From Pedobacter sp. KBS0701 (GTDB lineage: Bacteria; Bacteroidota; Bacteroidia; Sphingobacteriales; Sphingobacteriaceae): 64,000 nucleotides of DNA. This document shows, in pieces, positions 1 through 64,000 of this stretch. Location of the stretch: NCBI RefSeq assembly GCF_005938645.2, contig NZ_CP042171.1:2790001-2854000 (forward strand), in the 5' to 3' direction. The position numbers were made by a program, and so were the translations under genes. The notes under the pieces are model-generated. The model saw only the letters and a list, made by a program, of their open reading frames with translations. It made no database searches and was not told the origin of the DNA. The number at the start of each line of letters is the position of its first letter. The stretch's first letter is position 1.

Positions 1-446
1 ACGCTACCATCTGGCTTTACAAATGAAAACTGTGTGATCCCATTTTCAACACTCAATACCGTTGTACCGCTGGCAAATTCGGTACCACCGTCTACGTAAA
101 AATTATGGAAATATTTCATCCCATTTGCTTTGTTATAAACAGTAAGACGGGCTGCATATCTTTTAGCCTGCAAACCAAATATGATCCTCAGAGCTGGTCC
201 GGTATACAGAACATCATTCCCTTCCATTACACTAATTTTCCATTGAAGTTCTACATTGGCAGCATCCACACCTTCTATTTTTGGTTTGATGATCAAACTA
301 TCCCCAACACTTGCAGTGTAAACAGAATCCAGGTTGGCCAGTTTAGGCTCAACAGGCATATCGATATCGTAATTACCTAAGTCTTTATGACATGCGGCTA
401 AAGAAACCACACCAGCTATTAATAAAATTAATTTTTTAATGTTCAT
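1..446 (-). CDS. PKD-like lipoprotein of a SusCD locus (partial, cut by window edge)
   Basis: The minus strand is open from the ATG at 446 to the window edge (about 148 residues seen; C-terminus missing). The protein starts with a lipoprotein signal (MNIKKLILLIAGVVSLAAC, then HKD), so it should be anchored in the outer membrane. The mature part has the Ig/PKD-like strand pattern seen in the PKD-like (PF16407-type) proteins that often follow SusC/SusD and DUF4843 genes. It begins 10 nt after the DUF4843 gene and is the last visible gene of that operon. It probably helps bind the locus substrate at the cell surface. The family assignment rests on position and general look; the fold is moderately sure and the substrate unknown. 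Confidence 0.75.
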   Translation of the reverse strand, partial: MNIKKLILLIAGVVSLAACHKDLGNYDIDMPVEPKLANLDSVYTASVGDSLIIKPKIEGVDAANVELQWKISVMEGNDVLYTGPALRIIFGLQAKRYAARLTVYNKANGMKYFHNFYVDGGTEFASGTTVLSVENGITQFSFVKPDGS

Positions 447-456
447 GTTTCTATAT

Positions 457-1266
457 TTAAATAACCTCATTGCCATTTTCGTCTATAAAATAATATTTAC
501 CATTCTGCATGTTTTTCCTCAAAAGCGTTTTTTTGGACGGGTTACTCTTGTTATAGAAATAATAGCTATTGGTATTGCTTGCAGTTACCTCTTCGATTAC
601 ATAACCTTTTGCTGCATTTTTGGCTACCCAATTAAATGGATTATTTAACATCGTGGTTAATAAGCCTATATAATACAGGTTTTTCGGTGCATCAAGTCCG
701 TCGGTAGTCAGGGAGGTTTGCCCGGTTACCAGAATAAATAACTCGTGTTTGGTTCTCGAATAAGGAGGAAGCGGCCAGCTATCCCACCAACCTGGTTTTT
801 CCAATTTGGAGGAGAATACAACTTTTGCCCTGATCAGGTAAGGATTTTCGATGCCCAGATCTGAAGTGCCCGTTAATTTAATCAATATCGAAACCGATCT
901 GTTTTCAAGTTCCTTATCCTTGTTATAAATCACCACAGGAATATAACCTATTCCCCTATTTGGAAGAATGGAATATTGCGGTTTCAAAGCTTCGTAGTGC
1001 AGACCAGGAGTGGCAGTTGAGGAATCAGTATCTACCCGCGCACTAAATTTCCTTTCTGCGTCTGTTCTGATTCCGGATAAACGTACCGGTAGCCACACGG
1101 TATCCTGAGCACGTGTAGGATTATAGGCAAAGGTTTTTACTATACTGTCTTTATCTCCATTATAAATGTCGAAATAAACATTAGCATTGTGATCAAAACG
1201 CATCTCTTCTGCTTTCTTGCAAGAAACAAGGCAAATGATTGCGAATATTAATATGTATATTTTCAT
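457..1266 (-). CDS. DUF4843 lipoprotein of the SusCD locus
   Basis: A 269-residue protein with a short signal peptide and lipobox (FAIICLVSC, then KKA). The body has the DUF4843 (PF16132) pattern: an early YFDIYNGDKDS segment, then a VWLPVRLSG strand, then 'A..G.HYEAL' and a VVIYNKD...SVSILIKL strand. The family is found with SusC/SusD pairs in Bacteroidota and is thought to be an accessory surface lipoprotein; no biochemical role is established. It lies 29 nt after susD and 10 nt before the PKD-like gene in the same operon. Family call is firm, function is inferred from neighbours. Confidence 0.85.
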   Translation of the reverse strand: MKIYILIFAIICLVSCKKAEEMRFDHNANVYFDIYNGDKDSIVKTFAYNPTRAQDTVWLPVRLSGIRTDAERKFSARVDTDSSTATPGLHYEALKPQYSILPNRGIGYIPVVIYNKDKELENRSVSILIKLTGTSDLGIENPYLIRAKVVFSSKLEKPGWWDSWPLPPYSRTKHELFILVTGQTSLTTDGLDAPKNLYYIGLLTTMLNNPFNWVAKNAAKGYVIEEVTASNTNSYYFYNKSNPSKKTLLRKNMQNGKYYFIDENGNEVI

Positions 1267-1295
1267 AATTTGCTATTAATAAATTTCAAATTGTT

Positions 1296-2786
1296 TTATC
1301 TGCCACCATAAACAACCTCGTCGTTAGGAAGAGGAAGCACGAAAATGTTATCGGAAGCCGGAATAATTACACCTGTTTGTCCTACAATCCCTCTATTGAG
1401 CCTTTTATACATATAGAAAAGCTGGCCTTCTGCTAACCATTCTTTACGGGCATCTTTAAGCAGTTCTTTTAATAAATCCTCTTCGTTGTTTATGGTCAAA
1501 GGATCACCTATTTGCCTCGCTTCACGAACCTGTGTTAGGTAATTAACTGCGGCCGTGGGATTATTTGCATAGGAACACTCGGCAGCGATGTAATACATCT
1601 CACTAAGCCTGATTGCAGGAGCCATGAGGTAATGTAAATTTGCACCAGCCTCGGTACTTAAGGGATTTCTGCGGTATTTAACGATATCGTAAGATCTTGA
1701 TGATTGACTGGAGGTAGCAGACAACCAGTATTTATAACGGGAATCACTTGCTCCCGCTGTTGCCTTTTCATAGATATAATCTGCGGCATCCTCAATCAAA
1801 TAAAATCCACTGGTACCACTTCGAAACCAATTGTCTTTTATCTCTTTTGCAGCACCTGGTATATACCATCCAAAAACGAGTTCCTTGTATAGAATACGAT
1901 CTTTCTTCGAATCTTCGAATGCCTCAAAATCACTTTTTGATGTCCATGGGAATTTTTTTGAGTCGATTACCTCTTTAGCATTTTGTAAGGCTTTAACTTT
2001 ATCGTTTTTATACAGATAAACCCGGGCAAGCGTGCCACATACTGCATAATAATTTAAACGGTGCCTTCTGTTTTGCAAGAAAAGACTTGAGCTCTTCTCT
2101 TCTGTATTTTTCAGCGTATCAGTAACTAAAGGATAATTTACAATATAACCGGCACTCCGAATCGGATCTGCAACCAATAATTGTTTCGATTCTTCCAAAT
2201 CTTTGATGATCAGATTAATACTTTCTGATACACTGGAAACCGGCGTAATCTCTTTTGTGTATTTGTTAGCGTAAGGAATTCCTTTTGCAGAAGGATTTCT
2301 CAGATAAGAAGGAGCAAAAAGACGCAACAGATCGAAATGCAAATAGGCTCTTAAGGCAAGCGCTTCTCCTTTAACAATAGCATAATTGTTGCCATTAAAA
2401 ATGTTCTTTTTTGCATCTACATTTTCCAGGATCAGGTTACAGTTAACAATTGCATTGTATAAACCAGCCCATATTTTATCCTTGCGTTTGATAAACTCAC
2501 CATGTTTGTAATTATACAATGAGGTTTGTCTGTAATCCTGTCCGTCTTCACGCATCGAAAAATTTTGGGCAAGTACCTCTGTTGTACCAAACGTAAGCTC
2601 TTTACCATACAGATCCGATTCCGTACTGCGGTTATACACACCGTTTATGGCTTCCATAAAACCACTTTCGGTACTGAATAAAATTGGAGCAGCTATTTCT
2701 GATTCCGGCTCAACTTCCAGCCATTTCTTGCAGGAACTAAATAATCCTGTTATTAAGATGAGGCAGATTAACAATCTAATCTTCAT
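1296..2786 (-). CDS. RagB/SusD family nutrient-binding outer membrane lipoprotein
   Basis: A 496-residue SusD-like protein. It starts with a lipoprotein signal (LITGLFSSC, then KKWLEVEPES), followed by helical TPR-like segments including the family pattern 'ALRAYLHFDLLRLFAPSY' near residue 145, and ends in the usual 'LPLPNDEVVYGG' tail. SusD proteins cap the extracellular face of the SusC pore and bind the substrate. It follows susC by 34 nt, and the pair should form one SusCD complex. No glycoside hydrolase is nearby, so the substrate is unknown; protein- or peptide-derived nutrients are as likely as glycans. Confidence 0.96.
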   Translation of the reverse strand: MKIRLLICLILITGLFSSCKKWLEVEPESEIAAPILFSTESGFMEAINGVYNRSTESDLYGKELTFGTTEVLAQNFSMREDGQDYRQTSLYNYKHGEFIKRKDKIWAGLYNAIVNCNLILENVDAKKNIFNGNNYAIVKGEALALRAYLHFDLLRLFAPSYLRNPSAKGIPYANKYTKEITPVSSVSESINLIIKDLEESKQLLVADPIRSAGYIVNYPLVTDTLKNTEEKSSSLFLQNRRHRLNYYAVCGTLARVYLYKNDKVKALQNAKEVIDSKKFPWTSKSDFEAFEDSKKDRILYKELVFGWYIPGAAKEIKDNWFRSGTSGFYLIEDAADYIYEKATAGASDSRYKYWLSATSSQSSRSYDIVKYRRNPLSTEAGANLHYLMAPAIRLSEMYYIAAECSYANNPTAAVNYLTQVREARQIGDPLTINNEEDLLKELLKDARKEWLAEGQLFYMYKRLNRGIVGQTGVIIPASDNIFVLPLPNDEVVYGGR

Positions 2787-2820
2787 ATTTTTATATTTTA
2801 AATTCGTTAAATAATATAGC

Positions 2821-5800
2821 TTAGAAAGCTGCTCTGACAGAAAAGGTTAAACTCCTGGTAAATGGATAATTAATTCCCCTTTCTTCTTTTACTGATGACC
2901 AACGCACCACGTCATTTGCCGTTACCTGAAACATGAGACTCGACATCGATAATTTTGACGCGATTTTTTTATTCATATCATAAGAAAAGTTGACTGATTG
3001 AAGGTTGATCAGATTATCAGGCTGGATAAATCGCGAGCTTACATCAGTTTCGCCATTATCTGCTATGTTTTTATAAAAAGACAGGTCGCCTGGTTGCTTC
3101 CACTTTTCTTCAAATACACGTTTATCAACGTTATACCTTGGGTCGGCATTTTCAACACGCTCTACTAGGGTAAGGTTGTATTTATCGCCACCGAAAAAAG
3201 TCTGAAACTGCACATACAGGCTAAACCTTTTGTAGTTAACCGTTCCACCAAAGTAGCCGCTCACTTTAGGATTAGGATCGCCAATTACAACATAATCTCT
3301 CTTATCGTAATCATAGGTAAGTGTACCATCTTTTTTCAGGTATAATTCACGTCCGTTTTCCGGATCTATACCTAACGAACGCACACCATAAATGGCATTA
3401 AATGGTTGCCCTTCGCTAAATCTAAGCAAAGGAATTCCCCTGTAGCCACCGTCGCCAGGCTTTAAAGATTGTAATTCGTCTGCCCTGTCATTGTATTTCT
3501 TTAAAGCGTTTGAGATCCTTACCACCTTATTTCTGTTGGTAACCATATTCGCATTCAGATTTACCGACCAGTCTTTGCTTCTTAAGGCATCTACTGTTAT
3601 CCCCAACTCCGCACCTTTGTTTTCCATGTCGCCAAGGTTTTCTTTATAAGATAAAAAGCCTGTTGAAGGAGGTAAAGTGATATCGGCTAAAATATCTTTG
3701 GTAAATTTCTTATATATCCTTGGCATAATCATTACCCGATCTTTAAAAAGTCCAATGTCGATACCAATATCCGTCATCCTTGTTTTTTGCCATCCAAGGT
3801 TTTCATTTCCATAACTGTTTACACCGGCACCAATACCAGATGAATACCAGTTTCCTGTATTGTACTTATAAATGGTTTTTGATAAGTAAGGATCGAACTC
3901 TACCGAACCGGTAAGACCCGTAGAGGCTTTTATCCTGAGTTGGCTAATTACAGGATTACCTTTTAGAAACTCTTCCTGGTGTACATTCCAACCTAATCCG
4001 AACGACCAAAAAGGAGCCAGTTTATTGTTTACGCCGAATTTTGAAGAACCATCAATACGCACGGTTCCATCCATAAGATATCGATTTTTATAGGAGTAGT
4101 TCATCGAAAAAAACGAACCGAATAAACGGGCCTTTTCGAGTCTGCTTTGAGGTTTTCCATCTTCGGCGTAGCCTTTAGCAAAGCCTATGCTGGTAAAACG
4201 ATCGTTAGCAAAGCCAATAGCGGTAAATTCTTTCTGGTCGCGCAGCTCTGTACGGGCATTTACACCAACCAGAGCGTTAAAATAATTGCCACCGATCTGC
4301 TTTAACCAGGTTAACCTGATATTACTATCCCAGTAGGTTTCTTTCATTTCCCTGTTGGTATACTCCCCTTTCTCATCTATTTTATCTGTGGTATACAGGT
4401 AATATTTATTTGCCTGTGGCGAGGTGAAGATATCATCAGAATTTGATCGTGTAGTTACACTCATCTGCGCCCTTAACCTCAGGTCTTTTGCTACTTCTAA
4501 ATCGGCAGAAAGGTTATCGATAATTTCGGTATACTTAGATTTATTGAAGCTGCTTAAATTGGCGTCAAATAATGGATTAAATACATATTCTTTTGATCGG
4601 TCTTGTTTTTCATATACATCCGAAATTCTCATCGCCATGCCATTGGCATCTTTCAACGGATAATAAGGATTCATTCTTACATAACTGGAAAAATCGCCAT
4701 ACGGAGATTCGGTAGCACCTACCTGCGTTATAGACAATTCATTTCTGAACTGAAGTTTATTCACATTATACTGAAAACTCATTCCACCCGAATATTGATC
4801 TCTTTCAGAGCCTTTCATTGCTCCCGGCCTGGTTTGGTACCGAAGGTTTACATTATAGCGGAATGCCTGCGATCCTCCATCAAGATTTATAGCATGTTTA
4901 TGGCCTATGGTATTGCGTAGCGGTTGCGACAACCAATAACTGTTAACACCACCAACAACATTAGCTTTTTTGTGGTAATAGATTTCATCAAGCTGATCTT
5001 GAGGAACTTGCTGTTTAGAAGAACTATATAACCCAGCCAAAACTTCATAATCCAGTTTTTCAGCAGCATCTAAAACCTGGTAATCACTTAAATCTGCAGC
5101 GGTGAAGTTTAATTCGTAATTGTATTCTACCCGTAATTTCCCTTCTAAGGGTGTTTTAGTAGTAATCACAATTACACCATTGGCAGCACGCGAACCGTAG
5201 ATTGCAGTTGCAGCCGCATCTTTTAATGAGGTAACCGATGCAATTCTGTTTACATCCAAATCAAATACTTTCTCCACGCTCACTTCATACCCGTCTAGCA
5301 TAAAAACAGGCCTGTTCGCGTTACCTTGAATATCATCCCTTCTTAACACCTGCCCATCACCGCTTGGTAATGCAGAAGCTCCCCTAACATTGATAGAAGG
5401 AATTCTGTTTGGGTTTGAACCTGCAAGGTTGTTATCAATCAGTTTAAAGGAAGGATCGAATGTGCCTATACTTTGCAGTAAATTCTGTGGATTTACCCTC
5501 CTCAGCTGATCTCCGGATATTGTAACCGCGTTACCGGTATAATTATCTTTTTTAATCGTCTGATAACCAGTAACCACCACATCGTTCATTTGGGTCATTT
5601 TAGAGGTAAGCTTAACGTTTAACGTTTTAGTACCTGTAACCTTAGTTTCAAACAACTCGTAGCCCACATAACTAAAAACCAAAATGCTTCCTTCTTCAAC
5701 ATTGACTTTGAATTCGCCTTTATCGTTGGTGATGCCTACACTGGCACCGTTTTTAATGGAAACATTAACTCCTGGAAGGGTTTCACCTGTAGCTTTATCA

Positions 5801-6222
5801 GCAACAACACCTTTAACCTCAATTTTTACCGCTACGCTTGCAGCAACAGCAGGTAAATTTTCCTTACGGCTGATCACGATGGTTTTGTTAACAATGTTAT
5901 AGCTCAGGTTTTGATCTTTTAAAGAAGCATTCAAAGCATCTACCAGTGGTACATTATTGAACTCGACCATTACATCTGGTTTATCCTGTAGCAATTGACC
6001 TTTGTAAAAGAAAAAATAGCCTGTTTGCTTTTTTATCTCCTTAAAAACTTGTTTAAGCGAGGTTTTTCTTCGAGAGAGCGTTACTGTTTGGGAAAAGGTG
6101 ACTGCCGAAACATGTAAGGCACCGACCAATAGTAAAATTGTAGTCAATTTCATGACCAATAAAATTTTAATCTTTACCCTCCGCATGTCGCACACGGGGT
6201 TGTAAAGGGTAGTTAATTTCAT
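2821..6222 (-). CDS. SusC/RagA family TonB-dependent outer membrane transporter with STN domain
   Basis: At 1133 residues this is a full-length SusC-type porin. In order: signal peptide (to about residue 45), an STN domain (about 52-115) that normally touches a FecR anti-sigma factor, a carboxypeptidase-regulatory-like domain (about 130-215, 'GVNVSIKNGASVGITNDKGEF'), the SusC signature 'VVTGYQTIKK', the plug, and a long barrel ending in an aromatic residue ('SVRAAF'). TonB/ExbBD energy would drive import of the substrate held by the SusD partner downstream. The STN domain and the FecR and ECF genes upstream show that transport is coupled to transcription through trans-envelope signalling. The ATG at 6222 gives the usual long N-terminus; an internal ATG at 6153 is possible. 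Confidence 0.97.
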   Translation of the reverse strand: MKLTTLYNPVCDMRRVKIKILLVMKLTTILLLVGALHVSAVTFSQTVTLSRRKTSLKQVFKEIKKQTGYFFFYKGQLLQDKPDVMVEFNNVPLVDALNASLKDQNLSYNIVNKTIVISRKENLPAVAASVAVKIEVKGVVADKATGETLPGVNVSIKNGASVGITNDKGEFKVNVEEGSILVFSYVGYELFETKVTGTKTLNVKLTSKMTQMNDVVVTGYQTIKKDNYTGNAVTISGDQLRRVNPQNLLQSIGTFDPSFKLIDNNLAGSNPNRIPSINVRGASALPSGDGQVLRRDDIQGNANRPVFMLDGYEVSVEKVFDLDVNRIASVTSLKDAAATAIYGSRAANGVIVITTKTPLEGKLRVEYNYELNFTAADLSDYQVLDAAEKLDYEVLAGLYSSSKQQVPQDQLDEIYYHKKANVVGGVNSYWLSQPLRNTIGHKHAINLDGGSQAFRYNVNLRYQTRPGAMKGSERDQYSGGMSFQYNVNKLQFRNELSITQVGATESPYGDFSSYVRMNPYYPLKDANGMAMRISDVYEKQDRSKEYVFNPLFDANLSSFNKSKYTEIIDNLSADLEVAKDLRLRAQMSVTTRSNSDDIFTSPQANKYYLYTTDKIDEKGEYTNREMKETYWDSNIRLTWLKQIGGNYFNALVGVNARTELRDQKEFTAIGFANDRFTSIGFAKGYAEDGKPQSRLEKARLFGSFFSMNYSYKNRYLMDGTVRIDGSSKFGVNNKLAPFWSFGLGWNVHQEEFLKGNPVISQLRIKASTGLTGSVEFDPYLSKTIYKYNTGNWYSSGIGAGVNSYGNENLGWQKTRMTDIGIDIGLFKDRVMIMPRIYKKFTKDILADITLPPSTGFLSYKENLGDMENKGAELGITVDALRSKDWSVNLNANMVTNRNKVVRISNALKKYNDRADELQSLKPGDGGYRGIPLLRFSEGQPFNAIYGVRSLGIDPENGRELYLKKDGTLTYDYDKRDYVVIGDPNPKVSGYFGGTVNYKRFSLYVQFQTFFGGDKYNLTLVERVENADPRYNVDKRVFEEKWKQPGDLSFYKNIADNGETDVSSRFIQPDNLINLQSVNFSYDMNKKIASKLSMSSLMFQVTANDVVRWSSVKEERGINYPFTRSLTFSVRAAF

Positions 6223-6250
6223 ACCTTTGTAATGAATGAGGTTAAAAAAT

Positions 6251-6323
6251 AGCAGCTGGGTTTCGAAGCAAGCTGCTTGTCCAAATTTCTACCGAAAGCG
6301 TTGCCACGCTTTCGGTTTTTTTT
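6251..6323. other. Two stem-loops between fecR and susC
   Basis: Two hairpins sit side by side. The first pairs AGCAGCT (6251) with AGCTGCT (about 6270). The second is CCGAAAGCG/CGCTTTCGG (6292-6316), followed by eight T on the plus strand. As a terminator the second works only for plus-strand transcripts, yet both flanking genes are minus. On the minus strand both lie in the 5' leader of susC, where they may affect mRNA stability or translation. Confidence 0.5.
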
Positions 6324-6429
6324 AAAGGTACTTTGCTAAATTTCTGGTAGTTTTTTCATCATAAAGTTTAGTTAGTTTGTGAATTGGTTGGTTGATTTTT
6401 TTGGCTGTTTAAAGAAAAGCCGTTCTTGT

Positions 6430-7548
6430 TTAATTTCCGGTTACGGTTAATACCCTGCCCTTAGCATCAATATGAACGTGGTTAAGTTCTAATATTTTAA
6501 AAACCTCTGCCAGGTTGCTGCTTCTTGGTATCTCTCCTATGTATTTTTCTGATGTAATTTTGCCTTGATAAACTACATCTACATCATACCAACGCGAAAT
6601 CTGTCGCATAATACTTTGCAGATCATCATCATCAAAAGAGAAAATATTATTCTTCCAGGCCATTTCTTTGTCAATATCAACCTGCTGATTGAGCGTTAAT
6701 TTAGCTGTGTTTATATTTAGCTTCGATTGTTCGCCCGGGTGCAGGTTTATAGTACGAGAGGCATTGCTCACTTTTACCGATCCTTCTAAAAGCGTAGTTT
6801 TAATAATAGCTTCATCTCTGTAGGCGTTAATATTGAAATGCGTACCTAAAACTTCAATGTTTTGTGCATCTGTTTTTACCTTAAAAGGACGGGTATGGTC
6901 TTTTGAAACCTCAAAATAAGCTTCGCCATTAAGTTCTACTACCCTTTCGTTTTTTGCAAAGGCATAAGGGTACTTTAAGGTTGTGGCCGCATTAAGCCAA
7001 ACTTTCGTTCCATCGGGCAGGCTTACCTGGTATTGTCCGCCACGTGGCGTGCTAATGGTGTTTGAGCCTGTAACCGGGGCATTAGGAATTTCTTTAATGA
7101 TGTATTCGAGTTGACCGTTTTTAGTCTTGTGGATGATAATACCGCTTTGGCTCGCAATCTGACCGTTTTTAGCATCATCCAGATTTACCACCGTTCCATC
7201 TGCTAGTGTTAACATCGCTTTATTTCCACCTGGAAGAATATCTTTTAACTCTGTTTTAGCTGTTAACGGATCAGCATTACGCTGGGCAATAAAATAAAGC
7301 CCAACGCCAAGGCATAAAACGATACTTGCCGCAACAGCAAGCCATTTAACCGTGATCAATTTTAAAGATTTACCACGAGGGCTTAATTGGTTCCAAACTT
7401 CTTGCTTACTGGATGCTATAATTGAATGATGGGGTGCTTCTTTTTCAAAAGGTAATTGCAGGTACCAATCTTCAACAATAGCCATCTCTTCGGGCGTACA
7501 ATTACCAGAAATGTATTTATCTAAAAGCTTTTTTGCATTTTTCTCCAT
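6430..7548 (-). CDS. FecR family anti-sigma factor
   Basis: A 372-residue FecR-type protein. The first ~65 residues are the cytoplasmic sigma-binding part ('YISGNCTPEEMAIVEDWY'). A single membrane helix follows (about 72-92). The periplasmic FecR domain carries 'TPRGGQYQVSLPDGTKVWLNA' near residue 167, and the C-terminus is a DUF4974-type domain ('FSFDDDDLQSIMRQISRWYDV'). It should hold the ECF sigma factor inactive until the STN domain of the SusC transporter signals that substrate is present. It lies 148 bp after the sigma gene and 207 bp before susC on the same strand, the standard order for such loci. Confidence 0.96.
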   Translation of the reverse strand: MEKNAKKLLDKYISGNCTPEEMAIVEDWYLQLPFEKEAPHHSIIASSKQEVWNQLSPRGKSLKLITVKWLAVAASIVLCLGVGLYFIAQRNADPLTAKTELKDILPGGNKAMLTLADGTVVNLDDAKNGQIASQSGIIIHKTKNGQLEYIIKEIPNAPVTGSNTISTPRGGQYQVSLPDGTKVWLNAATTLKYPYAFAKNERVVELNGEAYFEVSKDHTRPFKVKTDAQNIEVLGTHFNINAYRDEAIIKTTLLEGSVKVSNASRTINLHPGEQSKLNINTAKLTLNQQVDIDKEMAWKNNIFSFDDDDLQSIMRQISRWYDVDVVYQGKITSEKYIGEIPRSSNLAEVFKILELNHVHIDAKGRVLTVTGN

Positions 7549-7696
7549 TAAAAAGAAGTTTGTTTGGGTTGATTAATGTATATACGGCGAAGGTATAGCC
7601 ATGGGGGTATCAGAAAATTATTTTTTTTTAAAAATATATTTTCAATACACTTTAAATCGAAGAGAAAAAGCTTAGTTTAAATGCGCAAAAAGGAAT

Positions 7697-8281
7697 TTAA
7701 TGATAAGTTCTGAAGAGGAAAGCAACATAAATAAATATACCCAACCTTGATTTAAGAATTCGGAGCGCTTTTTTAACCTGGGTTTTGACCGTTAACTCTG
7801 AAAGACCTAATTCTAATGCAATTTCTTTGTGGGATTTATTTTTTTTTCGACTTAAAATAAAAATTTCACGCATTTTAGTTGGCAAAGCATCAATTTCTTG
7901 TTCAATTAATTGCGCCATTTGTTTTTCCCGCACCATATAATCAGTCAACACATGATCTTGATCTATATAATCCTGTAAAGAATCGACATATTTACTTTCT
8001 ACTTTTTGATGTGCAAATACATCCAGCACACGATTACGTACAGCAGTATATAAATATGCTGATAAGTTACCATCAGGTGCTACCTGTAAACGTTTAACCC
8101 AAAGCGATTCAAACAACTGGTGTAAAACGTCTTTCGCTTCTTCATCATCATTTAAGCGTTTGCTGGCATGGATGAAAAGTAGTCCATAAAAACGGTTGTA
8201 AATTTCGGTAAAGGCCATCTCATCACCTTGAGTTAACAAGTATGCCAATTCGCTATCAGAATATGAATCGTAAACACGCAT
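7697..8281 (-). CDS. ECF RNA polymerase sigma-70 factor (Bacteroidetes SusCD type)
   Basis: From the ATG at 8281 this is a 194-residue ECF sigma factor. Region 2 is visible as 'AFTEIYNRFYGLLF', 'EAKDVLHQLFESLW' and 'LSAYLYTAVRNRVLD'. Region 4 is visible as 'LPTKMREIFILSRKKNKSHKEIALELGLSELTVKTQVKKAL', the helix-turn-helix that reads the -35 element. The frame extends upstream to an ATG at 8320, but that adds a hydrophobic stretch unlike this family, so 8281 is preferred. It is partnered with the FecR protein next door and should activate the susC operon. The last dozen residues are hydrophobic ('IFIYVAFLF'), common in this subfamily. Confidence 0.95.
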   Translation of the reverse strand: MRVYDSYSDSELAYLLTQGDEMAFTEIYNRFYGLLFIHASKRLNDDEEAKDVLHQLFESLWVKRLQVAPDGNLSAYLYTAVRNRVLDVFAHQKVESKYVDSLQDYIDQDHVLTDYMVREKQMAQLIEQEIDALPTKMREIFILSRKKNKSHKEIALELGLSELTVKTQVKKALRILKSRLGIFIYVAFLFRTYH

Positions 8282-8689
8282 AGAGATAAACAAAGATAAT
8301 ACAAATACAATCGGTTTCATTGGCTTGTACCAGGGGATATCTTACTTATGTCTTGAAAGTTGTAACTTTTTACATGGAAATAGTGGTTTTTAACTACGAA
8401 AAAAGGAATTTAACAATTTGAAAGGTTTCGTAAACAAAAACAGTCATCAAACAGATAAGACTGATGCCCACTGTAAAAAATAGCAGGTAGAATCCAGGCT
8501 TATTTTTCAACTCAAAAACCAATAGGGTGAATGTTGGGGCCAGGTATGTGGGATATAGATCTATGGACTAAAAGTTTTTAACCACAGATGCACCAGATCA
8601 ACACGGATAGATATCTGTGTGTATCCTTTTGATCTGTGGTTAAATTATTTATGCTTGTGCCTAAAGGGACTTAACCTGATCAAGTTATG
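8282..8689. other. Intergenic region between sigma factor and heme oxygenase
   Basis: No convincing gene. It holds the upstream region of the sigma factor gene and, next to the heme oxygenase 3' end, one copy of the CCACAGAT inverted repeat. No terminator with a T-run was found for the heme oxygenase gene. Confidence 0.6.
8574..8645. repeat. Dispersed inverted repeat, CCACAGAT family
   Basis: The arms read TTTTTAACCACAGATG and GATCTGTGGTTAAAT around a partly self-complementary centre (GATATCTGTG). The same arms occur at about 31.4, 35.3, 46.4 and 53.4 kb. This copy lies just past the heme oxygenase stop, so its RNA hairpin could end or protect that transcript. Confidence 0.8.
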
Positions 8690-9256
8690 CTAAACCGTAT
8701 CTACATTTTCTTTTTCAAAAACATAAGCAAAATGTTTAAAGGTTTCGTTTGCTGCAACAATAGCCTCTTGTTCTTCTTGGTCAGTTTTTGCCTGTGCATT
8801 TAAAACAGCTACAAAATTGCCCCACATCATGCCTGTGGCTTCTCCATAACCCGAGAAGAAAGAAATACCTTTGCTTACCCCACCTTTTTCAAGCATTTTA
8901 ACAATAATACTTCCACCCATAATAGAACCTTCCAATACATATAATGCACCCAATGCCTGTACAACATTTTCAATTTTTGGTACGGTTGTAAATGGAAGAT
9001 CAGTGATATCTGCACCGAGTTCTAAAATATCCGCTTTAATATAGCCCGAATTTCTACGCTGTGCATAATCCGGTAGAACCGATGCCGTGATAAAAGGTTT
9101 AATTATTTCTTCGATATGACTGAAATACGCAAAAAAATGTTTCAACAAATCTGCATAGTCCTCATTGCTTCTGATTGCTTTTAGCTTTAAAACAACCTGT
9201 TTCTCTAAATTCTGGTGTTCGGCTTTTGTAGCCTCTTTAATATTTGTACTTAACAT
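8690..9256 (-). CDS. Biliverdin-producing heme oxygenase family protein
   Basis: A 188-residue all-helical protein of the heme oxygenase family (PF01126). The likely proximal heme ligand is His14 in 'KAEHQNLEKQ'. The distal helix has the usual glycine-rich kink ('LYVLEGSIMGGSII', about residues 108-125). It has no signal peptide and should act in the cytoplasm, opening the heme ring with reductant and oxygen to free iron. It is the last gene of the minus-strand heme operon, 26 nt after the TonB receptor gene, which fits its role as the final step after import. The reaction product (biliverdin isomer) cannot be told from sequence. Confidence 0.9.
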   Translation of the reverse strand: MLSTNIKEATKAEHQNLEKQVVLKLKAIRSNEDYADLLKHFFAYFSHIEEIIKPFITASVLPDYAQRRNSGYIKADILELGADITDLPFTTVPKIENVVQALGALYVLEGSIMGGSIIVKMLEKGGVSKGISFFSGYGEATGMMWGNFVAVLNAQAKTDQEEQEAIVAANETFKHFAYVFEKENVDTV

Positions 9257-9282
9257 GTTTTGTAATTTATAGTGTTTGAAAT

Positions 9283-11646
9283 TTAATCTTTATATAAACG
9301 GTAGGTTAAACCAGCCAGCAGCACGCGCCCTGGCTGTCCGGGCATTAAACGGTCGGTATAGTTCAAAATATTATCTGCCGTAAGTCTGATACTCAAATGC
9401 TGTTTCATTAATTTCTTTTCAAAAGCGGCATTAAACATAAAAAAGCCATCAACAAAGGTGTCGTACCGATCGATAAACTGGTTTCCATTGCGGTCGCCAA
9501 AGGGATATTTACCCCTGTAATTTATGCGTATGTTTAGGCTGGCATCCCAGGGGCGGTAATTATAAAAAGCTTTAAAATTGGCCATGTGACGCGATCTGTT
9601 TTCAATCCCCCAATAATCAGAAGGTTTTGGCGCATAGGAGTTTCCGGTTGCAGCATCGTGGATATTCTGGTTATAAGGATAATGCCCGGTTTTAATGCTA
9701 TCAATTACGCTTAAATCCTTCGCAATGAGGTATTGATAACCTGCGCTCAGTTCTAAGTTTTTGATCGGGCTAATGGCAAAAGAAATATCGCCCCCTTTAT
9801 TTACGGCTTCGGGTAGGTTCTGATAAGTATAAATATTCCTGTTCCCACTGCCTGTGGCTATCTGGATGCTATTGATCTGGTTACGTAAACTGTGATGAAA
9901 AACACCGGCTTCAACTTTCATGTTTTCTTTGGGTTTCCACTCGAAACTTAAATTTAACGAAGTACTTCTTTCTGCCTGTAAATTTTGATCGAGCTGGTTT
10001 AACAGAAAAGCCCTGATCTCGCTGATCTGTCCCTGCGCCTGCAACTGGTTTAATGTTTGACTTAACACTTCATTTCCAATAACCAGGTAATTTGCTGCCG
10101 GATTATAAAAAACAAGGTACCTCGATTTAAAGTCAGGTGCTTTAAATCCAGTGCCAGCACCGGCCTTAAAGGTTAAAGTTGGGATGATTTTATACTGCAA
10201 ACCTAAGCTGGGGTTAAGTTTACTCCCGTAGGTATTGGTTAAATCGTAACGTAGCCCTGCAACAATACCCAATTGTTTAGTGAGCTGCCAATCGCCCTGA
10301 AGAAAAGCAAAACCTGAACTTACTGAAGCTGGATTGGTTAGCGAAACATCATTCATACTTTCGATACTACCGCCCAAACCGCCTGTAAATTTAAGTTCAT
10401 CGTTTACACCATAGGCAAACTGCTGTTCGAAACGGTGTAAGTTCTGTGCGAAAATATCTTTTGTAATGGAGCTATTGGTCTGTTGCCAGTCTACACTTTG
10501 ATCTGACTGGAAATTGGTATAGTAATAACGGCTCATGCTTCGTAGTCCCGAACTGAAATTATGTTCGAGAGTAGCTGATAGGTTTAAATCCTGTTCGTCC
10601 TGGCTATCGCCTGAAATAATACCCAAACCAAAATCTTTAGACATAAAAGATTTCCGTAGTCCGTACCTGCCACTAAAACCAACAGTACTTTTAGGTGTTA
10701 AGCGATAACGCAGTCTCCCCTGTAAAGCATAATTATCGTAAGGTGGTGCAGTGGTACCTTGTTGGATGTATTTAGGATTGGTATTAAAACCATCAGTGCG
10801 GTAATAGTTTGCAGAAATATTTGCCGATCCTCTTTGCGAGGCAAATGGCGTTTCTCCTTCAAGGGTTATATCGGCAATATTCAAGCTTCCATAATTTGCG
10901 GCAACCGATGCCTGCGGCTGTAAAGCGCCGTAGCGGGTTACGATATTAATCGCCCCGCCTAGCGCTTCGCTTCCAAAGAGACAAGAGGATGCACCTTTAA
11001 TAATTTCGATCCGTTCGATATTGGAAACACTGATCCTGGATAAATCAAAATTTCCGCTGTTGCGGCCAACCATTGGCTGTCCATCAATCAATATCATTAT
11101 GTATTCACTGCTAAAACCCTGTATCTGTACACCCACAGATCGCGCACCACCGCCAATATTATTCACAATAGCAATTCCGGTTTGTTCTTTTAATATCTCA
11201 TCCAATCTCCTGCTTCCCATCAGTTCGATGGTGCAGCGACTGATTACGGTAACAGGCATGGCACTGCGCTCTAATTTTAATAAGTTATCCGGAGCAGCAC
11301 GGTTTTCAGATACGGCAATGTCGTTAAGTTCTCGTTCATCATCTGATAGTTTAATTATTAGGTTATTTGTAGCCGCAGAACCGATTTTAATATTGGCTTG
11401 ATGATTGATTTTGCCGACCATGCTTACGGTAATGTTGTAATTACCAGTAAATATCTTGTTGAAGCTAAAATTTCCTTTGGCGTCGGTTTCGGTGCTATGC
11501 CCGTCGGGCTCCAAACGCACAGTTGCACCACGTAAAGGTTTATCAAACTCATCAGTAACCTTGCCTTTTAAACTTCCATAATCTTGTGCAGCAGCCGTTA
11601 AATGAAAAAACACAAGGAAAAATATGATGGCGGATAGTTTAAACAT
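9283..11646 (-). CDS. TonB-dependent heme/hemoprotein receptor (HmuR-like)
   Basis: A 787-residue outer membrane receptor. It has a signal peptide ending near AAAQ, a carboxypeptidase-regulatory-like domain (about 25-100), a plug with 'VQIQGFSSEYIMILIDGQPMVGR' and 'RIEIIKGASSCLFGSEALGGAINI', and a barrel. Near residue 500 is 'GTGFKAPDF' followed by 'FYNPAANY', like the FRAP/NPxL-type box of heme receptors such as HmuR. Among heme-uptake genes it is the probable outer membrane heme channel, taking heme from the HmuY-type lipoproteins encoded upstream. It lies 44 nt after the S41 peptidase gene. Substrate is inferred from the box and the neighbours. Confidence 0.9.
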   Translation of the reverse strand: MFKLSAIIFFLVFFHLTAAAQDYGSLKGKVTDEFDKPLRGATVRLEPDGHSTETDAKGNFSFNKIFTGNYNITVSMVGKINHQANIKIGSAATNNLIIKLSDDERELNDIAVSENRAAPDNLLKLERSAMPVTVISRCTIELMGSRRLDEILKEQTGIAIVNNIGGGARSVGVQIQGFSSEYIMILIDGQPMVGRNSGNFDLSRISVSNIERIEIIKGASSCLFGSEALGGAINIVTRYGALQPQASVAANYGSLNIADITLEGETPFASQRGSANISANYYRTDGFNTNPKYIQQGTTAPPYDNYALQGRLRYRLTPKSTVGFSGRYGLRKSFMSKDFGLGIISGDSQDEQDLNLSATLEHNFSSGLRSMSRYYYTNFQSDQSVDWQQTNSSITKDIFAQNLHRFEQQFAYGVNDELKFTGGLGGSIESMNDVSLTNPASVSSGFAFLQGDWQLTKQLGIVAGLRYDLTNTYGSKLNPSLGLQYKIIPTLTFKAGAGTGFKAPDFKSRYLVFYNPAANYLVIGNEVLSQTLNQLQAQGQISEIRAFLLNQLDQNLQAERSTSLNLSFEWKPKENMKVEAGVFHHSLRNQINSIQIATGSGNRNIYTYQNLPEAVNKGGDISFAISPIKNLELSAGYQYLIAKDLSVIDSIKTGHYPYNQNIHDAATGNSYAPKPSDYWGIENRSRHMANFKAFYNYRPWDASLNIRINYRGKYPFGDRNGNQFIDRYDTFVDGFFMFNAAFEKKLMKQHLSIRLTADNILNYTDRLMPGQPGRVLLAGLTYRLYKD

Positions 11647-11690
11647 GTTTTATTTTTATTGTTGTAGTACCAGGTTTTATTCCTTCCTGT

Positions 11691-12968
11691 TTATTTTCTT
11701 AATCGTAACCTGTTTTCGAGCATTACACTTTCTACATTATTTACCTGTAAAAGGTCAGCTTTACTATTGGCAGTTTTACCTGTTGTGGCCAGCTTGTTTG
11801 CAGTTAGTATTCTGGTTCCGTTAACCAGCGAAAGCGCAGCATTTAAGCACAGTTCATCCGGATCGCCCAAAAGCGGATTATCTACTCCTTTTACAACAAC
11901 ATCCGGCTGCATGCCGCTAAAATAATCCGACCAGCCATTGGCATTTTTAATAAGGAAACTGCTCAGATAAATACTGTACTGATCGATATTAATTCCGAAG
12001 AAACCCACTGGTTTGCCATAGGTTTTCTCTCCGACCAGTTTCACATCAAAATAAGGTTTCAGGCAACTGATCAGCATTTCGCTGGCCGATGCTGTTTGTG
12101 CTGATACAATTACATAAACCGACTGGATACTTTGCAAATTCCCCTTTTTACTAAATTTATAGGTATTGCCGGCAACAGAATAATCTACATCAGCCATGGT
12201 CGCATTACGGCCATTATAAATGGTAGTTTTCCCATTAGCATCTAAATACGGCTGGTGTTTTAATATCGGTACAGTACCATTCTGCATGGCAGAATTAAAT
12301 ACTTCACTGTACATCACCTTTCCGTTCAAACTACCAGGAACAATTAAATTGGCTATATATTCTGCAGTTTCTAAATAACCACCTCCATTTCTTCTTAGAT
12401 CGATTACAATGGATTTTGGATTCGCACTTGCCAGATCTGCAAATACTTCATCTAGGGCTGTTTTGGTTGTGCTTAACTTAGGGAATGAACCTAAAGCGAT
12501 ATATGCAACCTGCTCACTACCAGTTGAAATGAGCTTACCCGCTAATACAGCTGTGCCTGGGTTTACGACCCCAGCACTTGTACCTGGTAAACTTCTACCC
12601 ACCTGCAGGTTCGAATATTTTGGATTCTCGAAATAAACCGGCAATTCGTAAGGGCTGTTAGTGGCTGTATTTATTTTAAGCTGCGAAATATCAAACAATT
12701 CTTTTTTAAATGCTGTGATATCGGAATTCATCCCGGCATATTTTTGTCTTGGGTTAAACTCTGCATAGCCTGGCAATACATCGTTCCATAGGTATACTTG
12801 TTTGGCGTACAAAAAAATTGAATCGAGCGTAAACTGTTTACGTGTACCCATGGTTGGTGAAACAATTTCATCCGCATCATCAACGGGAAGCTGTGCCTTT
12901 TTACAGGCATAGGTTCCCATTAGAATCAGCGTAAAGAGCGTAATATATAGCTTAATACAATGTTGCAC
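11691..12968 (-). CDS. S41 family peptidase lipoprotein in the heme operon
   Basis: A 425-residue lipoprotein (lipobox 'LMGTYAC', Cys22) with a C-terminal-processing-peptidase-type S41 domain. The substrate-side motif 'IVIDLRRNGGG' is at about 187-197. The probable catalytic pair is Ser294 ('TASASEM') and Lys319 ('KTYGKPVG'), with the same 25-residue spacing I recall for E. coli Prc. No PDZ domain is seen between the N-terminal part and the peptidase domain, unlike classical CtpA/Prc. Its place between surface lipoproteins and a heme receptor suggests that it trims or degrades a hemoprotein, or processes a partner. That role is inference; the peptidase family is clear. Confidence 0.88.
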   Translation of the reverse strand: MQHCIKLYITLFTLILMGTYACKKAQLPVDDADEIVSPTMGTRKQFTLDSIFLYAKQVYLWNDVLPGYAEFNPRQKYAGMNSDITAFKKELFDISQLKINTATNSPYELPVYFENPKYSNLQVGRSLPGTSAGVVNPGTAVLAGKLISTGSEQVAYIALGSFPKLSTTKTALDEVFADLASANPKSIVIDLRRNGGGYLETAEYIANLIVPGSLNGKVMYSEVFNSAMQNGTVPILKHQPYLDANGKTTIYNGRNATMADVDYSVAGNTYKFSKKGNLQSIQSVYVIVSAQTASASEMLISCLKPYFDVKLVGEKTYGKPVGFFGINIDQYSIYLSSFLIKNANGWSDYFSGMQPDVVVKGVDNPLLGDPDELCLNAALSLVNGTRILTANKLATTGKTANSKADLLQVNNVESVMLENRLRLRK

Positions 12969-12974
12969 TATTTA

Positions 12975-13952
12975 TTAGTTTGTAATGGTAATCATGTCGT
13001 CAAAATAATCTGATCCTGTACCCGCTGCATAATATTCTCCTGCAGGATAATTATAGATAAACAGATCGTATTGACCAATAGGCAAGCCTTCAGGCACCTT
13101 TAATGTTAATTGACCAGTTTTAGTTTCTTTGACCGTAAAATCATAAAACTGTTTGTTTGCTACATTTCGGATTGAAAACTTATTGATCAATTCAATCCTG
13201 TTTACCCCATTTAGTGTAAATTCTTCTCCAGGTTTTAAAGTGGTTTTTATGGCAGTCATTTCAAGAGCACTTATAAAAGGAGAGCCGGCAGTTATGCCAA
13301 AGGTCCGCTCTATAACTACAGTTCTTTGCCCAGAAACAACCTTCAGTTTATAAATACCATCTGGTGTTGTTGTATCTAATATCACACTTACAGCAATTGG
13401 AGTCAGTGTTCCAATTGTTAACTCTTTTTCATTGTTATTAGCTGTATTGATCAGGTAAACTTTGGTCTGATTTTTATCAGCAATAACATTATCACCGCTG
13501 ATAATAATATTCCTACCTTTTATTGCAAAATTTTTGGCATTGTATACTGAAATCCCACCAGTTACATCAACCTTAAGCAGTGGCTGATTTACAATCTTTT
13601 TAATTACATATTCTTTAGTCGTACCATTCTGCGCGGTTACCACAAACTTGGTTGTTTCTTTAAAAGCTACTGTTTCTCCAGATGATGGGTTAACACTTGC
13701 CCGTTCTGATACGACAATAGTGGGCACAATATTATCGGGTACTGCCTGATTTGATGGCCAATATATAGTGAGGTTCTTTTCACCAATTACAGCCTTTATT
13801 GGTTCACCATTGGCATCTTTTACGGTAAAACTTACAATGTCCGCATAAGGAAAATCTTCATATTCTTTTTTGCAGGCACTAAACAGGCTTAACAAGCAAA
13901 AAAGCAAAAGGCAGTATGAACTGGCAGAGAAGCGTTTATATGTTGTATTCAT
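12975..13952 (-). CDS. DUF5018/TIG-type surface lipoprotein of the heme operon
   Basis: About 325 residues from the ATG at 13952 (a TTG at 13958 would also fit). It has a lipobox ('LLSLFSAC', then KKEYEDF). The N-terminal domain reads 'DIVSFTVKDANGEPIKAVIG...LTIYWP...VPTIVVSERASVNPSSGETVAF', the pattern of Ig-like DUF5018-type domains. Two further IPT/TIG-like beta domains follow. It is 6 nt before the S41 peptidase gene, so the two are translated from one mRNA. It resembles the 14821-15786 product in layout. It is probably a surface binding protein; the ligand is unknown. Confidence 0.8.
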   Translation of the reverse strand: MNTTYKRFSASSYCLLLFCLLSLFSACKKEYEDFPYADIVSFTVKDANGEPIKAVIGEKNLTIYWPSNQAVPDNIVPTIVVSERASVNPSSGETVAFKETTKFVVTAQNGTTKEYVIKKIVNQPLLKVDVTGGISVYNAKNFAIKGRNIIISGDNVIADKNQTKVYLINTANNNEKELTIGTLTPIAVSVILDTTTPDGIYKLKVVSGQRTVVIERTFGITAGSPFISALEMTAIKTTLKPGEEFTLNGVNRIELINKFSIRNVANKQFYDFTVKETKTGQLTLKVPEGLPIGQYDLFIYNYPAGEYYAAGTGSDYFDDMITITN

Positions 13953-14017
13953 AATCAATTATTGTTAGATTTGCATTTTTAGAGCCCGCAAATATGGTCT
14001 TTACCCAAGGCTAATAT

Positions 14018-14043
14018 TCTTAAAACGATTCGGGATTATTCCC
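14018..14043. repeat. Left inverted repeat flanking the 197-aa lipoprotein gene
   Basis: AAAACGATTCGGGA followed by TTATTCCC. The mirror copy is at 14771-14797. Each arm contains the partial palindrome GGGA/TCCC. Confidence 0.65.
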
Positions 14044-14068
14044 TTATTTGGGTTTTATTTATGATTTT

Positions 14069-14101
14069 TAGGGGCGGCTAGTCGTGTTTTCGCCCCTTTT
14101 T
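14069..14101 (+). terminator. Terminator-like hairpin on the plus strand inside the minus-strand heme locus
   Basis: GGGGCG (14071) pairs with CGCCCC (14091), followed by TTTTT on the plus strand. It lies just after the stop of the 197-aa lipoprotein gene. Read on the minus strand the stem has no T-run after it. It could stop antisense transcription, or act as a processing or stabilising stem in the operon mRNA. Confidence 0.45.
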
Positions 14102-14143
14102 CAAATCAATTTCAATTCAGGAAATCCCCTGGTGAATTAATCC

Positions 14144-14737
14144 TTATTTTAATCTCTTAATATGGAAGTTTACAGTAGTATTGTAAGTACCAGATGTAGT
14201 TACGCCATCAAGCTGAACTACATAAAGTCTGGTTGAACCAGCAATTGTTGAGCCGTTACCTACAACAGCATATCTTAGAGCCACAGGAGTAATGGTACGG
14301 TTAACGCGGTCGTAATTATACCATCCAACTACAGTTGCACTATTGCTACCCAAAGTGCTAATTGCACCCAATGTAACCGAAGAAACATCGGTTAAAGTAA
14401 TACCAGTAACATTAGTTACTGAAGCAGAATCGTAATAACCAAGGCTATTTGTTCCTGCGATGGTAATGTTTCCGTTAAAGTTACTGTCAAAATTAACCTG
14501 GTTTCCGGAGCTTGCAACAACATTATTTAATAAGTCGTAACCAACCGCAGTCCAGGAAGTAGGCGAAGTTGATGAATTGGTTACTACACCCGCTTCCGTA
14601 GCACCAACGGCAATTAACGCAGTTGTATTTTGTAAAGCAAGTTTGTTATCTGGTTGAACGGCTTCTTTTTTACAAGCGGTTCCTAATATGGCTAAAGTTG
14701 CAATTGCGAACGTAAGTTTTAAAAATTTCATTTTCAT
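14144..14737 (-). CDS. Small unrecognised lipoprotein of the heme operon
   Basis: A 197-residue protein with a lipoprotein signal ('LAILGTAC', then KKEAVQP). The mature part is rich in Ser, Thr, Asn and Val with alternating strand pattern, suggesting a small all-beta domain. It contains the phrase 'TPVALRYAVVGNGSTIAGSTRLYVVQLDG'. I do not recognise a family. It lies 83 bp after one lipoprotein gene and about 190 bp before the next. This spacing is wider than elsewhere in the operon, and the gene is bracketed by an inverted repeat (14018 and 14771), so it may be a later insertion. Surface location is likely from the signal; a heme-binding role would be only association. Confidence 0.7.
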   Translation of the reverse strand: MKMKFLKLTFAIATLAILGTACKKEAVQPDNKLALQNTTALIAVGATEAGVVTNSSTSPTSWTAVGYDLLNNVVASSGNQVNFDSNFNGNITIAGTNSLGYYDSASVTNVTGITLTDVSSVTLGAISTLGSNSATVVGWYNYDRVNRTITPVALRYAVVGNGSTIAGSTRLYVVQLDGVTTSGTYNTTVNFHIKRLK

Positions 14738-14770
14738 TTTTTTTTAGATTTATGATTTTTACTATATAAA

Positions 14771-14797
14771 TGGGAATAATCTCCCGAATCGTTTTTC
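14771..14797. repeat. Right inverted repeat flanking the 197-aa lipoprotein gene
   Basis: GGGAATAATCTCCCGAATCG followed by TTTT. It is the reverse complement of the 14018-14043 arm apart from a two-base insertion. It lies about 35-60 bp upstream of the ATG at 14737, so it may also be a promoter-region operator. Confidence 0.65.
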
Positions 14798-14820
14798 ATG
14801 ATTGAATGGTAAACAGGCTG

Positions 14821-15786
14821 TTATTTTGCAGTGACGGTAACAGACCAGTTTAGGGTTGATAAAGGCCAGGTACCAAAAGATGCTGTTGGTGTATATAGCC
14901 CTGGTGGAACGGTATCAGGCACCCGGATTACAGCCTCGGTACGATTATAGGAAACAATAGGCAAGGGTGTTTTTTGTCCGTTTACCGTAATATAGAATTC
15001 CTTAAAATCGTGGAATATAATTTGCGAAGAATTGATTTTGAAGGTTTCACCCTGTTTAACAGTTACCGGACCATAGTTTATGCCCGGCCTGCCATAAACT
15101 ACCTTTACCGGATACTTCATTTCAGAAGTTAAGGCCTGTACTTTTACCCTTACTTTGTAGGTTCCGGTATCTAAAGTTTGTGAAACCTGCAGGTAACCAT
15201 AAGTATAGGTCTTAACACCACCTATCATGGCTACCGATATACCTGGCGTTCCAAGCGAAAGGCTGGGTGTTAACTCATATTCCTTATCGTTTTTATCAAC
15301 TAAAAATGCTTTGATCTTTTTAAGGTCAGAAACATTAAAATTACCTTGAACGCGCACATCATACGTACCAACTGCCATTGTAGATGTTGTAGTGGCTGTT
15401 GATAGTTCGATTAATACCAAAGGCGAGATCTGATTTAGTTTGATAATCAGTTTGTAAGTTGAAGTGCTTTGATCAGCACCTACAACAGTATAAGTCTTTT
15501 GGCTATTTAATACCTCAACCGGTGCAAGCGTTTCGCTCAGTTTAGCTCCTGCCGAAAGTTTGATTGCAGGTTCGATTACATCCAGTTCATAATAATAAGG
15601 TAAGTAAAGTGTAATGGTTTTATCAGTCTCATCAATGGCACCGAAAATGTTTCCATCCGATACAGCAACCTTAAACTCGGTGATTTTATTTGCCGGAAGT
15701 GGATCCAGACTAATTGTTTTCTTGCAAGCGGCAAGCGTAGCAACTGTTAATATAATACAAAGCAGTTGCGTTAATTTATTCTTCAT
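14821..15786 (-). CDS. DUF5018/TIG-type surface lipoprotein (paralogue of the 12975-13952 product)
   Basis: A 321-residue lipoprotein (lipobox 'VATLAAC', then KKTISLDP). The N-terminal Ig-like domain has the pattern 'ITEFKVAVSDGNIFGAID...ITLYLPYYYELDVIEPAIKLSAGAKL', parallel to the N-domain of the other DUF5018-type lipoprotein in this operon. Two later beta domains include a TIG-like 'PGINYGPVTVKQGETFKINSSQIIF' segment. It starts 30 nt after the HmuY-type gene. The two paralogues may bind parts of the same ligand or help display HmuY at the surface. Function not established. Confidence 0.78.
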   Translation of the reverse strand: MKNKLTQLLCIILTVATLAACKKTISLDPLPANKITEFKVAVSDGNIFGAIDETDKTITLYLPYYYELDVIEPAIKLSAGAKLSETLAPVEVLNSQKTYTVVGADQSTSTYKLIIKLNQISPLVLIELSTATTTSTMAVGTYDVRVQGNFNVSDLKKIKAFLVDKNDKEYELTPSLSLGTPGISVAMIGGVKTYTYGYLQVSQTLDTGTYKVRVKVQALTSEMKYPVKVVYGRPGINYGPVTVKQGETFKINSSQIIFHDFKEFYITVNGQKTPLPIVSYNRTEAVIRVPDTVPPGLYTPTASFGTWPLSTLNWSVTVTAK

Positions 15787-15816
15787 TTTAATATGGATGT
15801 TGATTTATGCGTGGGT

Positions 15817-16575
15817 TTATTTAATCTCGAATTTTGTACTTCCTTTTGGCACAATGACGAATTCAAAGGTGAAATACATGTGTGGGGTGGTTCTGAACCA
15901 TTTGTCGGCAGTAAAAGCATCTTTATAACAGCTGATCATTTTAATCTTTGCATAATCGCCTTTGGCCGTACGGACAATAACGGTGCGTTTTTCGGGCATG
16001 GCATAGGCCACATGCTGTTTATCATAACTACCATCTCCCCTTTTGGTGCCTCCAAAATCGTAAAGGTACCAACCAATACCTTCTCCAAAATCGCCTTCAT
16101 TGTCGGTTCCAATAAATTTGCTGATGCTTAATGTAGCATCTGCAGGCACATCAACTACCTGGTCAAATGGTTTTTCCAAAATGGCAATAGCGCCTGAACC
16201 TGTGCTTCCTGATCCTAAACTTGTTGATGACTGACCGTTGTTAGGACTTAAAAAACTATTGTAAAGACCGTTAAAGCCAACATCCCAACGATTTGTTTTG
16301 GCATATAGCAAGGGCACTATTTCTTTTGTTTCCAGGCTGAACAGCACAGCTGTTGGTGGTACGGTTGGATTGGCATCATCTGTTTCTACAGCAAGGTTTT
16401 CGATACGCTGTAATTTATAATATGGTGTGCCACCTTCTGTTTTGGTCGGTATTTCCTTTTCAGGTTCCGGCGAAATCACTTCGTCTTTTTTGCAGCTTAT
16501 AAAAAGTACCGCCAGTACCAAAAAGGTTGAAACCCATTTAAACAGCACTTTATTTATTATAGTAATATTGTTCAT
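15817..16575 (-). CDS. hmuY: HmuY family heme-binding lipoprotein (copy 1)
   Basis: A 252-residue lipoprotein (lipobox 'LAVLFISC', then KKDEVIS) of the HmuY family (PF14064). Family marks are 'TNRWDVGFNGLYN' near residue 95, 'GIGWYLYDFGG' near 167, and the C-terminal 'YAKIKMISCYKD' followed by a 'MYFTFEFVIV' strand. HmuY proteins bind heme at the cell surface, take it from host hemoproteins and hand it to an HmuR-type receptor. It lies 7 nt after a second HmuY-type gene, so the locus has a tandem pair. The heme-ligating residues differ among family members and cannot be fixed here. Confidence 0.88.
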   Translation of the reverse strand: MNNITIINKVLFKWVSTFLVLAVLFISCKKDEVISPEPEKEIPTKTEGGTPYYKLQRIENLAVETDDANPTVPPTAVLFSLETKEIVPLLYAKTNRWDVGFNGLYNSFLSPNNGQSSTSLGSGSTGSGAIAILEKPFDQVVDVPADATLSISKFIGTDNEGDFGEGIGWYLYDFGGTKRGDGSYDKQHVAYAMPEKRTVIVRTAKGDYAKIKMISCYKDAFTADKWFRTTPHMYFTFEFVIVPKGSTKFEIK

Positions 16576-16582
16576 CTTTCAG

Positions 16583-17314
16583 TTATTTGGTCTGTAAATT
16601 TTTGCTTCCATCCTGTTGTACATAATATTTAAAAGTATAGTAAGGCGCAGGCCAGTTTAAATCAGTAACACTGGGCGGATTGCCTTTATAGGCATTAATC
16701 AATTGTAGTTTGGCGTATTTACCATCAGGTAACCTAATGGCGTAGGTGCGGTTGGGTATAGCCTGCATAATATGCGAACTGAGGCTATAGAAAAACCATC
16801 CGTTTGAGGTTGCCGACGATGCCCAGCCAATTTTAGTTACTTTGCTCGCATCAAAGGCCTGATCAGAGGGCGCCTGATTAAGCGTATCGTAACTTTGCTC
16901 AAGCATTATAACCGCACTTTTAGCCATTCCGCCATAACCAGGGTTAAATTGATAATCTTTATCATTTACATAAACCTCGCTATTGTAGGGACCGGTAAAG
17001 GCGAGGTCCCAGTCTTTTGTTTTTAGCCATTGTGCCGAATCAGCTGCATTACGGATCCAGATCTGTTTCTGATCATTGAAACGAAAAAGAAAAGTATAAA
17101 ATGCACGTACTTCTTTGCCCGGCGTTCCATTTCCCATGGCGGCCTGAGTATCGCCAGCCAGATCGGTTATCACAATACTCTTACCATCCTGTAAAACTTC
17201 GTTTGGATCGGGTTCATCTTTTTTGCACGAACCAAGTGAGAGAACCAATAACAAAAAACCAACAGCTAAAACTGTTTTTCTCTTTATTGGCCAACTGGAT
17301 TTTGTATATTTCAT
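16583..17314 (-). CDS. HmuY family heme-binding lipoprotein (copy 2, first gene of operon)
   Basis: About 243 residues from the ATG at 17314, which places the signal peptide and lipobox ('LLVLSLGSC', then KKDEPDP) correctly. Upstream in-frame starts at 17335 and 17359 would lengthen a cytoplasmic tail and overlap the promoter box. HmuY marks are 'TKDWDLAFTGPYNSEV', 'NGWFFYSLSSHIMQAIPNRTYAIRLPDGKYAKLQLINAYKG' and a final 'YYTFKYYVQ' strand. It heads the minus-strand heme operon. The upstream region carries an AT-rich candidate repressor box and 21-bp direct repeats. The tandem HmuY genes may differ in heme source or affinity. Confidence 0.85.
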   Translation of the reverse strand: MKYTKSSWPIKRKTVLAVGFLLLVLSLGSCKKDEPDPNEVLQDGKSIVITDLAGDTQAAMGNGTPGKEVRAFYTFLFRFNDQKQIWIRNAADSAQWLKTKDWDLAFTGPYNSEVYVNDKDYQFNPGYGGMAKSAVIMLEQSYDTLNQAPSDQAFDASKVTKIGWASSATSNGWFFYSLSSHIMQAIPNRTYAIRLPDGKYAKLQLINAYKGNPPSVTDLNWPAPYYTFKYYVQQDGSKNLQTK

Positions 17315-17321
17315 TATGATG

Positions 17322-17344
17322 TTATTTTTAATCATTCTAAATAA
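17322..17344 (-). promoter_or_regulatory. AT-rich candidate repressor box at the hmuY operon
   Basis: On the minus strand the core is TATTTAGAATGATTAAA inside the inverted ends TTATTT/AAATAA. It lies 8-30 bp before the ATG at 17314, next to the predicted transcription start. Near-identical boxes sit at the araC-type gene (21794-21816) and at hmuT (17590-17612). Its base composition and symmetry resemble Fur-type operators; the binding protein is inferred. Confidence 0.6.
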
Positions 17345-17384
17345 GAACACTGCAAACATCCATATTAAGGGCCATAAATGGTTT

Positions 17385-17447
17385 GTGCAATCCGTATTTT
17401 CTTTTGTGCAATCCGTATTTTCTTTTGTTCAATGCGTATTATTTATC
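17385..17447 (-). promoter_or_regulatory. 21-bp direct repeats, candidate AraC-type operator
   Basis: Two perfect 21-bp copies (17385-17405, 17406-17426) and one degenerate third copy (17427-17447). On the minus strand the core is ATACGGATTGCAC, with ATACGCATTGAAC in the third copy. A 21-bp period is two helical turns, the classic arrangement for AraC-family sites. From the predicted hmuY start near 17346 the repeats would cover about -39 to -100, an activator position. An AraC-type gene is 3 kb away in the same locus. Confidence 0.6.
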
Positions 17448-17587
17448 ATCAGATTTAACTAATTTTTATTTACCGAAACCCACTAAAAAATCACAAATAA
17501 CTGTAAAACAGACAGATAAATAGATACGTAAACTGAACAGGTTTTAAAAATTGTATTTAGGATAATCCATGTTGCCTTATCAATTAC

Positions 17588-17618
17588 TTGTATTTAGATT
17601 AATTAAACACTTTTTTTG
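17588..17618 (+). promoter_or_regulatory. Predicted hmuT promoter with embedded AT-rich box
   Basis: TTG at 17588, 20-bp spacer, then TTTTTTTG at 17611 (one mismatch to TAnnTTTG). The ATG is 21 bp further on. The spacer contains TATTTAGATTAATTAAA (17591-17607), like the boxes at hmuY and araC, placed where a repressor would block polymerase. Confidence 0.5.
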
Positions 17619-17638
17619 TCCATATAACCATCGCCTAC

Positions 17639-18481
17639 ATGAGGATTAAAAAGTATTATATTGTATTGATTATCGTTTCTTTTTTTAGTGCTACGGAATA
17701 TGTTGCTGCACAGGTGAAGCGTATCATTACCTTAAGCAGTGCCATTAGTGAAACCGTAAATGCATTGGGTTACGGTAAGAATATTCTGGCTACTGATGTA
17801 ACCAGTGTATCGCCGGAAGAGATTAACAGATTGCCCAAAGTGAGCAGAAACCGCTCTTTTTCTGTTGAAAGTATTACCGCTTACCGTCCAGATCTTATTT
17901 TGGTACCTGAAGGAGATTTTTCTAAAGAAAACCTTTACCAGTTTAAATCATTGGGTATCCGGGTGGTTACCATCCGCCAGGAATTTTCTGTTCAGGGTGC
18001 AACAAAATTTATCAGGCAAATTGCCAATGCCATTGGCGATAAGGCACGCGGAGAACAACTGGCACAAAAAACAGAAAGTAACATCAAAACCACTTTAACT
18101 CAGCTAAAAAAGAGCAGCAAAAGCCCGAAGGTTTTATTTATTTATGCACGTGGCGTTGGCACCATGAATGTCGCCGGCAAAGGCAGCAGCATAGATGAGA
18201 TCATTAAACTGGCAGGAGGCAAAAATGCCATTCAGGAGTTTAGCGAGTTTAAACCTTATACCACTGAAGCATTGATTAAAAGCAATCCGGATGTGATTTT
18301 AATGTTCGATTTCGGATTAAGCAGTTTAGGCGGAAGAGCAGCCTTTTTAGATCTTCCTGGTGTAAGTTATACCAATGCCGGAAAAAATAAAAAGATCATA
18401 GAAATGAACGGACCTCTTCTGATCAACTTTAGCAATAGACTGCCAGAAGCCATTAAAGCACTAAATAACCGTATTTTGTAA
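17639..18481 (+). CDS. hmuT: Heme ABC transporter periplasmic substrate-binding protein
   Basis: A 280-residue protein with a signal peptide ('FFSATEYVAAQ') and a periplasmic-binding-protein fold of the BtuF/HmuT class (PF01497). Typical segments are 'KRIITLSSAISETVNALGYGKNILATDVTSVSPEEINRLPKV' at the start, 'ESITAYRPDLILV', and 'VAGKGSSIDEIIKLAGGKNAI'. It should carry heme in the periplasm to the HmuU permease. Its stop overlaps the hmuU start (TAATG at 18479), showing translational coupling. Heme rather than cobalamin or siderophore is inferred from the adjoining hmuY and heme oxygenase genes. Confidence 0.92.
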   Translation: MRIKKYYIVLIIVSFFSATEYVAAQVKRIITLSSAISETVNALGYGKNILATDVTSVSPEEINRLPKVSRNRSFSVESITAYRPDLILVPEGDFSKENLYQFKSLGIRVVTIRQEFSVQGATKFIRQIANAIGDKARGEQLAQKTESNIKTTLTQLKKSSKSPKVLFIYARGVGTMNVAGKGSSIDEIIKLAGGKNAIQEFSEFKPYTTEALIKSNPDVILMFDFGLSSLGGRAAFLDLPGVSYTNAGKNKKIIEMNGPLLINFSNRLPEAIKALNNRIL

Positions 18482-19524
18482 TGAAAAGAACCGTTATTTA
18501 TACCTGCCTGAGTGTAAGTTTATTGGTTGCCATCTGTTTTTCCTTAGCCTCAGGTGCCATGCACATTCCCATAAAAGAAGTGATTAATACCCTAACCCAT
18601 GCCATGGGGTTTTCTGTTTTTGGCAGTGCCGGTCACGGTATAAATGAAGGGGTAATTATGATGATCAGACTGCCCCGCACCTTGATGGGTGTACTGGTTG
18701 GTGCAGCTTTGGGCATTTCTGGTGCAGCCATACAAGGAATATTCAGGAATCCATTGGCCGAACCCAGTTTGGTAGGTATATCGGCTGGGGCATCGTTAAT
18801 GGCGGTATTAATTATTGCTTTCGAAACGCTGTTATTTTCTAGTTTGAGTCAGCTGCTGGGTTATTACCTTTTGGCCTTTGGCGCTTTTGCCGGTGCAGGC
18901 ATTACCGCCATGCTGGTGTACAATCTTTCTAAAATCAATGGACAGGCAAATGTTTCGACCATGTTGCTCGCGGGTATTGCCATCAATGCAATGGCTGGCG
19001 CTTTAACCGGATTGGTTACTTATCTGGCCGATGAACAGAAACTCAGGAGCATTACCTTCTGGATGATGGGCAGCCTGGGCGGGGCTACCTGGCAAAATGT
19101 AAGCTGCTTGTTTCCTTTTGTACTTATCCCTGTAATTGGGCTCCCATTTTTAGCCAAAGGTTTAAATCTATTTGCCATTGGCGAAAATCAGGTAGAATTG
19201 ATAGGCTTAAACCCCAACCGCATTAAAATATTGGTGGTGGTATTGGCTACCATGGCTGTTGGTGCTTCTGTTGCCGTTTCGGGAATTATTGGTTTTATTG
19301 GCCTGCTCATCCCCCATCTTACTCGTTTGTTGGGCGGAGTAGATCATCGTTTTGTACTTCCTGTTTCGGCATTAATGGGTGCATTGGTACTTACATTGGC
19401 TGATATGGTTTCGAGATTGATTGTGCAACCAATCGAATTGCCGATTGGTGCGGTTACTGCTTTAATGGGTACGCCCATATTTTTATATATCCTCATTAAA
19501 GACAAAAAGAAATTAGTTAATTAA
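18481..19524 (+). CDS. hmuU: Heme ABC transporter permease (FecCD family)
   Basis: A 347-residue membrane protein of the BtuC/FecCD permease family with about ten helices. Family marks include 'RLPRTLMGVLVGAALGISGAAIQGIFRNPLAEPSLVGISAGAS' near residue 61 and 'GIIGFIGLLIPHLTRLLGGVDHR' near 265, the loop that contacts the ATPase. It should form the inner membrane channel for heme with HmuV. It overlaps hmuT by one base and is followed by hmuV after 11 nt. Confidence 0.95.
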   Translation: MKRTVIYTCLSVSLLVAICFSLASGAMHIPIKEVINTLTHAMGFSVFGSAGHGINEGVIMMIRLPRTLMGVLVGAALGISGAAIQGIFRNPLAEPSLVGISAGASLMAVLIIAFETLLFSSLSQLLGYYLLAFGAFAGAGITAMLVYNLSKINGQANVSTMLLAGIAINAMAGALTGLVTYLADEQKLRSITFWMMGSLGGATWQNVSCLFPFVLIPVIGLPFLAKGLNLFAIGENQVELIGLNPNRIKILVVVLATMAVGASVAVSGIIGFIGLLIPHLTRLLGGVDHRFVLPVSALMGALVLTLADMVSRLIVQPIELPIGAVTALMGTPIFLYILIKDKKKLVN

Positions 19525-19535
19525 ATAATCGATTT

Positions 19536-20423
19536 ATGCTCAGAGTAGAATCCATCAGCTATAAATTAAACAACAGGCCACTTTTAAAAGATATCTCATT
19601 CAGTATCAGGCCAGGCGAAATGGTTGCACTTTTAGGGTCGAACGGTGCCGGGAAATCTACCTTAATGCGACTGCTTTCTGGTGAACGAAAGCCCGACAGC
19701 GGGCGGATTATGTTATACGGAGCAGATATTAAACATTATAACCGAAAAGTACTGGCCACCAAAAGGGCTTATCTGCAACAACACAACCCCATTACCATGG
19801 CCTTTAGTGTGAAAGAAATCGTGATGATGGGCCGTTATGGTTTTAAAAGTTTATCATCGGCCAAAAATGATCCGCTAGCCCTTACCGAAACGATGGAAAT
19901 CTGCGGATTAACTGATCTTGCAGACCGATCGATGTTAAGTCTTTCGGGAGGTGAACAGCAACGTGTACACCTGGCACGGGTACTGGCCCAATTGTGGGAC
20001 AATAAAGACTCGGTATTGCTCCTGGACGAACCGACCAACAATATGGATCTTCAGTTTCAGCACCAAACTCTTGCTATAGCCGCTGCCATGGCAAAAAAGG
20101 GGTATATGATTGTAGTGGTATTGCACGAAGTTAATCTCGCAGCGCAATATGCCAGTCGCATAATTATTTTAAAAGACGGTAGAAAATGGTGGGATGGAAC
20201 ACCTGTACAGGTACTTACCCCTCAGCATATATATACGGCATTTGGCATCCATGCACAGGCCTATACAGACCAAAGCAGCCTAAAAACGATTATTGTACCC
20301 AAAGAAATTAAGCTTTATGCGGCAAAATTTAACACCAATCTGAAAACGACACAACAACCCATATATAAGTTAAAGACTATCGAAACTGATGAATTAATCA
20401 ACCTCCAATCTGTAAAGATTTAA
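19536..20423 (+). CDS. hmuV: Heme ABC transporter ATP-binding protein
   Basis: A 295-residue ATPase. Walker A is 'GSNGAGKST' (34-42), the Q-loop 'YLQQHN', the signature 'LSGGEQQRVHLARVLAQL' near 135, Walker B 'SVLLLDEPTNNMDL', and the switch histidine in 'VVVLHEVNLAAQYA'. This is the HmuV/FepC pattern for iron-chelate and heme importers. The C-terminal 45 residues beyond the usual fold are basic and variable. It powers HmuTU. The next gene starts 12 nt downstream, so the small Fur-like gene is in the same operon. Confidence 0.95.
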   Translation: MLRVESISYKLNNRPLLKDISFSIRPGEMVALLGSNGAGKSTLMRLLSGERKPDSGRIMLYGADIKHYNRKVLATKRAYLQQHNPITMAFSVKEIVMMGRYGFKSLSSAKNDPLALTETMEICGLTDLADRSMLSLSGGEQQRVHLARVLAQLWDNKDSVLLLDEPTNNMDLQFQHQTLAIAAAMAKKGYMIVVVLHEVNLAAQYASRIIILKDGRKWWDGTPVQVLTPQHIYTAFGIHAQAYTDQSSLKTIIVPKEIKLYAAKFNTNLKTTQQPIYKLKTIETDELINLQSVKI

Positions 20424-20435
20424 TCTCCGCTACCT

Positions 20436-20786
20436 ATGGAAAACATTCAAAAACTACTTAACAGCGCACAAACTATTGGCCAGTTACCAAATTCGGCCTG
20501 TACCGACGCTTTTAAAGAAACACTTTTAAAAACGATAAACGATTACTGTAGATTAAAACGCCTGGCCTTTTCCGAAAAAAGATTATGGATTGCGTTTAAA
20601 CTGATGGAGGTAAGGGATTTTATTCATCCCGAATCGCTTTGGCTAATGCTTAAGGAAGATAAAACACCCATCAGCATCGGTTGTGTATATACCAACCTAA
20701 AGCTAATGGAAGCAGCAGGTATAGCCGAAGCGCAAAGTGCAGGATCGAGACTAATCCTGTATAAGATCAGAGTCTTACATCACTAG
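20436..20786 (+). CDS. Fur-like winged-helix protein lacking the metal-binding domain
   Basis: A 116-residue protein, complete from ATG to stop. Residues about 40-105 match the Fur DNA-binding domain: 'RLAFSEKRLWIAFKLMEVRDFIHPESLWLMLKEDK', then the recognition helix 'ISIGCVYTNLKLMEAAGIAE' (Fur usually has 'ISLATVYRTLKLLEEAGLV'). The chain stops where Fur's histidine-rich dimerisation and metal domain would begin, so it is not a normal Fur. It is the last gene of the hmuTUV operon and overlaps the araC-type gene tail-to-tail by 20 bp. It may modulate iron-responsive promoters of this locus; that is inference. Confidence 0.7.
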   Translation: MENIQKLLNSAQTIGQLPNSACTDAFKETLLKTINDYCRLKRLAFSEKRLWIAFKLMEVRDFIHPESLWLMLKEDKTPISIGCVYTNLKLMEAAGIAEAQSAGSRLILYKIRVLHH

Positions 20787-21747
20787 GCAAAATGCCGTAG
20801 TATTTTTTGAATGCGTTGGTGAAACTGGACTGATGTTTAAAACCAACGTTTATCCCTACCTCGTACATATTTTTGCCTTCTTCTAAGATCAATCTTTTGG
20901 CCTCTTCCATTCTTAAACGGGTTACAAAATCGTATATAGTACTGCCAAAATATTTTTTAAAGCCTGTTCTCAATTTAAATTCATTGAGCAAGATCATTTT
21001 AGAAAGCTGTTTATGGGTTGGTGGATCGATATAATCGCGTTCCAGAATCTCCCTGGCTTCTTCAAGTTTTGGGATATCGCGATCAAGTAGCGACTCTCTA
21101 CCGCCTTGTATATGCTGACTAAATTGTTCCAGTTGGTACATAATCAGTTCCGTAATCCGGGCATCGGTAAACAGGCGTTTCAATTCCCCATCCTGCCTGC
21201 AGGTGATGATCGCTTCGATTGACCTGCGCATTTCTGGTGTCATAAAAAGATCGTGTTCGGCAAAAGAGGTCGATACCCCTTTTTCCATCTCCTGTACAAA
21301 TTGCTCATGCAATGGAGAGTACAAATCCACTAAGCGTAAATAGTAATCTTTAGAGAGTACGATTAGAAAATATACAAATTCTACATCGGGCTTCACATCG
21401 TAAGCTTGCTTTGCTGAGGGAATATAGCGGATATTATGTCTGCTCCGGCCGTATTCAGCCGATTGTTTACCCGCAACGCCCGAACCATTTTTACTGCTAA
21501 AAATAAACTGACAGGTAATAGCCTCTCCTTCTACCTCGGTAAGGATCCTCGCAGGTCCATCAAATTTCATTTCAGAATGCACCAAAAAAAGACCATTGGT
21601 AGAGAGCTGATAATTTTTAATGCCTACCGGAGCATCTTTAATGGTTAGTGATTTTTCGGATAATCGGTGATCTGGAACATATTTATCTGGAATTTCTTCC
21701 ATGAACAGAAAATCTTTCTGATGCTCTATTCTTGCCTTTACAATCAT
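20767..21747 (-). CDS. AraC family transcriptional regulator (PchR-like)
   Basis: A 326-residue regulator. The C-terminal ~100 residues carry two helix-turn-helix units: 'THKQLSKMILLNEFKLRTGFKKYFGSTIYDFVTRLRMEEAK' and 'MYEVGINVGFKHQSSFTNAFKKYYGILPSD'. The N-terminal part ('GLFLVHSEMKFDGPARILTEVEG') resembles PchR-type regulators that sense siderophores or related ligands. The ATG at 21747 is used; an internal ATG at 21702 is possible. Lying beside the heme operons, it is the best candidate to bind the 21-bp direct repeats upstream of hmuY. Its own promoter carries the AT-rich box. Confidence 0.9.
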   Translation of the reverse strand: MIVKARIEHQKDFLFMEEIPDKYVPDHRLSEKSLTIKDAPVGIKNYQLSTNGLFLVHSEMKFDGPARILTEVEGEAITCQFIFSSKNGSGVAGKQSAEYGRSRHNIRYIPSAKQAYDVKPDVEFVYFLIVLSKDYYLRLVDLYSPLHEQFVQEMEKGVSTSFAEHDLFMTPEMRRSIEAIITCRQDGELKRLFTDARITELIMYQLEQFSQHIQGGRESLLDRDIPKLEEAREILERDYIDPPTHKQLSKMILLNEFKLRTGFKKYFGSTIYDFVTRLRMEEAKRLILEEGKNMYEVGINVGFKHQSSFTNAFKKYYGILPSDVRL

Positions 21748-21780
21748 TCCGGTCTGGGTTAATGTCTAATCATGGATAAA

Positions 21781-21816
21781 CAAATATACAATATTATTTA
21801 TATCAATTCTAAATAA
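21781..21816 (-). promoter_or_regulatory. araC-type gene promoter with AT-rich candidate repressor box
   Basis: The -7 box TATATTTG reads on the minus strand from 21788 to 21781. Just upstream is the 23-bp box 21794-21816, with 7-bp inverted arms TTATTTA/TAAATAA and minus-strand core TATTTAGAATTGATATAAA. It occupies the spacer and -33 region, where a bound repressor would block transcription. It closely matches the box at the hmuY operon. Confidence 0.6.
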
Positions 21817-22009
21817 GAGTAATTAATCTGCATCTCTATGTTGGGAGATATAAAATGAAAGATATTGTCTGGCACTGTTCGTTTTCGAACGAAAACCGTT
21901 CAATTACGGACATGTTTTGTTTAGATTTTCTAAAAAAGAGCCTGAGATGGGTTTAGAGCAATATTTTCCTTATTGGCACAAACTTGGCACCATTAAAGAA
22001 AATGTAAAA

Positions 22010-23281
22010 ATGAAGAAAATAATAACGCTTGCGGTTATCGCGATCTCCATACTATTTAAACCCAGCCAGGCCTGTACGGTAATTTCCTGTGCATTAAAAG
22101 GCGAAGTATTCGCTGCAGCCAATGAAGATGACTACATGGGCTTTGCAAGGATGTGGTTTAACCCTAAAACTGCAGAAAGATATGGTTCGGTTTGTTTTGG
22201 ACTTCCTGATCTGCAAGCACAGGCGGCCATGAATGAATATGGCCTGTTTTACGATTTTACTGCACAAAATATCGATCCTGCAAAATACCATCCTAAAAAC
22301 ATATATAAAGGGGATCTTTTTTTTGAAATTCTCGGCAAATGTAAAACCGTAAAAGAAGCTTTGGCTTATCTGGAAAAATACGATTACGCCATCAGTTCGC
22401 AGGTATTAATTGCAGATGCACTTGGAAATTCAATCATCATTAATGCGGGTACTAAATTACCCAAATCAGGGTATTATCAGATCAATACAAATTTTGATAT
22501 CAGCAAGGTAAAAATCAAAACCTATTCTTGCCGGAGATATGATATTTCGGAAGAGATGCTAAAAGCGGCAAAAACTATAAACGTTCCCTTTTTTCGGGAT
22601 ATTTTAAACCGTACCCGCCAGGAAGGGAAACTATCTACCATTTATAGCAATATCTATGATCTTAAACGCGGAATCATTGCGATATATCACTTTCACGATT
22701 TTGAACATCCTTATGTAATTGATTTAAAGAAAGAATTGGCAAAAGGTTACCGATTGGAAAAAATAAGCGATCATTTTCCTACAAGTTTTGCATACGAACA
22801 GTTTTCGATTAGTGATCGGGCCATGTACCGTAAGGAAATGATTTTGGATGAAATTAAGAAAAACGAGTTACAACCCACCCTTAACCATTACTTCGATTTA
22901 AGCAGAAGTGCCGTTAAAAGAGACACTACCATCAATAGTGTACTACTGGAGGTCGGCATTCAATTGATTAAGGATAGTTACAACCAACATGCTAATGGCG
23001 GGATATGGGAATATTGGTTTGCAATGCCCGGTGGTTTTAAAATAGAAAATTTTAATGATGAACGTATAAATGCAGCTGCAGAAATATTCGATTATTTAGG
23101 TGCTGAAAAAGGAATAGATACCAAATTAAAGAATTTTATCTATGAGTTGAGTGCTTATGCTAAGCTTATTCAGGGTAATCAGAATAAGGCGAAAGAATAT
23201 TATGTAATAGCCGCAGCCAGTAGCACTGATACCTGGCCAATATCATTTATACGATCAAAGAAAATGCTGACTATTTTGTAA
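22010..23281 (+). CDS. Linear amide C-N hydrolase family protein (Ntn-hydrolase, choloylglycine hydrolase-like)
   Basis: From the ATG at 22010 the protein has 423 residues and a proper signal peptide ending 'FKPSQA'. The frame is open upstream to 21917, but that would bury the signal. Cleavage would expose Cys in 'CTVISCALKGEVFAAANEDDYMG', the N-terminal nucleophile layout of Ntn-hydrolases (choloylglycine hydrolase or acyl-amide hydrolases). Further on are 'AAMNEYGLFYDFTAQN' and 'VLIADALGNSIIINAG', both consistent with that fold. It is exported, and the substrate could be any N-acyl amide. The C-terminal ~110 residues extend beyond the fold. Not obviously linked to its neighbours. Confidence 0.78.
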   Translation: MKKIITLAVIAISILFKPSQACTVISCALKGEVFAAANEDDYMGFARMWFNPKTAERYGSVCFGLPDLQAQAAMNEYGLFYDFTAQNIDPAKYHPKNIYKGDLFFEILGKCKTVKEALAYLEKYDYAISSQVLIADALGNSIIINAGTKLPKSGYYQINTNFDISKVKIKTYSCRRYDISEEMLKAAKTINVPFFRDILNRTRQEGKLSTIYSNIYDLKRGIIAIYHFHDFEHPYVIDLKKELAKGYRLEKISDHFPTSFAYEQFSISDRAMYRKEMILDEIKKNELQPTLNHYFDLSRSAVKRDTTINSVLLEVGIQLIKDSYNQHANGGIWEYWFAMPGGFKIENFNDERINAAAEIFDYLGAEKGIDTKLKNFIYELSAYAKLIQGNQNKAKEYYVIAAASSTDTWPISFIRSKKMLTIL

Positions 23282-23967
23282 AAAAATCATTCTAACCCGG
23301 AGCCTGCTTAAATTTTTATAACAAATATATAAATGGCCTTTTGCCGTCACAAGAGCGTAGTCGATGGCTTTGTTAATGTGTTGAAATGGTCTTCGACTAC
23401 GCTACCATTGACAGAATCCACTAGTTCGGGGCGTTATTCTCGCGCATGCGGGAATCTTAGTACAAGCGTTTTAAGATTATTCATAAGTATTCCCTGTTTC
23501 AAAGGCATTCATGAGCACTCCGTGGTTCCCAATCAAGTTGGGAATGAAGATTTCTCGAGGGGTATTACCTAATTAAATTTTATCTGTCAATCATATTGAT
23601 TTTTATATAATAAATTATTCCTCAGAATGACATACGAAATAAATTTTATTTAATTTTAAACAGGCTCTTAATACCTAAGCATTGTGCTTTAATATTTCTG
23701 TATTGCATACAGTTAATAAAGAATTTAAGCAAAACGTAATCTAAAAAAAAAGAAATCCTATCTAAAAGAACGTGTCTAATTAGATAGGAAGAGAGTTAAA
23801 TTACATGTTTGATAGGTAGATGTAAATATTAGTTGATGTGCAATTCAGCTAAAAATGCTACAAGGACGAAATTTGGTTTTAATTGATAGCGAAGATCGTA
23901 TTTGATTTAACTTTTATGATACAGGTTACATAGATCGGTCTGTTTTCATTACAGATAGGTGCAAACG
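23282..23967. other. Long intergenic region with degenerate repeats
   Basis: No supported gene in 686 bp. At 23346-23405 GAGCGTAGTCGATGG is mirrored by TCTTCGACTACGCTACC. Around 23434-23560 are 'CGCGCATGCGGGAATCTTAG' and 'GTTCCCAATCAAGTTGGGAA' segments, typical repeat debris. At about 23759-23788 CTATCT pairs with AGATAG. The part next to the cold-shock gene is AT-rich and featureless. Confidence 0.6.
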
Positions 23968-24189
23968 TTAGTCAGATTTTATATCCAACACTATAATATT
24001 AGTAGCCTGGCATCCTATCTGTCCATGTTCCAAATTGAAGCGAACCTTAGTTCCTACTACTAAAGCAGGACGATAAATCCCAACTAATTTATTATTATCT
24101 GCATAAATCATCTCTTTTCTACCGTCAAGCGCAATAAATCCGAAACCTCTTACCGGATTATACCATTTAATTACCCCTGTATATATCAT
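23968..24189 (-). CDS. Cold-shock-domain-like small protein
   Basis: A 73-residue single cold-shock domain. 'GVIKWYNPVRGFGFIALDG' contains RNP1 (GFGFI) in the usual place near the N-terminus. The RNP2 site is changed: the usual aromatic 'VFVH' is here 'MIYADNN', so nucleic-acid contacts may differ from CspA. The end ('VRFNLEHGQIGCQATNIIVLD') matches the closing strands. It is divergent from the LytTR regulator gene; their shared 122-bp region carries candidate LytTR sites. Likely RNA or ssDNA binder. Confidence 0.82.
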   Translation of the reverse strand: MIYTGVIKWYNPVRGFGFIALDGRKEMIYADNNKLVGIYRPALVVGTKVRFNLEHGQIGCQATNIIVLDIKSD

Positions 24190-24250
24190 AAAAACCTTTT
24201 TTTACCTTAAATTAGCAACTGCAAAGAAATTTTAAGGCGAAACTGGATAA

Positions 24251-24291
24251 AACGTTCTATTTTCGTTATAAAAAGGTGTAATTTCGTTATA
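24251..24291 (+). promoter_or_regulatory. Phased GTT direct repeats, candidate LytTR binding sites
   Basis: TTTCGTTATA occurs at 24261 and again at 24282, exactly 21 bp apart. A third related site, AACGTTCTA, begins at 24251, so the GTT cores are 11 and 21 bp apart on one face of the helix. LytTR proteins bind paired direct repeats with a GTT core and about this period. The sites lie 21-60 bp upstream of the LytTR regulator start, suggesting autoregulation. Confidence 0.5.
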
Positions 24292-24311
24292 TATACAATG
24301 AAGATTGACAA

Positions 24312-25037
24312 ATGATTAAGTGTATAGCCATTGATGACCAACAAAACTCAATTTCGGGTCTTGAAAAATATATAGCGGATGCCCCGAATATGGAACTCCT
24401 GGCTAGTTACACCGATCCGATGGCAGCTCTGAATGAACTGAAAAAGATTGACCAGGTAGATGTAATATTTATGGACATTCAAATGCCACATATTTCGGGC
24501 ATTGAACTTTCTAAAGCAATCCGCTCTAAAACCAGAAAACTGATATTTACTACCTCCCATGAGGAATATGCTTTTGAAGCATTCGAGGCAGAAGCAGATG
24601 CTTATCTACTTAAACCTTATGGTTATGCTAAATTTGCCTTAACGGTAAACCGGATGTTTGAAGATGAAACAGAAGATATTGCGCATGAATCTTATTTTTT
24701 TGTCAAAAATAAATCTGAAGAACACAAAGCTATTCTGGTACGATATGCAGATATAATAGCTTTTGAAAGTTTCCATAACTACATCAAAATCCATACAAAA
24801 GAGAAAGTAATTATTGCGTATTTAAGTCTGAAGGATGTTAAAGAACAGCTGAATATAGAAAAAGGCTTTATTCAACTACATAGGGGTTATATTATTTCCA
24901 TCAATCATATTTTACATGTTGAAGGCACGAGGATAACGCTTTCTAATCATACCAGCTTTACAGTGGGCGATCTTTACTACAATGATTTCCGTGACTTTTT
25001 CACCGACAAACTTATTACCAGTAAACGCAATAAATAA
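24312..25037 (+). CDS. LytTR family response regulator
   Basis: A 241-residue two-domain regulator. The receiver domain (1-120) has the acidic pair Asp8-Asp9, phospho-acceptor Asp55 ('VIFMDIQMP'), Thr ('IFTTSHEEYA') and Lys ('YLLKPYGYAKF'). The LytTR DNA-binding domain covers about 135-240 ('DIIAFESFHNYIKIHTKEKVIIAYLSLKDV', 'FIQLHRGYIISINHI'). No histidine kinase gene is adjacent on either side, so it is an orphan in this window. Direct repeats just upstream suggest it binds its own promoter. Targets unknown. Confidence 0.95.
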   Translation: MIKCIAIDDQQNSISGLEKYIADAPNMELLASYTDPMAALNELKKIDQVDVIFMDIQMPHISGIELSKAIRSKTRKLIFTTSHEEYAFEAFEAEADAYLLKPYGYAKFALTVNRMFEDETEDIAHESYFFVKNKSEEHKAILVRYADIIAFESFHNYIKIHTKEKVIIAYLSLKDVKEQLNIEKGFIQLHRGYIISINHILHVEGTRITLSNHTSFTVGDLYYNDFRDFFTDKLITSKRNK

Positions 25038-25079
25038 GCATATAATTGGCACAAAGTGTAAAGCCAAAAGCAACAGCTA

Positions 25080-25120
25080 AAAAGAAAGCCCATCTAACTT
25101 AGACGGGCTTTCTTTTTAAG
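25080..25120. terminator. Bidirectional intrinsic terminator
   Basis: AAAGAAAGCCC pairs with GGGCTTTCTTT around a short loop (TCTAACTTAGA can extend the stem). T-runs follow on both strands. It serves the LytTR regulator gene and the convergent histone H1-like gene. Confidence 0.85.
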
Positions 25121-25130
25121 CGAAAATAAA

Positions 25131-25310
25131 TTATTTAGCGCTATTTTTTTTATCAGTTACTTCAGCTCTAATTTCTTGGGCTAAAACTTTTAGGTCTTGC
25201 ATTGCTTTACGTACACGTGTACCTGCTGCAGCATTACCACCATCATAAAATTTCGTTACGTCTGCTTCTACAGAAGAGATTAGATCTTGCACTTTTTTAA
25301 ATTTGTCCAT
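25131..25310 (-). CDS. Histone H1-like protein
   Basis: A 59-residue basic helical protein from the ATG at 25310 (an upstream in-frame start at 25343 adds an atypical tail). It matches the short Bacteroidota members of the Hc1/histone H1 family (PF07432): 'DLISSVEADVTKFYDGGNAAAGTRVRKAMQDLKVLAQEIRAEV', ending in a Lys-rich tail. Such proteins bind DNA non-specifically and are counted among nucleoid proteins. Monocistronic, ending at a strong shared terminator. Confidence 0.9.
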   Translation of the reverse strand: MDKFKKVQDLISSVEADVTKFYDGGNAAAGTRVRKAMQDLKVLAQEIRAEVTDKKNSAK

Positions 25311-25606
25311 AATTTTTCTTTTATAGGGATGGTAAACATCCATTAATTAAACAATATTCCTTTCCGCTAACAATAAACGGGCCGCAAAACTATTGCTTTT
25401 TATAAATTAAACAAACGTTTATGCCAAATCATTATTGCAAACAGCATAAAATATCAGTGAAATATTTGGGCAAAGGCATCTATGCCACCCTGCTTTTAAC
25501 AAAATCTGCCTCATTTTTAGCATTTTGCAGATGGCACATTTAATCATAAAAAATTTTACGATTAGGAAAATTAATTTAGCAATTATGTTTTATCTTGGCT
25601 GGAAAT

Positions 25607-26818
25607 ATGCAATCTTTAAACCTCTTCATTAGTACCAGTTGTTTATTCTTGCTTTTATTCTCCATGCATCTTTTTTTTTCAAAAAAGGGGAATAAACTGT
25701 TAAACATTTTCCTTTCCGTTATATTTTTTGCCCGATTTGGGCAAGTATTAACTTCGTTATTTTTTAAATCAGGCCAGCCCAATATCTTGGCCTTTTTTCA
25801 TCAAACTTTTACGCCGTTTTATTATGCTGCCCCGGCCTGCTTTTATCTCTACATAACAGGGTTTCTTCAGGATCGTAAAAAATTACAAAAAATAGAATGG
25901 CTGCATTTTCTACCTGTTCTACTTGCTATTATTCACATTATTCCCTGGCCGCTCTCTATAAAACTTGATTGGGATATGATCGGAAAGCAGTTGGCTGAAA
26001 ATGGTTACTTGTCTCTCAGCGCAAAAACTGGATTATTTCCTCCATATTTCCACTATTTATTCAGGCCAATTCTGGTATCGGGTTATTTATGCCTTACCTG
26101 GATTGCTGTACTCCGTCTAAAAAACACCCCCCGGCAAGTAATCGAAGGTGAAGGCCGAAAATGGATCATCTTTTTTCTTCGGATTGCTACCTTCTTCCAG
26201 TTGTTTGGTCTGGTACCTATTGTTTTAAGAAACTTACATATCCCGTATGTTAACACGTCGTTTGTTGTAGCCAATTGTTTAGCCCTGTTATTCATTTTAT
26301 TATACGCGCTCCACAGGCCTTATATTTTTTATGGCTATCTGCTGGTGGCGGTAGACTGGACTAAAAAACCTGCAGTATTGAAAACAGAAAATGATACAAT
26401 ATTCGTTTCTTTACCTGTAGAAGATGCAAAACCTACAGTTGTACCCATCAAAAAAAATAATCTTTTGGACGCACAACTGTCTGACTATGCCCTTGCCATG
26501 ACAGAAATGATGGAGCGGGAACAACTTTATCTGCTTCACGATTTTCAGATTATTGATCTGGCAGCAAAACTCAACATTCCAATCCACCACTGCTCGTTCG
26601 TAATTAACAAACATATTGGAAAAAATTTCAGAGATTGGATTAACAGTTACCGGGTTGGTCATTTCTTAAAACAGTACCCCTTAAAATCAGATAAAATCAC
26701 CATCGAAGCTATTGCTTCTGAAGCTGGCTTTAAAAGCGTAGCTACTTTTTATAATGCATTTAAAAAAGAAACAGGCTTAATGCCAACTGCTTATTTTGCA
26801 CAGGAACTAAGCTATTAA
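25607..26818 (+). CDS. Seven-transmembrane AraC-type transcriptional regulator
   Basis: About 403 residues from the ATG at 25607 (a TTG at 25595 is the only longer option). The first ~240 residues contain seven hydrophobic helices, for example 'LFISTSCLFLLLFSMHLFF' and 'FVVANCLALLFILLYAL'. A linker of ~65 residues follows, then an AraC helix-turn-helix ('DFQIIDLAAKLNIPIHHCSFVINKHIG', 'IEAIASEAGFKSVATFYNAFKKETGLMPT'). It is thus a membrane-bound one-component regulator, a type common in Bacteroidota. Signal and targets are unknown. It stands alone, with a palindrome downstream. Confidence 0.93.
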   Translation: MQSLNLFISTSCLFLLLFSMHLFFSKKGNKLLNIFLSVIFFARFGQVLTSLFFKSGQPNILAFFHQTFTPFYYAAPACFYLYITGFLQDRKKLQKIEWLHFLPVLLAIIHIIPWPLSIKLDWDMIGKQLAENGYLSLSAKTGLFPPYFHYLFRPILVSGYLCLTWIAVLRLKNTPRQVIEGEGRKWIIFFLRIATFFQLFGLVPIVLRNLHIPYVNTSFVVANCLALLFILLYALHRPYIFYGYLLVAVDWTKKPAVLKTENDTIFVSLPVEDAKPTVVPIKKNNLLDAQLSDYALAMTEMMEREQLYLLHDFQIIDLAAKLNIPIHHCSFVINKHIGKNFRDWINSYRVGHFLKQYPLKSDKITIEAIASEAGFKSVATFYNAFKKETGLMPTAYFAQELSY

Positions 26819-26842
26819 CCCGTAAAAAGCCACCTTTTTAGT

Positions 26843-26861
26843 CTAACGATCGTATCGTTAG
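26843..26861. repeat. Perfect 19-bp palindrome upstream of the Crp/Fnr gene
   Basis: CTAACGAT-CGT-ATCGTTAG, with 8-bp perfect arms. No T-run follows, so it is not a classic terminator. It may be an operator or RNA stem. Two copies of AAGTACAC (26884 and 26951, each followed by TAAAAT) lie between it and the gene. Confidence 0.6.
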
Positions 26862-26995
26862 AGGTTACAACAGTAATATTTTTAAGTACACAGTAAAATA
26901 CCAGATACCTTTGGCTCCAGATCACAATATGCATATTGCGTTCCAAAAATAAGTACACTAAAATCTTTTTTTAAACCAGACAAGCCCCTTTAACT

Positions 26996-27607
26996 ATGCC
27001 ATATAAAACATCATTTTTACGCCCTCTTTTCGATTATCTTGAGCAATTCTATCCTTTATCTAATGCTATTAAAGCCGAGTTTGAAAGGTCTTGCAAACTT
27101 ACCCGTATAAAAAAAAACAAACACATTCTCTCTCCAATAGATAGTAATGCTTCTCTGTATTTTTTGGTCAATGGGCTGGTACGTGGTTTTATACGCGATG
27201 GTAAACAAGATATCAGTACGTGGTTTAGCTTCGAGAATGAATTAATAGGCGCTATACGCCAACCCAATCAGCACCCCAGTCCTTCTATAGAATATCTTCA
27301 GGCCCTGGAAGATTGCAAACTCATCTGCATTCCATATACCTTAATCGATTTGATGTATACCAAATATCCGGAGGCTAACCTAATTGGCAGAAAGCTATTT
27401 GCACTTCATTATTATGCTGCATCAGAAAGAGCTATCCTTGCCCGAATACCCAAAGCAATTGGCAGGTACCGTAAAATACAGGAAAGCGGGTTGGATATCA
27501 AAAGGATACCGCAGCGTTACCTGGCCAGTTACCTGGGTGTACGTGTAGAAACCATAAGTAGAATCAGAAATAAAGTTGTACCACTCGATTACCAGTTGTG
27601 CTCTTAA
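26996..27607 (+). CDS. Crp/Fnr family transcriptional regulator
   Basis: A 203-residue regulator. The cyclic-nucleotide-binding-like domain spans about 30-125 ('NKHILSPIDSNASLYFLVNGLVRGFI', 'ISTWFSFENELIGAI'), without the Arg/Glu pattern of a true cAMP site. The C-terminal helix-turn-helix is 'IPQRYLASYLGVRVETISRIRNKV'. Members of this Bacteroidota subgroup respond to unknown signals. It stands alone between intergenic repeats. Confidence 0.92.
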   Translation: MPYKTSFLRPLFDYLEQFYPLSNAIKAEFERSCKLTRIKKNKHILSPIDSNASLYFLVNGLVRGFIRDGKQDISTWFSFENELIGAIRQPNQHPSPSIEYLQALEDCKLICIPYTLIDLMYTKYPEANLIGRKLFALHYYAASERAILARIPKAIGRYRKIQESGLDIKRIPQRYLASYLGVRVETISRIRNKVVPLDYQLCS

Positions 27608-27907
27608 CGTATCGGTAAATATCTAGTCTTTAATAATCGATCATGCTAATAACCATTCAAATCTCCATGTTTTCCGTGCATTCGTGGCATTATTTTTTAC
27701 TGCAAAGGTACTAAGACACGAGGATAAGTTATCATTATCTCGAGCATAGTGCAACGTATTCGAGAGATCTATCGAAGCAGATCTCTCCACTCCGCAATGT
27801 CCCCGGTCGAGATGACGCCCTTTCATTGAACTCTGCTAGTTTGATCATTGAAAATTGGTCATTGATTATTTACCCTCAATCATCCATTTTCCGTTACACC
27901 TCTTCCA
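27608..27907. other. Intergenic region filled with degenerate repeats
   Basis: No gene. It contains a 'CCATGTTTTCCGTGCATTCG' segment similar to one at about 63.2 kb, a GTCATTTCGA-family inverted repeat (27732-27818), and a 'GATCATTGAAAATTGGTCAT' simple repeat before prmC. Confidence 0.7.
27732..27818. repeat. Dispersed inverted repeat, GTCATTTCGA/GAGATGAC family
   Basis: Degenerate copy: 'ATCATTATCTCGAGCATAG', 'GAGAGATCTATCG' and 'AGATCTCTCCACTCCGC', ending 'CGGTCGAGATGACG'. Related copies are near 32.6, 36.0, 40.4, 50.7 and 63.2 kb. Confidence 0.8.
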
Positions 27908-28777
27908 TCAAAGCCCTGCCCTAACCATTCTATCCTTTCCCTGCATATCCTTCTTTAACTCAATGTTATTAAACTCTCTATTAGACAGCATATCAACTGT
28001 TTCTTTACCTAAAAATTCATTAATTTCAAAGAAAAGTTTTCCATTAGGCTTTAAATTTGTTTTTGCAAAATCAGCGATGGCTTTATAAAAAATCAATGGG
28101 TTTTCGTCGCTTACAAATAAAGCTAAATGAGGCTCGTGCAAAAGCACATTATTATGCATCTCATTTTTTTCTAAATTCCTGATATAAGGCGGGTTACTTA
28201 CAATGATATCAAATTTTTCTTCAGATTGAAATGTTAAAATATCCGCTGTAATAAAATTGATCTCAACACCAATTTGCCGGGCATTCTGTTTTGCAACTGC
28301 TATAGCATCAGCAGATACATCCAATGTAGCTACCTGGGTGTTTGGTAAGTGCTTTTTAAGCGTAATCGGGATACAACCAGATCCAGTTCCAATATCAAGT
28401 ATACTTAGCTTTTTCGGTGATTCAAAACTGTTAACTGAGGATAGTGTTCTGCAAACTGAAATGATCCATTCTACCAATTCCTCTGTTTCAGGTCTAGGTA
28501 TCAGTACATTTTCGTTTACTTTAAAAACTAAACCATAAAAATGGGCTTCCTCTAAAATATGCTGAATTGGTTTTCCGATCTGCAGGTCGTTAAGGATGCT
28601 AAATAGTTTTTGCATGTTGATAAAACTGACAGCTGCATCTTTCTGCATCATTAACTTACTGGGAGACAAAGCTAAAACCTGCTCAGCAGCCAGGCTAAAT
28701 AATGTTTTCGCCTCATCACTTTCGTATAAGGGTGCAAGTTCCAGTTTATAATGCTCCTCGAGCGCTCCAATGTTCAT
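27908..28777 (-). CDS. prmC: Release factor glutamine N5-methyltransferase
   Basis: 289 residues from the ATG at 28777 (a TTG lies at 28786). It has an N-terminal helical domain with 'VLIPRPETEELVEWII', a SAM-binding site 'ILDIGTGSGCIPITLKK', and the catalytic 'IIVSNPPYIRN' (NPPY motif) that binds the glutamine. The enzyme methylates the Gln of the GGQ motif in RF1/RF2, raising termination efficiency. It is divergent from ribD with an 81-bp gap. Confidence 0.95.
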   Translation of the reverse strand: MNIGALEEHYKLELAPLYESDEAKTLFSLAAEQVLALSPSKLMMQKDAAVSFINMQKLFSILNDLQIGKPIQHILEEAHFYGLVFKVNENVLIPRPETEELVEWIISVCRTLSSVNSFESPKKLSILDIGTGSGCIPITLKKHLPNTQVATLDVSADAIAVAKQNARQIGVEINFITADILTFQSEEKFDIIVSNPPYIRNLEKNEMHNNVLLHEPHLALFVSDENPLIFYKAIADFAKTNLKPNGKLFFEINEFLGKETVDMLSNREFNNIELKKDMQGKDRMVRAGL

Positions 28778-28817
28778 GAATAGCAAAATTACTTATTTGA
28801 GATGATAACAAATCTGT

Positions 28818-28853
28818 TTTGATAAGCCCGTGACTCTTTTTTTACTACTTTTG
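28818..28853 (+). promoter_or_regulatory. Predicted ribD promoter
   Basis: TTTG at 28818, 24-bp spacer, and an exact -7 box TACTTTTG (28846-28853). The ATG begins only 5 bp after the box, so the transcript may start at or next to the AUG. Confidence 0.55.
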
Positions 28854-28858
28854 CCCTA

Positions 28859-29914
28859 ATGAGCGATGAATTCTATATTAAACGCTGTTTGGAGTTAGCC
28901 ATTTTAAGTATTGGAAACGTAAGTCCAAACCCAATGGTAGGCTGTGTTATTGTTTTAAACGATAAAATCATCGGCGAAGGTTATCATCAGCAATACGGAA
29001 AAGCACATGCCGAACCAAATGCGGTTAAAGCTGTATTTGATCAATATGGAGATGAGGCTGAGGCTATGTTAAAACAGGCAACAGCTTATGTGAGTCTAGA
29101 GCCCTGTGCACATTTCGGCAAAACCCCTCCCTGCGCCGACCTGTTTGTGAAACACCAGATCAAAAAAGTGGTTATTGGTAATAGAGACCCTTTTTCAAGC
29201 GTTGATGGCAAAGGCATCGAAAAGCTTAAAAATGCGGGAATTGAAGTGCTAAGTGGAGTTTTAGACGATGAATGCCGTTACCTTAACAGAAGATTTTTCA
29301 CCAGAATACAACAGCAAAGGCCTTACATCATTTTAAAATGGGCCGAAACTGCAAATGGTTATTTTGCAACTAAAGATGGTCACCAAAAGTGGATCAGTGG
29401 AGCTTTAACCAAACGATTGGCACACCAGTGGCGAACTGAAGAAGATGCCATTTTGATCGGAAAACAAACCGCTATTATGGACAATCCGCAGTTAACTTCA
29501 CGAGAATGGCCGGGTAAAAACCCCATTCGTTTGATAATCGATAAAAACCTTCAGGTGCCGTTATCCAATCACATTTTCAATGCAGCAGCCAAAACCATCA
29601 TATTTAATGAAATTAAAACTGATGTAGTCGACAATATCCATTATATCCAAATGGAAGATATGCATTTTTACCTGGCACAAAAGATTGCGTTTCAGCTTTA
29701 TTTGATGGACATACAATCGGTAATTATCGAGGGTGGTGCGAATATTCTAAATCAGTTTTTATCCACTAACCTTTGGGATGAAGCGCGTATCATCACCTCA
29801 TCAAACAGCTGGACGGAAGGTGTTCCTTCTCCTACCATAAACGGAAATCTGAAAGAACAAATTCAGATTGGAAACGATAAACTCTCTATCTACATAAACG
29901 ACATAAATAAATGA
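28859..29914 (+). CDS. ribD: Bifunctional riboflavin biosynthesis deaminase/reductase
   Basis: A 351-residue RibD. The N-terminal deaminase domain carries the zinc site 'HAEPNAV' (His with catalytic Glu) and 'PCAHFGKTPPCADL' (two Cys ligands). The C-terminal reductase domain runs from about residue 150 ('PYIILKWAETANGYFATKDG' to 'VIIEGGANILNQFL'). It carries out the second and third steps from GTP to riboflavin. Its 3' end overlaps the next gene by 4 bp, so the two are cotranscribed. No FMN riboswitch is visible in the short upstream gap. Confidence 0.96.
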   Translation: MSDEFYIKRCLELAILSIGNVSPNPMVGCVIVLNDKIIGEGYHQQYGKAHAEPNAVKAVFDQYGDEAEAMLKQATAYVSLEPCAHFGKTPPCADLFVKHQIKKVVIGNRDPFSSVDGKGIEKLKNAGIEVLSGVLDDECRYLNRRFFTRIQQQRPYIILKWAETANGYFATKDGHQKWISGALTKRLAHQWRTEEDAILIGKQTAIMDNPQLTSREWPGKNPIRLIIDKNLQVPLSNHIFNAAAKTIIFNEIKTDVVDNIHYIQMEDMHFYLAQKIAFQLYLMDIQSVIIEGGANILNQFLSTNLWDEARIITSSNSWTEGVPSPTINGNLKEQIQIGNDKLSIYINDINK

Positions 29915-30780
29915 TCTATATTATTTTAAGCATTTGTTGTAGCGTTACGGTTGCCATATTATTAAAGTTGGCCAAGCGGTACCAGATCAGTATTATTCAG
30001 GCTGTTACCATTAATTATCTGGTTGCGCTAAGTTTATGTTTTGTTTTTTTTAAGCCCGATGTTAAACTGGTTACATCTACCGCACCATGGCTTGTTTACA
30101 TTGCGCTGGCTATTCTATTGCCGTCGATATTTTTATTTCTTGCTGCATCAGTCAAGAACCTTGGGATCGTTAAAACCGACATAGCCCAACGCTTATCGCT
30201 ATTTATTCCCATACTGGCGGCTTATTTTATCTTTAAAGAGGATTTTAACAACTTAAAAATTATTGGCCTTGCGATAGGACTTGTAGCTATTTTCTTAACC
30301 TTTCTTCGGAAATCTGATCATCAGGTAGCCAGGAAGGAAAGCCTCCTCTATCCCATTATGGTTTTTGTGGGCTTTGGCGTAATTGATGTCCTTTTTAAAC
30401 AAATTGCCTTATACAAACAACTACCTTATACAACTTCGCTTTTCACCGTTTTCTGCCTATCATTCGTCGTATCGCTGCTCATTGTGATTACTATGGTCAT
30501 TTCTGGCAAGATAAAATTACAATTGGTTAATGTTATTTGTGGACTGATTTTGGGCTTTTTTAACTTTGGCAACATTCTTTTTTATATGAAAGCACACAAA
30601 GCACTGGCAGAAAATCCATCAACAGTTTTTGCTGCCATGAATTTAGGCGTTATCATTGTCGGAACATTAATTGGCATAATTGCTTTTAAAGAAAAATTAA
30701 GTAAACTGAATTATGTAGGGATAGTTTTGGCTATCGCTGCTGTTATCTTCATAACCCTATCGCAAAATGCTGTTCGATGA
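29911..30780 (+). CDS. EamA/DMT-type ten-helix transporter
   Basis: A 289-residue integral membrane protein with about ten helices and two internal repeat halves, the drug/metabolite transporter pattern ('ILLPSIFLFLAASVKNLGIVKTDIAQRLSLFIPILAAYFIFKE' and 'NPSTVFAAMNLGVIIVGTLIGIIAFKEKL'). The substrate cannot be told. It overlaps ribD by 4 bp and the next gene by 14 bp. This may hint at a link to flavin metabolism but could simply reflect compact packing. Confidence 0.85.
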   Translation: MIYIILSICCSVTVAILLKLAKRYQISIIQAVTINYLVALSLCFVFFKPDVKLVTSTAPWLVYIALAILLPSIFLFLAASVKNLGIVKTDIAQRLSLFIPILAAYFIFKEDFNNLKIIGLAIGLVAIFLTFLRKSDHQVARKESLLYPIMVFVGFGVIDVLFKQIALYKQLPYTTSLFTVFCLSFVVSLLIVITMVISGKIKLQLVNVICGLILGFFNFGNILFYMKAHKALAENPSTVFAAMNLGVIIVGTLIGIIAFKEKLSKLNYVGIVLAIAAVIFITLSQNAVR

Positions 30781-31381
30781 TTCCTATAAAACTATCGAAA
30801 GTGCCTCGGAAGGCATATTTCGTGATAAAGGCAGCAAATTTATTGCTTATGCCTACCCAATCCGCAATGAAGAAGAAGTAAAACCAATTATTGTGAACCT
30901 GAGGGCCGCGAATGCAAAGGCCAATCATTTCTGTTATGCATACCGTTTAACACCCAATCGCTCTGTTTTTAGAGTAAATGATGATGGCGAACCTTCTGGT
31001 ACTGCAGGAAGGCCAATCCTGAATTGTTTATTATCGGAAGATATTACCAATATATTAATTGTAGTTGTACGTTATTTTGGTGGCACCTTATTGGGTGTTC
31101 CAGGTTTAATTAACGCATACAAAAACGCTAGTATAGAAGCTATTAAAGCTTCAAGAATAATTTCGAAAACGGTTAATGATGTGTATGAAGTTCATTTCGA
31201 ATACCTACAAATGAATGATGTAATGAAATTGAGCAAAGAGGAAAATTTACAGGTCTTATCACAACAGTTTGATACCAATTGTATATTGAAATTTGAGGTA
31301 AGAAAGGCACAACTCAATCAGGTTTTGAGTAGGTTTGATAAAATGGAAGGTGTTAAACTAAAATATCTACACACCATTTAA
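30767..31381 (+). CDS. YigZ/IMPACT family protein
   Basis: A 204-residue protein of the UPF0029/IMPACT family. The N-terminal domain reads 'GSKFIAYAYPIRNEEEVKPII', 'HFCYAYRLTPN', 'DDGEPSGTAGRPIL' and 'VVRYFGGTLLGVPGLINAYKNAS', all family marks. A C-terminal DUF1949-type ferredoxin-like domain follows. It has been linked to translation or RNA binding in other bacteria, but no reaction is known. Its ATG lies inside the end of the transporter gene (14-bp overlap). Confidence 0.94.
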   Translation: MLFDDSYKTIESASEGIFRDKGSKFIAYAYPIRNEEEVKPIIVNLRAANAKANHFCYAYRLTPNRSVFRVNDDGEPSGTAGRPILNCLLSEDITNILIVVVRYFGGTLLGVPGLINAYKNASIEAIKASRIISKTVNDVYEVHFEYLQMNDVMKLSKEENLQVLSQQFDTNCILKFEVRKAQLNQVLSRFDKMEGVKLKYLHTI

Positions 31382-31525
31382 TAACCACAGACATTAGTTC
31401 TGCGTTGATTAGCGAAATCTGCAAGAATAAAAAAATGTACAAAGTGACATGAACGTAATTTAGTAACCACAGATAAAAAGGATCAACAGAGATAAATCTG
31501 TTGATCTGAGCGAGATCTGCAGGCA
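31381..31525. repeat. Two adjacent CCACAGAT-family inverted repeats
   Basis: First 'AACCACAGACATTAGTTCTG' with 'GCGAAATCTGC', then 'AACCACAGATAAAAAGGATC' with 'AACAGAGATAAATCTGTTGATC' and 'GAGATCTGC'. They fill the gap between the YigZ gene and the nucleoside phosphorylase gene. Confidence 0.7.
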
Positions 31526-31539
31526 AAACAAACCAAATA

Positions 31540-32400
31540 ATGAAAATATCCGAAAGCGACTTAATTATCAATCCCGATTGCAGTATATACCATTTAAATC
31601 TTCTGCCCGGAGATATTGCCGAAACCGTAATTACTGTTGGCGATCCTGACCGCGTTGGCGAAGTAAGCAAGTATTTCGACCAGATAGAATTTAAAAAAGG
31701 GAAGCGGGAATTTATTACCCATACTGGTTTTATAGGAAAAAAAAGGGTAACTGTACTCTCAACAGGTATTGGTACAGATAACATTGATATCGTTTTTAAC
31801 GAGCTGGATGCACTGGTAAACGTCGATTTTGAAACCCGCGAAGTAAAAAAAGAATTAACCTCACTGAATATTATCCGTGTAGGCACATCAGGAGCTGTGC
31901 AGCCGGATATCCCCATGGGAACCATTTTAGCTTCCTCTCATGGTTTGGGCATGGATGCTTTAATGAATTATTACCTACAGCAACTATCTGGCGATGAGCA
32001 ACTTTTAACAGATGATATCAAGATACATTTTGGTCATTTAAAAAATATAAACCCCTATTTAACAGCTGCAGATGAAGGTCTTTTAAATACCATAGGCAAA
32101 GATATGGTTCATGGAATCACCATTACTGCTCCGGGCTTTTATGCCCCTCAAGGGAGGATAGTGAGGGCAAAAAATGCTGTCCCCGATTTCATCGGACTCA
32201 TTAACAGCTTTCGGAGCAACCAATACCGGATTACCAATTTAGAAATGGAAACTGCGGGGATTTACGCTTTAGCAAAAGTTTTGGGACATAAAGCACTTTC
32301 TGTAAATGCTATTTTGGCCAGTCGTATAAAATTCGAATTCAGCAATGAGCCTGATAAAATTATAGAAAAGGCCATTAAAACGGTGTTGGAAAGGATTTAA
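31540..32400 (+). CDS. Nucleoside phosphorylase (uridine phosphorylase-like)
   Basis: A 286-residue protein of the PNP/UDP family (PF01048). Marks are 'ETVITVGDPDRVGEVSKYF' (phosphate-loop region), 'VTVLSTGIGTDNIDIVFNELDAL', 'IIRVGTSGAVQPDIPMGTI' and 'NLEMETAGIYALAKVLGHKALSVNAILASR' (ribose-binding Met-Glu). It splits nucleosides with phosphate to base and ribose-1-phosphate. Uridine preference is plausible but not proven. It is monocistronic between repeats. Confidence 0.9.
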   Translation: MKISESDLIINPDCSIYHLNLLPGDIAETVITVGDPDRVGEVSKYFDQIEFKKGKREFITHTGFIGKKRVTVLSTGIGTDNIDIVFNELDALVNVDFETREVKKELTSLNIIRVGTSGAVQPDIPMGTILASSHGLGMDALMNYYLQQLSGDEQLLTDDIKIHFGHLKNINPYLTAADEGLLNTIGKDMVHGITITAPGFYAPQGRIVRAKNAVPDFIGLINSFRSNQYRITNLEMETAGIYALAKVLGHKALSVNAILASRIKFEFSNEPDKIIEKAIKTVLERI

Positions 32401-32563
32401 TTAAGGCTGATCAGTCACCAATATAACCTCAAGTGCACTAAGATGTCTCAGGTGGTTAAAATAAACCATTAATAACCTATAAAGCACTAAAATTAACAAC
32501 TTGTCCAAAAAACCGAAAAGTCAGATAGTAACATCTGACTCCACTTAAATAAATCTTCTTAAA

Positions 32564-32602
32564 AGATCTCTCCACTACGTTCACTTCGGTCGAGATGACG
32601 AT
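32564..32602. repeat. Partial GTCATTTCGA/GAGATGAC-family element
   Basis: Only the right arm is clear: 'AGATCTCTCCACTACG' followed by 'TTCGGTCGAGATGACG'. It sits between convergent genes, just before the DUF1398 terminator. Confidence 0.65.
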
Positions 32603-32613
32603 GGTAGAGGAAT

Positions 32614-32637
32614 AAAAAGGCCCGAAATTTCGGGCCT
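32614..32637 (-). terminator. Intrinsic terminator of the galM-DUF1398 operon
   Basis: On the minus strand GGCCCGAAATTTCGGGCC is followed by TTTTTATT. The stem is perfectly paired and starts 7 nt after the DUF1398 stop. Confidence 0.9.
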
Positions 32638-32643
32638 CCATAT

Positions 32644-33039
32644 TTATACTGTTCGTATCTTCTCTTTTATCAGTTCATTTCCCTCAGTATCCAAATACGT
32701 ACAGGTCATTTCTTCCAGATCAGTTACCCATTTCTCCACGCCAGCATCTGCAGCTTGTTTACAAAAGGTAATATAATCTGTTTCACCTTGTTGATGTACT
32801 TTTAAAGCGTGCTCCAACTTTCCGGCAGAAGATTCTTCATTGATAACCAAAGTTGGATATTCGTCAGGACTCACCTGTTGTGCATTATCTTCGTCATCAA
32901 AATAAATCGATAAACCATTGCTTACATAAACATCATTCCGCCTCACACCCAATTCCTTAATTTCTTTTATAAACTGCGGAAAATCTGCACCAGTTTTAAT
33001 TTTTGATTCTGCTGCCCGGATATTTTCAATAGTGAACAT
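32644..33039 (-). CDS. DUF1398 family protein
   Basis: A 131-residue soluble protein of the DUF1398 family (YbcV-like, PF07166): 'ADFPQFIKEIKELGVRRNDVYVSNGLSIYFD' then 'GKLEHALKVHQQGETDYITFCKQAADAGVEKWVTDLEEMTCTYLDTEGN'. No function is known for the family. It starts 3 nt after the galM stop and is followed by a strong terminator, so it is the second gene of the galM operon. This may suggest a link with sugar metabolism, but weakly. Confidence 0.87.
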   Translation of the reverse strand: MFTIENIRAAESKIKTGADFPQFIKEIKELGVRRNDVYVSNGLSIYFDDEDNAQQVSPDEYPTLVINEESSAGKLEHALKVHQQGETDYITFCKQAADAGVEKWVTDLEEMTCTYLDTEGNELIKEKIRTV

Positions 33040-33042
33040 AAT

Positions 33043-34092
33043 TTATTTATTTAATGAAACTTTGTAAATGGTTGTTTGCGTGTACAAATCTTCTGGTCTT
33101 AATATGGTACTTGGAAATTCAGGGATATTTACTGCATTGGGGTGATGCTGTGTTTCCACACAAAAAGCACCGAAGCTGACGTAATCCCTTCCGCCTTTGC
33201 CATTTCTCACATCCAAATATTTTGAGGTATAAAGATGTGCTACTGGTTCTGTTGTATATACGCTTAAAACTAAACCACTTTCTTCTTCAATTGTTTTGGT
33301 TGCCAGCGATAAATCGCCATAGATTTTATCCAGAACGTAAGTTTGGTCATAACCTTCTTCCTCATCCCAATCCTGCCCAATCGCTTTAGATTTTATAAAA
33401 TCCATGTGCGTACCTTCCACAGGAATCAGTTTACCTGTTACTGAATAATTACTGTCCTGCTCAAGGTAATTTGAAGCAAAAATCTGCTGTTTGTGGTTTT
33501 TAATATTTCCGCCTTCAGGAGCCAGATTAAAATAACCATGGTGTGTTAAATTGATTGCAGTAGCCTGATCAGTCTCAGCTTCATAACTTAAAATCAATTC
33601 ATCATTTTCGGTAAGTTCGAAAGTAAGGTCAATGATCAGGTTGCCAGGGAAATTTTCTTCGCCATCCACACTTTCGTACTGTAAGGTAACCGACGATTGT
33701 GACCCTTCGCCCACTTCAACAATATCCCAAACTTTTTTATCAAAACCTTCTATACCGCCGTGTAGCGTATCGGTACCCGCATTTTGTGCCAGTTGGTAGT
33801 CCTCTCCATCAATGGTGAACCGGCCATTTTTGATGCGGTTGGCATAACGTCCTACAATAGCACCCAGATATGGATACTCAGTTAGGTAATCCGGATTAAG
33901 GTATTCCTCGAAAGTATCAAAGCCCAATACAATATCCTGCATTTCGCCTTTGGCATTTTTAACGATGAATTTGTTAATGATCGCACCATAATTGAATATT
34001 TTAACATAAGTGCCTTTACTATTGATTAGTTCGATTGCGATAACTTCTTCGCCATCAATAATTTTTCCGGTAGGTATTTGCTGAACGCTCAT
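33043..34092 (-). CDS. galM: Aldose 1-epimerase
   Basis: A 349-residue galactose mutarotase. Family marks are 'NYGAIINKFIVKNAKGEMQDIVLGFD', 'YPYLGAIVGRYANRIKNGRF', 'NAGTDTLHGGIEGFDKKVWD' (substrate His), 'INLTHHGYFNLA' (catalytic His), and the late acid in 'FGAFCVETQHHPNAVN'. It converts beta- to alpha-galactose before phosphorylation. It is divergent from galK across 76 bp. A -7 box TATGTTTG lies 31 bp upstream of its start. Confidence 0.95.
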   Translation of the reverse strand: MSVQQIPTGKIIDGEEVIAIELINSKGTYVKIFNYGAIINKFIVKNAKGEMQDIVLGFDTFEEYLNPDYLTEYPYLGAIVGRYANRIKNGRFTIDGEDYQLAQNAGTDTLHGGIEGFDKKVWDIVEVGEGSQSSVTLQYESVDGEENFPGNLIIDLTFELTENDELILSYEAETDQATAINLTHHGYFNLAPEGGNIKNHKQQIFASNYLEQDSNYSVTGKLIPVEGTHMDFIKSKAIGQDWDEEEGYDQTYVLDKIYGDLSLATKTIEEESGLVLSVYTTEPVAHLYTSKYLDVRNGKGGRDYVSFGAFCVETQHHPNAVNIPEFPSTILRPEDLYTQTTIYKVSLNK

Positions 34093-34123
34093 AAATTGTA
34101 ACTTAGGGCTTTTGTTTCCTAAA

Positions 34124-34131
34124 CAAACATA
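34124..34131 (-). promoter_or_regulatory. galM -7 box
   Basis: On the minus strand TATGTTTG matches TAnnTTTG exactly, 31 bp before the galM ATG. It lies in the 76-bp gap shared with galK. No clear -33 TTTG was found. Confidence 0.45.
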
Positions 34132-34168
34132 CTATTATTAATGCTTTTAATAAATATATTTTAGCCAA

Positions 34169-35335
34169 ATGAATATTAACCTTGAGGAAAAATTTGCAGC
34201 GCAATATCATAAAAAAGCAGCTGCCCTATATTTTACACCCGGTCGCGTTAACCTCATTGGCGAGCATATTGATTATAATGGCGGTTTAGTAATGCCATGT
34301 GCCATTACCCTCGGAACGTGGCTGGCAATTGCGCCTAATAATGATAAGAAATTCAGGTTTAAGAGTCTGAATTTCGAGATGGAAACCACTGTTGAAAGCA
34401 ATGTTTTAAATGAAAAAGACGGAAGCCAATGGGCCAATTATCCTGTAGGTGTAATTAATGAAATGATCAAAGATGGAAAAGAGATTACCGGATTGGATTT
34501 TCTTTTTTATGGGAATATCCCCATTGGATCGGGACTTTCTTCTTCTGCATCAATTGAGATTGCTACGGCGTATGCCTTAAACAATTATTTTAACCTGGGG
34601 TATGACCGATTAGAGCTTGTTAAGATTGCCAAAAGGGTGGAGAATGATTTTATTGGCCTAAACTCAGGCATAATGGATCAGTTTGCGGTTGCTTTTGGCG
34701 AAAAAAATAAAGCGATTGTTTTAGACTGCGAGACTTTAAAATATAAAATGGTTGATGTTGATCTCGGCAATTATGTGCTGGCCATCATCAATACCAATAA
34801 GCCGCGCAAACTGGCAGATTCTAAGTACAATGAACGTGTGGCCGAATGTCAAACAGCCTTAAAGCTATTGAACGAAGAAATTACACTACACTATCTTTGC
34901 GAGCTTAATGCAGAAAAATTTGCGTTGCACAGCCATTTAATTACCAGCGAAACCATATTAAACCGCGCTACACATGTAGTGAAAGAAAACGACCGTGTTC
35001 ATCAGGCTGCAAGGGCTTTAAACAGCGGTAACCTCGAAGAATTTGGCCGGTTAATGTATGCTTCGCATCAATCTTTAAAAAGCTTATACGAAGTAAGTGG
35101 AAAAGAGCTGGATACAGTTGTAGATTTCTGTACCGGCTATCAACATGTAATAGGTGCACGAATGACTGGTGCTGGATTTGGCGGCTGTGCCATCGCTTTA
35201 TTGGAAAAAGGCTTCGAAGAAGATTTTGCCAGGCATTTAACCGATTATTATGTAGCTAAAATTGGTTACCCTGCTGCCATTTACGTTAGCGAAATTAGCA
35301 ATGGCCCACATTTAATAACAGAGACAAATAAGTAA
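34169..35335 (+). CDS. galK: Galactokinase
   Basis: A 388-residue GHMP kinase. It has the galactokinase signature 'GRVNLIGEHIDYNGGLVMPCAI' near residue 24, the ATP-binding 'PIGSGLSSSASIEIATAYAL' near 115, catalytic Asp in 'NSGIMDQFAVAFGEK', and motif 3 'RMTGAGFGGCAIALL'. It makes galactose-1-phosphate from alpha-galactose. With divergent galM it forms the start of a Leloir route; galT and galE are not in the window. Confidence 0.96.
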   Translation: MNINLEEKFAAQYHKKAAALYFTPGRVNLIGEHIDYNGGLVMPCAITLGTWLAIAPNNDKKFRFKSLNFEMETTVESNVLNEKDGSQWANYPVGVINEMIKDGKEITGLDFLFYGNIPIGSGLSSSASIEIATAYALNNYFNLGYDRLELVKIAKRVENDFIGLNSGIMDQFAVAFGEKNKAIVLDCETLKYKMVDVDLGNYVLAIINTNKPRKLADSKYNERVAECQTALKLLNEEITLHYLCELNAEKFALHSHLITSETILNRATHVVKENDRVHQAARALNSGNLEEFGRLMYASHQSLKSLYEVSGKELDTVVDFCTGYQHVIGARMTGAGFGGCAIALLEKGFEEDFARHLTDYYVAKIGYPAAIYVSEISNGPHLITETNK

Positions 35336-35396
35336 ACACAGATCCAAATATGTTAAAATCGGTGTAATTCATCAATCTGTGTAATCCTTTTAAAAA
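35330..35396. repeat. CCACAGAT-family inverted repeat (degenerate)
   Basis: 'ACACAGATCCAAATATG' and 'CATCAATCTGTGTAATCC' are mirror arms between galK and the methyltransferase gene. Confidence 0.6.
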
Positions 35397-35398
35397 TA

Positions 35399-35929
35399 AT
35401 GAGAAAATTAAAGTTAGACGAGTTAAATCGTCCGGATATTGAGGCGTTTAAGGCACAGGAAAAGTTACCTGTTGTAGTGGTTTTGGATAATGTACGCAGC
35501 ATGCACAATGTAGGTTCAATATTCCGTACCGCTGATGGCTTTGCTTTAGAAAAGGTGATTCTTTGTGGCATAACTGCACAACCACCACATCGCGAAATTG
35601 AAAAAACGGCTCTGGGTGCTACGCAATCGGTAGATTGGATTCATTATACAGACACTTTACAGGCTGTTGATGCACTAAGGGATTTAGGATACGAAATTAT
35701 TGCCATTGAACAGGCAGAGAATAGCACAATGCTAAATACTTTCACACCGGATCCCAATAAAAAATATGCGCTTATTTTCGGGAATGAAGTTGATGGTGTT
35801 AGCGATGAGGTAATGGCTAAAATTGATGAGTGCATCGAAATTCCGCAATTTGGGACCAAACATTCTTTTAACATCGTAATTTCTGCCGGGATAGTATTTT
35901 GGGATTTCTTTGCTAAATTAAGACTTTAG
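35399..35929 (+). CDS. SpoU/TrmH family RNA 2'-O-methyltransferase
   Basis: A 176-residue SPOUT methyltransferase. Motif 1 is 'LDNVRSMHNVGSIFRTADGF' (Asn and Arg of the active site), motif 2 'ALIFGNEVDGVSDEVM', and motif 3 'IEIPQFGTKHSFNIVISAGIVFWDF'. Together they form the knotted SAM site. It is a short version with only the catalytic domain. The target may be tRNA position 18 or rRNA; the sequence does not decide. Confidence 0.9.
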   Translation: MRKLKLDELNRPDIEAFKAQEKLPVVVVLDNVRSMHNVGSIFRTADGFALEKVILCGITAQPPHREIEKTALGATQSVDWIHYTDTLQAVDALRDLGYEIIAIEQAENSTMLNTFTPDPNKKYALIFGNEVDGVSDEVMAKIDECIEIPQFGTKHSFNIVISAGIVFWDFFAKLRL

Positions 35930-36040
35930 TATCATTATTTCGACTGAAATGCAACAAAATGGAGAAATCTTTAAACAATGTAAAAAGATTTCTCTCCCAA
36001 AAGTTCGGGACTGCTCTCCATCTGATCGAAAATGAAGCGC
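35930..36040. repeat. GTCATTTCGA/GAGATGAC-family inverted repeat
   Basis: 'ATCATTATTTCGACTGAAAT', 'GGAGAAATCTTTAAAC', 'AAAAAGATTTCTCTCCC' and 'CTGATCGAAAATGAAGCG'. The two central segments pair. It lies between convergent genes and may serve as a bidirectional terminator. Confidence 0.75.
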
Positions 36041-36056
36041 GATTTTTGAAATCTGT

Positions 36057-36965
36057 TTACAGCTGAAAAGTCCTACCCTCAACCGCTAGCTCAGTATTTT
36101 CGAAAACAGACTGTGCTTCTTCTAAAAGCATTTGTAAGGTTTTGTAACGTGAAGAAAAATGGCCGATGAGTAATTTTTTAGCTCCGCTAATTTTTGCTAC
36201 TTCTGCTGCCTGAAAAGCGGTTGTGTGATGTGTTTCTTTAGCCCTGTCCAGTAGGTCGTGCATAAAGGTAGCTTCGTGGTATAAGGTATCGCAATCTTTT
36301 ATCGTAGTAAAGTACCTTTCATCAAATAAAGTATCAGAACAATAGGCATAACACCGTGGCGCATCTGCCGGTATGGTGTAATCTTCACTGCGCAAAATAT
36401 CGCCATTGGGCAATTCTACATCAATCCCTTTTTTTAAGGCTGTATAATAAGCCATGGGCACTTCGTCTGCTTTATCTTTGATTAGTTTGCGCTGCCTTTT
36501 CTTTTGTTGAAAAATAAAACCTGTAGTCGGTATACGGTGATTTAAAACAATGGTTTTGACGATCAGGTCACTGTTTTCGAAAATCTGGGTAGATTGATCG
36601 GCTTCAATTGGAAAAAACTCAATAGGATACCTTAAAACGGTATCAGAATATTTAAACTGAATTTCTAAGATTTCAAGTAAAGGCTTGGGACCAAATATCT
36701 GTATTGGCTTTATCCTGCCGTTTAAATGCAAGCTTGATAATAATCCAATCAACCCAAAATAATGGTCGCCATGTAAATGACTGATAAAAATATAATCTAT
36801 CCGGGCGGCCTTAAGGTTAAACTTGGCCAGTTGTTGTTGGGTGCCTTCACCACAGTCGATCAAATAGTATTTTTCGTTACAATTTAAAAGCTGTGCCGAT
36901 GGATTCCTGTTGTATACAGGTGTTGCAGAACTGCTTCCCAAAATGGTAACTTCAAACTTCATCAT
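36057..36965 (-). CDS. rnz: Ribonuclease Z
   Basis: A 302-residue metallo-beta-lactamase-fold tRNA 3'-endonuclease. It starts 'EVTILGSSSATPVYNRNPSAQLL', has the zinc motif 'FISHLHGDHYFGLIGLL' near residue 60, later ligands in 'CDTLYHEATFM' and 'GAKKLLIGHFSSRY'. It cuts pre-tRNA after the discriminator base. The start is one of two adjacent ATGs (36965 or 36962). A terminator lies about 11 bp upstream, so it needs its own promoter or readthrough. Confidence 0.95.
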   Translation of the reverse strand: MMKFEVTILGSSSATPVYNRNPSAQLLNCNEKYYLIDCGEGTQQQLAKFNLKAARIDYIFISHLHGDHYFGLIGLLSSLHLNGRIKPIQIFGPKPLLEILEIQFKYSDTVLRYPIEFFPIEADQSTQIFENSDLIVKTIVLNHRIPTTGFIFQQKKRQRKLIKDKADEVPMAYYTALKKGIDVELPNGDILRSEDYTIPADAPRCYAYCSDTLFDERYFTTIKDCDTLYHEATFMHDLLDRAKETHHTTAFQAAEVAKISGAKKLLIGHFSSRYKTLQMLLEEAQSVFENTELAVEGRTFQL

Positions 36966-36975
36966 GATCAGATAT

Positions 36976-37010
36976 AAAAAGCCCCGTAGATTTTTAGAAA
37001 CTACGAGGCC
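36976..37010 (-). terminator. Intrinsic terminator after the STAS gene
   Basis: On the minus strand GCCTCGTAG, loop TTTCTAAAAAT, CTACGGGGC, then TTTTTATAT. It sits between the STAS stop and the rnz start on the same strand. Confidence 0.8.
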
Positions 37011-37032
37011 AGAATGTTATTTAAATATTTTG

Positions 37033-37410
37033 TTATTTAGCGCCTCTAAACTCTTTTTCCAACTCATCCATAAAGATGAAATCCGTTGCTTCGTCTAATG
37101 TATTAACAAACGTTACAGATTGAAATATGTTTGATAATTCAATAATTGATGCAAGCTCGTCGTTAATTCCCGTTACAATAAATAATCCGCCTGCCGATTT
37201 GCAAAGCCTGTCGCCAACTAATAAGCAACTTAAATCCTGTGCATCACTACACTCTGTAACATGACTTAAATCAACAATTATATTCTGAAATCCCTCGGCA
37301 TTAAGCAAATAGAATTCTGCTTTTAAACCGGGAGCATTGTCGTTTGTAAACTTATGTTCTTCTAACTTTAAGGTTACATATTTATCGTGTTTATCTACTG
37401 AAAATTTCAT
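37033..37410 (-). CDS. STAS domain protein (anti-sigma factor antagonist-like)
   Basis: A 125-residue single STAS domain: 'KHDKYVTLKLEEHKFTNDNAPGLKAEF' at the start, 'FQNIIVDLSHVTECSDAQDLSCLL' around the position of the phosphorylatable Ser (residues about 58-70), and 'GGLFIVTGINDELASIIELS'. STAS proteins bind anti-sigma factors or act in membrane-transporter control. No partner switch kinase is adjacent. It follows purC by 43 nt and ends at a terminator. Confidence 0.88.
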   Translation of the reverse strand: MKFSVDKHDKYVTLKLEEHKFTNDNAPGLKAEFYLLNAEGFQNIIVDLSHVTECSDAQDLSCLLVGDRLCKSAGGLFIVTGINDELASIIELSNIFQSVTFVNTLDEATDFIFMDELEKEFRGAK

Positions 37411-37453
37411 CTCTCTAATCTTTATTGCACTAATGTATAAATTTCTTTCGAAT

Positions 37454-38398
37454 TTAAAGTGTTCCCAAAGCCTTTAAAACATTAGTTTCAATGCGGCTGG
37501 AAATTGCATCAGCATCAGCTTTTATAAAAGTCTCGCCTACAATTTTTTCATAAAGTTCAATGTAACGTTCTGAAATTGAATTTACGATTTCCGGAGTCAT
37601 TTCTGGCACAACCTGTCCGTCTTTTCCCTGAAAACCATTTTCAATTAACCATTTTCTAACAAACTCTTTTGAAAGTTGCTTCTGTGGTTCATTGTTATCC
37701 TGACGCTCCTGATAACCTTCAGCGTAAAAATATCGTGAAGAATCTGGTGTATGAATTTCATCGATTAAATAGATTACACCATCTGCTGCGCCAAATTCGT
37801 ATTTTGTATCTACCAGGATCAAGCCGCTTTTTGCCGCAATCTCAGTTCCACGTTGGTACAGTGCGTAAGTATATTCTTCTAATTTTTCATAATCGGTTAT
37901 CGAAACAATACCTTTTGCCAAAATATCTTCTTTTGAGATATCCTCATCATGACCTACCGAAGCTTTAGTGGTTGGTGTAATAATGGGTTGAGGCAGTTTA
38001 TCGTTTTCCTTTAAACCTTCAGGTAAAGTAACACCACAAACAGAACGTTTACCAGCGCTGTATTCTCTCCAGGCATGTCCGGCTAAATAACCTCTGATCA
38101 CCATTTCTACTTTAAACGGTTCGCAGATACGGCCAATAGTAACCATTGGATCTGGAACAGACAAAACCCAGTTGGGAACGATATCCTGTGTAGCTGCTAA
38201 AAATTTAGCCGCAATCTGGTTTAATACCTGTCCTTTAAATGGAATCGCTTCAGGCAATACTACATCGAATGCAGAAATACGGTCGGATACGACCATTACC
38301 ATCGATTGATCGGCAATTGTATATACATCGCGTACTTTACCTTTGTAAAAATTACTTTGATTAGGGAAATTGAAATGGGTTTCTTTAAGTGCTTTCAT
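37454..38398 (-). CDS. purC: Phosphoribosylaminoimidazole-succinocarboxamide synthase
   Basis: A 314-residue SAICAR synthetase. Marks are '[46 protein letters not shown]', '[29 protein letters not shown]', '[11 protein letters not shown]' and '[15 protein letters not shown]'. It joins aspartate to CAIR in purine synthesis using ATP. It has the longer form usual in Bacteroidota. The upstream 96 bp are a repeat. Confidence 0.97.
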
Positions 38399-38418
38399 GA
38401 GGCCGTAAAAATAGAGAA

Positions 38419-38493
38419 AAAGTCCGAAAGTCCGAAGTCTTTAGTCCTAAGTCGATTTTGACTTAAGACTACAGACTCCCCATTTTGGACTTA
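38419..38493. repeat. AAGTC-type inverted repeat between phoH and purC
   Basis: AGTCTTTAGTCCTAAGTC (38436-38453) pairs with GACTTAAGACTACAGACT (38460-38477) at 16 of 18 positions. It is preceded by two 'AAAGTCCGAA'-like units and closed by 'GGACTTAA'. Confidence 0.75.
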
Positions 38494-38494
38494 A

Positions 38495-39454
38495 CTATTG
38501 AATATCTCCGTAAGCTTTCAGGATATCTTTTACCAATTTATGCCTCACCACATCTTCTCCACTTAAATAGATAATATCAATTCCTTTAATATCTTCTAAA
38601 ATCCTCAAGCCATTAAATAAACCCGACATTTGTTTTTTAGGTAAATCTACTTGTGTAACATCACCTGTAACAATAAATTTAGCAGTCGGCCCCATACGCG
38701 TTAAAAACATTTTTAACTGCATATCGGTGGCATTCTGGGCTTCATCTAAAATCACAAAGCAATTATCTAAGGTACGGCCCCTCATAAATGCCAATGGTGC
38801 AATTTCTATTGTACGGTTTTCAATGTAGAATTTCAATTTCTCGGCAGGGATCATATCATCCAGCGCATCATAAAGCGGACGTAAATATGGATCAATTTTT
38901 TCCTTTAAATCACCTGGTAAGAAACCCAGGTTCTCTCCAGCTTCAACAGCCGGGCGCGTTAAAATGATCCTTTTAATCTCTTTATTTTTCAATGCTCTTA
39001 CCGCCAGGGCTACAGCTGTATAGGTTTTACCTGTTCCTGCAGGACCAATGGCAAATAGAATGTCATTTTTAGCAATACTGCTTACCATTTTGCGCTGATT
39101 TGCGGTTCTTGCTTTTATCAATAAGCCATTAGTACCGAAAACAATTACTTCTCCGCCACCTCCGGTTGGTTGTTCTGCATCTTTTTTTGCAACGCCCGCT
39201 GCCTTTGCACCTAATATTGTTTCTACGTCATTATTGCTTAGTGAGCTATATTTTTCTAGATGCGCAATTAGCTGGTTAAACTTCTCTTCGAAAGCCTTAA
39301 GTTCCTGTTCATCACCGAGAACCTTAACATCACTCCCTCTCGCCACCAGTTTTAATTTTGCGAAAGCACCTTTAATCATTTCGTAATTCTCATTGTTCGG
39401 CCCCCAAAAGTGAGCAGGATTTACGGTATCCAGGGTTAATTTTAATTCGTTCAA
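38495..39454 (-). CDS. PhoH family ATPase
   Basis: A 319-residue P-loop protein. Walker A is 'AIGPAGTGKTYTAVALAV' near residue 136, Walker B 'CFVILDEAQNATDMQLKMFLTRMG', then 'KFIVTGDVTQVDLP' and 'GLRILEDIKGIDIIYLSGEDVVRHKLVKDILKAY'. This is the PhoH/PhoL type, thought to act with YbeY in RNA processing or ribosome maturation. Divergent from the SAM hydrolase gene across about 100 bp. Confidence 0.95.
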   Translation of the reverse strand: MNELKLTLDTVNPAHFWGPNNENYEMIKGAFAKLKLVARGSDVKVLGDEQELKAFEEKFNQLIAHLEKYSSLSNNDVETILGAKAAGVAKKDAEQPTGGGGEVIVFGTNGLLIKARTANQRKMVSSIAKNDILFAIGPAGTGKTYTAVALAVRALKNKEIKRIILTRPAVEAGENLGFLPGDLKEKIDPYLRPLYDALDDMIPAEKLKFYIENRTIEIAPLAFMRGRTLDNCFVILDEAQNATDMQLKMFLTRMGPTAKFIVTGDVTQVDLPKKQMSGLFNGLRILEDIKGIDIIYLSGEDVVRHKLVKDILKAYGDIQ

Positions 39455-39557
39455 ACTATAGTATTTTAAAAAGTTATCGGGGTATATTAATTAAAATTTG
39501 AATATTTGCAGGCGCTTAGGCCTGTACACAAGAATAAGCAATAATAATGAATTTTTA

Positions 39558-40337
39558 ATGGGGATAATTACTTTAACAACAGATTTAGGTTCAAAAGATT
39601 TTTACCAGAGCGCCCTTAAAGGTAGTCTGTTGAGTCTTATGCCTAATGTTAATTTAGTTGATATTACCCATGAAGTTCCTTCATTCAATATTTCGTACGC
39701 TGCTTTCGTTTTAAAAAACGCTTATCCTTACTTTCCGAAGAATACAGTACACCTGATCGGTATCGATTCTGTATATAGCGAAAATACCAAATACATCGCG
39801 GTAAAGCACCGTGATCATTATTTTGTGGGTGCAGACAATGGTATTTTCTCGCTTCTGTTTGATGATGTTCCGGAAGACGTGGTAGAATTGAACATTATGC
39901 AGGATTTGAAATACCTGCACTTCCCATTGGTTGATATTTTTGTTAAAGCGGCTACGCACCTGGCCAAAGGAGGCAAACTGAAGGATATTGGTTTACCTGT
40001 AGCAGAGATTGAACAAAAGATGCTTTTGCACCCTGTAATTGAGCGGGATGTGATTCGCGGGAGTGTGGTGTACATTGATACTTTTTGCAATGTAATTACC
40101 AATATTACCAAGGATCTTTTTACCAAAATTCAGAAAAACAGAGACTTTACATTATACTTTAGAAAAAGTGAAACCATTACACAATTAAGCTGGCATTACA
40201 ACGAAGTGCAGGAAGGTGAAAAACTTTGTCTGTTCGGCATCAGTAACCACCTCGAAATTGCCATTAATAAAGGAAAAGCCAGTGGATTGTTAGGATTGCA
40301 CCTTGGTGATATTGTAAGGGTTGAGTTTCATTCTTAA
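39558..40337 (+). CDS. S-adenosyl-L-methionine hydrolase (DUF62/SAM hydroxide adenosyltransferase)
   Basis: 259 residues from the ATG at 39558 (the frame is open upstream only with a TTG). The start 'MGIITLTTDLGSKDFYQSALKG' and 'NVNLVDITHEVPSFNISYAAFVLKNAYPYFP' are typical of PF01887. The Asp-Arg-His triad of SAM hydrolases seems present ('VKHRDHYFVGADNGIFSLLF'), which favours hydrolysis of SAM to adenosine and methionine rather than halogenation. The C-terminal domain begins near residue 165 ('GSVVYIDTFCNVITNI'). Confidence 0.9.
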   Translation: MGIITLTTDLGSKDFYQSALKGSLLSLMPNVNLVDITHEVPSFNISYAAFVLKNAYPYFPKNTVHLIGIDSVYSENTKYIAVKHRDHYFVGADNGIFSLLFDDVPEDVVELNIMQDLKYLHFPLVDIFVKAATHLAKGGKLKDIGLPVAEIEQKMLLHPVIERDVIRGSVVYIDTFCNVITNITKDLFTKIQKNRDFTLYFRKSETITQLSWHYNEVQEGEKLCLFGISNHLEIAINKGKASGLLGLHLGDIVRVEFHS

Positions 40338-40392
40338 AAGCGAAAAGACCAAAGCTAAAAAACTAAAGCGGAAAAATCCATATAGAAATTAT

Positions 40393-40482
40393 AGTCATTT
40401 CGACCAAAATGGAGAAATCTATTGCCGAATTTATTTCCAGGTAGATCTCTCCGTTCCCTTGTACTTCAGGGGGGATGACGAA
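40393..40482. repeat. GTCATTTCGA/GAGATGAC-family inverted repeat
   Basis: 'AGTCATTTCGACCAAAATGG', 'AGAAATCTATTGCCG', 'AGGTAGATCTCTCCGTTCC' and 'GGGGATGACGAAT'. The outer GTCAT/ATGAC and inner AGAAATCT/AGATCTCT arms pair. A 64-codon open frame across it is not a gene. Confidence 0.8.
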
Positions 40483-40566
40483 TATTTTGGGAACTTTGCA
40501 TTACAAATGAACTAATGACGACTGAACCAACAAAACAACTTCTACCCTTTTCGCGTTTATATCCAC

Positions 40567-41091
40567 ATGAAGAAATATTTTTATCTGCTCTCACTGATCT
40601 TATTTAGTTTTCAAGCTTTTGCGCAACAGGATACTGCCGCTTATGCAGCACAAAGGATTAAAGTAAATTCTCTGCTTCAGGAGCGAAGTACTAAATTTGG
40701 CCAATATGATGAAAGCTTAACGCAGCGTTCAGGCATTTTTGGGTGGCAAACGAAAAAAGACATCAAAAATTCAAATGAAATTCTCCGTCAGGTGGTATTA
40801 ACCGATAATAATATTTTCAAGGAACTGAAAATTTTAATGGATTATAAAGACCTGCAAAACCAACAAAAGGTGGCCGTTGCAGATAATTCTCAGGAACGGA
40901 TTGAAGCTTATATGGGTACCATTAAAAAATTACAGGATCAGAATGCACAGCTTAAAGAAGATTTAGAGAAAAAAAATAAAGGAGGTTTATCAACCTATAT
41001 TATTGTCTTTTTGATTTTAATAATGGCTGGCGGGTTTTATTTTTTCAATAAAAAACTGCATAATTACGAAACCGCTAAAATCAAGCCTTAA
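40567..41091 (+). CDS. Unrecognised exported protein with coiled coil and C-terminal membrane helix
   Basis: A 174-residue protein. It has a signal peptide ('YLLSLILFSFQAFAQ'), a helical, charged middle with a predicted coiled coil at about 105-138 ('AYMGTIKKLQDQNAQLKEDLEKKNK'), and one membrane helix (about 143-162, 'TYIIVFLILIMAGGFYFF') close to the C-terminus with a short basic tail. The layout suggests an inner membrane protein with a periplasmic coiled coil. I do not recognise a family. It lies 50 nt before a small conserved-looking gene. Confidence 0.8.
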   Translation: MKKYFYLLSLILFSFQAFAQQDTAAYAAQRIKVNSLLQERSTKFGQYDESLTQRSGIFGWQTKKDIKNSNEILRQVVLTDNNIFKELKILMDYKDLQNQQKVAVADNSQERIEAYMGTIKKLQDQNAQLKEDLEKKNKGGLSTYIIVFLILIMAGGFYFFNKKLHNYETAKIKP

Positions 41092-41141
41092 TTACAATAA
41101 GATTTTAGCAGCTTTATGACCTTTAAATCAATAAACAAATT

Positions 41142-41288
41142 ATGAAAAAAGGACTGTTTAAAATCCTGGCGAAGATAAACAAAGTAGTTTTGCCAAGTTT
41201 GTATAAAAAGGATCCGAACAAGCTGACCACTTTTCAGAAAGCGATATTAGGCTACCGGTACTGGGTAACTACAAATGCTTTGGACTAG
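41142..41288 (+). CDS. Small basic protein, 48 residues
   Basis: ATG at 41142, stop at 41286-41288. It begins 'MKKGLFKILAKINKVVLP', has a basic amphipathic N-terminal helix, then 'YKKDPNKLTTFQKAILGYRYW', and ends 'VTTNALD'. I recall short Bacteroidota proteins of this form, ending in a WRYYVTxNAL-like segment and sometimes labelled SsrA-binding protein, a label the sequence does not support. It lies 50 nt after the coiled-coil membrane protein gene on the same strand. Function unknown; probably membrane- or RNA-associated given its charge. Confidence 0.65.
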   Translation: MKKGLFKILAKINKVVLPSLYKKDPNKLTTFQKAILGYRYWVTTNALD

Positions 41289-41293
41289 TTTAG

Positions 41294-41380
41294 AAAAACC
41301 TCGCAGGTTTAATTGGTGGGTTATTTATGTTTCAACGGTCCCATTGAGGGCTGCGCCGTTTAAAAACCTGCGAGGTTTAA
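41294..41380. repeat. AAACCTCGCAGGTTT inverted repeat
   Basis: AAACCTCGCAGGTTT (41296-41310) and AAACCTGCGAGGTTT (41364-41378) are perfect reverse complements, 53 bp apart. It lies between convergent genes and can fold into a strong hairpin. Confidence 0.85.
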
Positions 41381-41387
41381 AATATTA

Positions 41388-42338
41388 TTATTTCTTAAAA
41401 TGCTCAATAATTAACGTTGCCAATTCGGTACCAATACGTTCTTGTGCTTCGTTTGTTGATGCACCGATGTGTGGTGTTAAAGAGATTTTAGGATGGGTTA
41501 AAATTTCTGCCAATGGTGTAGGTTCATTATCGAAAACATCTAAACCTGCAAAAGAAACCTTACCAGAGTTTAAAGCTTCAATTAAAGCCGGCTCATCAAT
41601 TGTTCCACCGCGTGAACAGTTTACAATACCAACACCATTTTTCATTTTAGCAAATTCTTCTGCGCCCAAAATCGGTTTATCGGCAAATGGAGTATGTAAA
41701 CTAAAGAAATCACTTCCTGTAATTACTTCATCTAAGGAAACCGTTTTAATCGGAATATTGACTGATTTACCACCCTGGAATTCTAAAGTAATTTCAGATT
41801 CAGATGGATATAAATCGTAAGCTAAAACATTCATACCTAAACCTAATGCCACTTTTGCAGTTGCACGACCAATACGGCCAAAACCGATAATACCGATGGT
41901 TTTACCACTTAATTCGGTTCCTTTAGCATAAGCTTTTTTAAGATTATTGAATTGTGTAGCACCTTCAACAGGCATTTTACGATTAGCATCCTGTAGGAAC
42001 CTGATACCGGTAAATAAATGTGAAAAAACCAACTCAGCTACCGACAATGAAGATGCAGCTGGTGTATTTACCACTGCAACACCCTGACTGCGAGCATATT
42101 CTACATCAATATTATCCATACCAACTCCACCTCTACCAATTAATTTAATATTTGGAACAGCATCAATTAATTCTTTTCTAACTTTTGTTGCGCTACGAAC
42201 GGTAATGGCATCATAATTTTTTAAAGCTTCAGCTAGTTTATCTTGCGGAATGGTTTCTGTATCCACCTGGAAACCTGCTTTTTCTAATAATTCTTTTCCG
42301 ATCGGATCAATCCCATCGTTTGCTAATATCCTAATCAT
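41388..42338 (-). CDS. serA: D-3-phosphoglycerate dehydrogenase (short form)
   Basis: A 316-residue D-2-hydroxyacid dehydrogenase. NAD site 'GKTIGIIGFGRIGRATAKVALGLGMNVLAYD' near residue 143, catalytic Arg in 'VNCSRGGTIDEPAL', Glu in 'GLDVFDNEPTPL', and His in 'ISLTPHIGASTNEAQ'. The ACT regulatory domain of long SerA forms is absent, so serine feedback may be lacking. Its place 74 bp after serC supports phosphoserine synthesis as its role. Confidence 0.92.
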   Translation of the reverse strand: MIRILANDGIDPIGKELLEKAGFQVDTETIPQDKLAEALKNYDAITVRSATKVRKELIDAVPNIKLIGRGGVGMDNIDVEYARSQGVAVVNTPAASSLSVAELVFSHLFTGIRFLQDANRKMPVEGATQFNNLKKAYAKGTELSGKTIGIIGFGRIGRATAKVALGLGMNVLAYDLYPSESEITLEFQGGKSVNIPIKTVSLDEVITGSDFFSLHTPFADKPILGAEEFAKMKNGVGIVNCSRGGTIDEPALIEALNSGKVSFAGLDVFDNEPTPLAEILTHPKISLTPHIGASTNEAQERIGTELATLIIEHFKK

Positions 42339-42412
42339 TGTTATTTATGATTGCGCAGATTTGATTAAATCGATTAAATAATCGTATAATCATCTGCGGT
42401 TATAATTAATTT

Positions 42413-43486
42413 TTAATTTGCTTTTGCTTGTTGTTCTTCAAAGGATTGCATGGCATCTATCAATGCATGAACACTTGTAATTGGCAAGGCATTGTACATC
42501 GAAGCGCGGAAACCACCTACACTTCTGTGGCCTTTAATCCCTACAATACCCTGTTCTTCCGCATATTTCAAAAATGGTTTTTCCAATTCTGTATTTTCCA
42601 TTACGAAACATATATTCATTCTGGAACGGTCTTCAACAGCGCAGGTTCCTTTAAATAAGGGATTGCGATCGATCTCTCTGTAAAGTGCCTCAGCTTTTTG
42701 TTTGTTTTCTTTTTCAATTTCTGCAACACCGCCTTTTGATTTTAACCATCGAAGGTTTAATAATGCAACATAAATGGAGAAAACAGGAGGTGTGTTATAC
42801 ATTGAACCGTTGTCGATATGCGATTGATAGTTTAACATCGATGGAATTTTACGGTCGATTTTACCTAAAATTTCATCTTTAACAATGGCAATGGTTAAAC
42901 CTGCCGGACCAACATTTTTTTGCGCTCCTGCATAAATTAAATCGAACTGAGAAACATCGATTACACGGCTCATGATATCTGACGACATATCGCAAACTAC
43001 AGGAACACCGGTTTTAGGTACTTCGAAAAGTTCAGTACCGTAAATGGTATTGTTGGATGTATAGTGGAAATAAGCACTATCGGCAGGGATTTCGAAATCC
43101 TTAGGAATGAAGGTGTAGTTTGCATCTTTTGAAGAAGCCACCACGTTTACATTGCCGATCAATTTAGCTTCTTTTAATGCCTTGGTTGCCCAAACACCTG
43201 AATCCAAATAGCTTGCAGTTTGTCCATCGCCCAATAAGTTCATCGGTACCATTGCAAACTGTAAACTTGCACCACCTTGTAAAAATAAAACGGAATAACC
43301 CGACGGCACATTTAATAATTCTTTTACCAACTTATCAGCTTCAGCAACAACTGCCTCAAATTCGGTTGTTCTGTGCGAAATTTCTAAAATTGATAATCCA
43401 TCGTTAAAATCTAAAACAGCCTGAGCTGCTTGTTTAAACACTTCTTGAGGTAAAATACAAGGGCCTGCGCCAAAATTATGCTTCAT
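42413..43486 (-). CDS. serC: Phosphoserine aminotransferase
   Basis: A 357-residue PLP enzyme. It opens '[25 protein letters not shown]', then '[19 protein letters not shown]', '[20 protein letters not shown]', the PLP Lys in '[21 protein letters not shown]', and '[17 protein letters not shown]' near the end. It makes phosphoserine from 3-phosphohydroxypyruvate and glutamate. It is the first gene of a serC-serA unit. Confidence 0.97.
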
Positions 43487-43973
43487 CTTATTATATAATG
43501 TTTTATGGGCGTAAATGTAAAATTTTTAAAGCAGTTATGCCCATAAAATCGTTACCTAAAAAATTAAATTTTGTTAAAAAAAAGCCATAAACCGATTGAT
43601 TTATTGCAGTTTTTATAATTAAATCGTTTTATTGAAATTAGCCGAAACAAACCCATCAGGTTACATAAACCTAATAGGGTTAAATACGGCAAATCATCTC
43701 AAAATACCAACTCAATAAGATAATACGATCTGAAAACTTGCACTTATAACCTCCCCAGCTTTTTAAAATTTGAAGACTCTTTTGAAACGATAGATTTGCG
43801 TTAGGGATTGTAAGGGTTCAGTGCCGATCCTTCATCGGTACCGGAGCAAAGCGTAGCCCTGAAAAGCCCTCCCCCTTTCCCGTTTTTCACGGGATTGGGT
43901 AACGCCCAAATCAGTTTGCAGTTGGCGATTCTCAGTTTTCAATCTGCAGTTTTCAGTTTACAATTAACAAGAC
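43487..43973. other. Intergenic region upstream of serC with degenerate repeats
   Basis: No gene. Near 43650-43681 'AACCCATCAGGTTACATAA' and 'AACCTAATAGGGTT' form a stem with small internal loops. From about 43810 to 43905 is a GC-richer patch ('CGATCCTTCATCGGTACCGG', 'CCCGTTTTTCACGGG'). At 43908-43972 a CAGTTTGCAGTTGGC-type simple repeat precedes the TonB receptor stop. Confidence 0.6.
43908..43972. repeat. CAGTTTGCAGTT-type simple repeat
   Basis: Degenerate repeats of (T)CAGTTT(G)CAGTT, for example 'ATCAGTTTGCAGTTGGCG', 'TCAGTTTTCAATCTGCAG' and 'TTTTCAGTTTACAATTAAC'. Confidence 0.7.
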
Positions 43974-46394
43974 TTAGTTTTTCAATTTCACAATCAACTT
44001 TAAATTAAACTGCCTGCCGGTTAAATAATTTGGAATGGCATATTGCACATTATCCACATCTTTTAGCCATAAGTAAGAAACGGTATTATTGATATTCAGC
44101 ATATTAAAAACCTCAAAAAATAAAATAACCGAACTGAAATTTTTATCCAGAAATTTAGGTTTGTGCAAAGCTGCATCGTCAAGGAAATCTTTTGAGAAAC
44201 CGATATCTACACGTTTATACGACGGGATAAAAAACTTATCTAAATACCGTGGTGTTAGCGAAGGACCAATTGGCAAGCGCGAACCGTAAAGTGCATTAAG
44301 GTGAACTTTATACGTGGGGCTATTCAACAGCCTGTCTTGAAAAAATATAGAAAAATTTAAGCGCTGATCTGTTGGCCGTTTTAAATAACCGGGATAAATT
44401 GTCGCTCCACTTTGAACATAGCTATCACCAATAATATCTTCATTGGCATGCATTACCGACATTCTGAAATAAGAAACAAGATCTTTAACAAACTCTCCAC
44501 CAATACTGAAATCAGCACCGTAAGCGTAACCACGCGATACTTCATTTGCAAGGTATTTAATTCTCAGGTTATCAATTTTGTAAGGAATTAACCTGTCCGA
44601 ATATTTAAAGTATGCTTCAGAAGTAAACTTCAGCCTCGTTCCTAAAGCATCAAATGCATATTCGTAACCCAATGAGGTATTATAAGAACTTTGCGCTTTT
44701 TGTTTGATATTCAATTCACTGGAAAAATCGCGTATGGTACGGTACGATGGTGGTTGTTTATATACCCCTACAGAAAATCTCAGGATCTTATTGTTCGAAT
44801 TTGGCCTATAGGCTATCAATATCCTCGGGCTGATCAGTAACTGTTTACTTAAAGAGCTATAAGTTGACCTCACTCCCAGCTGTAATTCTGCCGAACTGGA
44901 AAGTGAATAACTATCCTGGATGTAAGCGCTATAATTGCTGATATCAAGATTGTTTTTTACATTGATTACGTTTTGCAAAACAATATTTTTGGAGTTATTT
45001 GGCAAGATAAACCCAGCAGAATCGGTATAATTATATTCATTTAACTGATCCTTATATAAGGATTTATCAAATTTTAAACCCCAGGAAAAAACATGGTTAT
45101 CAAAATTCTGATCGACCTTAATTTCTGAAGCAAAAATTTGGGTATTTAAACTATTTCTTCCGTAATTATAGTAGCTGCCAATACCCTTGTTTTTACTTAC
45201 CGGTCCAAAATTCTCTCCCGGAAAGCTATTGTCTACCTCGTCAAAAACATAGCTGCCGTTGATATCAAAACGTTCCCTTTCTATGGTGTTAAAATAGCTA
45301 TTGACAAACTTGATGACCAAATTTGGTTTTGGAGAGTATGTTGCGGTAACAGCGCTACCTAAGGTTTGGTAATCGTCAATCTCCTGTCCCGTGTAATCTA
45401 CATTTAACCTTAATGTAGTACTTAAAGAACCAAACTGTGTTTCTCTGTTTGTGGGTACCAGTTTAAACTGCCCAAGGTTAAAACTTCCCAAATAACTGAT
45501 ATTGAATTTCGGCGAAAAATCGTATTGATAAAGCAGCTGGGCATCGGCAAAATTAGGACTATAACTACCTTTCTCATCTTGTTTAATAAGCACGCTCGAA
45601 TTATTTTTATAGCGTAAACCAGCCAACAAAAAACTATTTTTAAAAACCTTTTTTGCAGTTAAGGAGGTATTTAAAAGACTGGTACTAAAAGTAGTCTGGT
45701 TGCTATCAGGCTTATCATATCTGATATCTAAAATAGAAGAAAGTTTATCACCATATTTCGCTTCAAAACCACCGGCGGAGAACTTTGCTTTACTGACCAG
45801 ATCTGAATTAATAAAGCTAAGCCCCTCCTGCTGTCCGTTACGGATTAATACTGGCCGGTTAATTTCTACATCGTTTATGTAAATCAGATTTTCATCAAAA
45901 TTGCCTCCCCGAACGCTATATTGGGCACTTAATTCGTTATTTGTAGATACACCGGGCAACGTTTTTAACATGGTTTCGAAATTCCCCGAAAGCAATGGCA
46001 TGGAGGATACATCTGTAATATTAATGGTAGTGGTGTTACTTAACTGATTCTGTTTATTGGTGATGTTGACCTGCTCTAACTCATTAATATTAGCGATTAA
46101 GTCCACTTGTTTAACAATCCGCGCACCCGAACGTTCATTAAATTTGATGGTTTGGGGTTGGTAACCTAAAAGAGAATATTTAATGCTAAATGTTTTCGAC
46201 TTGGAATAAATGGTATAAACACCAAATTCGTCTGTAACGGTTGATTGCGCCTGTCCCAAAACAATAACAGTAACCTGGGATAATGGTAATTTTTCATCGT
46301 TATAAACTATCCCCGAGACCCTAACTAATGGCTGAGCTACAGCAAAACTGCAACCAGCTATTAAAAGGAAAAGGATGAGCCTAAATTTGAGCAT
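43974..46394 (-). CDS. TonB-dependent receptor with carboxypeptidase-like N-domain (not SusC)
   Basis: About 806 residues from the ATG at 46394, which starts the signal peptide ('MLKFRLILFLLIAGCSFAVAQ'); an upstream frame start at 46436 is unlikely. In order: carboxypeptidase-regulatory-like domain ('VSGIVYNDEKLPLSQVTVIV'), plug ('MPLLSGNFETMLKTLPGVSTNNELSAQYSVRGGNFDENLIYINDVEI') and barrel. No SusD partner, so it is a stand-alone receptor. No metal or heme motif was seen, and the substrate is unknown. A CCACAGAT repeat lies between it and rpe. Confidence 0.92.
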   Translation of the reverse strand: MLKFRLILFLLIAGCSFAVAQPLVRVSGIVYNDEKLPLSQVTVIVLGQAQSTVTDEFGVYTIYSKSKTFSIKYSLLGYQPQTIKFNERSGARIVKQVDLIANINELEQVNITNKQNQLSNTTTINITDVSSMPLLSGNFETMLKTLPGVSTNNELSAQYSVRGGNFDENLIYINDVEINRPVLIRNGQQEGLSFINSDLVSKAKFSAGGFEAKYGDKLSSILDIRYDKPDSNQTTFSTSLLNTSLTAKKVFKNSFLLAGLRYKNNSSVLIKQDEKGSYSPNFADAQLLYQYDFSPKFNISYLGSFNLGQFKLVPTNRETQFGSLSTTLRLNVDYTGQEIDDYQTLGSAVTATYSPKPNLVIKFVNSYFNTIERERFDINGSYVFDEVDNSFPGENFGPVSKNKGIGSYYNYGRNSLNTQIFASEIKVDQNFDNHVFSWGLKFDKSLYKDQLNEYNYTDSAGFILPNNSKNIVLQNVINVKNNLDISNYSAYIQDSYSLSSSAELQLGVRSTYSSLSKQLLISPRILIAYRPNSNNKILRFSVGVYKQPPSYRTIRDFSSELNIKQKAQSSYNTSLGYEYAFDALGTRLKFTSEAYFKYSDRLIPYKIDNLRIKYLANEVSRGYAYGADFSIGGEFVKDLVSYFRMSVMHANEDIIGDSYVQSGATIYPGYLKRPTDQRLNFSIFFQDRLLNSPTYKVHLNALYGSRLPIGPSLTPRYLDKFFIPSYKRVDIGFSKDFLDDAALHKPKFLDKNFSSVILFFEVFNMLNINNTVSYLWLKDVDNVQYAIPNYLTGRQFNLKLIVKLKN

Positions 46395-46419
46395 TTTACG
46401 CGTAGAGATTTGGTTAAAA

Positions 46420-46533
46420 TAGCCACAGATGCACACAGATAAACATGGATGTCATTATTTTTCAAAAAACAGGTAACAGTAGAATCCTGAAACATTTCCG
46501 ATCTGTGTCCATCCTTTTTATCTGTGGTTAAAA
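46420..46533. repeat. CCACAGAT-family inverted repeat
   Basis: 'GTTAAAATAGCCACAGATGC', 'ACACAGATAAACATGGATG', 'CGATCTGTGTCCATCC' and 'TTTATCTGTGGTTAAAA'. Arms pair over most of their length. Confidence 0.8.
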
Positions 46534-46535
46534 AC

Positions 46536-47207
46536 TTAAATGCTGACTGCGTTCGTTGTCAAGCTTTTCATTTTGGCAATGGTTTCAGTCGGATTATCTG
46601 TTGCAAAAATTGCATTTCCGGCTACGAAAGCATTGGCACCTGCGGATACTAATGTAGCAATATTTTGTAAACCAACACCACCATCTACTTCGATAACCAA
46701 ATCTGCGTTAACACCTTGTATTAAAGTTTTTAGATCCTTTATTTTTTTATAAGTATTGTGAATAAAAGCCTGTCCGCCAAAGCCCGGGTTAACCGACATA
46801 ATCAATACCAGATCAAGGTCTTCAATCACATCCTGTAGTAAGCTTACCGGAGTATGCGGATTTAAAGCTACACCTGCCTTGCAACCAGAAGCTTTAATTA
46901 ATTGAATAGTTCTATGTAAATGTGTACAGGCTTCGTAATGCACTGTGATTCGGTCTGCTCCTGCTTTGGCAAAATCTTCGATATATTTATCTGGCTCAAT
47001 AATCATTAGATGTACATCCAACGGTTTAACTGCATGTTTTTTAACAGCAGCCATTACCGGGAAACCAAAAGAAATATTCGGAACGAAAACGCCATCCATC
47101 ACGTCAACATGGAACCAATCGGCCTCACTTTGGTTAATCATTTCAATATCGCGCTGTAAATTGCCAAAATCGGCAGAAAGTATGGATGGGGCTATAATGT
47201 ATTTCAT
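46536..47207 (-). CDS. rpe: Ribulose-phosphate 3-epimerase
   Basis: A 223-residue TIM barrel. Marks are 'IIAPSILSADFGNLQRDIEMI', 'WFHVDVMDGVFVPNISFGFPV', 'PLDVHLMIIEPDKYIEDFAKAGAD', 'LIMSVNPGFGGQAFI' and 'VIEVDGGVGLQNIATLVSAGANAFVAG'. It interconverts ribulose- and xylulose-5-phosphate. Monocistronic. Confidence 0.97.
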   Translation of the reverse strand: MKYIIAPSILSADFGNLQRDIEMINQSEADWFHVDVMDGVFVPNISFGFPVMAAVKKHAVKPLDVHLMIIEPDKYIEDFAKAGADRITVHYEACTHLHRTIQLIKASGCKAGVALNPHTPVSLLQDVIEDLDLVLIMSVNPGFGGQAFIHNTYKKIKDLKTLIQGVNADLVIEVDGGVGLQNIATLVSAGANAFVAGNAIFATDNPTETIAKMKSLTTNAVSI

Positions 47208-47218
47208 ATTTATTATGT

Positions 47219-47292
47219 TTCGTCATTGTAAGGCAAGAAGCAATCTGATATAACTGCGACGCCAAAAGAGATTGCTTCTTGCCTTGCAACGA
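47219..47292. repeat. AAGGCAAGAAGCAATCT inverted repeat
   Basis: Perfect 17-bp arms AAGGCAAGAAGCAATCT (47230-47246) and AGATTGCTTCTTGCCTT (47269-47285), flanked by CGTCATTGT and GCAACGAGG. It lies just upstream of rpe. Confidence 0.85.
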
Positions 47293-47466
47293 GGATTTAT
47301 ATTTTGGATTTTTACTAAGTATGCAAGTTACAAAATCATTTTAAACAAATTAGGTTGCAACAAAAACGATTTCAATCAGACTGAATAATACGATCAGTTC
47401 TGCTTTCCAGGAATAGCTTCGTTGAAAAAAATGGTTATTTTAGGGATAAATAAAAACAATATTCTT

Positions 47467-47832
47467 ATGAAAACAAAACAATTAATTTTTGCTGGTCTCG
47501 CAATTCTTATCATGAGTGTAGCTTTTGGTTTTACAACGAATAAACCTAAAACAATTCTCAAAGTTAGTATTATTAAAAAAGCAGTACGTCCGCCCGGACC
47601 AGGTATTCTTATCACTGCAATGGCTGGGAGTGATTATGGTGATTACCATTGTGCAGAGGTTGTGGCTGTTTTTGTAGCTAATTCAACGGATAAAATTATA
47701 ACTGGTACACCAATTTTTACGAATTCGCATTTAACAACTCCATGGCCTAATGGAATAATAACAAATATTACAACAGGCAATTCTTATTTTGTCATCAATG
47801 GAATTGTTATGGGGGCAGCGACTCCTTGTTAA
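47467..47832 (+). CDS. Unrecognised small exported protein
   Basis: From the ATG at 47467 the product has 121 residues with a clear signal peptide ('KQLIFAGLAILIMSVAFGF'). An earlier frame start at 47422 would bury it. The mature part includes 'VRPPGPGILITAMAGSDYGDYHCAEVVAVFVANSTD' and a C-terminal Cys. Two cysteines suggest a possible disulfide. No family recognised. It stands alone and ends at a strong terminator. Confidence 0.7.
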   Translation: MKTKQLIFAGLAILIMSVAFGFTTNKPKTILKVSIIKKAVRPPGPGILITAMAGSDYGDYHCAEVVAVFVANSTDKIITGTPIFTNSHLTTPWPNGIITNITTGNSYFVINGIVMGAATPC

Positions 47833-47853
47833 AAAATACATTACCCAACAAAA

Positions 47854-47891
47854 AGCCCTTTCAGTTTTTTGCACTGAAAGGGCCTTATTAT
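47854..47891 (+). terminator. Intrinsic terminator after the small exported protein gene
   Basis: GCCCTTTCAG, loop TTTTTTGCA, CTGAAAGGGC, then CTTATTATTT. Stem of ten perfect pairs. Confidence 0.85.
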
Positions 47892-47896
47892 TTGTG

Positions 47897-47957
47897 CGTC
47901 ACTCTGAATTTATTTCAGAGTCTATCAAGCAGATGCTGAATCAAGTTCAGCATGACG
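47897..47957. repeat. CGTCACTCTGAA/CAGCATGACG inverted repeat
   Basis: 'CGTCACTCTGAATTTATTTC', 'AGAGTCTATCAAGCAG' and 'TGAATCAAGTTCAGCATGAC' with internal pairing. A shorter relative is at about 59147-59172. Confidence 0.7.
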
Positions 47958-47966
47958 TATCGATTA

Positions 47967-50102
47967 TTACGCTTGTGGTGCTGCCGGTTTTTCAGGTCTT
48001 GGTAACAAAACTTTACGAGAAAGTTTCATTTTACCTTGTTTATCTATGTCTAACAATTTAACCTCGATTTTATCACCCTCTTTTAATACACCATCCATGG
48101 TTTCTAAACGTTCCCATGAGATTTCAGAGATGTGTAATAAACCATCTTTACCTGGCATAACTTCAACAAATGCACCGAAAGGCATAATTGATTTTACTTT
48201 ACCCTGGTAAACTTCGCCAATTTCTGGTTTAGCCACGATGTTACGGATACGGGTAACCGCTGCATCAATTGATGCTTTATTATCAGCAAATACTTCTACA
48301 ATACCTTTACCATCAACTTCTTCTATAGAGATTGAAGCGCCGGTTTCGCGTTGCATTTCCTGGATAATTTTACCTCCAGGGCCGATAATTGCACCGATAA
48401 ATTCTTTATCGATAGTTAAAGATACGATACGTGGAGCGTGTGGCTTGTAATCTTCGTTAGGTGAGCTGATGGTTTTCTTCATCTCGTTTAAGATGTGTAA
48501 ACGACCTTCTTTAGCCTGTAACAAAGCTTTAGTTAAAACTTCGTAAGATAAACCATTGATTTTCAAGTCCATCTGACAAGCAACGATACCATGTTCTGTA
48601 CCGGTTACTTTAAAGTCCATATCACCTAAATGATCTTCATCACCTAAAATATCAGAAAGGATTGCATATTTACCAGTTTTCTCATCGGTAATTAAACCCA
48701 TAGCGATACCAGAAACCGGAGATTTGATTTTAATACCAGCATCCATTAATGCTAATGTACCAGCACAAACAGTTGCCATTGATGAAGAACCGTTAGATTC
48801 TAAAATATCAGAAACGATACGGATGGTATAAGGATTTGCTTCACCTTGAGGCAATACTTTTTTCAATGAACGTTGTGCTAAAGCACCGTGACCAATTTCA
48901 CGACGGCCTGCGCCTCTGTTTGGTCTAACTTCACCAGTTGAGAAACCAGGGAAATTATAGTGCAATAAGAATTTGTTATAACCATTAAAGAAAGCACCAT
49001 CAATCATTTGCTCATCATCTTTGCTACCTAAAGTAACCGAAGTTAATGATTGGGTTTCGCCACGTGTAAATACAGCCGAACCGTGTGCAGCAGGTAAATA
49101 ACCAACTTCACTCCAGATAGGACGGATTTCTGTAGTCTTACGACCATCTAAACGGATACCTTCATCCAGCAATAAATTTCTAATGGCATCGTACTGAACA
49201 TCATGGTAATAATGTTTAGCCATTGCTTTGGTTAAATCTGCAGTATCTTCTGGCATTGCTTCGAAGAACTCGTTAATGATTGCAGTGAAACCTTCTTTGC
49301 GAACATCTTTATTGCCACCGGCTTTCGCTACAGCGTAAACTTTATCGTAGGTATCAGCATAAACTTTAGCTTTTAAATCAGCATCATGGTCTTCGTGATT
49401 ATATTCACGTTTAACCGTTTTGCCTGTAGCTTCTGTTAATTCAACCTGAACAGCACATTGAACTTTAATTGCATCGTGTGCAAATTTTAAAGCCTCAACC
49501 ATTTCGTCTTCCTGAATTTCATCACACTCACCTTCCACCATGCCGATATCGTTAGCTGAACCAGCAACCATAAACTCTAAAGTTGCACGTTCTAATTCGC
49601 TGGCTTTCGGATTGATAATTAATTTACCATCAATTTTAGCCACACGTACTTCAGAAATCGGACCGTTGAAAGGAATATCAGAAACTGACAATGCAGCAGA
49701 TGCTGCCAGACCTGCCAAACAATCCGGCATAATATCTTTATCAGCAGAGATTAGAGAAATCATCACCTGTGTATCAGAGTGATAATCACTTGGAAACATT
49801 GGGCGTAAAGCTCTGTCTACTAAACGTGAAATTAATACTTCGTAATCAGATAATCTTGCCTCACGACGTAAAAAACCTCCCGGTATACGGCCAGTAGCCG
49901 CATATTTCTCCTGATAATCAACCGATAAAGGTAAAAAATCAGTACCTGGTTTGGCACCAACAGTAGATACAACAGTTGCTAACAACATCGTATCGCCCAT
50001 TTTTACCACAACCGAACCATCAGCTTGTTTAGCCAGTTTACCAGTTTCAATTTCTACAATTCTGCCATCGCCCAAATCGAACGATTTTTTTATTACATTC
50101 AT
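47967..50102 (-). CDS. pnp: Polyribonucleotide nucleotidyltransferase (PNPase)
   Basis: A 711-residue PNPase. Two RNase PH domains (about 10-140 and 305-530; '[28 protein letters not shown]', '[24 protein letters not shown]'), a KH domain ('[27 protein letters not shown]', about 560-590), and an S1 domain ('[35 protein letters not shown]', about 625-690). It degrades RNA 3' to 5' with phosphate. It lies downstream of rpsO on the same strand, a widely conserved order. The terminator between them suggests separate or regulated transcription. Confidence 0.98.
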
Positions 50103-50232
50103 TTAATTAGAATTATGGTATGTTTTCCTCTTTCTACACACCGTTGTTTATATAGTTTTTGTTTTTGCAAACGAAGATAGGATTAAAAATGCCTATCTAT
50201 AATAAAACCCGTTAAAAAAAATTAACAGGGAA

Positions 50233-50264
50233 TTAAAAAGCCATTCCCTAAAGAATGGCTTTTA
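50233..50264 (-). terminator. Intrinsic terminator after rpsO
   Basis: On the minus strand AAAAGCCATTC, loop TTTAGG, GAATGGCTTTTT. The stem is also flanked by T on the other strand. Lies between rpsO and pnp. Confidence 0.8.
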
Positions 50265-50278
50265 ATGATAAAATTCGC

Positions 50279-50563
50279 TTATTTTTGTTTGATGATATCA
50301 CGAAGCTCTAAAGCTTTAATGATAGCACGATAGCGCTCAATATCTTTTTTGTATAGGTAAGCCAAAATACCGCGGCGTTTACCTACCAATTTTTGAAGTG
50401 ACAACTGAGTAGAGAAATCTTTACGATTTTTCTTTAAGTGTTCTGTTAAGTGCGCAATACGGTATGTAAATAACGCTACCTGACCTTCTGCAGAACCTGT
50501 GTTGGTTTCTACTTCGCCGTGTTGTTTAAAGATTTCGGCTTTCTTTTCTGGACTTAAATACAT
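50279..50563 (-). CDS. rpsO: 30S ribosomal protein S15
   Basis: 94 residues from the ATG at 50563 ('YLSPEKKAEIFKQHG'). A longer upstream frame is open but unrelated to S15. It has the usual 'NTGSAEGQVALFTYRIAHLTEHLKKNRKDFSTQLSLQKLVGKRRGILAYLYKKDIERYRAIIKALELR'. It binds 16S rRNA in the platform. A good promoter lies about 45 bp upstream. Confidence 0.98.
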   Translation of the reverse strand: MYLSPEKKAEIFKQHGEVETNTGSAEGQVALFTYRIAHLTEHLKKNRKDFSTQLSLQKLVGKRRGILAYLYKKDIERYRAIIKALELRDIIKQK

Positions 50564-50607
50564 TTCTTGAATAATATTAAAGCAATAAAAATTAATTAAT
50601 TGTGGCG

Positions 50608-50638
50608 CAAAGATAAGGTTATATTCGATTAAAAACAA
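50608..50638 (-). promoter_or_regulatory. rpsO promoter
   Basis: On the minus strand TTG (50638-50636), 20-bp spacer, then TATCTTTG (50615-50608), an exact -7 box. Start of transcription would be near 50600, giving a leader of about 40 nt. Confidence 0.65.
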
Positions 50639-50679
50639 GAGGTGTTTTTTATTAACATGAATCAGATGTCCGTAGAAAA

Positions 50680-50780
50680 GTCGTCATCTCGACTGAAGCG
50701 TAGCGAAATCGAGATATCTATCTTGACAGATTTAGCTTCGTTGTTCTCAACTACATTGCACTCCGCTCGAATAACGACTT
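50680..50780. repeat. GTCATTTCGA/GAGATGAC-family inverted repeat
   Basis: 'GTCGTCATCTCGACTGAAGC', 'GCGAAATCGAGATATCTATC', 'CTACATTGCACTCCGC' and 'CTCGAATAACGACTT'. Confidence 0.75.
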
Positions 50781-51172
50781 GAGACTTAATTATCGCTAAT
50801 ATTTTAATGCTTTTGACTAAAAAACTAATCTCACTATATAATGATCGCATCAGGAAAGATTAAAAATTAAATTATCAGATATTAAAGATTAAACTGTACT
50901 TCTTTATCAAAAGATATGAAATGGCTGGCTTACAGATTACAAGCCCCTTGCCTTGCGGAGATTTTAATGGCTTGCCGCCGTTCATGGTAACCGAAATTTG
51001 ATTAAGTTGCAGAATGCCAAAAAAGCGCTGCCCGGGGGTACGACTCAAATAATAGCATCACGCTCCTCAACAATTGTTTCGCGTGGATATTGAAATCATA
51101 TAATTTGAGTTTTCCCATTTCATATCAAAAATACAAAAAAGCAAGCAATACTTTACAATCAAGCTTTATTTA

Positions 51173-51180
51173 TACTTTTG
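51173..51180 (+). promoter_or_regulatory. -7 box of the thioesterase gene
   Basis: TACTTTTG matches TAnnTTTG and lies 16 bp before the TTG start codon at 51197, giving a leader of about ten nucleotides. Confidence 0.5.
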
Positions 51181-51196
51181 CTGAAAACATCAACCC

Positions 51197-51616
51197 TTGG
51201 AAAAGAATCAATACAGCATTTTCGAAAGCGAATTACGCGTCCGTCCGGATGATATAGATATGTTTAATCATGTACATAACAGCAAATACTTAGATTATGT
51301 ACTGGCAGCCCGTTACGAGCAAATGGAAAAATTCTACGGTATGCCATGGGAGCATTTTACCAAACAAGGTTTAGGCTGGGTAGTGAGCCATGTAGATATC
51401 AATTTTAAACGCCCATTATTGATGAATGACTTAATGCTGATCAGAACCGGAATCCTGAATATGAATGATAAAGGCTGCTCCGTTCAGTTCGAAATTATTA
51501 ATCAGAAAACGGGTAAAGTGGCTTCAGATGGCATTTTTGATTACGTACTGATTGATTTAAATACTGGTAGAGGAACAAAAGTTAACGAAGAAATGATTAA
51601 GGCTTATAGTATATAG
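51197..51616 (+). CDS. Acyl-CoA thioesterase, 4HBT hotdog family
   Basis: A 139-residue hotdog-fold protein. 'RVRPDDIDMFNHVHNSKYLDYVLAARYEQM' carries the catalytic Asp/His region of 4-hydroxybenzoyl-CoA-type thioesterases. 'GLGWVVSHVDINFKRPLLMNDLMLIRTGI' follows the central helix. The start is a TTG: an in-frame stop lies at 51182 and the first ATG (residue 22) is inside the domain. The acyl substrate is unknown. Confidence 0.88.
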   Translation: MEKNQYSIFESELRVRPDDIDMFNHVHNSKYLDYVLAARYEQMEKFYGMPWEHFTKQGLGWVVSHVDINFKRPLLMNDLMLIRTGILNMNDKGCSVQFEIINQKTGKVASDGIFDYVLIDLNTGRGTKVNEEMIKAYSI

Positions 51617-51842
51617 AACATGATACTCCGATTTAGGGACTACAAAGATTGGGGAATTAGCGTTTCAGGGTATGAAACTCAATTAGTTGATTGTGAGCCA
51701 AAGACCATGGATTAGTGGCAAAATATTTATAACATAAAGTAGAGCCATTGATTGATACAGGAAAAAGAATTATAAGTACATGCCTCCTTGGCTAAAATAA
51801 ATTACAAAAAATAAATCAATCCCTTAAAAGCAGTCATCAAAA

Positions 51843-51872
51843 TTTGACGGCTCAAAATTTTATTTATATTTG
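51843..51872 (+). promoter_or_regulatory. Promoter of the leader ORF-MATE unit
   Basis: TTTG (51843-51846), 18-bp spacer, TATATTTG (51865-51872). Both boxes match the Bacteroidota consensus exactly. Transcription would start near 51879, 16 nt before the leader ATG, giving a 5' leader of about 136 nt before the MATE start. Confidence 0.7.
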
Positions 51873-51894
51873 CACCATCAAAAAGACCAGAACC

Positions 51895-51927
51895 ATGATA
51901 GTATCTGCAATCCGTTTGAGGTTTTAA
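51895..51927 (+). CDS. Ten-codon leader peptide upstream of the MATE pump
   Basis: ATG at 51895 and TAA at 51925-51927 encode MIVSAIRLRF. The Arg-Leu-Arg near the end is the +X+ macrolide-arrest motif, and the RLRF stretch also occurs in the ErmDL leader as I recall it (MTHSMRLRFPTLNQ). The ORF is the first one after a good promoter and lies 87 nt before the MATE start. The UTR after it can fold small hairpins, one using a GAGG that competes with a GAGG at the ORF's own end for a CCTC. Drug-dependent ribosome stalling here could raise MATE expression. This is inference from motif and position. Confidence 0.5.
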   Translation: MIVSAIRLRF

Positions 51928-52014
51928 GTAACTGAGGATTCCCTCCATTTCAATTTTAGATATGTACGTTTAACTGCATATCATTGTTTATACATCACAA
52001 TTTATTTTTATTAT

Positions 52015-53439
52015 ATGTCACAGTCTACAAAGGCACAGGGCAAATTATCGTCATTTTTCGATATTCTGATCCAGTCTTTAAAAGGTCACGAAGTTGACCT
52101 CACTTCCATTAGTATAAAACGCGCCATTATTTTATTGGCCATTCCTATGATGCTGGAAATGGCTATGGAGTCGGTTTTTGCTTTGGTTGATTTATATTTT
52201 GTTGGCCACCTTGAAAACAGCAGCCATGCCATACAAACCGTTGGTTTAACGGAATCTGTATTAACCATAATTTATTCATTAGCCATTGGCTTGAGTATGG
52301 CAGCAACTGCAGTGGTTGCACGCAGAATTGGCGAGAAAAATCCAGAAGCAGCATCAAAAGCCGGAATGCAGACCATTGTGATAGCTGTTTTCGTAAACAT
52401 AATAATCAGTATCCTGGGGTTGATTTACGCCAGAGATATTCTATTGCTCATGGGCGCTTCAGCTGAAACTGCTGAGCAAGGTGTCACATTCGTCCGCATT
52501 ATGATGGGCGGAAGTATCATTATTGTACTGCTATTCTTGATTAATGGGATTTTTAGAGGTGCTGGTAACGCGGCAATCGCAATGCGGAGTTTATGGATTG
52601 CCAATATTGCCAACATCATTCTCTGCCCTGTTTTTATTAACGGTTTTGGACCAGTACCTTCATTTGGTTTAACAGGCGCTGCAATTGCAACGACAATTGG
52701 TCGTGGTTTGGGTGTTTGCTATCAGGTATATAATCTATTTAGCGGTAAAAACGCGCTTAAGATACGCATCGGTCATTTTATTCCAGATTTTACGCAGATT
52801 AAAGCGATTGTTAAAATTGCCGCTCCAGCTATCTTTCAGTTTGTAATTGCAAGCTGCAGCTGGGTATTTTTAGCAGAACTGGTTGCCACTACTGGTGGTG
52901 ATACGGGATCGGCAGGTTACCAGACTGCACTACGGCTGATGATGTTTTTTATGTTACCAGCCTGGGGCTTAAGCAATGCAGCCGCTACGTTGGTTGGTCA
53001 GAATTTGGGTGCAGGCCACATAGATCGTGCTGAAAAGTCCGTTTTCCAAACCTTAAAATACATTTTGATTTTTATGGCGGTAGTAAGTGTACTCTTTCTC
53101 ACTTGTGGGCATTTGTTCGCTGCATTTTTCACTTCAGATGAAAAGGTGATTGCTATTGCGGGTAAGGCCCTTAAAATTATGAGTCTCGGTTTTGTGATTT
53201 ATGGAGCGGCAATGGTATTTAGCAGCGCATTTAATGGTGCTGGCGATACCTGGACGCCTACCAAAATTAATGTTTTTGCATTTTGGCTGTTCCAGATTCC
53301 TTTGGCTTATTTCCTGGCGAAATATTTAGAAATGGGCCCAACGGGAGTTTTTATTGCTATACCAACGGCAGAGGCTGGAATTGCTGTAGCTGCTTACTTC
53401 TTATTTAAAAAAGGTAAGTGGAAGAAAACGATGGTTTAA
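52015..53439 (+). CDS. MATE family multidrug efflux transporter
   Basis: A 474-residue integral membrane protein with about twelve helices in two homologous halves ('LAIPMMLEMAMESVFALVDLYFVGHL' and 'IAAPAIFQFVIASCSWVFLAELVATTGG'). These are the helix-1 and helix-7 signatures of MATE transporters, of the Bacteroidota NorM/DinF-like kind. It should export cationic drugs or metabolites with Na+ or H+. A longer soluble N-terminus of about 35 residues comes before helix 1. The leader ORF upstream suggests control by a translation-blocking compound. Confidence 0.95.
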   Translation: MSQSTKAQGKLSSFFDILIQSLKGHEVDLTSISIKRAIILLAIPMMLEMAMESVFALVDLYFVGHLENSSHAIQTVGLTESVLTIIYSLAIGLSMAATAVVARRIGEKNPEAASKAGMQTIVIAVFVNIIISILGLIYARDILLLMGASAETAEQGVTFVRIMMGGSIIIVLLFLINGIFRGAGNAAIAMRSLWIANIANIILCPVFINGFGPVPSFGLTGAAIATTIGRGLGVCYQVYNLFSGKNALKIRIGHFIPDFTQIKAIVKIAAPAIFQFVIASCSWVFLAELVATTGGDTGSAGYQTALRLMMFFMLPAWGLSNAAATLVGQNLGAGHIDRAEKSVFQTLKYILIFMAVVSVLFLTCGHLFAAFFTSDEKVIAIAGKALKIMSLGFVIYGAAMVFSSAFNGAGDTWTPTKINVFAFWLFQIPLAYFLAKYLEMGPTGVFIAIPTAEAGIAVAAYFLFKKGKWKKTMV

Positions 53440-53440
53440 C

Positions 53441-53516
53441 AGGATTTAACCACAGATCAAATGGATGGTTACGGATGAATTTATCTGTATTGTTCATCAA
53501 CATCTGTGGTTAAAAT
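53441..53516. repeat. CCACAGAT-family inverted repeat
   Basis: 'GATTTAACCACAGATCAAAT' and 'CATCAACATCTGTGGTTAAAA' pair as arms. It lies between the convergent MATE and ABC permease genes. Confidence 0.8.
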
Positions 53517-53524
53517 TCTTATTG

Positions 53525-54622
53525 CTATTCTTCTATCCCTTTTAAATCGATTCTATTAAACATAATGAAGTAGTATAAAATACAACTGCCTAACAGCACT
53601 AAACTGAAAAAAAGATAATAATGCCCAAGTATCGACCACATGGCAATAAAAAAGAAAAATAGCAGCCATTTCAGGTAGTTATCCATATTTAACCTAACTA
53701 TATATAATAATGTTAAAAGAAAAGATAATCCTGCAATGCCGAATAAAATCCCATTCGCTATAGCACATAGGTTAAGGTGAGCAGCCATAATCAAAAATAT
53801 CCATTCAGGAATTAAAATAATGGCAAAAACCAATAACCAGTTTAACATTCTTTTGATTACAGAGATCTGCAGGCTTTTATTGAAATTTAAAAATTCGGTT
53901 TCAAATTTTAGCAGGGTAAAAACTAAAACTGCATGACATAAAACAGATGCCAATAAAGCAACCAATATTACACGGATATCATTACCCACATCAGCAAACA
54001 TCCATAACATTCCCTTAAAGAAAATTAATGACAAGACCTTGCACATCAGCAACATTAATGGTTGTTCTTTCAATAAATGAAACAGCGGCCAGCTAATAAA
54101 TGCTTTTTTTACTTTCAGCCCTACTGATATTATTTGTCTCTCTTTTTTCAGAAAGCCCAATGCCACGGATTGATAGGTAAACCAGGATAAACCAAAAATT
54201 ATAAGCGAAAAAACAATTAAGATAAATGCGATACTAATAAAAAAGTGGTGATAGATACTTAAGGCAATGAGTAGAAAAACATAAATAATTATTGGTAAAA
54301 GAATAGTGAAATATAGCTTTACCCATAATTTTAACTGTAAGTTTTTTTCCAGAGCGGCTGATTCTTTAATAAAATTATACCTGGCTGATGCTAATTTTTG
54401 TTTGATAAAGAAATGAACTTTTGTAGCGTATAAAAGCCAGGATACAAATACAACTGCCATTCCGATTGGAGAAGAAACACCAGCTAATAATAAGGCTGTT
54501 TGGTAACTGAGTAATTGAGAGGGCTCTACTATGCCAAATAACATATAAATGCCTACAAGAAAAAAGCCAGCATGTTGCTGGTAAAATTCTTTCGACAGCG
54601 TCTTAATCAATAACTTCAGCAT
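53525..54622 (-). CDS. ABC transporter membrane protein (unassigned)
   Basis: A 365-residue protein with about eight to ten hydrophobic helices and no recognised substrate-type motif. It starts directly after the ATPase stop (TAAATG), so the two are translationally coupled and form one transporter. Such two-gene exporters in Bacteroidota often move peptides or lipids, but no direct evidence exists here. The first ATG is used. Confidence 0.8.
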   Translation of the reverse strand: MLKLLIKTLSKEFYQQHAGFFLVGIYMLFGIVEPSQLLSYQTALLLAGVSSPIGMAVVFVSWLLYATKVHFFIKQKLASARYNFIKESAALEKNLQLKLWVKLYFTILLPIIIYVFLLIALSIYHHFFISIAFILIVFSLIIFGLSWFTYQSVALGFLKKERQIISVGLKVKKAFISWPLFHLLKEQPLMLLMCKVLSLIFFKGMLWMFADVGNDIRVILVALLASVLCHAVLVFTLLKFETEFLNFNKSLQISVIKRMLNWLLVFAIILIPEWIFLIMAAHLNLCAIANGILFGIAGLSFLLTLLYIVRLNMDNYLKWLLFFFFIAMWSILGHYYLFFSLVLLGSCILYYFIMFNRIDLKGIEE

Positions 54623-55249
54623 TTAGAGTTGAATAATTTGTTTATCAACGATTTGAAGTACAGTATTAAGTTGAAGCTTATCGTTATTTACCTCCTGGTG
54701 TGATGATAAAAGAACCCCCTTTCCCTGCGCCGCTTTTTCTGTAATTAACCGATACAGTTGATCAGCCGAGTTTATATCAATAGTAATTAATGGTTCATCT
54801 AAAATGTATAAATCGGAGTTACCCATAAATGCGCAGATCAGCGAAAGTTTTTTTAACATTCCACTGGAATAACTACCTATTTTATTGTCAAGAAACAGCG
54901 TCATTGCAAAATATAGTGCAAGATCTTCTGCCTGTTTTCTTTCAGCACCCCGGGTTTCAATATAAAAATCGATCAACTCCTGCCCGGTTATAAATAGAGG
55001 ATATTGGGGTTCAGCTTCGGCAAAACTAATGATGGATTTGAATTTTACAGGGTCTTTTTTAAGATTGATTCCATTAAACTCTACTTCGCCTTTAAAAGGT
55101 GTTTGTCCGGAAATAATCCGAAATAAGGTTGATTTACCAGTGCCATTCCCTCCTTTTAACCAATGAATTCCGTTATCGATTTTCCATTCGCCAAAGTTTA
55201 ATACTTCGTGGCTACCGTATTTTTTATTGATATTGGTTAAACTGAGCAA
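54623..55249 (-). CDS. ABC transporter ATP-binding protein
   Basis: A 208-residue ATPase. Walker A 'GGNGTGKST', a short helical domain, signature 'YSSGMLKKLSLICAF' (S-S-G-M, as in CcmA-like and other exporters), Walker B 'LYILDEPLITIDINSA', and the switch His in 'LLSSHQEV'. It pairs with the membrane protein encoded next. The small size and signature favour an export role. Confidence 0.93.
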   Translation of the reverse strand: MLSLTNINKKYGSHEVLNFGEWKIDNGIHWLKGGNGTGKSTLFRIISGQTPFKGEVEFNGINLKKDPVKFKSIISFAEAEPQYPLFITGQELIDFYIETRGAERKQAEDLALYFAMTLFLDNKIGSYSSGMLKKLSLICAFMGNSDLYILDEPLITIDINSADQLYRLITEKAAQGKGVLLSSHQEVNNDKLQLNTVLQIVDKQIIQL

Positions 55250-55497
55250 AATGTTTTGATTTTAGTTCTATTTTAGATTTCATGATGTTCAATTTGTTAC
55301 TTACTAAAGCATCTTGCCCGAAAAATGTAAAAAGGAACATTAGCTTAAGTTTAATAAACCTGATTGAAACGAACACGCAATGCAATGGAGTAAAGTGGAA
55401 AGCAGGACTACTGTAACCGAAAAGCCACTGTATTTGCTTTTCAAATCAAAGTGCTTGAGATGGATATTTTCTAGATTAAAAATTACCTTAAAAACCA

Positions 55498-55505
55498 TAT
55501 CTTTG
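55498..55505 (+). promoter_or_regulatory. lepA -7 box
   Basis: TATCTTTG matches TAnnTTTG and ends 7 bp before the lepA ATG, so the transcript may start at the AUG. No clear -33 TTTG. Confidence 0.45.
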
Positions 55506-55512
55506 CGCAAAG

Positions 55513-57300
55513 ATGAAGCATATACGTAATTTTTGCATTATTGCACATATTGACCATGGTAAGAGCACCCTGGCTGATAGGTTATTAGAATATACAGCGA
55601 CGATTTCGCAGCGTGAAGCGCAGGCGCAATTGCTCGACAACATGGATTTAGAGCGTGAGAGAGGCATAACGATTAAAAGTCATGCCATACAAATGAACTA
55701 TAAGGTTGGGGATATTGAATATAATTTTAACCTGATTGATACACCGGGACACGTAGATTTCTCTTACGAGGTTTCTCGTTCTATTGCAGCCTGTGAAGGG
55801 GCATTATTGATTGTAGATGCTTCGCAAGGGATTCAGGCCCAGACCATTTCAAATTTATATTTAGCTTTAGAGCACGATCTTGAAATTATCCCGATTTTAA
55901 ATAAAATGGATTTACCCGGGGCTATGCCTGAGGAAGTTAAAGACCAGATTATTGATTTAATTGGCTGTAAACGCGAAGATATTATTCCTGCATCGGGTAA
56001 AACCGGAATGGGAATTCCTGATATTATCCAGGCGATTGTAGACCGCGTTCCAGCTCCGGTTGGCGACCCTGAAGCGCCTTTACAAGCATTAATTTTTGAC
56101 TCCGTTTTCAACTCATTCAGAGGGATTATTGCCTATTATAAAGTGGTGAACGGAGAAATTAAAAAGGGTGATAAAGTAAAATTTATTAATACTGGCAAAG
56201 AATATCTCGCTGATGAGGTTGGTATTTTGAAGTTGGATATGTCGCCACGTAATGTGGTTAAAACCGGCGATGTGGGTTACATTATTTCTGGTATTAAAGA
56301 AGCCAGAGAGGTAAAAGTTGGTGATACGATTACAACTGTTGCCAGACCATCGTTAGATGCCATCCAAGGTTTCGAAGAGGTTAAACCTATGGTTTTTGCT
56401 GGTATTTACCCTGTAGATACTGACGAGTTTGAAGAACTGCGTGAGGCGATGCATAAGTTGCAGCTGAACGATGCTTCTATTGTTTTCGAGCCAGAAAGTT
56501 CTGCGGCTCTTGGTTTTGGTTTCCGTTGCGGTTTCTTAGGAATGTTGCACATGGAGATTATCCAGGAGCGTTTAGAACGCGAATTCGATATGACCGTAAT
56601 CACAACGGTTCCCAACGTATCTTACATAGCACACACTACAAAAGGTGATGAGTTTATCGTAAATAATCCATCTGATTTGCCAGATCCAAGTAAATTGGAT
56701 TCGGTTGAAGAACCTTATATCAAAGCAAATATTATTACCAAGTCTGATTTTGTTGGTCCGATAATGTCGCTTTGTATCCAAAAACGAGGAGCAATTATTA
56801 ATCAATCATATTTAACATCAGACAGGGTTGAGTTGGTTTTCGAAATGCCAATGGCCGAAATCGTATTCGACTTCTATGACAGGTTAAAAACACTTTCTAA
56901 AGGATACGCTTCGTTTGATTACCACCAAATTGGTTACCGTAAATCTGATTTAGTGCGATTAGATTTGTTGTTAAACGATGAGCCTGTTGATGCTTTATCT
57001 TCATTAATCCATAGGAGCAACGCTTACGATTTCGGAAAGAAAATCTGTGAGAAATTAAGAGAATTAATCCCTCGTCAACAGTTCGAGATTAAAATACAGG
57101 CATCAATCGGTGCCAAAGTTATTGCCCGCGAAACACTAAGTGCCCTACGTAAAGATGTAACGGCTAAATGTTATGGTGGTGATATTTCCCGTAAACGTAA
57201 GTTATTGGAAAAACAGAAAAAAGGTAAAAAACGCATGCGTCAGGTGGGTAACGTAGAAATTCCGCAGACAGCATTTATGGCAGTTTTGAAATTGGATTAA
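55513..57300 (+). CDS. lepA: Elongation factor 4
   Basis: A 595-residue translational GTPase. G1 '[15 protein letters not shown]', G2 region '[13 protein letters not shown]', G3 '[12 protein letters not shown]', G4 'NKMDLPGA', then domains II, III and V, and the LepA-specific C-terminal domain ('[33 protein letters not shown]'). It binds ribosomes and affects translocation or assembly. It is the first gene of a lepA-folD stretch on the plus strand. Confidence 0.98.
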
Positions 57301-57304
57301 AATA

Positions 57305-57426
57305 GCATCAAGATACAAGTACCAGGTATCAAGATTCTCGCAAATTTAAATAATAGTTAAAATCATAAAGAGCAATCAAGTAGACCATTTAGTCTTGATA
57401 CTTGGTACTCACTACCCGATACTTTT
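57305..57426. repeat. TATCAAGA-type inverted repeat between lepA and folD
   Basis: TACCAGGTATCAAGA (57320-57334) pairs with TCTTGATACTTGGTA (57393-57407) at 14 of 15 positions. Further 'ATCAAGATACAAG' and 'ACTACCCGATACTT' units lie outside. Confidence 0.75.
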
Positions 57427-57429
57427 AAA

Positions 57430-58311
57430 ATGAAATTATTAGACGGTAAATACGTATCAGAAAAAGTTAAAGTTCAAATTGCAGAAGAAGCTGCCGAATT
57501 TTTAAATAAAACAGGCCGCAAGCCACACCTGGTTGCCATTTTAGTGGGCAATGATGGTGGAAGCGAAACCTATGTGGCCAGCAAAATGAAAAATTGTGAA
57601 AAAGTTGGTTTTAAATCATCTTTACACAGATATGATAATTCGGTTACTGAAGCAGAATTACTGGCTAAAATCGAAGAAATTAACCAGGATGATGATGTAG
57701 ACGGATTAATTGTTCAACTACCACTTCCAAAACATATAGATCCTGAAAAAGTAACCGAAAAAATCGATTACCGTAAAGATGTTGATGGTTTTCACCCTGT
57801 AAATTTAGGAAGGATGATGCGTAATTTACCTTGCTTTATTCCGGCAACACCTTATGGTATTTTATTGATGCTACAAGAGTATGGTATAGATACCACAGGA
57901 ATGCATTGTGTTGTTGTGGGACGCAGTAATATTGTGGGTAGCCCAATGAGTATTTTAATGGCCCGTAACGCAAACCCAGGCAACTGTACCGTAACCCTTA
58001 CACATTCCCGTACTAAAGATCTAAAAGAACAGGTTCTCCAGGCAGATATTGTGATTGCCGCAATTGGTAAGAAGAATTTTGTTACTGCCGATATGGTAAA
58101 ACCTGGCGCAATTATTATTGACGTAGGTATTAACAGAGAAACTTCTACAGAAAACAAATCTGGCTTTAAGTTATTTGGAGATGTAGATTTCGAAAACGTG
58201 GCGCCTAAGGCTTCTTACATCACGCCTGTTCCCGGGGGTGTTGGTCTAATGACGATTATTGGCTTATTAAAAAATACATTGGCATCAGCTAGGAAAGAAA
58301 TTTATTCGTAG
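57430..58311 (+). CDS. folD: Methylenetetrahydrofolate dehydrogenase/cyclohydrolase
   Basis: A 293-residue FolD. Marks are '[28 protein letters not shown]' (with the catalytic Lys region), '[13 protein letters not shown]', '[11 protein letters not shown]', the NADP site '[21 protein letters not shown]', and '[20 protein letters not shown]'. It interconverts methylene-, methenyl- and formyl-tetrahydrofolate. Ends before a strong terminator. Confidence 0.98.
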
Positions 58312-58353
58312 TGAAAAGCTAAAGACTAAAGCGAAAACCTAAGTCATAGATAT

Positions 58354-58390
58354 TAAAAAACGGCTCAAATATTTGAGCTGTTTTTTTTTA
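58354..58390 (+). terminator. Intrinsic terminator after folD
   Basis: GGCTCAAAT pairs with ATTTGAGCT, then a run of nine T. Preceded by six A. Confidence 0.9.
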
Positions 58391-58447
58391 CGTGTAATAT
58401 TTTTAATCCTTACGTGTAATTGTTATATTTGGTTAAAATTTAATTAG

Positions 58448-58708
58448 ATGGATACTAAGTTAACTTTAAGTTTTAATCAAGATGTTGTAGCAAGGGCAAA
58501 AAAATATGCCGCTGAAAACAACATTAGCTTATCGCGATTAATAGAGCACCTCTTAACCCAGGTAACTGCTAAAGAGTACAAATCTTTAGAAGACTTTCCA
58601 ATTTCAGATTGGGTGAGCATGGTTGCTGAGGGAGAAGTAGAATATAAAAAAACGCCAAAGCCAAACCGTAAAAATTCAAAAAATGAATTCTTTTCTTCTA
58701 AAAAGTAG
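58448..58708 (+). CDS. Antitoxin, DUF6364-type
   Basis: An 86-residue protein starting 'TKLTLSFNQDVVARAKKYAAENNISLSRLIEHLLTQVTA', a ribbon-helix-helix-like DNA-binding head as in DUF6364 antitoxins. A Lys-rich, flexible C-terminus (58-86) could wrap the toxin. The PIN gene starts 3 nt after its stop, the normal order of a type II pair. It should repress its own operon. Confidence 0.85.
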   Translation: MDTKLTLSFNQDVVARAKKYAAENNISLSRLIEHLLTQVTAKEYKSLEDFPISDWVSMVAEGEVEYKKTPKPNRKNSKNEFFSSKK

Positions 58709-58711
58709 CTG

Positions 58712-59131
58712 ATGGAGATATTTTTAGACGCGAATGTCCTTGTTTCCGTATTGAATAAGGAATATCCTCTTTATACCTATTCGTCAAGAATTTTAAGTTT
58801 AGCATCGCATCCAAATTTTGAAATTTACACTTCTCCCCTTTGTTTAGCTATAGCATTTTATTTCGCAGAAAAAAAACATAAATCACATTTGGCCAAACAG
58901 AAAATCGATTTGCTCTGCCAGTATATTAAGATTGCAGGAAATTCATCAAAAAGTGTTTTGGATACCCTTTCTAACAAATCAATTCACGATTTTGAAGATG
59001 GTTTAGAATATTACGCTGCCAAATCTGCTAATTGTAAATGTATTATCACAGAAGATATTGAAGATTTTTATTTTTCTGAGATTGAAGTTCTAAACTGTCA
59101 GGAGTTTTTCAAGAGGCATTTGTTAAATTGA
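58712..59131 (+). CDS. PIN domain toxin
   Basis: A 139-residue PIN-fold ribonuclease candidate. Acidic residues likely to bind metal are Asp6 ('IFLDANVLV'), Asp93/Glu95/Asp96 ('IHDFEDGLEYY') and Asp115/Asp118 ('TEDIEDF'). The usual second acidic residue near position 45 is not obvious. Activity would be cleavage of RNA, held off by the antitoxin before it. The pair is flanked by a terminator and a repeat and may be acquired. Confidence 0.88.
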   Translation: MEIFLDANVLVSVLNKEYPLYTYSSRILSLASHPNFEIYTSPLCLAIAFYFAEKKHKSHLAKQKIDLLCQYIKIAGNSSKSVLDTLSNKSIHDFEDGLEYYAAKSANCKCIITEDIEDFYFSEIEVLNCQEFFKRHLLN

Positions 59132-59182
59132 TTTTATAACAGACCCGTCACTCTGAAATAAATTCAGCATGAAGGGAATATT

Positions 59183-59518
59183 TCATCCCCAAAGCTTACT
59201 CCACCAGCTTTCTTCAAAACCGATATATAATCCATCTTCGTGTAATTCGGTTGGATAGATGTTGATATAATCTCCTTGTCCCTCCGCTCCCTTTCCTGTG
59301 GTTAAACTATACTCATATCTGTGGATAGGGCAAACCAGTTTTCCGTTTTTACACCAGCCACCACTAAAATGGCCGCCAGCATGTGGACAATGAGATTGGG
59401 TTGCAATAATTTTATTATCAATATTGATCAGACAAATCTGTTTTCCTGCAACCTCAATTGTTTTAATTGTATCAGGTCGAGGAATTTGGTTATTATTTAG
59501 TGCCTTAAACCACTTCAT
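59183..59518 (-). CDS. Rieske [2Fe-2S] protein
   Basis: About 111 residues from the ATG at 59518 (a TTG at 59536 is weaker). The cluster ligands are Cys-x-His in 'HCPHAGGHFSGGW' and Cys-x2-His in 'LVCPIHRYEYSL', the classic Rieske boxes. It has no signal peptide and no catalytic domain, so it is a small soluble ferredoxin, like those of nitrite reductase small subunits or dioxygenases. Partner unknown. It is divergent from queE. Confidence 0.92.
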   Translation of the reverse strand: MKWFKALNNNQIPRPDTIKTIEVAGKQICLINIDNKIIATQSHCPHAGGHFSGGWCKNGKLVCPIHRYEYSLTTGKGAEGQGDYINIYPTELHEDGLYIGFEESWWSKLWG

Positions 59519-59625
59519 TCTGCTAAAATACTGCAAAAAAATATCACTCTTGTTTCATCTTTCTATTAAATTTCAAAAGAGGAACAGCATCACCATATTT
59601 TTTTAGGATATTTGCATCCTCAAAA

Positions 59626-60249
59626 ATGAAACAAGAAATACCAGAAGACGGCACATTACTTCCTTTAATGGAAGAATTTTATACCATACAGGGAGAAGGA
59701 TTTAATACCGGTAAAGCAGCTTATTTCATCCGTTTAGGAGGCTGCGATGTAGGTTGTCACTGGTGTGATGTTAAGGAAAGCTGGGACGCAGAAATGCATC
59801 CCCTTACCCCAGCTGATGTAATTGTCGAAAATGCAGATAAATTTCCTGGGAAAGCTGTTGTAATTACCGGTGGTGAGCCCTTAATTTATAATCTGGATTA
59901 TTTAACCAATAAATTAAAAGAAAGAGGCATCCTCACCTTTATCGAAACCTCCGGAGCCTATCCACTTTCCGGAAATTGGGATTGGATCTGTTTGTCGCCA
60001 AAGAAATTTAAGGCTCCAAGGCCAGATATTACACCATTTGCGCACGAATTAAAGGTTATCGTTTTTAATAAAAGTGATTTTAAATGGGCCGAAGAATATG
60101 CCGCAATGGTATCTCCTACCTGTAAACTATATCTTCAGCCAGAATGGTCTAAGTCAAAAGAAATTACTCCATTAATTATTGAGTATGTAATGGCTAATCC
60201 TAAATGGGAGATTTCTTTGCAAACACACAAATTTTTAAATATTCCTTAA
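59626..60249 (+). CDS. queE: 7-carboxy-7-deazaguanine synthase
   Basis: A 207-residue radical SAM enzyme. 'EEFYTIQGEGFNTGKAAYFIRLGGCDVGCHWCDVKESW' has the Cx3Cx2C iron-sulfur motif (CDVGCHWC) and the QueE lead-in 'QGEG'. 'AVVITGGEPLIYNL' is the SAM-binding GGE motif. It makes CDG in queuosine biosynthesis. The other que genes are not in the window. Confidence 0.95.
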   Translation: MKQEIPEDGTLLPLMEEFYTIQGEGFNTGKAAYFIRLGGCDVGCHWCDVKESWDAEMHPLTPADVIVENADKFPGKAVVITGGEPLIYNLDYLTNKLKERGILTFIETSGAYPLSGNWDWICLSPKKFKAPRPDITPFAHELKVIVFNKSDFKWAEEYAAMVSPTCKLYLQPEWSKSKEITPLIIEYVMANPKWEISLQTHKFLNIP

Positions 60250-60287
60250 ATTAGTTTACATTAGCTTTGATAACCAAATGTTAATGT

Positions 60288-62174
60288 ATGAGGTTTTGTC
60301 TATTCTTATTCTTGAGCCTATTCAGTTTTAATGCGTTTGCTCAGGTTTCGGGCAATAAAAAAGCGCAAAGCTTTTTCGAAAAAGCAAACCAATTCATTCA
60401 AAAGCAAGATTATGCCTCAGCGGAGCAGGCCTTAAACAATGCTGTTGAGGCCGATCCTTTATTTCAAAATGCCTATGTAATGCTTGCAGGTGTTTACAAA
60501 ACACAAAAGAAGTATCAGAATGCCAGAACGGCTTACGAAAAAGCAATATTAATTAATAAAGCAGTAGCTCCGGAAGTAATTTATGGCCTGGCAGAAACAG
60601 AATTTGCTACGCAGGATTATTTAAAAGCAAAACAGCATTTTAACGAATTTTTGATGCTAGATTCCTCATCTGATAGAGTAAGAAGAGCAAAAAAATACCT
60701 TTTAGACTGTGATTTTGCTACCATTGCAATAAAGAAACCCGTAAAATATAGCCCAACAAATTTAGGTGAAGGTGTAAATACAACAGATGCAGAGTACTTT
60801 CCTGCAATAACTGCCGATGGTGAAACCCTGGTTTTTACCCGCCAGGTTAATGGAAATGAAGATTTCTGGACTTCTCAACTCAAAAATAATTCATGGAATA
60901 CTGCTACTCCCTTGTCAAGTAAGATTAATACGGCTAAATACAATGAAGGTGCACAAACCATTTCGCCTGATGGGAAATACCTCTTTTTTACAGGATGCAA
61001 CCGACCAGATGGTTTAGGCAGGTGTGATATTTATGTTTCTCACCGCGAAGGGAAAGATTGGGGCGAACCTTATAATGTTGGCCAGCCCGTTAATTCTGAA
61101 TTCTGGGAGTCGCAGCCTGCTATTAGTCCTGACGGACGGACATTATATTTTATTAGTAACCGGCCTGGCGGGTATGGTGGTTACGATATATGGAAAAGTA
61201 CCATTACTGATGATGCCAAATGGGGACCAGCCATTAATCTTGGACCAGATATCAATACTGCTTTTGATGAGAATACACCTTTTCTGCATGTAGACGGCAA
61301 AACCTTGTATTTTTCTTCAGATGGCTGGCCAGGTTTCGGGAACAAAGATATTTATTATAGCAGACAGGAAAATGATGGCAAATGGCACAAGCCCGTCAAT
61401 ATAGGTTATCCGATTAATTCTTTTGAAGATGAAAGTGGTTTAGTGGTAAGTGCCGATGGCAATTCAGGATTGTTTTCATCAAATTTAAAAGGTGGTTATG
61501 GCTTGCAGGACATTTACAGTTTCGGCATCCCTGAGGTAGCCAAACCGCTAAAAGTATCTTATGTGAAAGGAATTGTAAGAGACCGGGATACTAAAAAAAC
61601 AATAGAAAGTAATGTACAAGTAGTAGATTTGAAAACCAATAAAACTGTCTTTGATGATTATACCGATCCAGAAACCGGACAATTTTTAGCTGTAATGCCT
61701 GTTGGAAGTAATTATTTGTTTAATGTAAATGCCGAAGGTTATATGTTTTATTCTGAAAACTTCGAGCTTAAGCCTGGGGATATTAATAAACCTTATCAGA
61801 TTGAAGTTTATATTGAAAAAATAAAGCAAGGCGGAAATGTAACCTTGAGAAACATTTTCTTCGATACTAATAAGTTTAATCTTTTACCCGCCTCTATCCA
61901 TGAATTGGATCTGCTTATTGATTTTTTGCATCAGAATGAAAAAGTACAGATTGAAATTCAGGGGCATACCGATAATGTGGGTGATGATAAATTAAATGAA
62001 AAGTTATCTTTTAATCGGGCAAATGCCGTTTACGAATACCTGATTAAAAACAGCATAGATGCAAAAAGGCTTACTTTTAAGGGTTTTGGATCTCGTAAAC
62101 CGATGTCGGATAATAAAACTGAAATAGGGAGAAAAAATAACCGCAGAACGTCGTTTGTGATTACAAAGGTTTAG
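60288..62174 (+). CDS. OmpA family protein with TPR, beta-propeller and CRD domains (PorE-like)
   Basis: A 628-residue envelope protein. Signal peptide ('FLSLFSFNAFAQ'), TPR repeats (about 25-135), WD40/PD40-like beta-propeller repeats (about 175-400; repeated 'SPDGRTLYFISNRPGGYGGYDIWKS'-type blades), a carboxypeptidase regulatory-like domain (about 425-500), and a C-terminal OmpA peptidoglycan-binding domain ('IEIQGHTDNVGDDKLNEKLSFNRANAVYEYL'). This is the domain order of PorE of the type 9 secretion system. PorE is a lipoprotein, whereas this one lacks a lipobox, so it may be a paralogue. Confidence 0.9.
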   Translation: MRFCLFLFLSLFSFNAFAQVSGNKKAQSFFEKANQFIQKQDYASAEQALNNAVEADPLFQNAYVMLAGVYKTQKKYQNARTAYEKAILINKAVAPEVIYGLAETEFATQDYLKAKQHFNEFLMLDSSSDRVRRAKKYLLDCDFATIAIKKPVKYSPTNLGEGVNTTDAEYFPAITADGETLVFTRQVNGNEDFWTSQLKNNSWNTATPLSSKINTAKYNEGAQTISPDGKYLFFTGCNRPDGLGRCDIYVSHREGKDWGEPYNVGQPVNSEFWESQPAISPDGRTLYFISNRPGGYGGYDIWKSTITDDAKWGPAINLGPDINTAFDENTPFLHVDGKTLYFSSDGWPGFGNKDIYYSRQENDGKWHKPVNIGYPINSFEDESGLVVSADGNSGLFSSNLKGGYGLQDIYSFGIPEVAKPLKVSYVKGIVRDRDTKKTIESNVQVVDLKTNKTVFDDYTDPETGQFLAVMPVGSNYLFNVNAEGYMFYSENFELKPGDINKPYQIEVYIEKIKQGGNVTLRNIFFDTNKFNLLPASIHELDLLIDFLHQNEKVQIEIQGHTDNVGDDKLNEKLSFNRANAVYEYLIKNSIDAKRLTFKGFGSRKPMSDNKTEIGRKNNRRTSFVITKV

Positions 62175-62458
62175 TTTTTCTTGCTATAATCATCATTTTG
62201 AGCTTGTTTCAGAAATTCTCCTCCGTGTTATAACAAGCCTGAAATAAATTCATGGTGCCGAAATCTATTAAAGCAATTCAAACTTTTTTCCTTTTAATTA
62301 CCTTAATTTCAGATCAGTATCCGGTTAAAAAGTCATTTCTGGCTTAGTATTGCTGCAATTAGATTTTTTCTATAAAGCAATAATTTGGGTAACTCCCTAT
62401 AAACAAGTCATTAACAAAATAATTTTCAAAATGCTCAGCCAATTTATACTTTTATAAC

Positions 62459-63109
62459 ATGGACAATGTAAAACCACTACCAGACTTATCAGCAGAAGAG
62501 CAACGCGTTTTAGGCTCGTTAATAGAAAAAAGCCGCACCACACCGGATTATTACCCAATGACTTTAAATAGTTTAACGGCTGCATGCAACCAAAAAAGTT
62601 CGAGAAATCCTGTGGTAAATTACGATGAGGAAACTATAACTTTAACGCTAAATCAACTTAAAATAAAAGGTCTAATTTCCACAGCTACAGGAGGATCTAG
62701 TCGGGCAACTAAATACAAACATAATTTAGCCATCGTTTATCCTTTATTACCCTCGGAGCTGACTATTATTTGTCTCTTACTTTTACGTGGTCCATTAACA
62801 CCAGGCGAAATCAATAGTAATTCAGGTAGATTATATGAATTTGAGCGCATAGAAGAGGTTTTAGAACAACTTCAAAAATTGTCAGATGACGAGCCTGCTT
62901 TTGTAAAACAATTGGCTAAAAAACCAGGACAGAAAGAAACCCGCTTCATTCATCTTTTAGGGGAACAAGCTGAAACCACTGCCGAAACTGAAACTGGAAC
63001 CCATGCAGAACCTCAATCTGATACTACTGCATTGGAAAACCGCATCGAAAAACTGGAACTGGAAGTAGAAGAGCTGAAAGAACTGGTTAATTTATTGATG
63101 AACAAGTAG
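62459..63109 (+). CDS. YceH family protein (DUF480)
   Basis: A 216-residue protein. 'LSAEEQRVLGSLIEKSRTTPDYYPMTLNSLTAACNQKSSRNPVV' and 'LLLRGPLTPGEINSNSGRLYEF' are DUF480/YceH family marks; the fold is two winged helices. A C-terminal coiled coil (about 188-216) follows a Thr/Glu-rich linker. No function is established. Confidence 0.93.
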   Translation: MDNVKPLPDLSAEEQRVLGSLIEKSRTTPDYYPMTLNSLTAACNQKSSRNPVVNYDEETITLTLNQLKIKGLISTATGGSSRATKYKHNLAIVYPLLPSELTIICLLLLRGPLTPGEINSNSGRLYEFERIEEVLEQLQKLSDDEPAFVKQLAKKPGQKETRFIHLLGEQAETTAETETGTHAEPQSDTTALENRIEKLELEVEELKELVNLLMNK

Positions 63110-63165
63110 GTTAATTGGTTTATTAGTTATTGGTTTCCCACCCATCTATGTAATTAAGATAGAAT

Positions 63166-63332
63166 CGTCATTTCGAGCGGAGTGCAACGGAACCGAGAAA
63201 TCTATATCCAAAATTCTCCGTGTTTTCTGTGTATCCGTGGCAAAAAAACTAAGTAGAATATTTTACTAAGCAGATCTCTCCATTTCGCTGCCGATGAAAA
63301 AATCAGCGCGCTACAGTCCAGATGATGACACT
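63166..63332. repeat. GTCATTTCGA/GAGATGAC-family repeat, long copy
   Basis: 'CGTCATTTCGAGCGGAGTGC', 'CCGAGAAATCTATATCC', 'GCAGATCTCTCCATTTCGC' and 'CCAGATGATGACAC'. The central part contains a foreign-looking segment shared with 27.7 kb. Confidence 0.75.
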
Positions 63333-63503
63333 TTTTAGGATTTTGTAAATTCTGAGTATAACGAAGAATCTCTGCACTTACTTGTAGCAACTTCGGAAAA
63401 GCACTGCCCGAAAACCTTCTATCACTAAAAGATTCTTCACTGCGTTCAGAATAACAGAGAAGTGAACTTTGTGTAGATGATGGCAGGATTAAAACTACAG
63501 CTA

Positions 63504-63536
63504 TAAAAAAGTGCCTGGCGATTAACCAGGCACCAT
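63504..63536 (-). terminator. Intrinsic terminator after fabF
   Basis: On the minus strand GTGCCTGG, loop TTAATCG, CCAGGCAC, then TTTTTTAT. Confidence 0.9.
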
Positions 63537-63559
63537 CTAATATGGTCTATAAAACCTAT

Positions 63560-64000
63560 TTAAGCCTCGTATTTTTTAAAAATCGTACTCGCCGTATGTC
63601 CACCGAAACCAAAAGTATTGTTTAACACATAATTGATTTCCTTTTTAATTGGCTCACCCAATACAATATTCAATCCTTTCGGAATGTTTTCGTCCAGGTT
63701 TTTAGTGTTAATGGTTGGAGGAATCACATTATCCCTTATCGACAAAATACAGATCAAACTCTCTACAGCACCAGCCGCCCCCAATAAATGGCCAGTCATC
63801 GATTTAGTAGCCCCAATAATCACAGGTAAACCATTAAAAACAGTATTAATCCCCTGCAATTCACTTAAATCGCCCAATCCGGTTGAAGTAGCGTGTGCAT
63901 TAATATAATCCATTTTATCGGCAGTAATTCCGGCGTCTTTCAATGCTTTTGTCATGCCCAAAGCTGCACCAATCCCATCCGGAGGTGTTCCGGTTAAGTG
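63560..64000 (-). CDS. fabF: 3-oxoacyl-[ACP] synthase II (partial, N-terminus outside window)
   Basis: The last 146 residues of a beta-ketoacyl-ACP synthase. 'MDYINAHATSTGLGDLSEL' and 'GATKSMTGHLLGAAGAVESL' hold the two catalytic His and the Lys; the Cys lies off the window. It ends 'NTFGFGGHTASTIFKKYEA', as in FabF. It elongates fatty acids on ACP. The frame stays open to the window edge with no start. Confidence 0.93.
   Translation of the reverse strand, partial: HLTGTPPDGIGAALGMTKALKDAGITADKMDYINAHATSTGLGDLSELQGINTVFNGLPVIIGATKSMTGHLLGAAGAVESLICILSIRDNVIPPTINTKNLDENIPKGLNIVLGEPIKKEINYVLNNTFGFGGHTASTIFKKYEA

Follow-up and report, generated by a model that had tools for sequence, protein, structure and literature searches.

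The closest described counterparts of the locus reported here are the hmuYRSTUV operons of Bacteroides thetaiotaomicron and Porphyromonas gingivalis (PMC12583661, PMC12106395), in which one or more HmuY-family lipoproteins and the cognate TonB receptor are encoded in a single operon for heme. The hfpR-1813-hfpY genes of Flavobacterium psychrophilum (PMC9331221) form an aerobic heme locus of the Flavobacteriia type, with an HmuY-family heme binder and a TonB receptor and without HmuS; beside the receptor it encodes no more than a single HmuY and a DoxX protein. Combinations of a TonB receptor with several surface lipoproteins are also found in the levan utilisome and other Sus-type complexes (PMC7618045; 8aa2, 6e57), and an S41 domain with a Ser/Lys dyad is found in the Bacteroides lipoprotein 3k50 and in Ctp/Tsp proteases.

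The window analyzed here is a stretch of 64,000 nucleotides from the soil bacterium Pedobacter sp. KBS0701 (contig NZ_CP042171.1, positions 2,790,001 to 2,854,000); all coordinates below refer to it. It contains a conserved, larger variant of Hmu/HmuY heme acquisition, which we read from its sequence, with a probability of roughly 0.7, as an enlarged locus of the HmuY type through which aerobic Bacteroidota acquire heme. All eight genes of the operon proposed in the sequence-only reading were found on the minus strand, separated by short gaps: HmuY1 and HmuY2 (7 nt), HmuY2 and LipB (30 nt), LipB and LipC (83 nt), LipC and LipD (about 190 nt), LipD and the S41 peptidase (6 nt), the S41 peptidase and the receptor (44 nt), and the receptor and the heme oxygenase (26 nt).

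As in hmuYRSTUV, an HmuY gene lies in the same operon as a TonB receptor gene. In contrast to those operons, a heme oxygenase is present and HmuS is not: no match to PF02514 (HmuS/CobN-type chelatase) was found in the locus or the whole genome, which fits the expectation if the heme oxygenase releases iron. Further differences are that HmuTUV is here a true FecCD-type ABC transporter, and that three HmuY-fold proteins are accompanied by two Ig lipoproteins and an S41 peptidase, neither of which occurs in the known operon. LipB, LipC, LipD and the S41 peptidase are also missing from the F. psychrophilum locus. Only single domains are shared with Sus-type complexes; the present locus has no SusD, no glycan enzyme and a receptor that is HmuR/BtuB-like rather than SusC. 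The locus is larger than hmuYRSTUV, as had been claimed for known HmuY loci in general, and likewise none of the papers searched describes this gene set.

Receptor, heme oxygenase, transporter and regulators

The HmuR-like TonB-dependent receptor (9283..11646, minus strand) carries an N-terminal CarbopepD_reg domain (PF13715) ahead of the PF07715 and PF00593 domains, and is followed by the heme oxygenase (8690..9256, minus strand; PF01126, 1e-12, 48.8 bits against a curated cut-off of 23). Pfam thus supports both assignments of the earlier reading. The receptor matches the NCBIfam heme receptor families TIGR01786 and TIGR01785 below cut-off and also resembles BtuB. The heme oxygenase sequence shows a TxxxH motif with His14 and no apparent signal peptide.

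The locus reaches beyond the eight genes. The transport unit also takes in the divergent HmuTUV genes (17639–20423, plus strand), which encode an HmuT-like substrate-binding protein (17639..18481; PF01497, 1e-29), an HmuU-like FecCD permease (18481..19524; PF01032, 1.6e-91) and an HmuV-like ABC ATPase (19536..20423; PF00005, 2e-32). They are followed by a gene for a small Fur-like protein (20436..20786, plus strand; PF01475, 1.5e-5), which occupies the same place in near relatives, and by one for an AraC-family regulator (20767..21747, minus strand; PF12833, 1.7e-19); genes of this regulator family are likewise found within or next to other such loci. Upstream of HmuY1 (17382..17444) are three direct repeats of 21 bp at a spacing of 21 bp, where 0.01 would be expected. 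No other near-exact copy occurs in the genome, and the same spacing is seen in three further loci (L022, L044 and L045). The repeats are a candidate AraC-type operator, on which the AraC regulator probably acts.

HmuY-fold and Ig-like lipoproteins

HmuY1, the first gene of the operon (16583..17314, minus strand), lies in an open reading frame that extends to 17359, but its translation more likely starts at the ATG at 17314. HmuY1 and HmuY2 (15817..16575, minus strand) match Pfam HmuY slightly under the cut-off (6e-5 and 1e-5, respectively), and the HmuY1 of a related locus (L074) clears it (36 bits versus 27). In the profile search, 8b6a (BfrB) was matched with an E-value of 6e-15, 8b61 with 4e-5 and 3h8t (HmuY) with 2e-4; HmuY2 alone matched 8b6a at 1.5e-11. 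Since these matches reach the BfrB and HmuY structures, membership in the family is firmer than the near-cut-off Pfam scores suggest, and both proteins can be assigned to it by sequence similarity. HmuY1 is present in 46 of the 145 genomes of the genus.

Axial heme ligands in the HmuY family come as His/His, His/Met or Met/Met pairs. His196 of HmuY1 (numbered in the 258-residue open reading frame) is invariant in 37 orthologues, and His188 of HmuY2, in the same alignment column, in 32. In the profile alignment, this shared histidine falls close to where P. gingivalis HmuY has its second heme ligand, with gaps that make the transfer from 3h8t uncertain, and the loop that carries the first ligand is much shorter in both proteins. 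Conservation suggests that this one histidine in each protein is probably a heme ligand. Heme cannot be deduced from the fold alone because some family members bind metal-free porphyrin or nothing (PMC12106395). The lipobox cysteine of HmuY1 begins the stretch Cys-Lys-Lys-Asp-Glu, and 26 of 39 HmuY1 orthologues have the surface-export motif C-X-K-(D/E)2 described after lipoprotein cysteines (PMC5080379), which may not hold for this genus.

LipC (14144..14737, minus strand) is a third HmuY-fold lipoprotein. It aligns with HmuY1 over 160 columns at an hhalign probability of 98.2%, and its AF2 model (pLDDT 83) is predicted to have the HmuY-type all-beta fold: HmuY-family proteins take the first eight places among the structural matches (Z 9.9–12.8, including 6r2h at 12.8 and 3h8t at 11.4, over 128–136 residues), and the next, unrelated group has a Z-score of 3.5. 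Fold and profile thus rule out an unrelated lipoprotein. The sequence-only reading had counted two HmuY-type and three other lipoproteins; the two HmuY genes stand, and the remainder divides into LipC and two Ig-type proteins. No His or Met, Met1 aside, is found among the invariant columns of the LipC orthologue alignment, and Arg or Thr takes the place of His196. LipC is therefore classed as an HmuY-fold protein and not as a heme binder. Its profile matches to LipB, LipD and the S41 peptidase cover the signal peptide only (21–42 columns), and weak Pfam and NCBIfam enzyme matches of LipC, LipB and LipD were put down to chance.

LipC is flanked by the partner arms of an inverted repeat (14022..14043 and 14772..14795), and a hairpin lies directly 3′ of the gene (14071..14096, minus strand). 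In an alignment with relatives, the hairpin stem, GGGGCG/CGCCCC here and GGGACG/CGTCCC elsewhere, shows paired changes. The inverted repeat is found nowhere else in the genome, and many species retain it with coordinated changes, always with LipC in the same orientation; a transposon or an invertible segment carrying LipC is thus not favored.

LipB (14821..15786, minus strand) and LipD (12975..13952, minus strand) are, judged by their alignment (hhalign 99.9%), paralogues. The ATG at 13952 is a likelier start for LipD than the TTG at 13958. Their earlier label of DUF5018-type holds in part, with a Pfam match below cut-off (1e-4) to the frame at 12975–13958 only. In the LipB model (pLDDT 89), an N-terminal domain resembling the levan-utilisome glycan-binding protein 8aa2_G (Z 11.2) precedes two IPT/TIG-like Ig domains, which as a pair resemble SGBP-B (6e57) and the extracellular Ig domains of Met/plexin; profile searches gave 8a9y_T and 6e57. 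Titin, ICAM and other matches beyond SGBP and IPT proteins were set aside as generic Ig similarity. Both proteins combine tandem Ig-like domains with a lipid anchor, as do surface glycan-binding proteins. They are SGBP-like and not SGBPs, because the modeled chain of LipB stops after two Ig domains, without a C-terminal glycan-binding domain, and the operon encodes no SusC/D partner. No acidic residues follow the LipB cysteine, so that the known motif, which may not hold in the genus, lends no support to its surface exposure.

The S41 peptidase

The S41 gene (11691..12968, minus strand) encodes a lipoprotein with a Peptidase_S41 domain (PF03572, 4e-21) and a Ser294/Lys319 dyad that is kept in 66 of 68 relatives, which place it by sequence in family S41. 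No Pfam match to a PDZ domain was found, in agreement with the initial description and in contrast to CtpA/CtpB-type proteases, in which PDZ precedes the catalytic domain. Relatives of 490–560 residues, such as that of L074, have PDZ; its presence or absence requires about two changes on the S41 tree. The PDZ columns were taken out of the alignment before counting, and the number is two either way. The Gln that stands four residues after the Lys in CtpB is replaced here by Phe or Ser.

Conservation and proposed mechanism

Eighty named loci from Sphingobacteriaceae, Chitinophagaceae and Flavobacteriaceae were found by an HmuY1 search, and all counts from them are hence conditioned on HmuY1. They contain the receptor in 79 cases, HmuY2 in 78, HmuT in 70, LipB in 67, LipD in 65, the heme oxygenase in 56 (it is not within reach in 24), LipC in 48 and the S41 peptidase in 32. 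HmuY1, HmuY2, LipB and LipD occur together in 65 of the 80, nearly always with a TonB receptor, and the arrangement is conserved in Pedobacter and other genera of Sphingobacteriaceae. The locus is more than a chance assembly because dozens of species share the set; this recurrence also answers the objection that the S41 and DUF5018-type genes might not accompany HmuY in other genomes, where they are indeed linked.

In the mechanism that we propose, HmuY1 and HmuY2 would capture heme on or close to the cell surface. LipC, with its lost histidine, may partner them or bind a different porphyrin. LipB and LipD would act as rod-like lipoproteins, keeping either the binding proteins or a hemoprotein close to the receptor, a role like that of surface glycan-binding proteins in glycan uptake complexes. 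The receptor would pass heme to the periplasm and HmuTUV to the cytoplasm, where the heme oxygenase would open it and free the iron, the S41 protease being an optional accessory.

The direction in which that protease acts bears on the earlier picture of a surface machine that opens hemoproteins by proteolysis, of which the heme-acquisition locus is upheld and the proteolysis is a guess. If it acted outward, a surface protease would cut hemoproteins and the HmuY proteins would collect the freed heme. This is rather doubtful, despite lipidation, the intact dyad and a position directly behind LipD in 26 of 41 genus and family loci (same-strand gaps mostly −1 to 49 nt). Linkage to HmuY is seen in Pedobacter, Sphingobacterium, Olivibacter, Pararcticibacter and Chitinophaga, and in 32 of 80 loci against 1–3% expected by chance per 20-kb locus (3–9 S41 matches per ~6 Mb genome; kinship not removed); 40 of the 42 nearest compact, PDZ-less forms in the tree are tied to HmuY loci. 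However, the gene is absent from 48 of the 80 loci and thus optional, so that the system cannot depend on hemoprotein proteolysis. The export motif follows the S41 cysteine in 0 of 27 sequences (it may not hold in the genus), S41/Ctp proteases are mostly periplasmic with unfolded or C-terminal substrates, and the genome's second compact S41 adjoins MACPF/DUF5648 proteins rather than HmuY, which means that the compact form is not heme-specific. The protease may instead act inward on the operon's own lipoproteins, processing, releasing or clearing them, as in HmuY shedding or the removal of misfolded or unloaded copies. We hold this possibility tentatively. Tight coupling to lipoprotein genes, including HmuY arrays directly ahead of S41 where LipD is absent (L055, L059, L061), is consistent with it, as are the missing export motif, the presence of LipC in 27 of 32 loci with S41 and 21 of 48 without (kinship not removed), and the fact that processing is the commonest S41 role; the many species that have the system without S41 speak against it.

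That the receptor, the three HmuY-fold proteins, the two Ig rods and the PDZ-less protease are assembled into a single stable complex in the outer membrane, a heme utilisome that takes up and opens intact hemoproteins and imports the heme, is unlikely; such a complex would do for heme what the Sus machines do for glycans. Less probable still is import of another tetrapyrrole, namely cobalamin, a porphyrin without metal or a breakdown product. HmuT scores similarly against BtuF and against IsdE (TIGR03659, 1e-18, below cut-off), the best NCBIfam match of the receptor is a B12 receptor (155 bits against a cut-off of 600), and B. fragilis BfrB, the best profile match, binds iron-free protoporphyrin (PMC12106395). 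Against it stand the heme oxygenase, in this operon and in most of the 80 loci, and the invariant histidines of HmuY1 and HmuY2.

With heme as the probable ligand, HmuY systems known from host-associated anaerobes and fish pathogens have a larger version in free-living aerobic Bacteroidota, equipped with stalk lipoproteins akin to glycan uptake parts, a degenerate third HmuY and a linked protease. The locus offers a testable model for the joint use of surface lipoproteins on a nutrient other than sugar, its aerobic route contrasts with de-chelation by HmuS, and it names about four families of unknown function (LipB, LipC, LipD and the PDZ-less S41) as probable parts of heme acquisition.

Gene content and distribution of a probable heme-uptake locus

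Eight minus-strand genes, running from 17314 to 8690, encode HmuY1, HmuY2, LipB, LipC, LipD, a lipoprotein S41 peptidase, an HmuR-like TonB-dependent receptor and a heme oxygenase, in agreement with the eight-gene operon proposed in the sequence-only reading. An HmuTUV-type trio (substrate-binding protein, FecCD permease and ABC ATPase) is divergent from HmuY1 and is followed downstream by a small Fur-like gene and then by an AraC regulator on the minus strand. Three 21-bp direct repeats with a 21-bp period (17382–17444) lie 68 to 130 bp upstream of HmuY1, and no further near-exact copies were found elsewhere in the genome. Such spacing is compatible with an AraC-type operator, for which the repeats fit as a candidate. 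The adjoining genes at 457–8320 (DUF4843, SusD, a SusC-type receptor, an ORF and a sigma-70-like factor) form a separate, ordinary Sus-type unit, in which the ORF between the receptor and the sigma factor reads as a putative anti-sigma factor.

The HmuY/TonB pair is common to this locus, to hmuYRSTUV and to hfpR-hfpY of F. psychrophilum; however, both known systems lack LipB, LipC, LipD and S41. A search of non-subscription literature (HmuY with S41, Pedobacter, DUF5018) found no published description of the gene set, consistent with the sequence-only reading, which knew of no such system.

HmuY1 matches are present in 46 of 145 genomes of the genus, about 38 of them strong, and gene maps of the genus loci show the same gene set, with up to six HmuY copies in places. 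In some Pedobacter species, HmuY-type genes stand in tandem, four to six in a row (compared loci L062:8385–12584, L055 and L060). In other genera of the family, the arrangement is TBDR-Y1-Y2-LipB-LipC-LipD-S41-HO, with HmuTUV divergent. Among 80 named loci selected by HmuY1 (Sphingobacterium 34, Pedobacter 18, Chitinophaga 10, Flavobacterium 4, Mucilaginibacter 3, and others), the receptor is found in 79, HmuY2 in 78, HmuT in 70, LipB in 67, LipD in 65, heme oxygenase in 56, LipC in 48 and S41 in 32; these loci are related by descent, and the counts do not represent independent events. A remote LipC relative occupies the LipC slot in the Flavobacterium loci. Strong LipB/LipD matches are rare across the class (4 of 395 sampled genomes, two of these in the same family). 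The gene set is real and conserved, and is mainly confined to these groups.

Putative surface lipoproteins

Scored singly, HmuY1 and HmuY2 fall just below the Pfam HmuY cut-off, and their profiles match the HmuY-family structures 8b6a (6e-15), 8b61 (4e-5) and HmuY itself (3h8t, 2e-4). Alignments reveal one invariant histidine common to both (His196 of HmuY1, His188 of HmuY2). Aligned with 3h8t, it falls within a few residues of the second residue that ligates heme in P. gingivalis HmuY, a position located via the 32-residue spacing between ligands His134 and His166. The loop carrying the first ligand is much shorter than in P. gingivalis HmuY. The C-X-K-(D/E)2 export motif, defined in Capnocytophaga (PMC5080379), is present in 26 of 39 HmuY1 orthologues and in no LipB, LipC, LipD or S41 examined, scored as the Capnocytophaga consensus, uncalibrated for Pedobacter.

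LipC (14144–14737) had been regarded as an unrelated lipoprotein, which is contradicted by a 98% profile match to HmuY1 over 160 columns and by the HmuY-type fold of its AlphaFold model (pLDDT 83 overall, and above 90 for most of the mature protein). Eight HmuY-family structures are the best matches to this model (Z 9.9 to 12.8), followed by a DUF4466 protein (Z 7.9), with all others at or below 3.5; profile matches to LipB, LipD and S41 involve the signal peptide only. The LipC alignment lacks the conserved histidine of HmuY1 and HmuY2, and LipC may therefore bind another porphyrin, or none. BfrB and BfrC of B. fragilis bind another porphyrin or none (PMC12106395).

LipC is also enclosed by an inverted repeat (arms at 14022–14043 and 14772–14795). 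Of the 24 genus loci that carry LipB-LipC-LipD, 17 have complementary arms of 13–18 bp in the intergenic regions on either side of LipC, against a mean of 8.3 after shuffling. The arms occur in three versions (AAAACGATTCGGGA, AAAACAATCCGGGA and ATTAATCATCCGGG), so that the changes are paired, and may form a long-range mRNA stem setting LipC apart. A conserved hairpin without a T-run lies directly 3' of LipC (14071–14096), shows paired changes among species (GGGGCG/CGCCCC versus GGGACG/CGTCCC), and may serve in mRNA processing or attenuation.

LipB and LipD are paralogues by profile comparison. The N-terminal domain of the LipB model resembles a levan-utilisome lipoprotein (Z 11.2), and the model also contains two IPT/TIG-like domains, as in SGBP-B.

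The S41 peptidase

The S41 lipoprotein (11691–12968) contains a Ser294/Lys319 dyad, its residues 25 positions apart, that is kept in 66 of 68 relatives; relatives of 490 to 560 residues carry a PDZ domain mid-protein. In a tree of the 68 sequences with PDZ columns removed, two changes between the compact and PDZ forms are needed. The association with HmuY holds in other genomes: of 42 compact S41s, 40 belong to HmuY-type loci, counting L026, where LipB-LipC-LipD stand without HmuY. Yet 48 of the 80 named loci lack S41, which is an accessory of the locus. In 26 of 41 cases the gene preceding S41 is LipD. The proposal that S41 opens hemoproteins by proteolysis is unlikely; a role in processing or clearing lipoproteins encoded by the same operon is somewhat more plausible, and is itself tentative.

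The remaining two compact S41s belong to a different locus, one of them in the genome studied here (5.757 Mb). This second PDZ-less lipoprotein (L021:8492–11362; G000:C1, ~5.7565–5.7594 Mb) shares 59% identity with the operon's S41 and is next to a gene for a MACPF/DUF5648 protein, not HmuY; locus L024 has a near-identical arrangement. A small, Cys-rich DUF6686 protein (~106 residues) often follows S41 in Pedobacter HmuY loci (L074:10611–10931 and others).

Proposed heme route

HmuY1 and HmuY2 would capture heme at the surface, with LipB and LipD as putative rods near the receptor, and heme would pass from the receptor through HmuT and HmuUV to heme oxygenase. Because no CobN/HmuS protein was found in the whole genome, the de-chelation route by which B. 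theta frees the iron (PMC12583661) is unlikely here. The locus probably serves an ordinary purpose, heme uptake, and has a new, well conserved composition.
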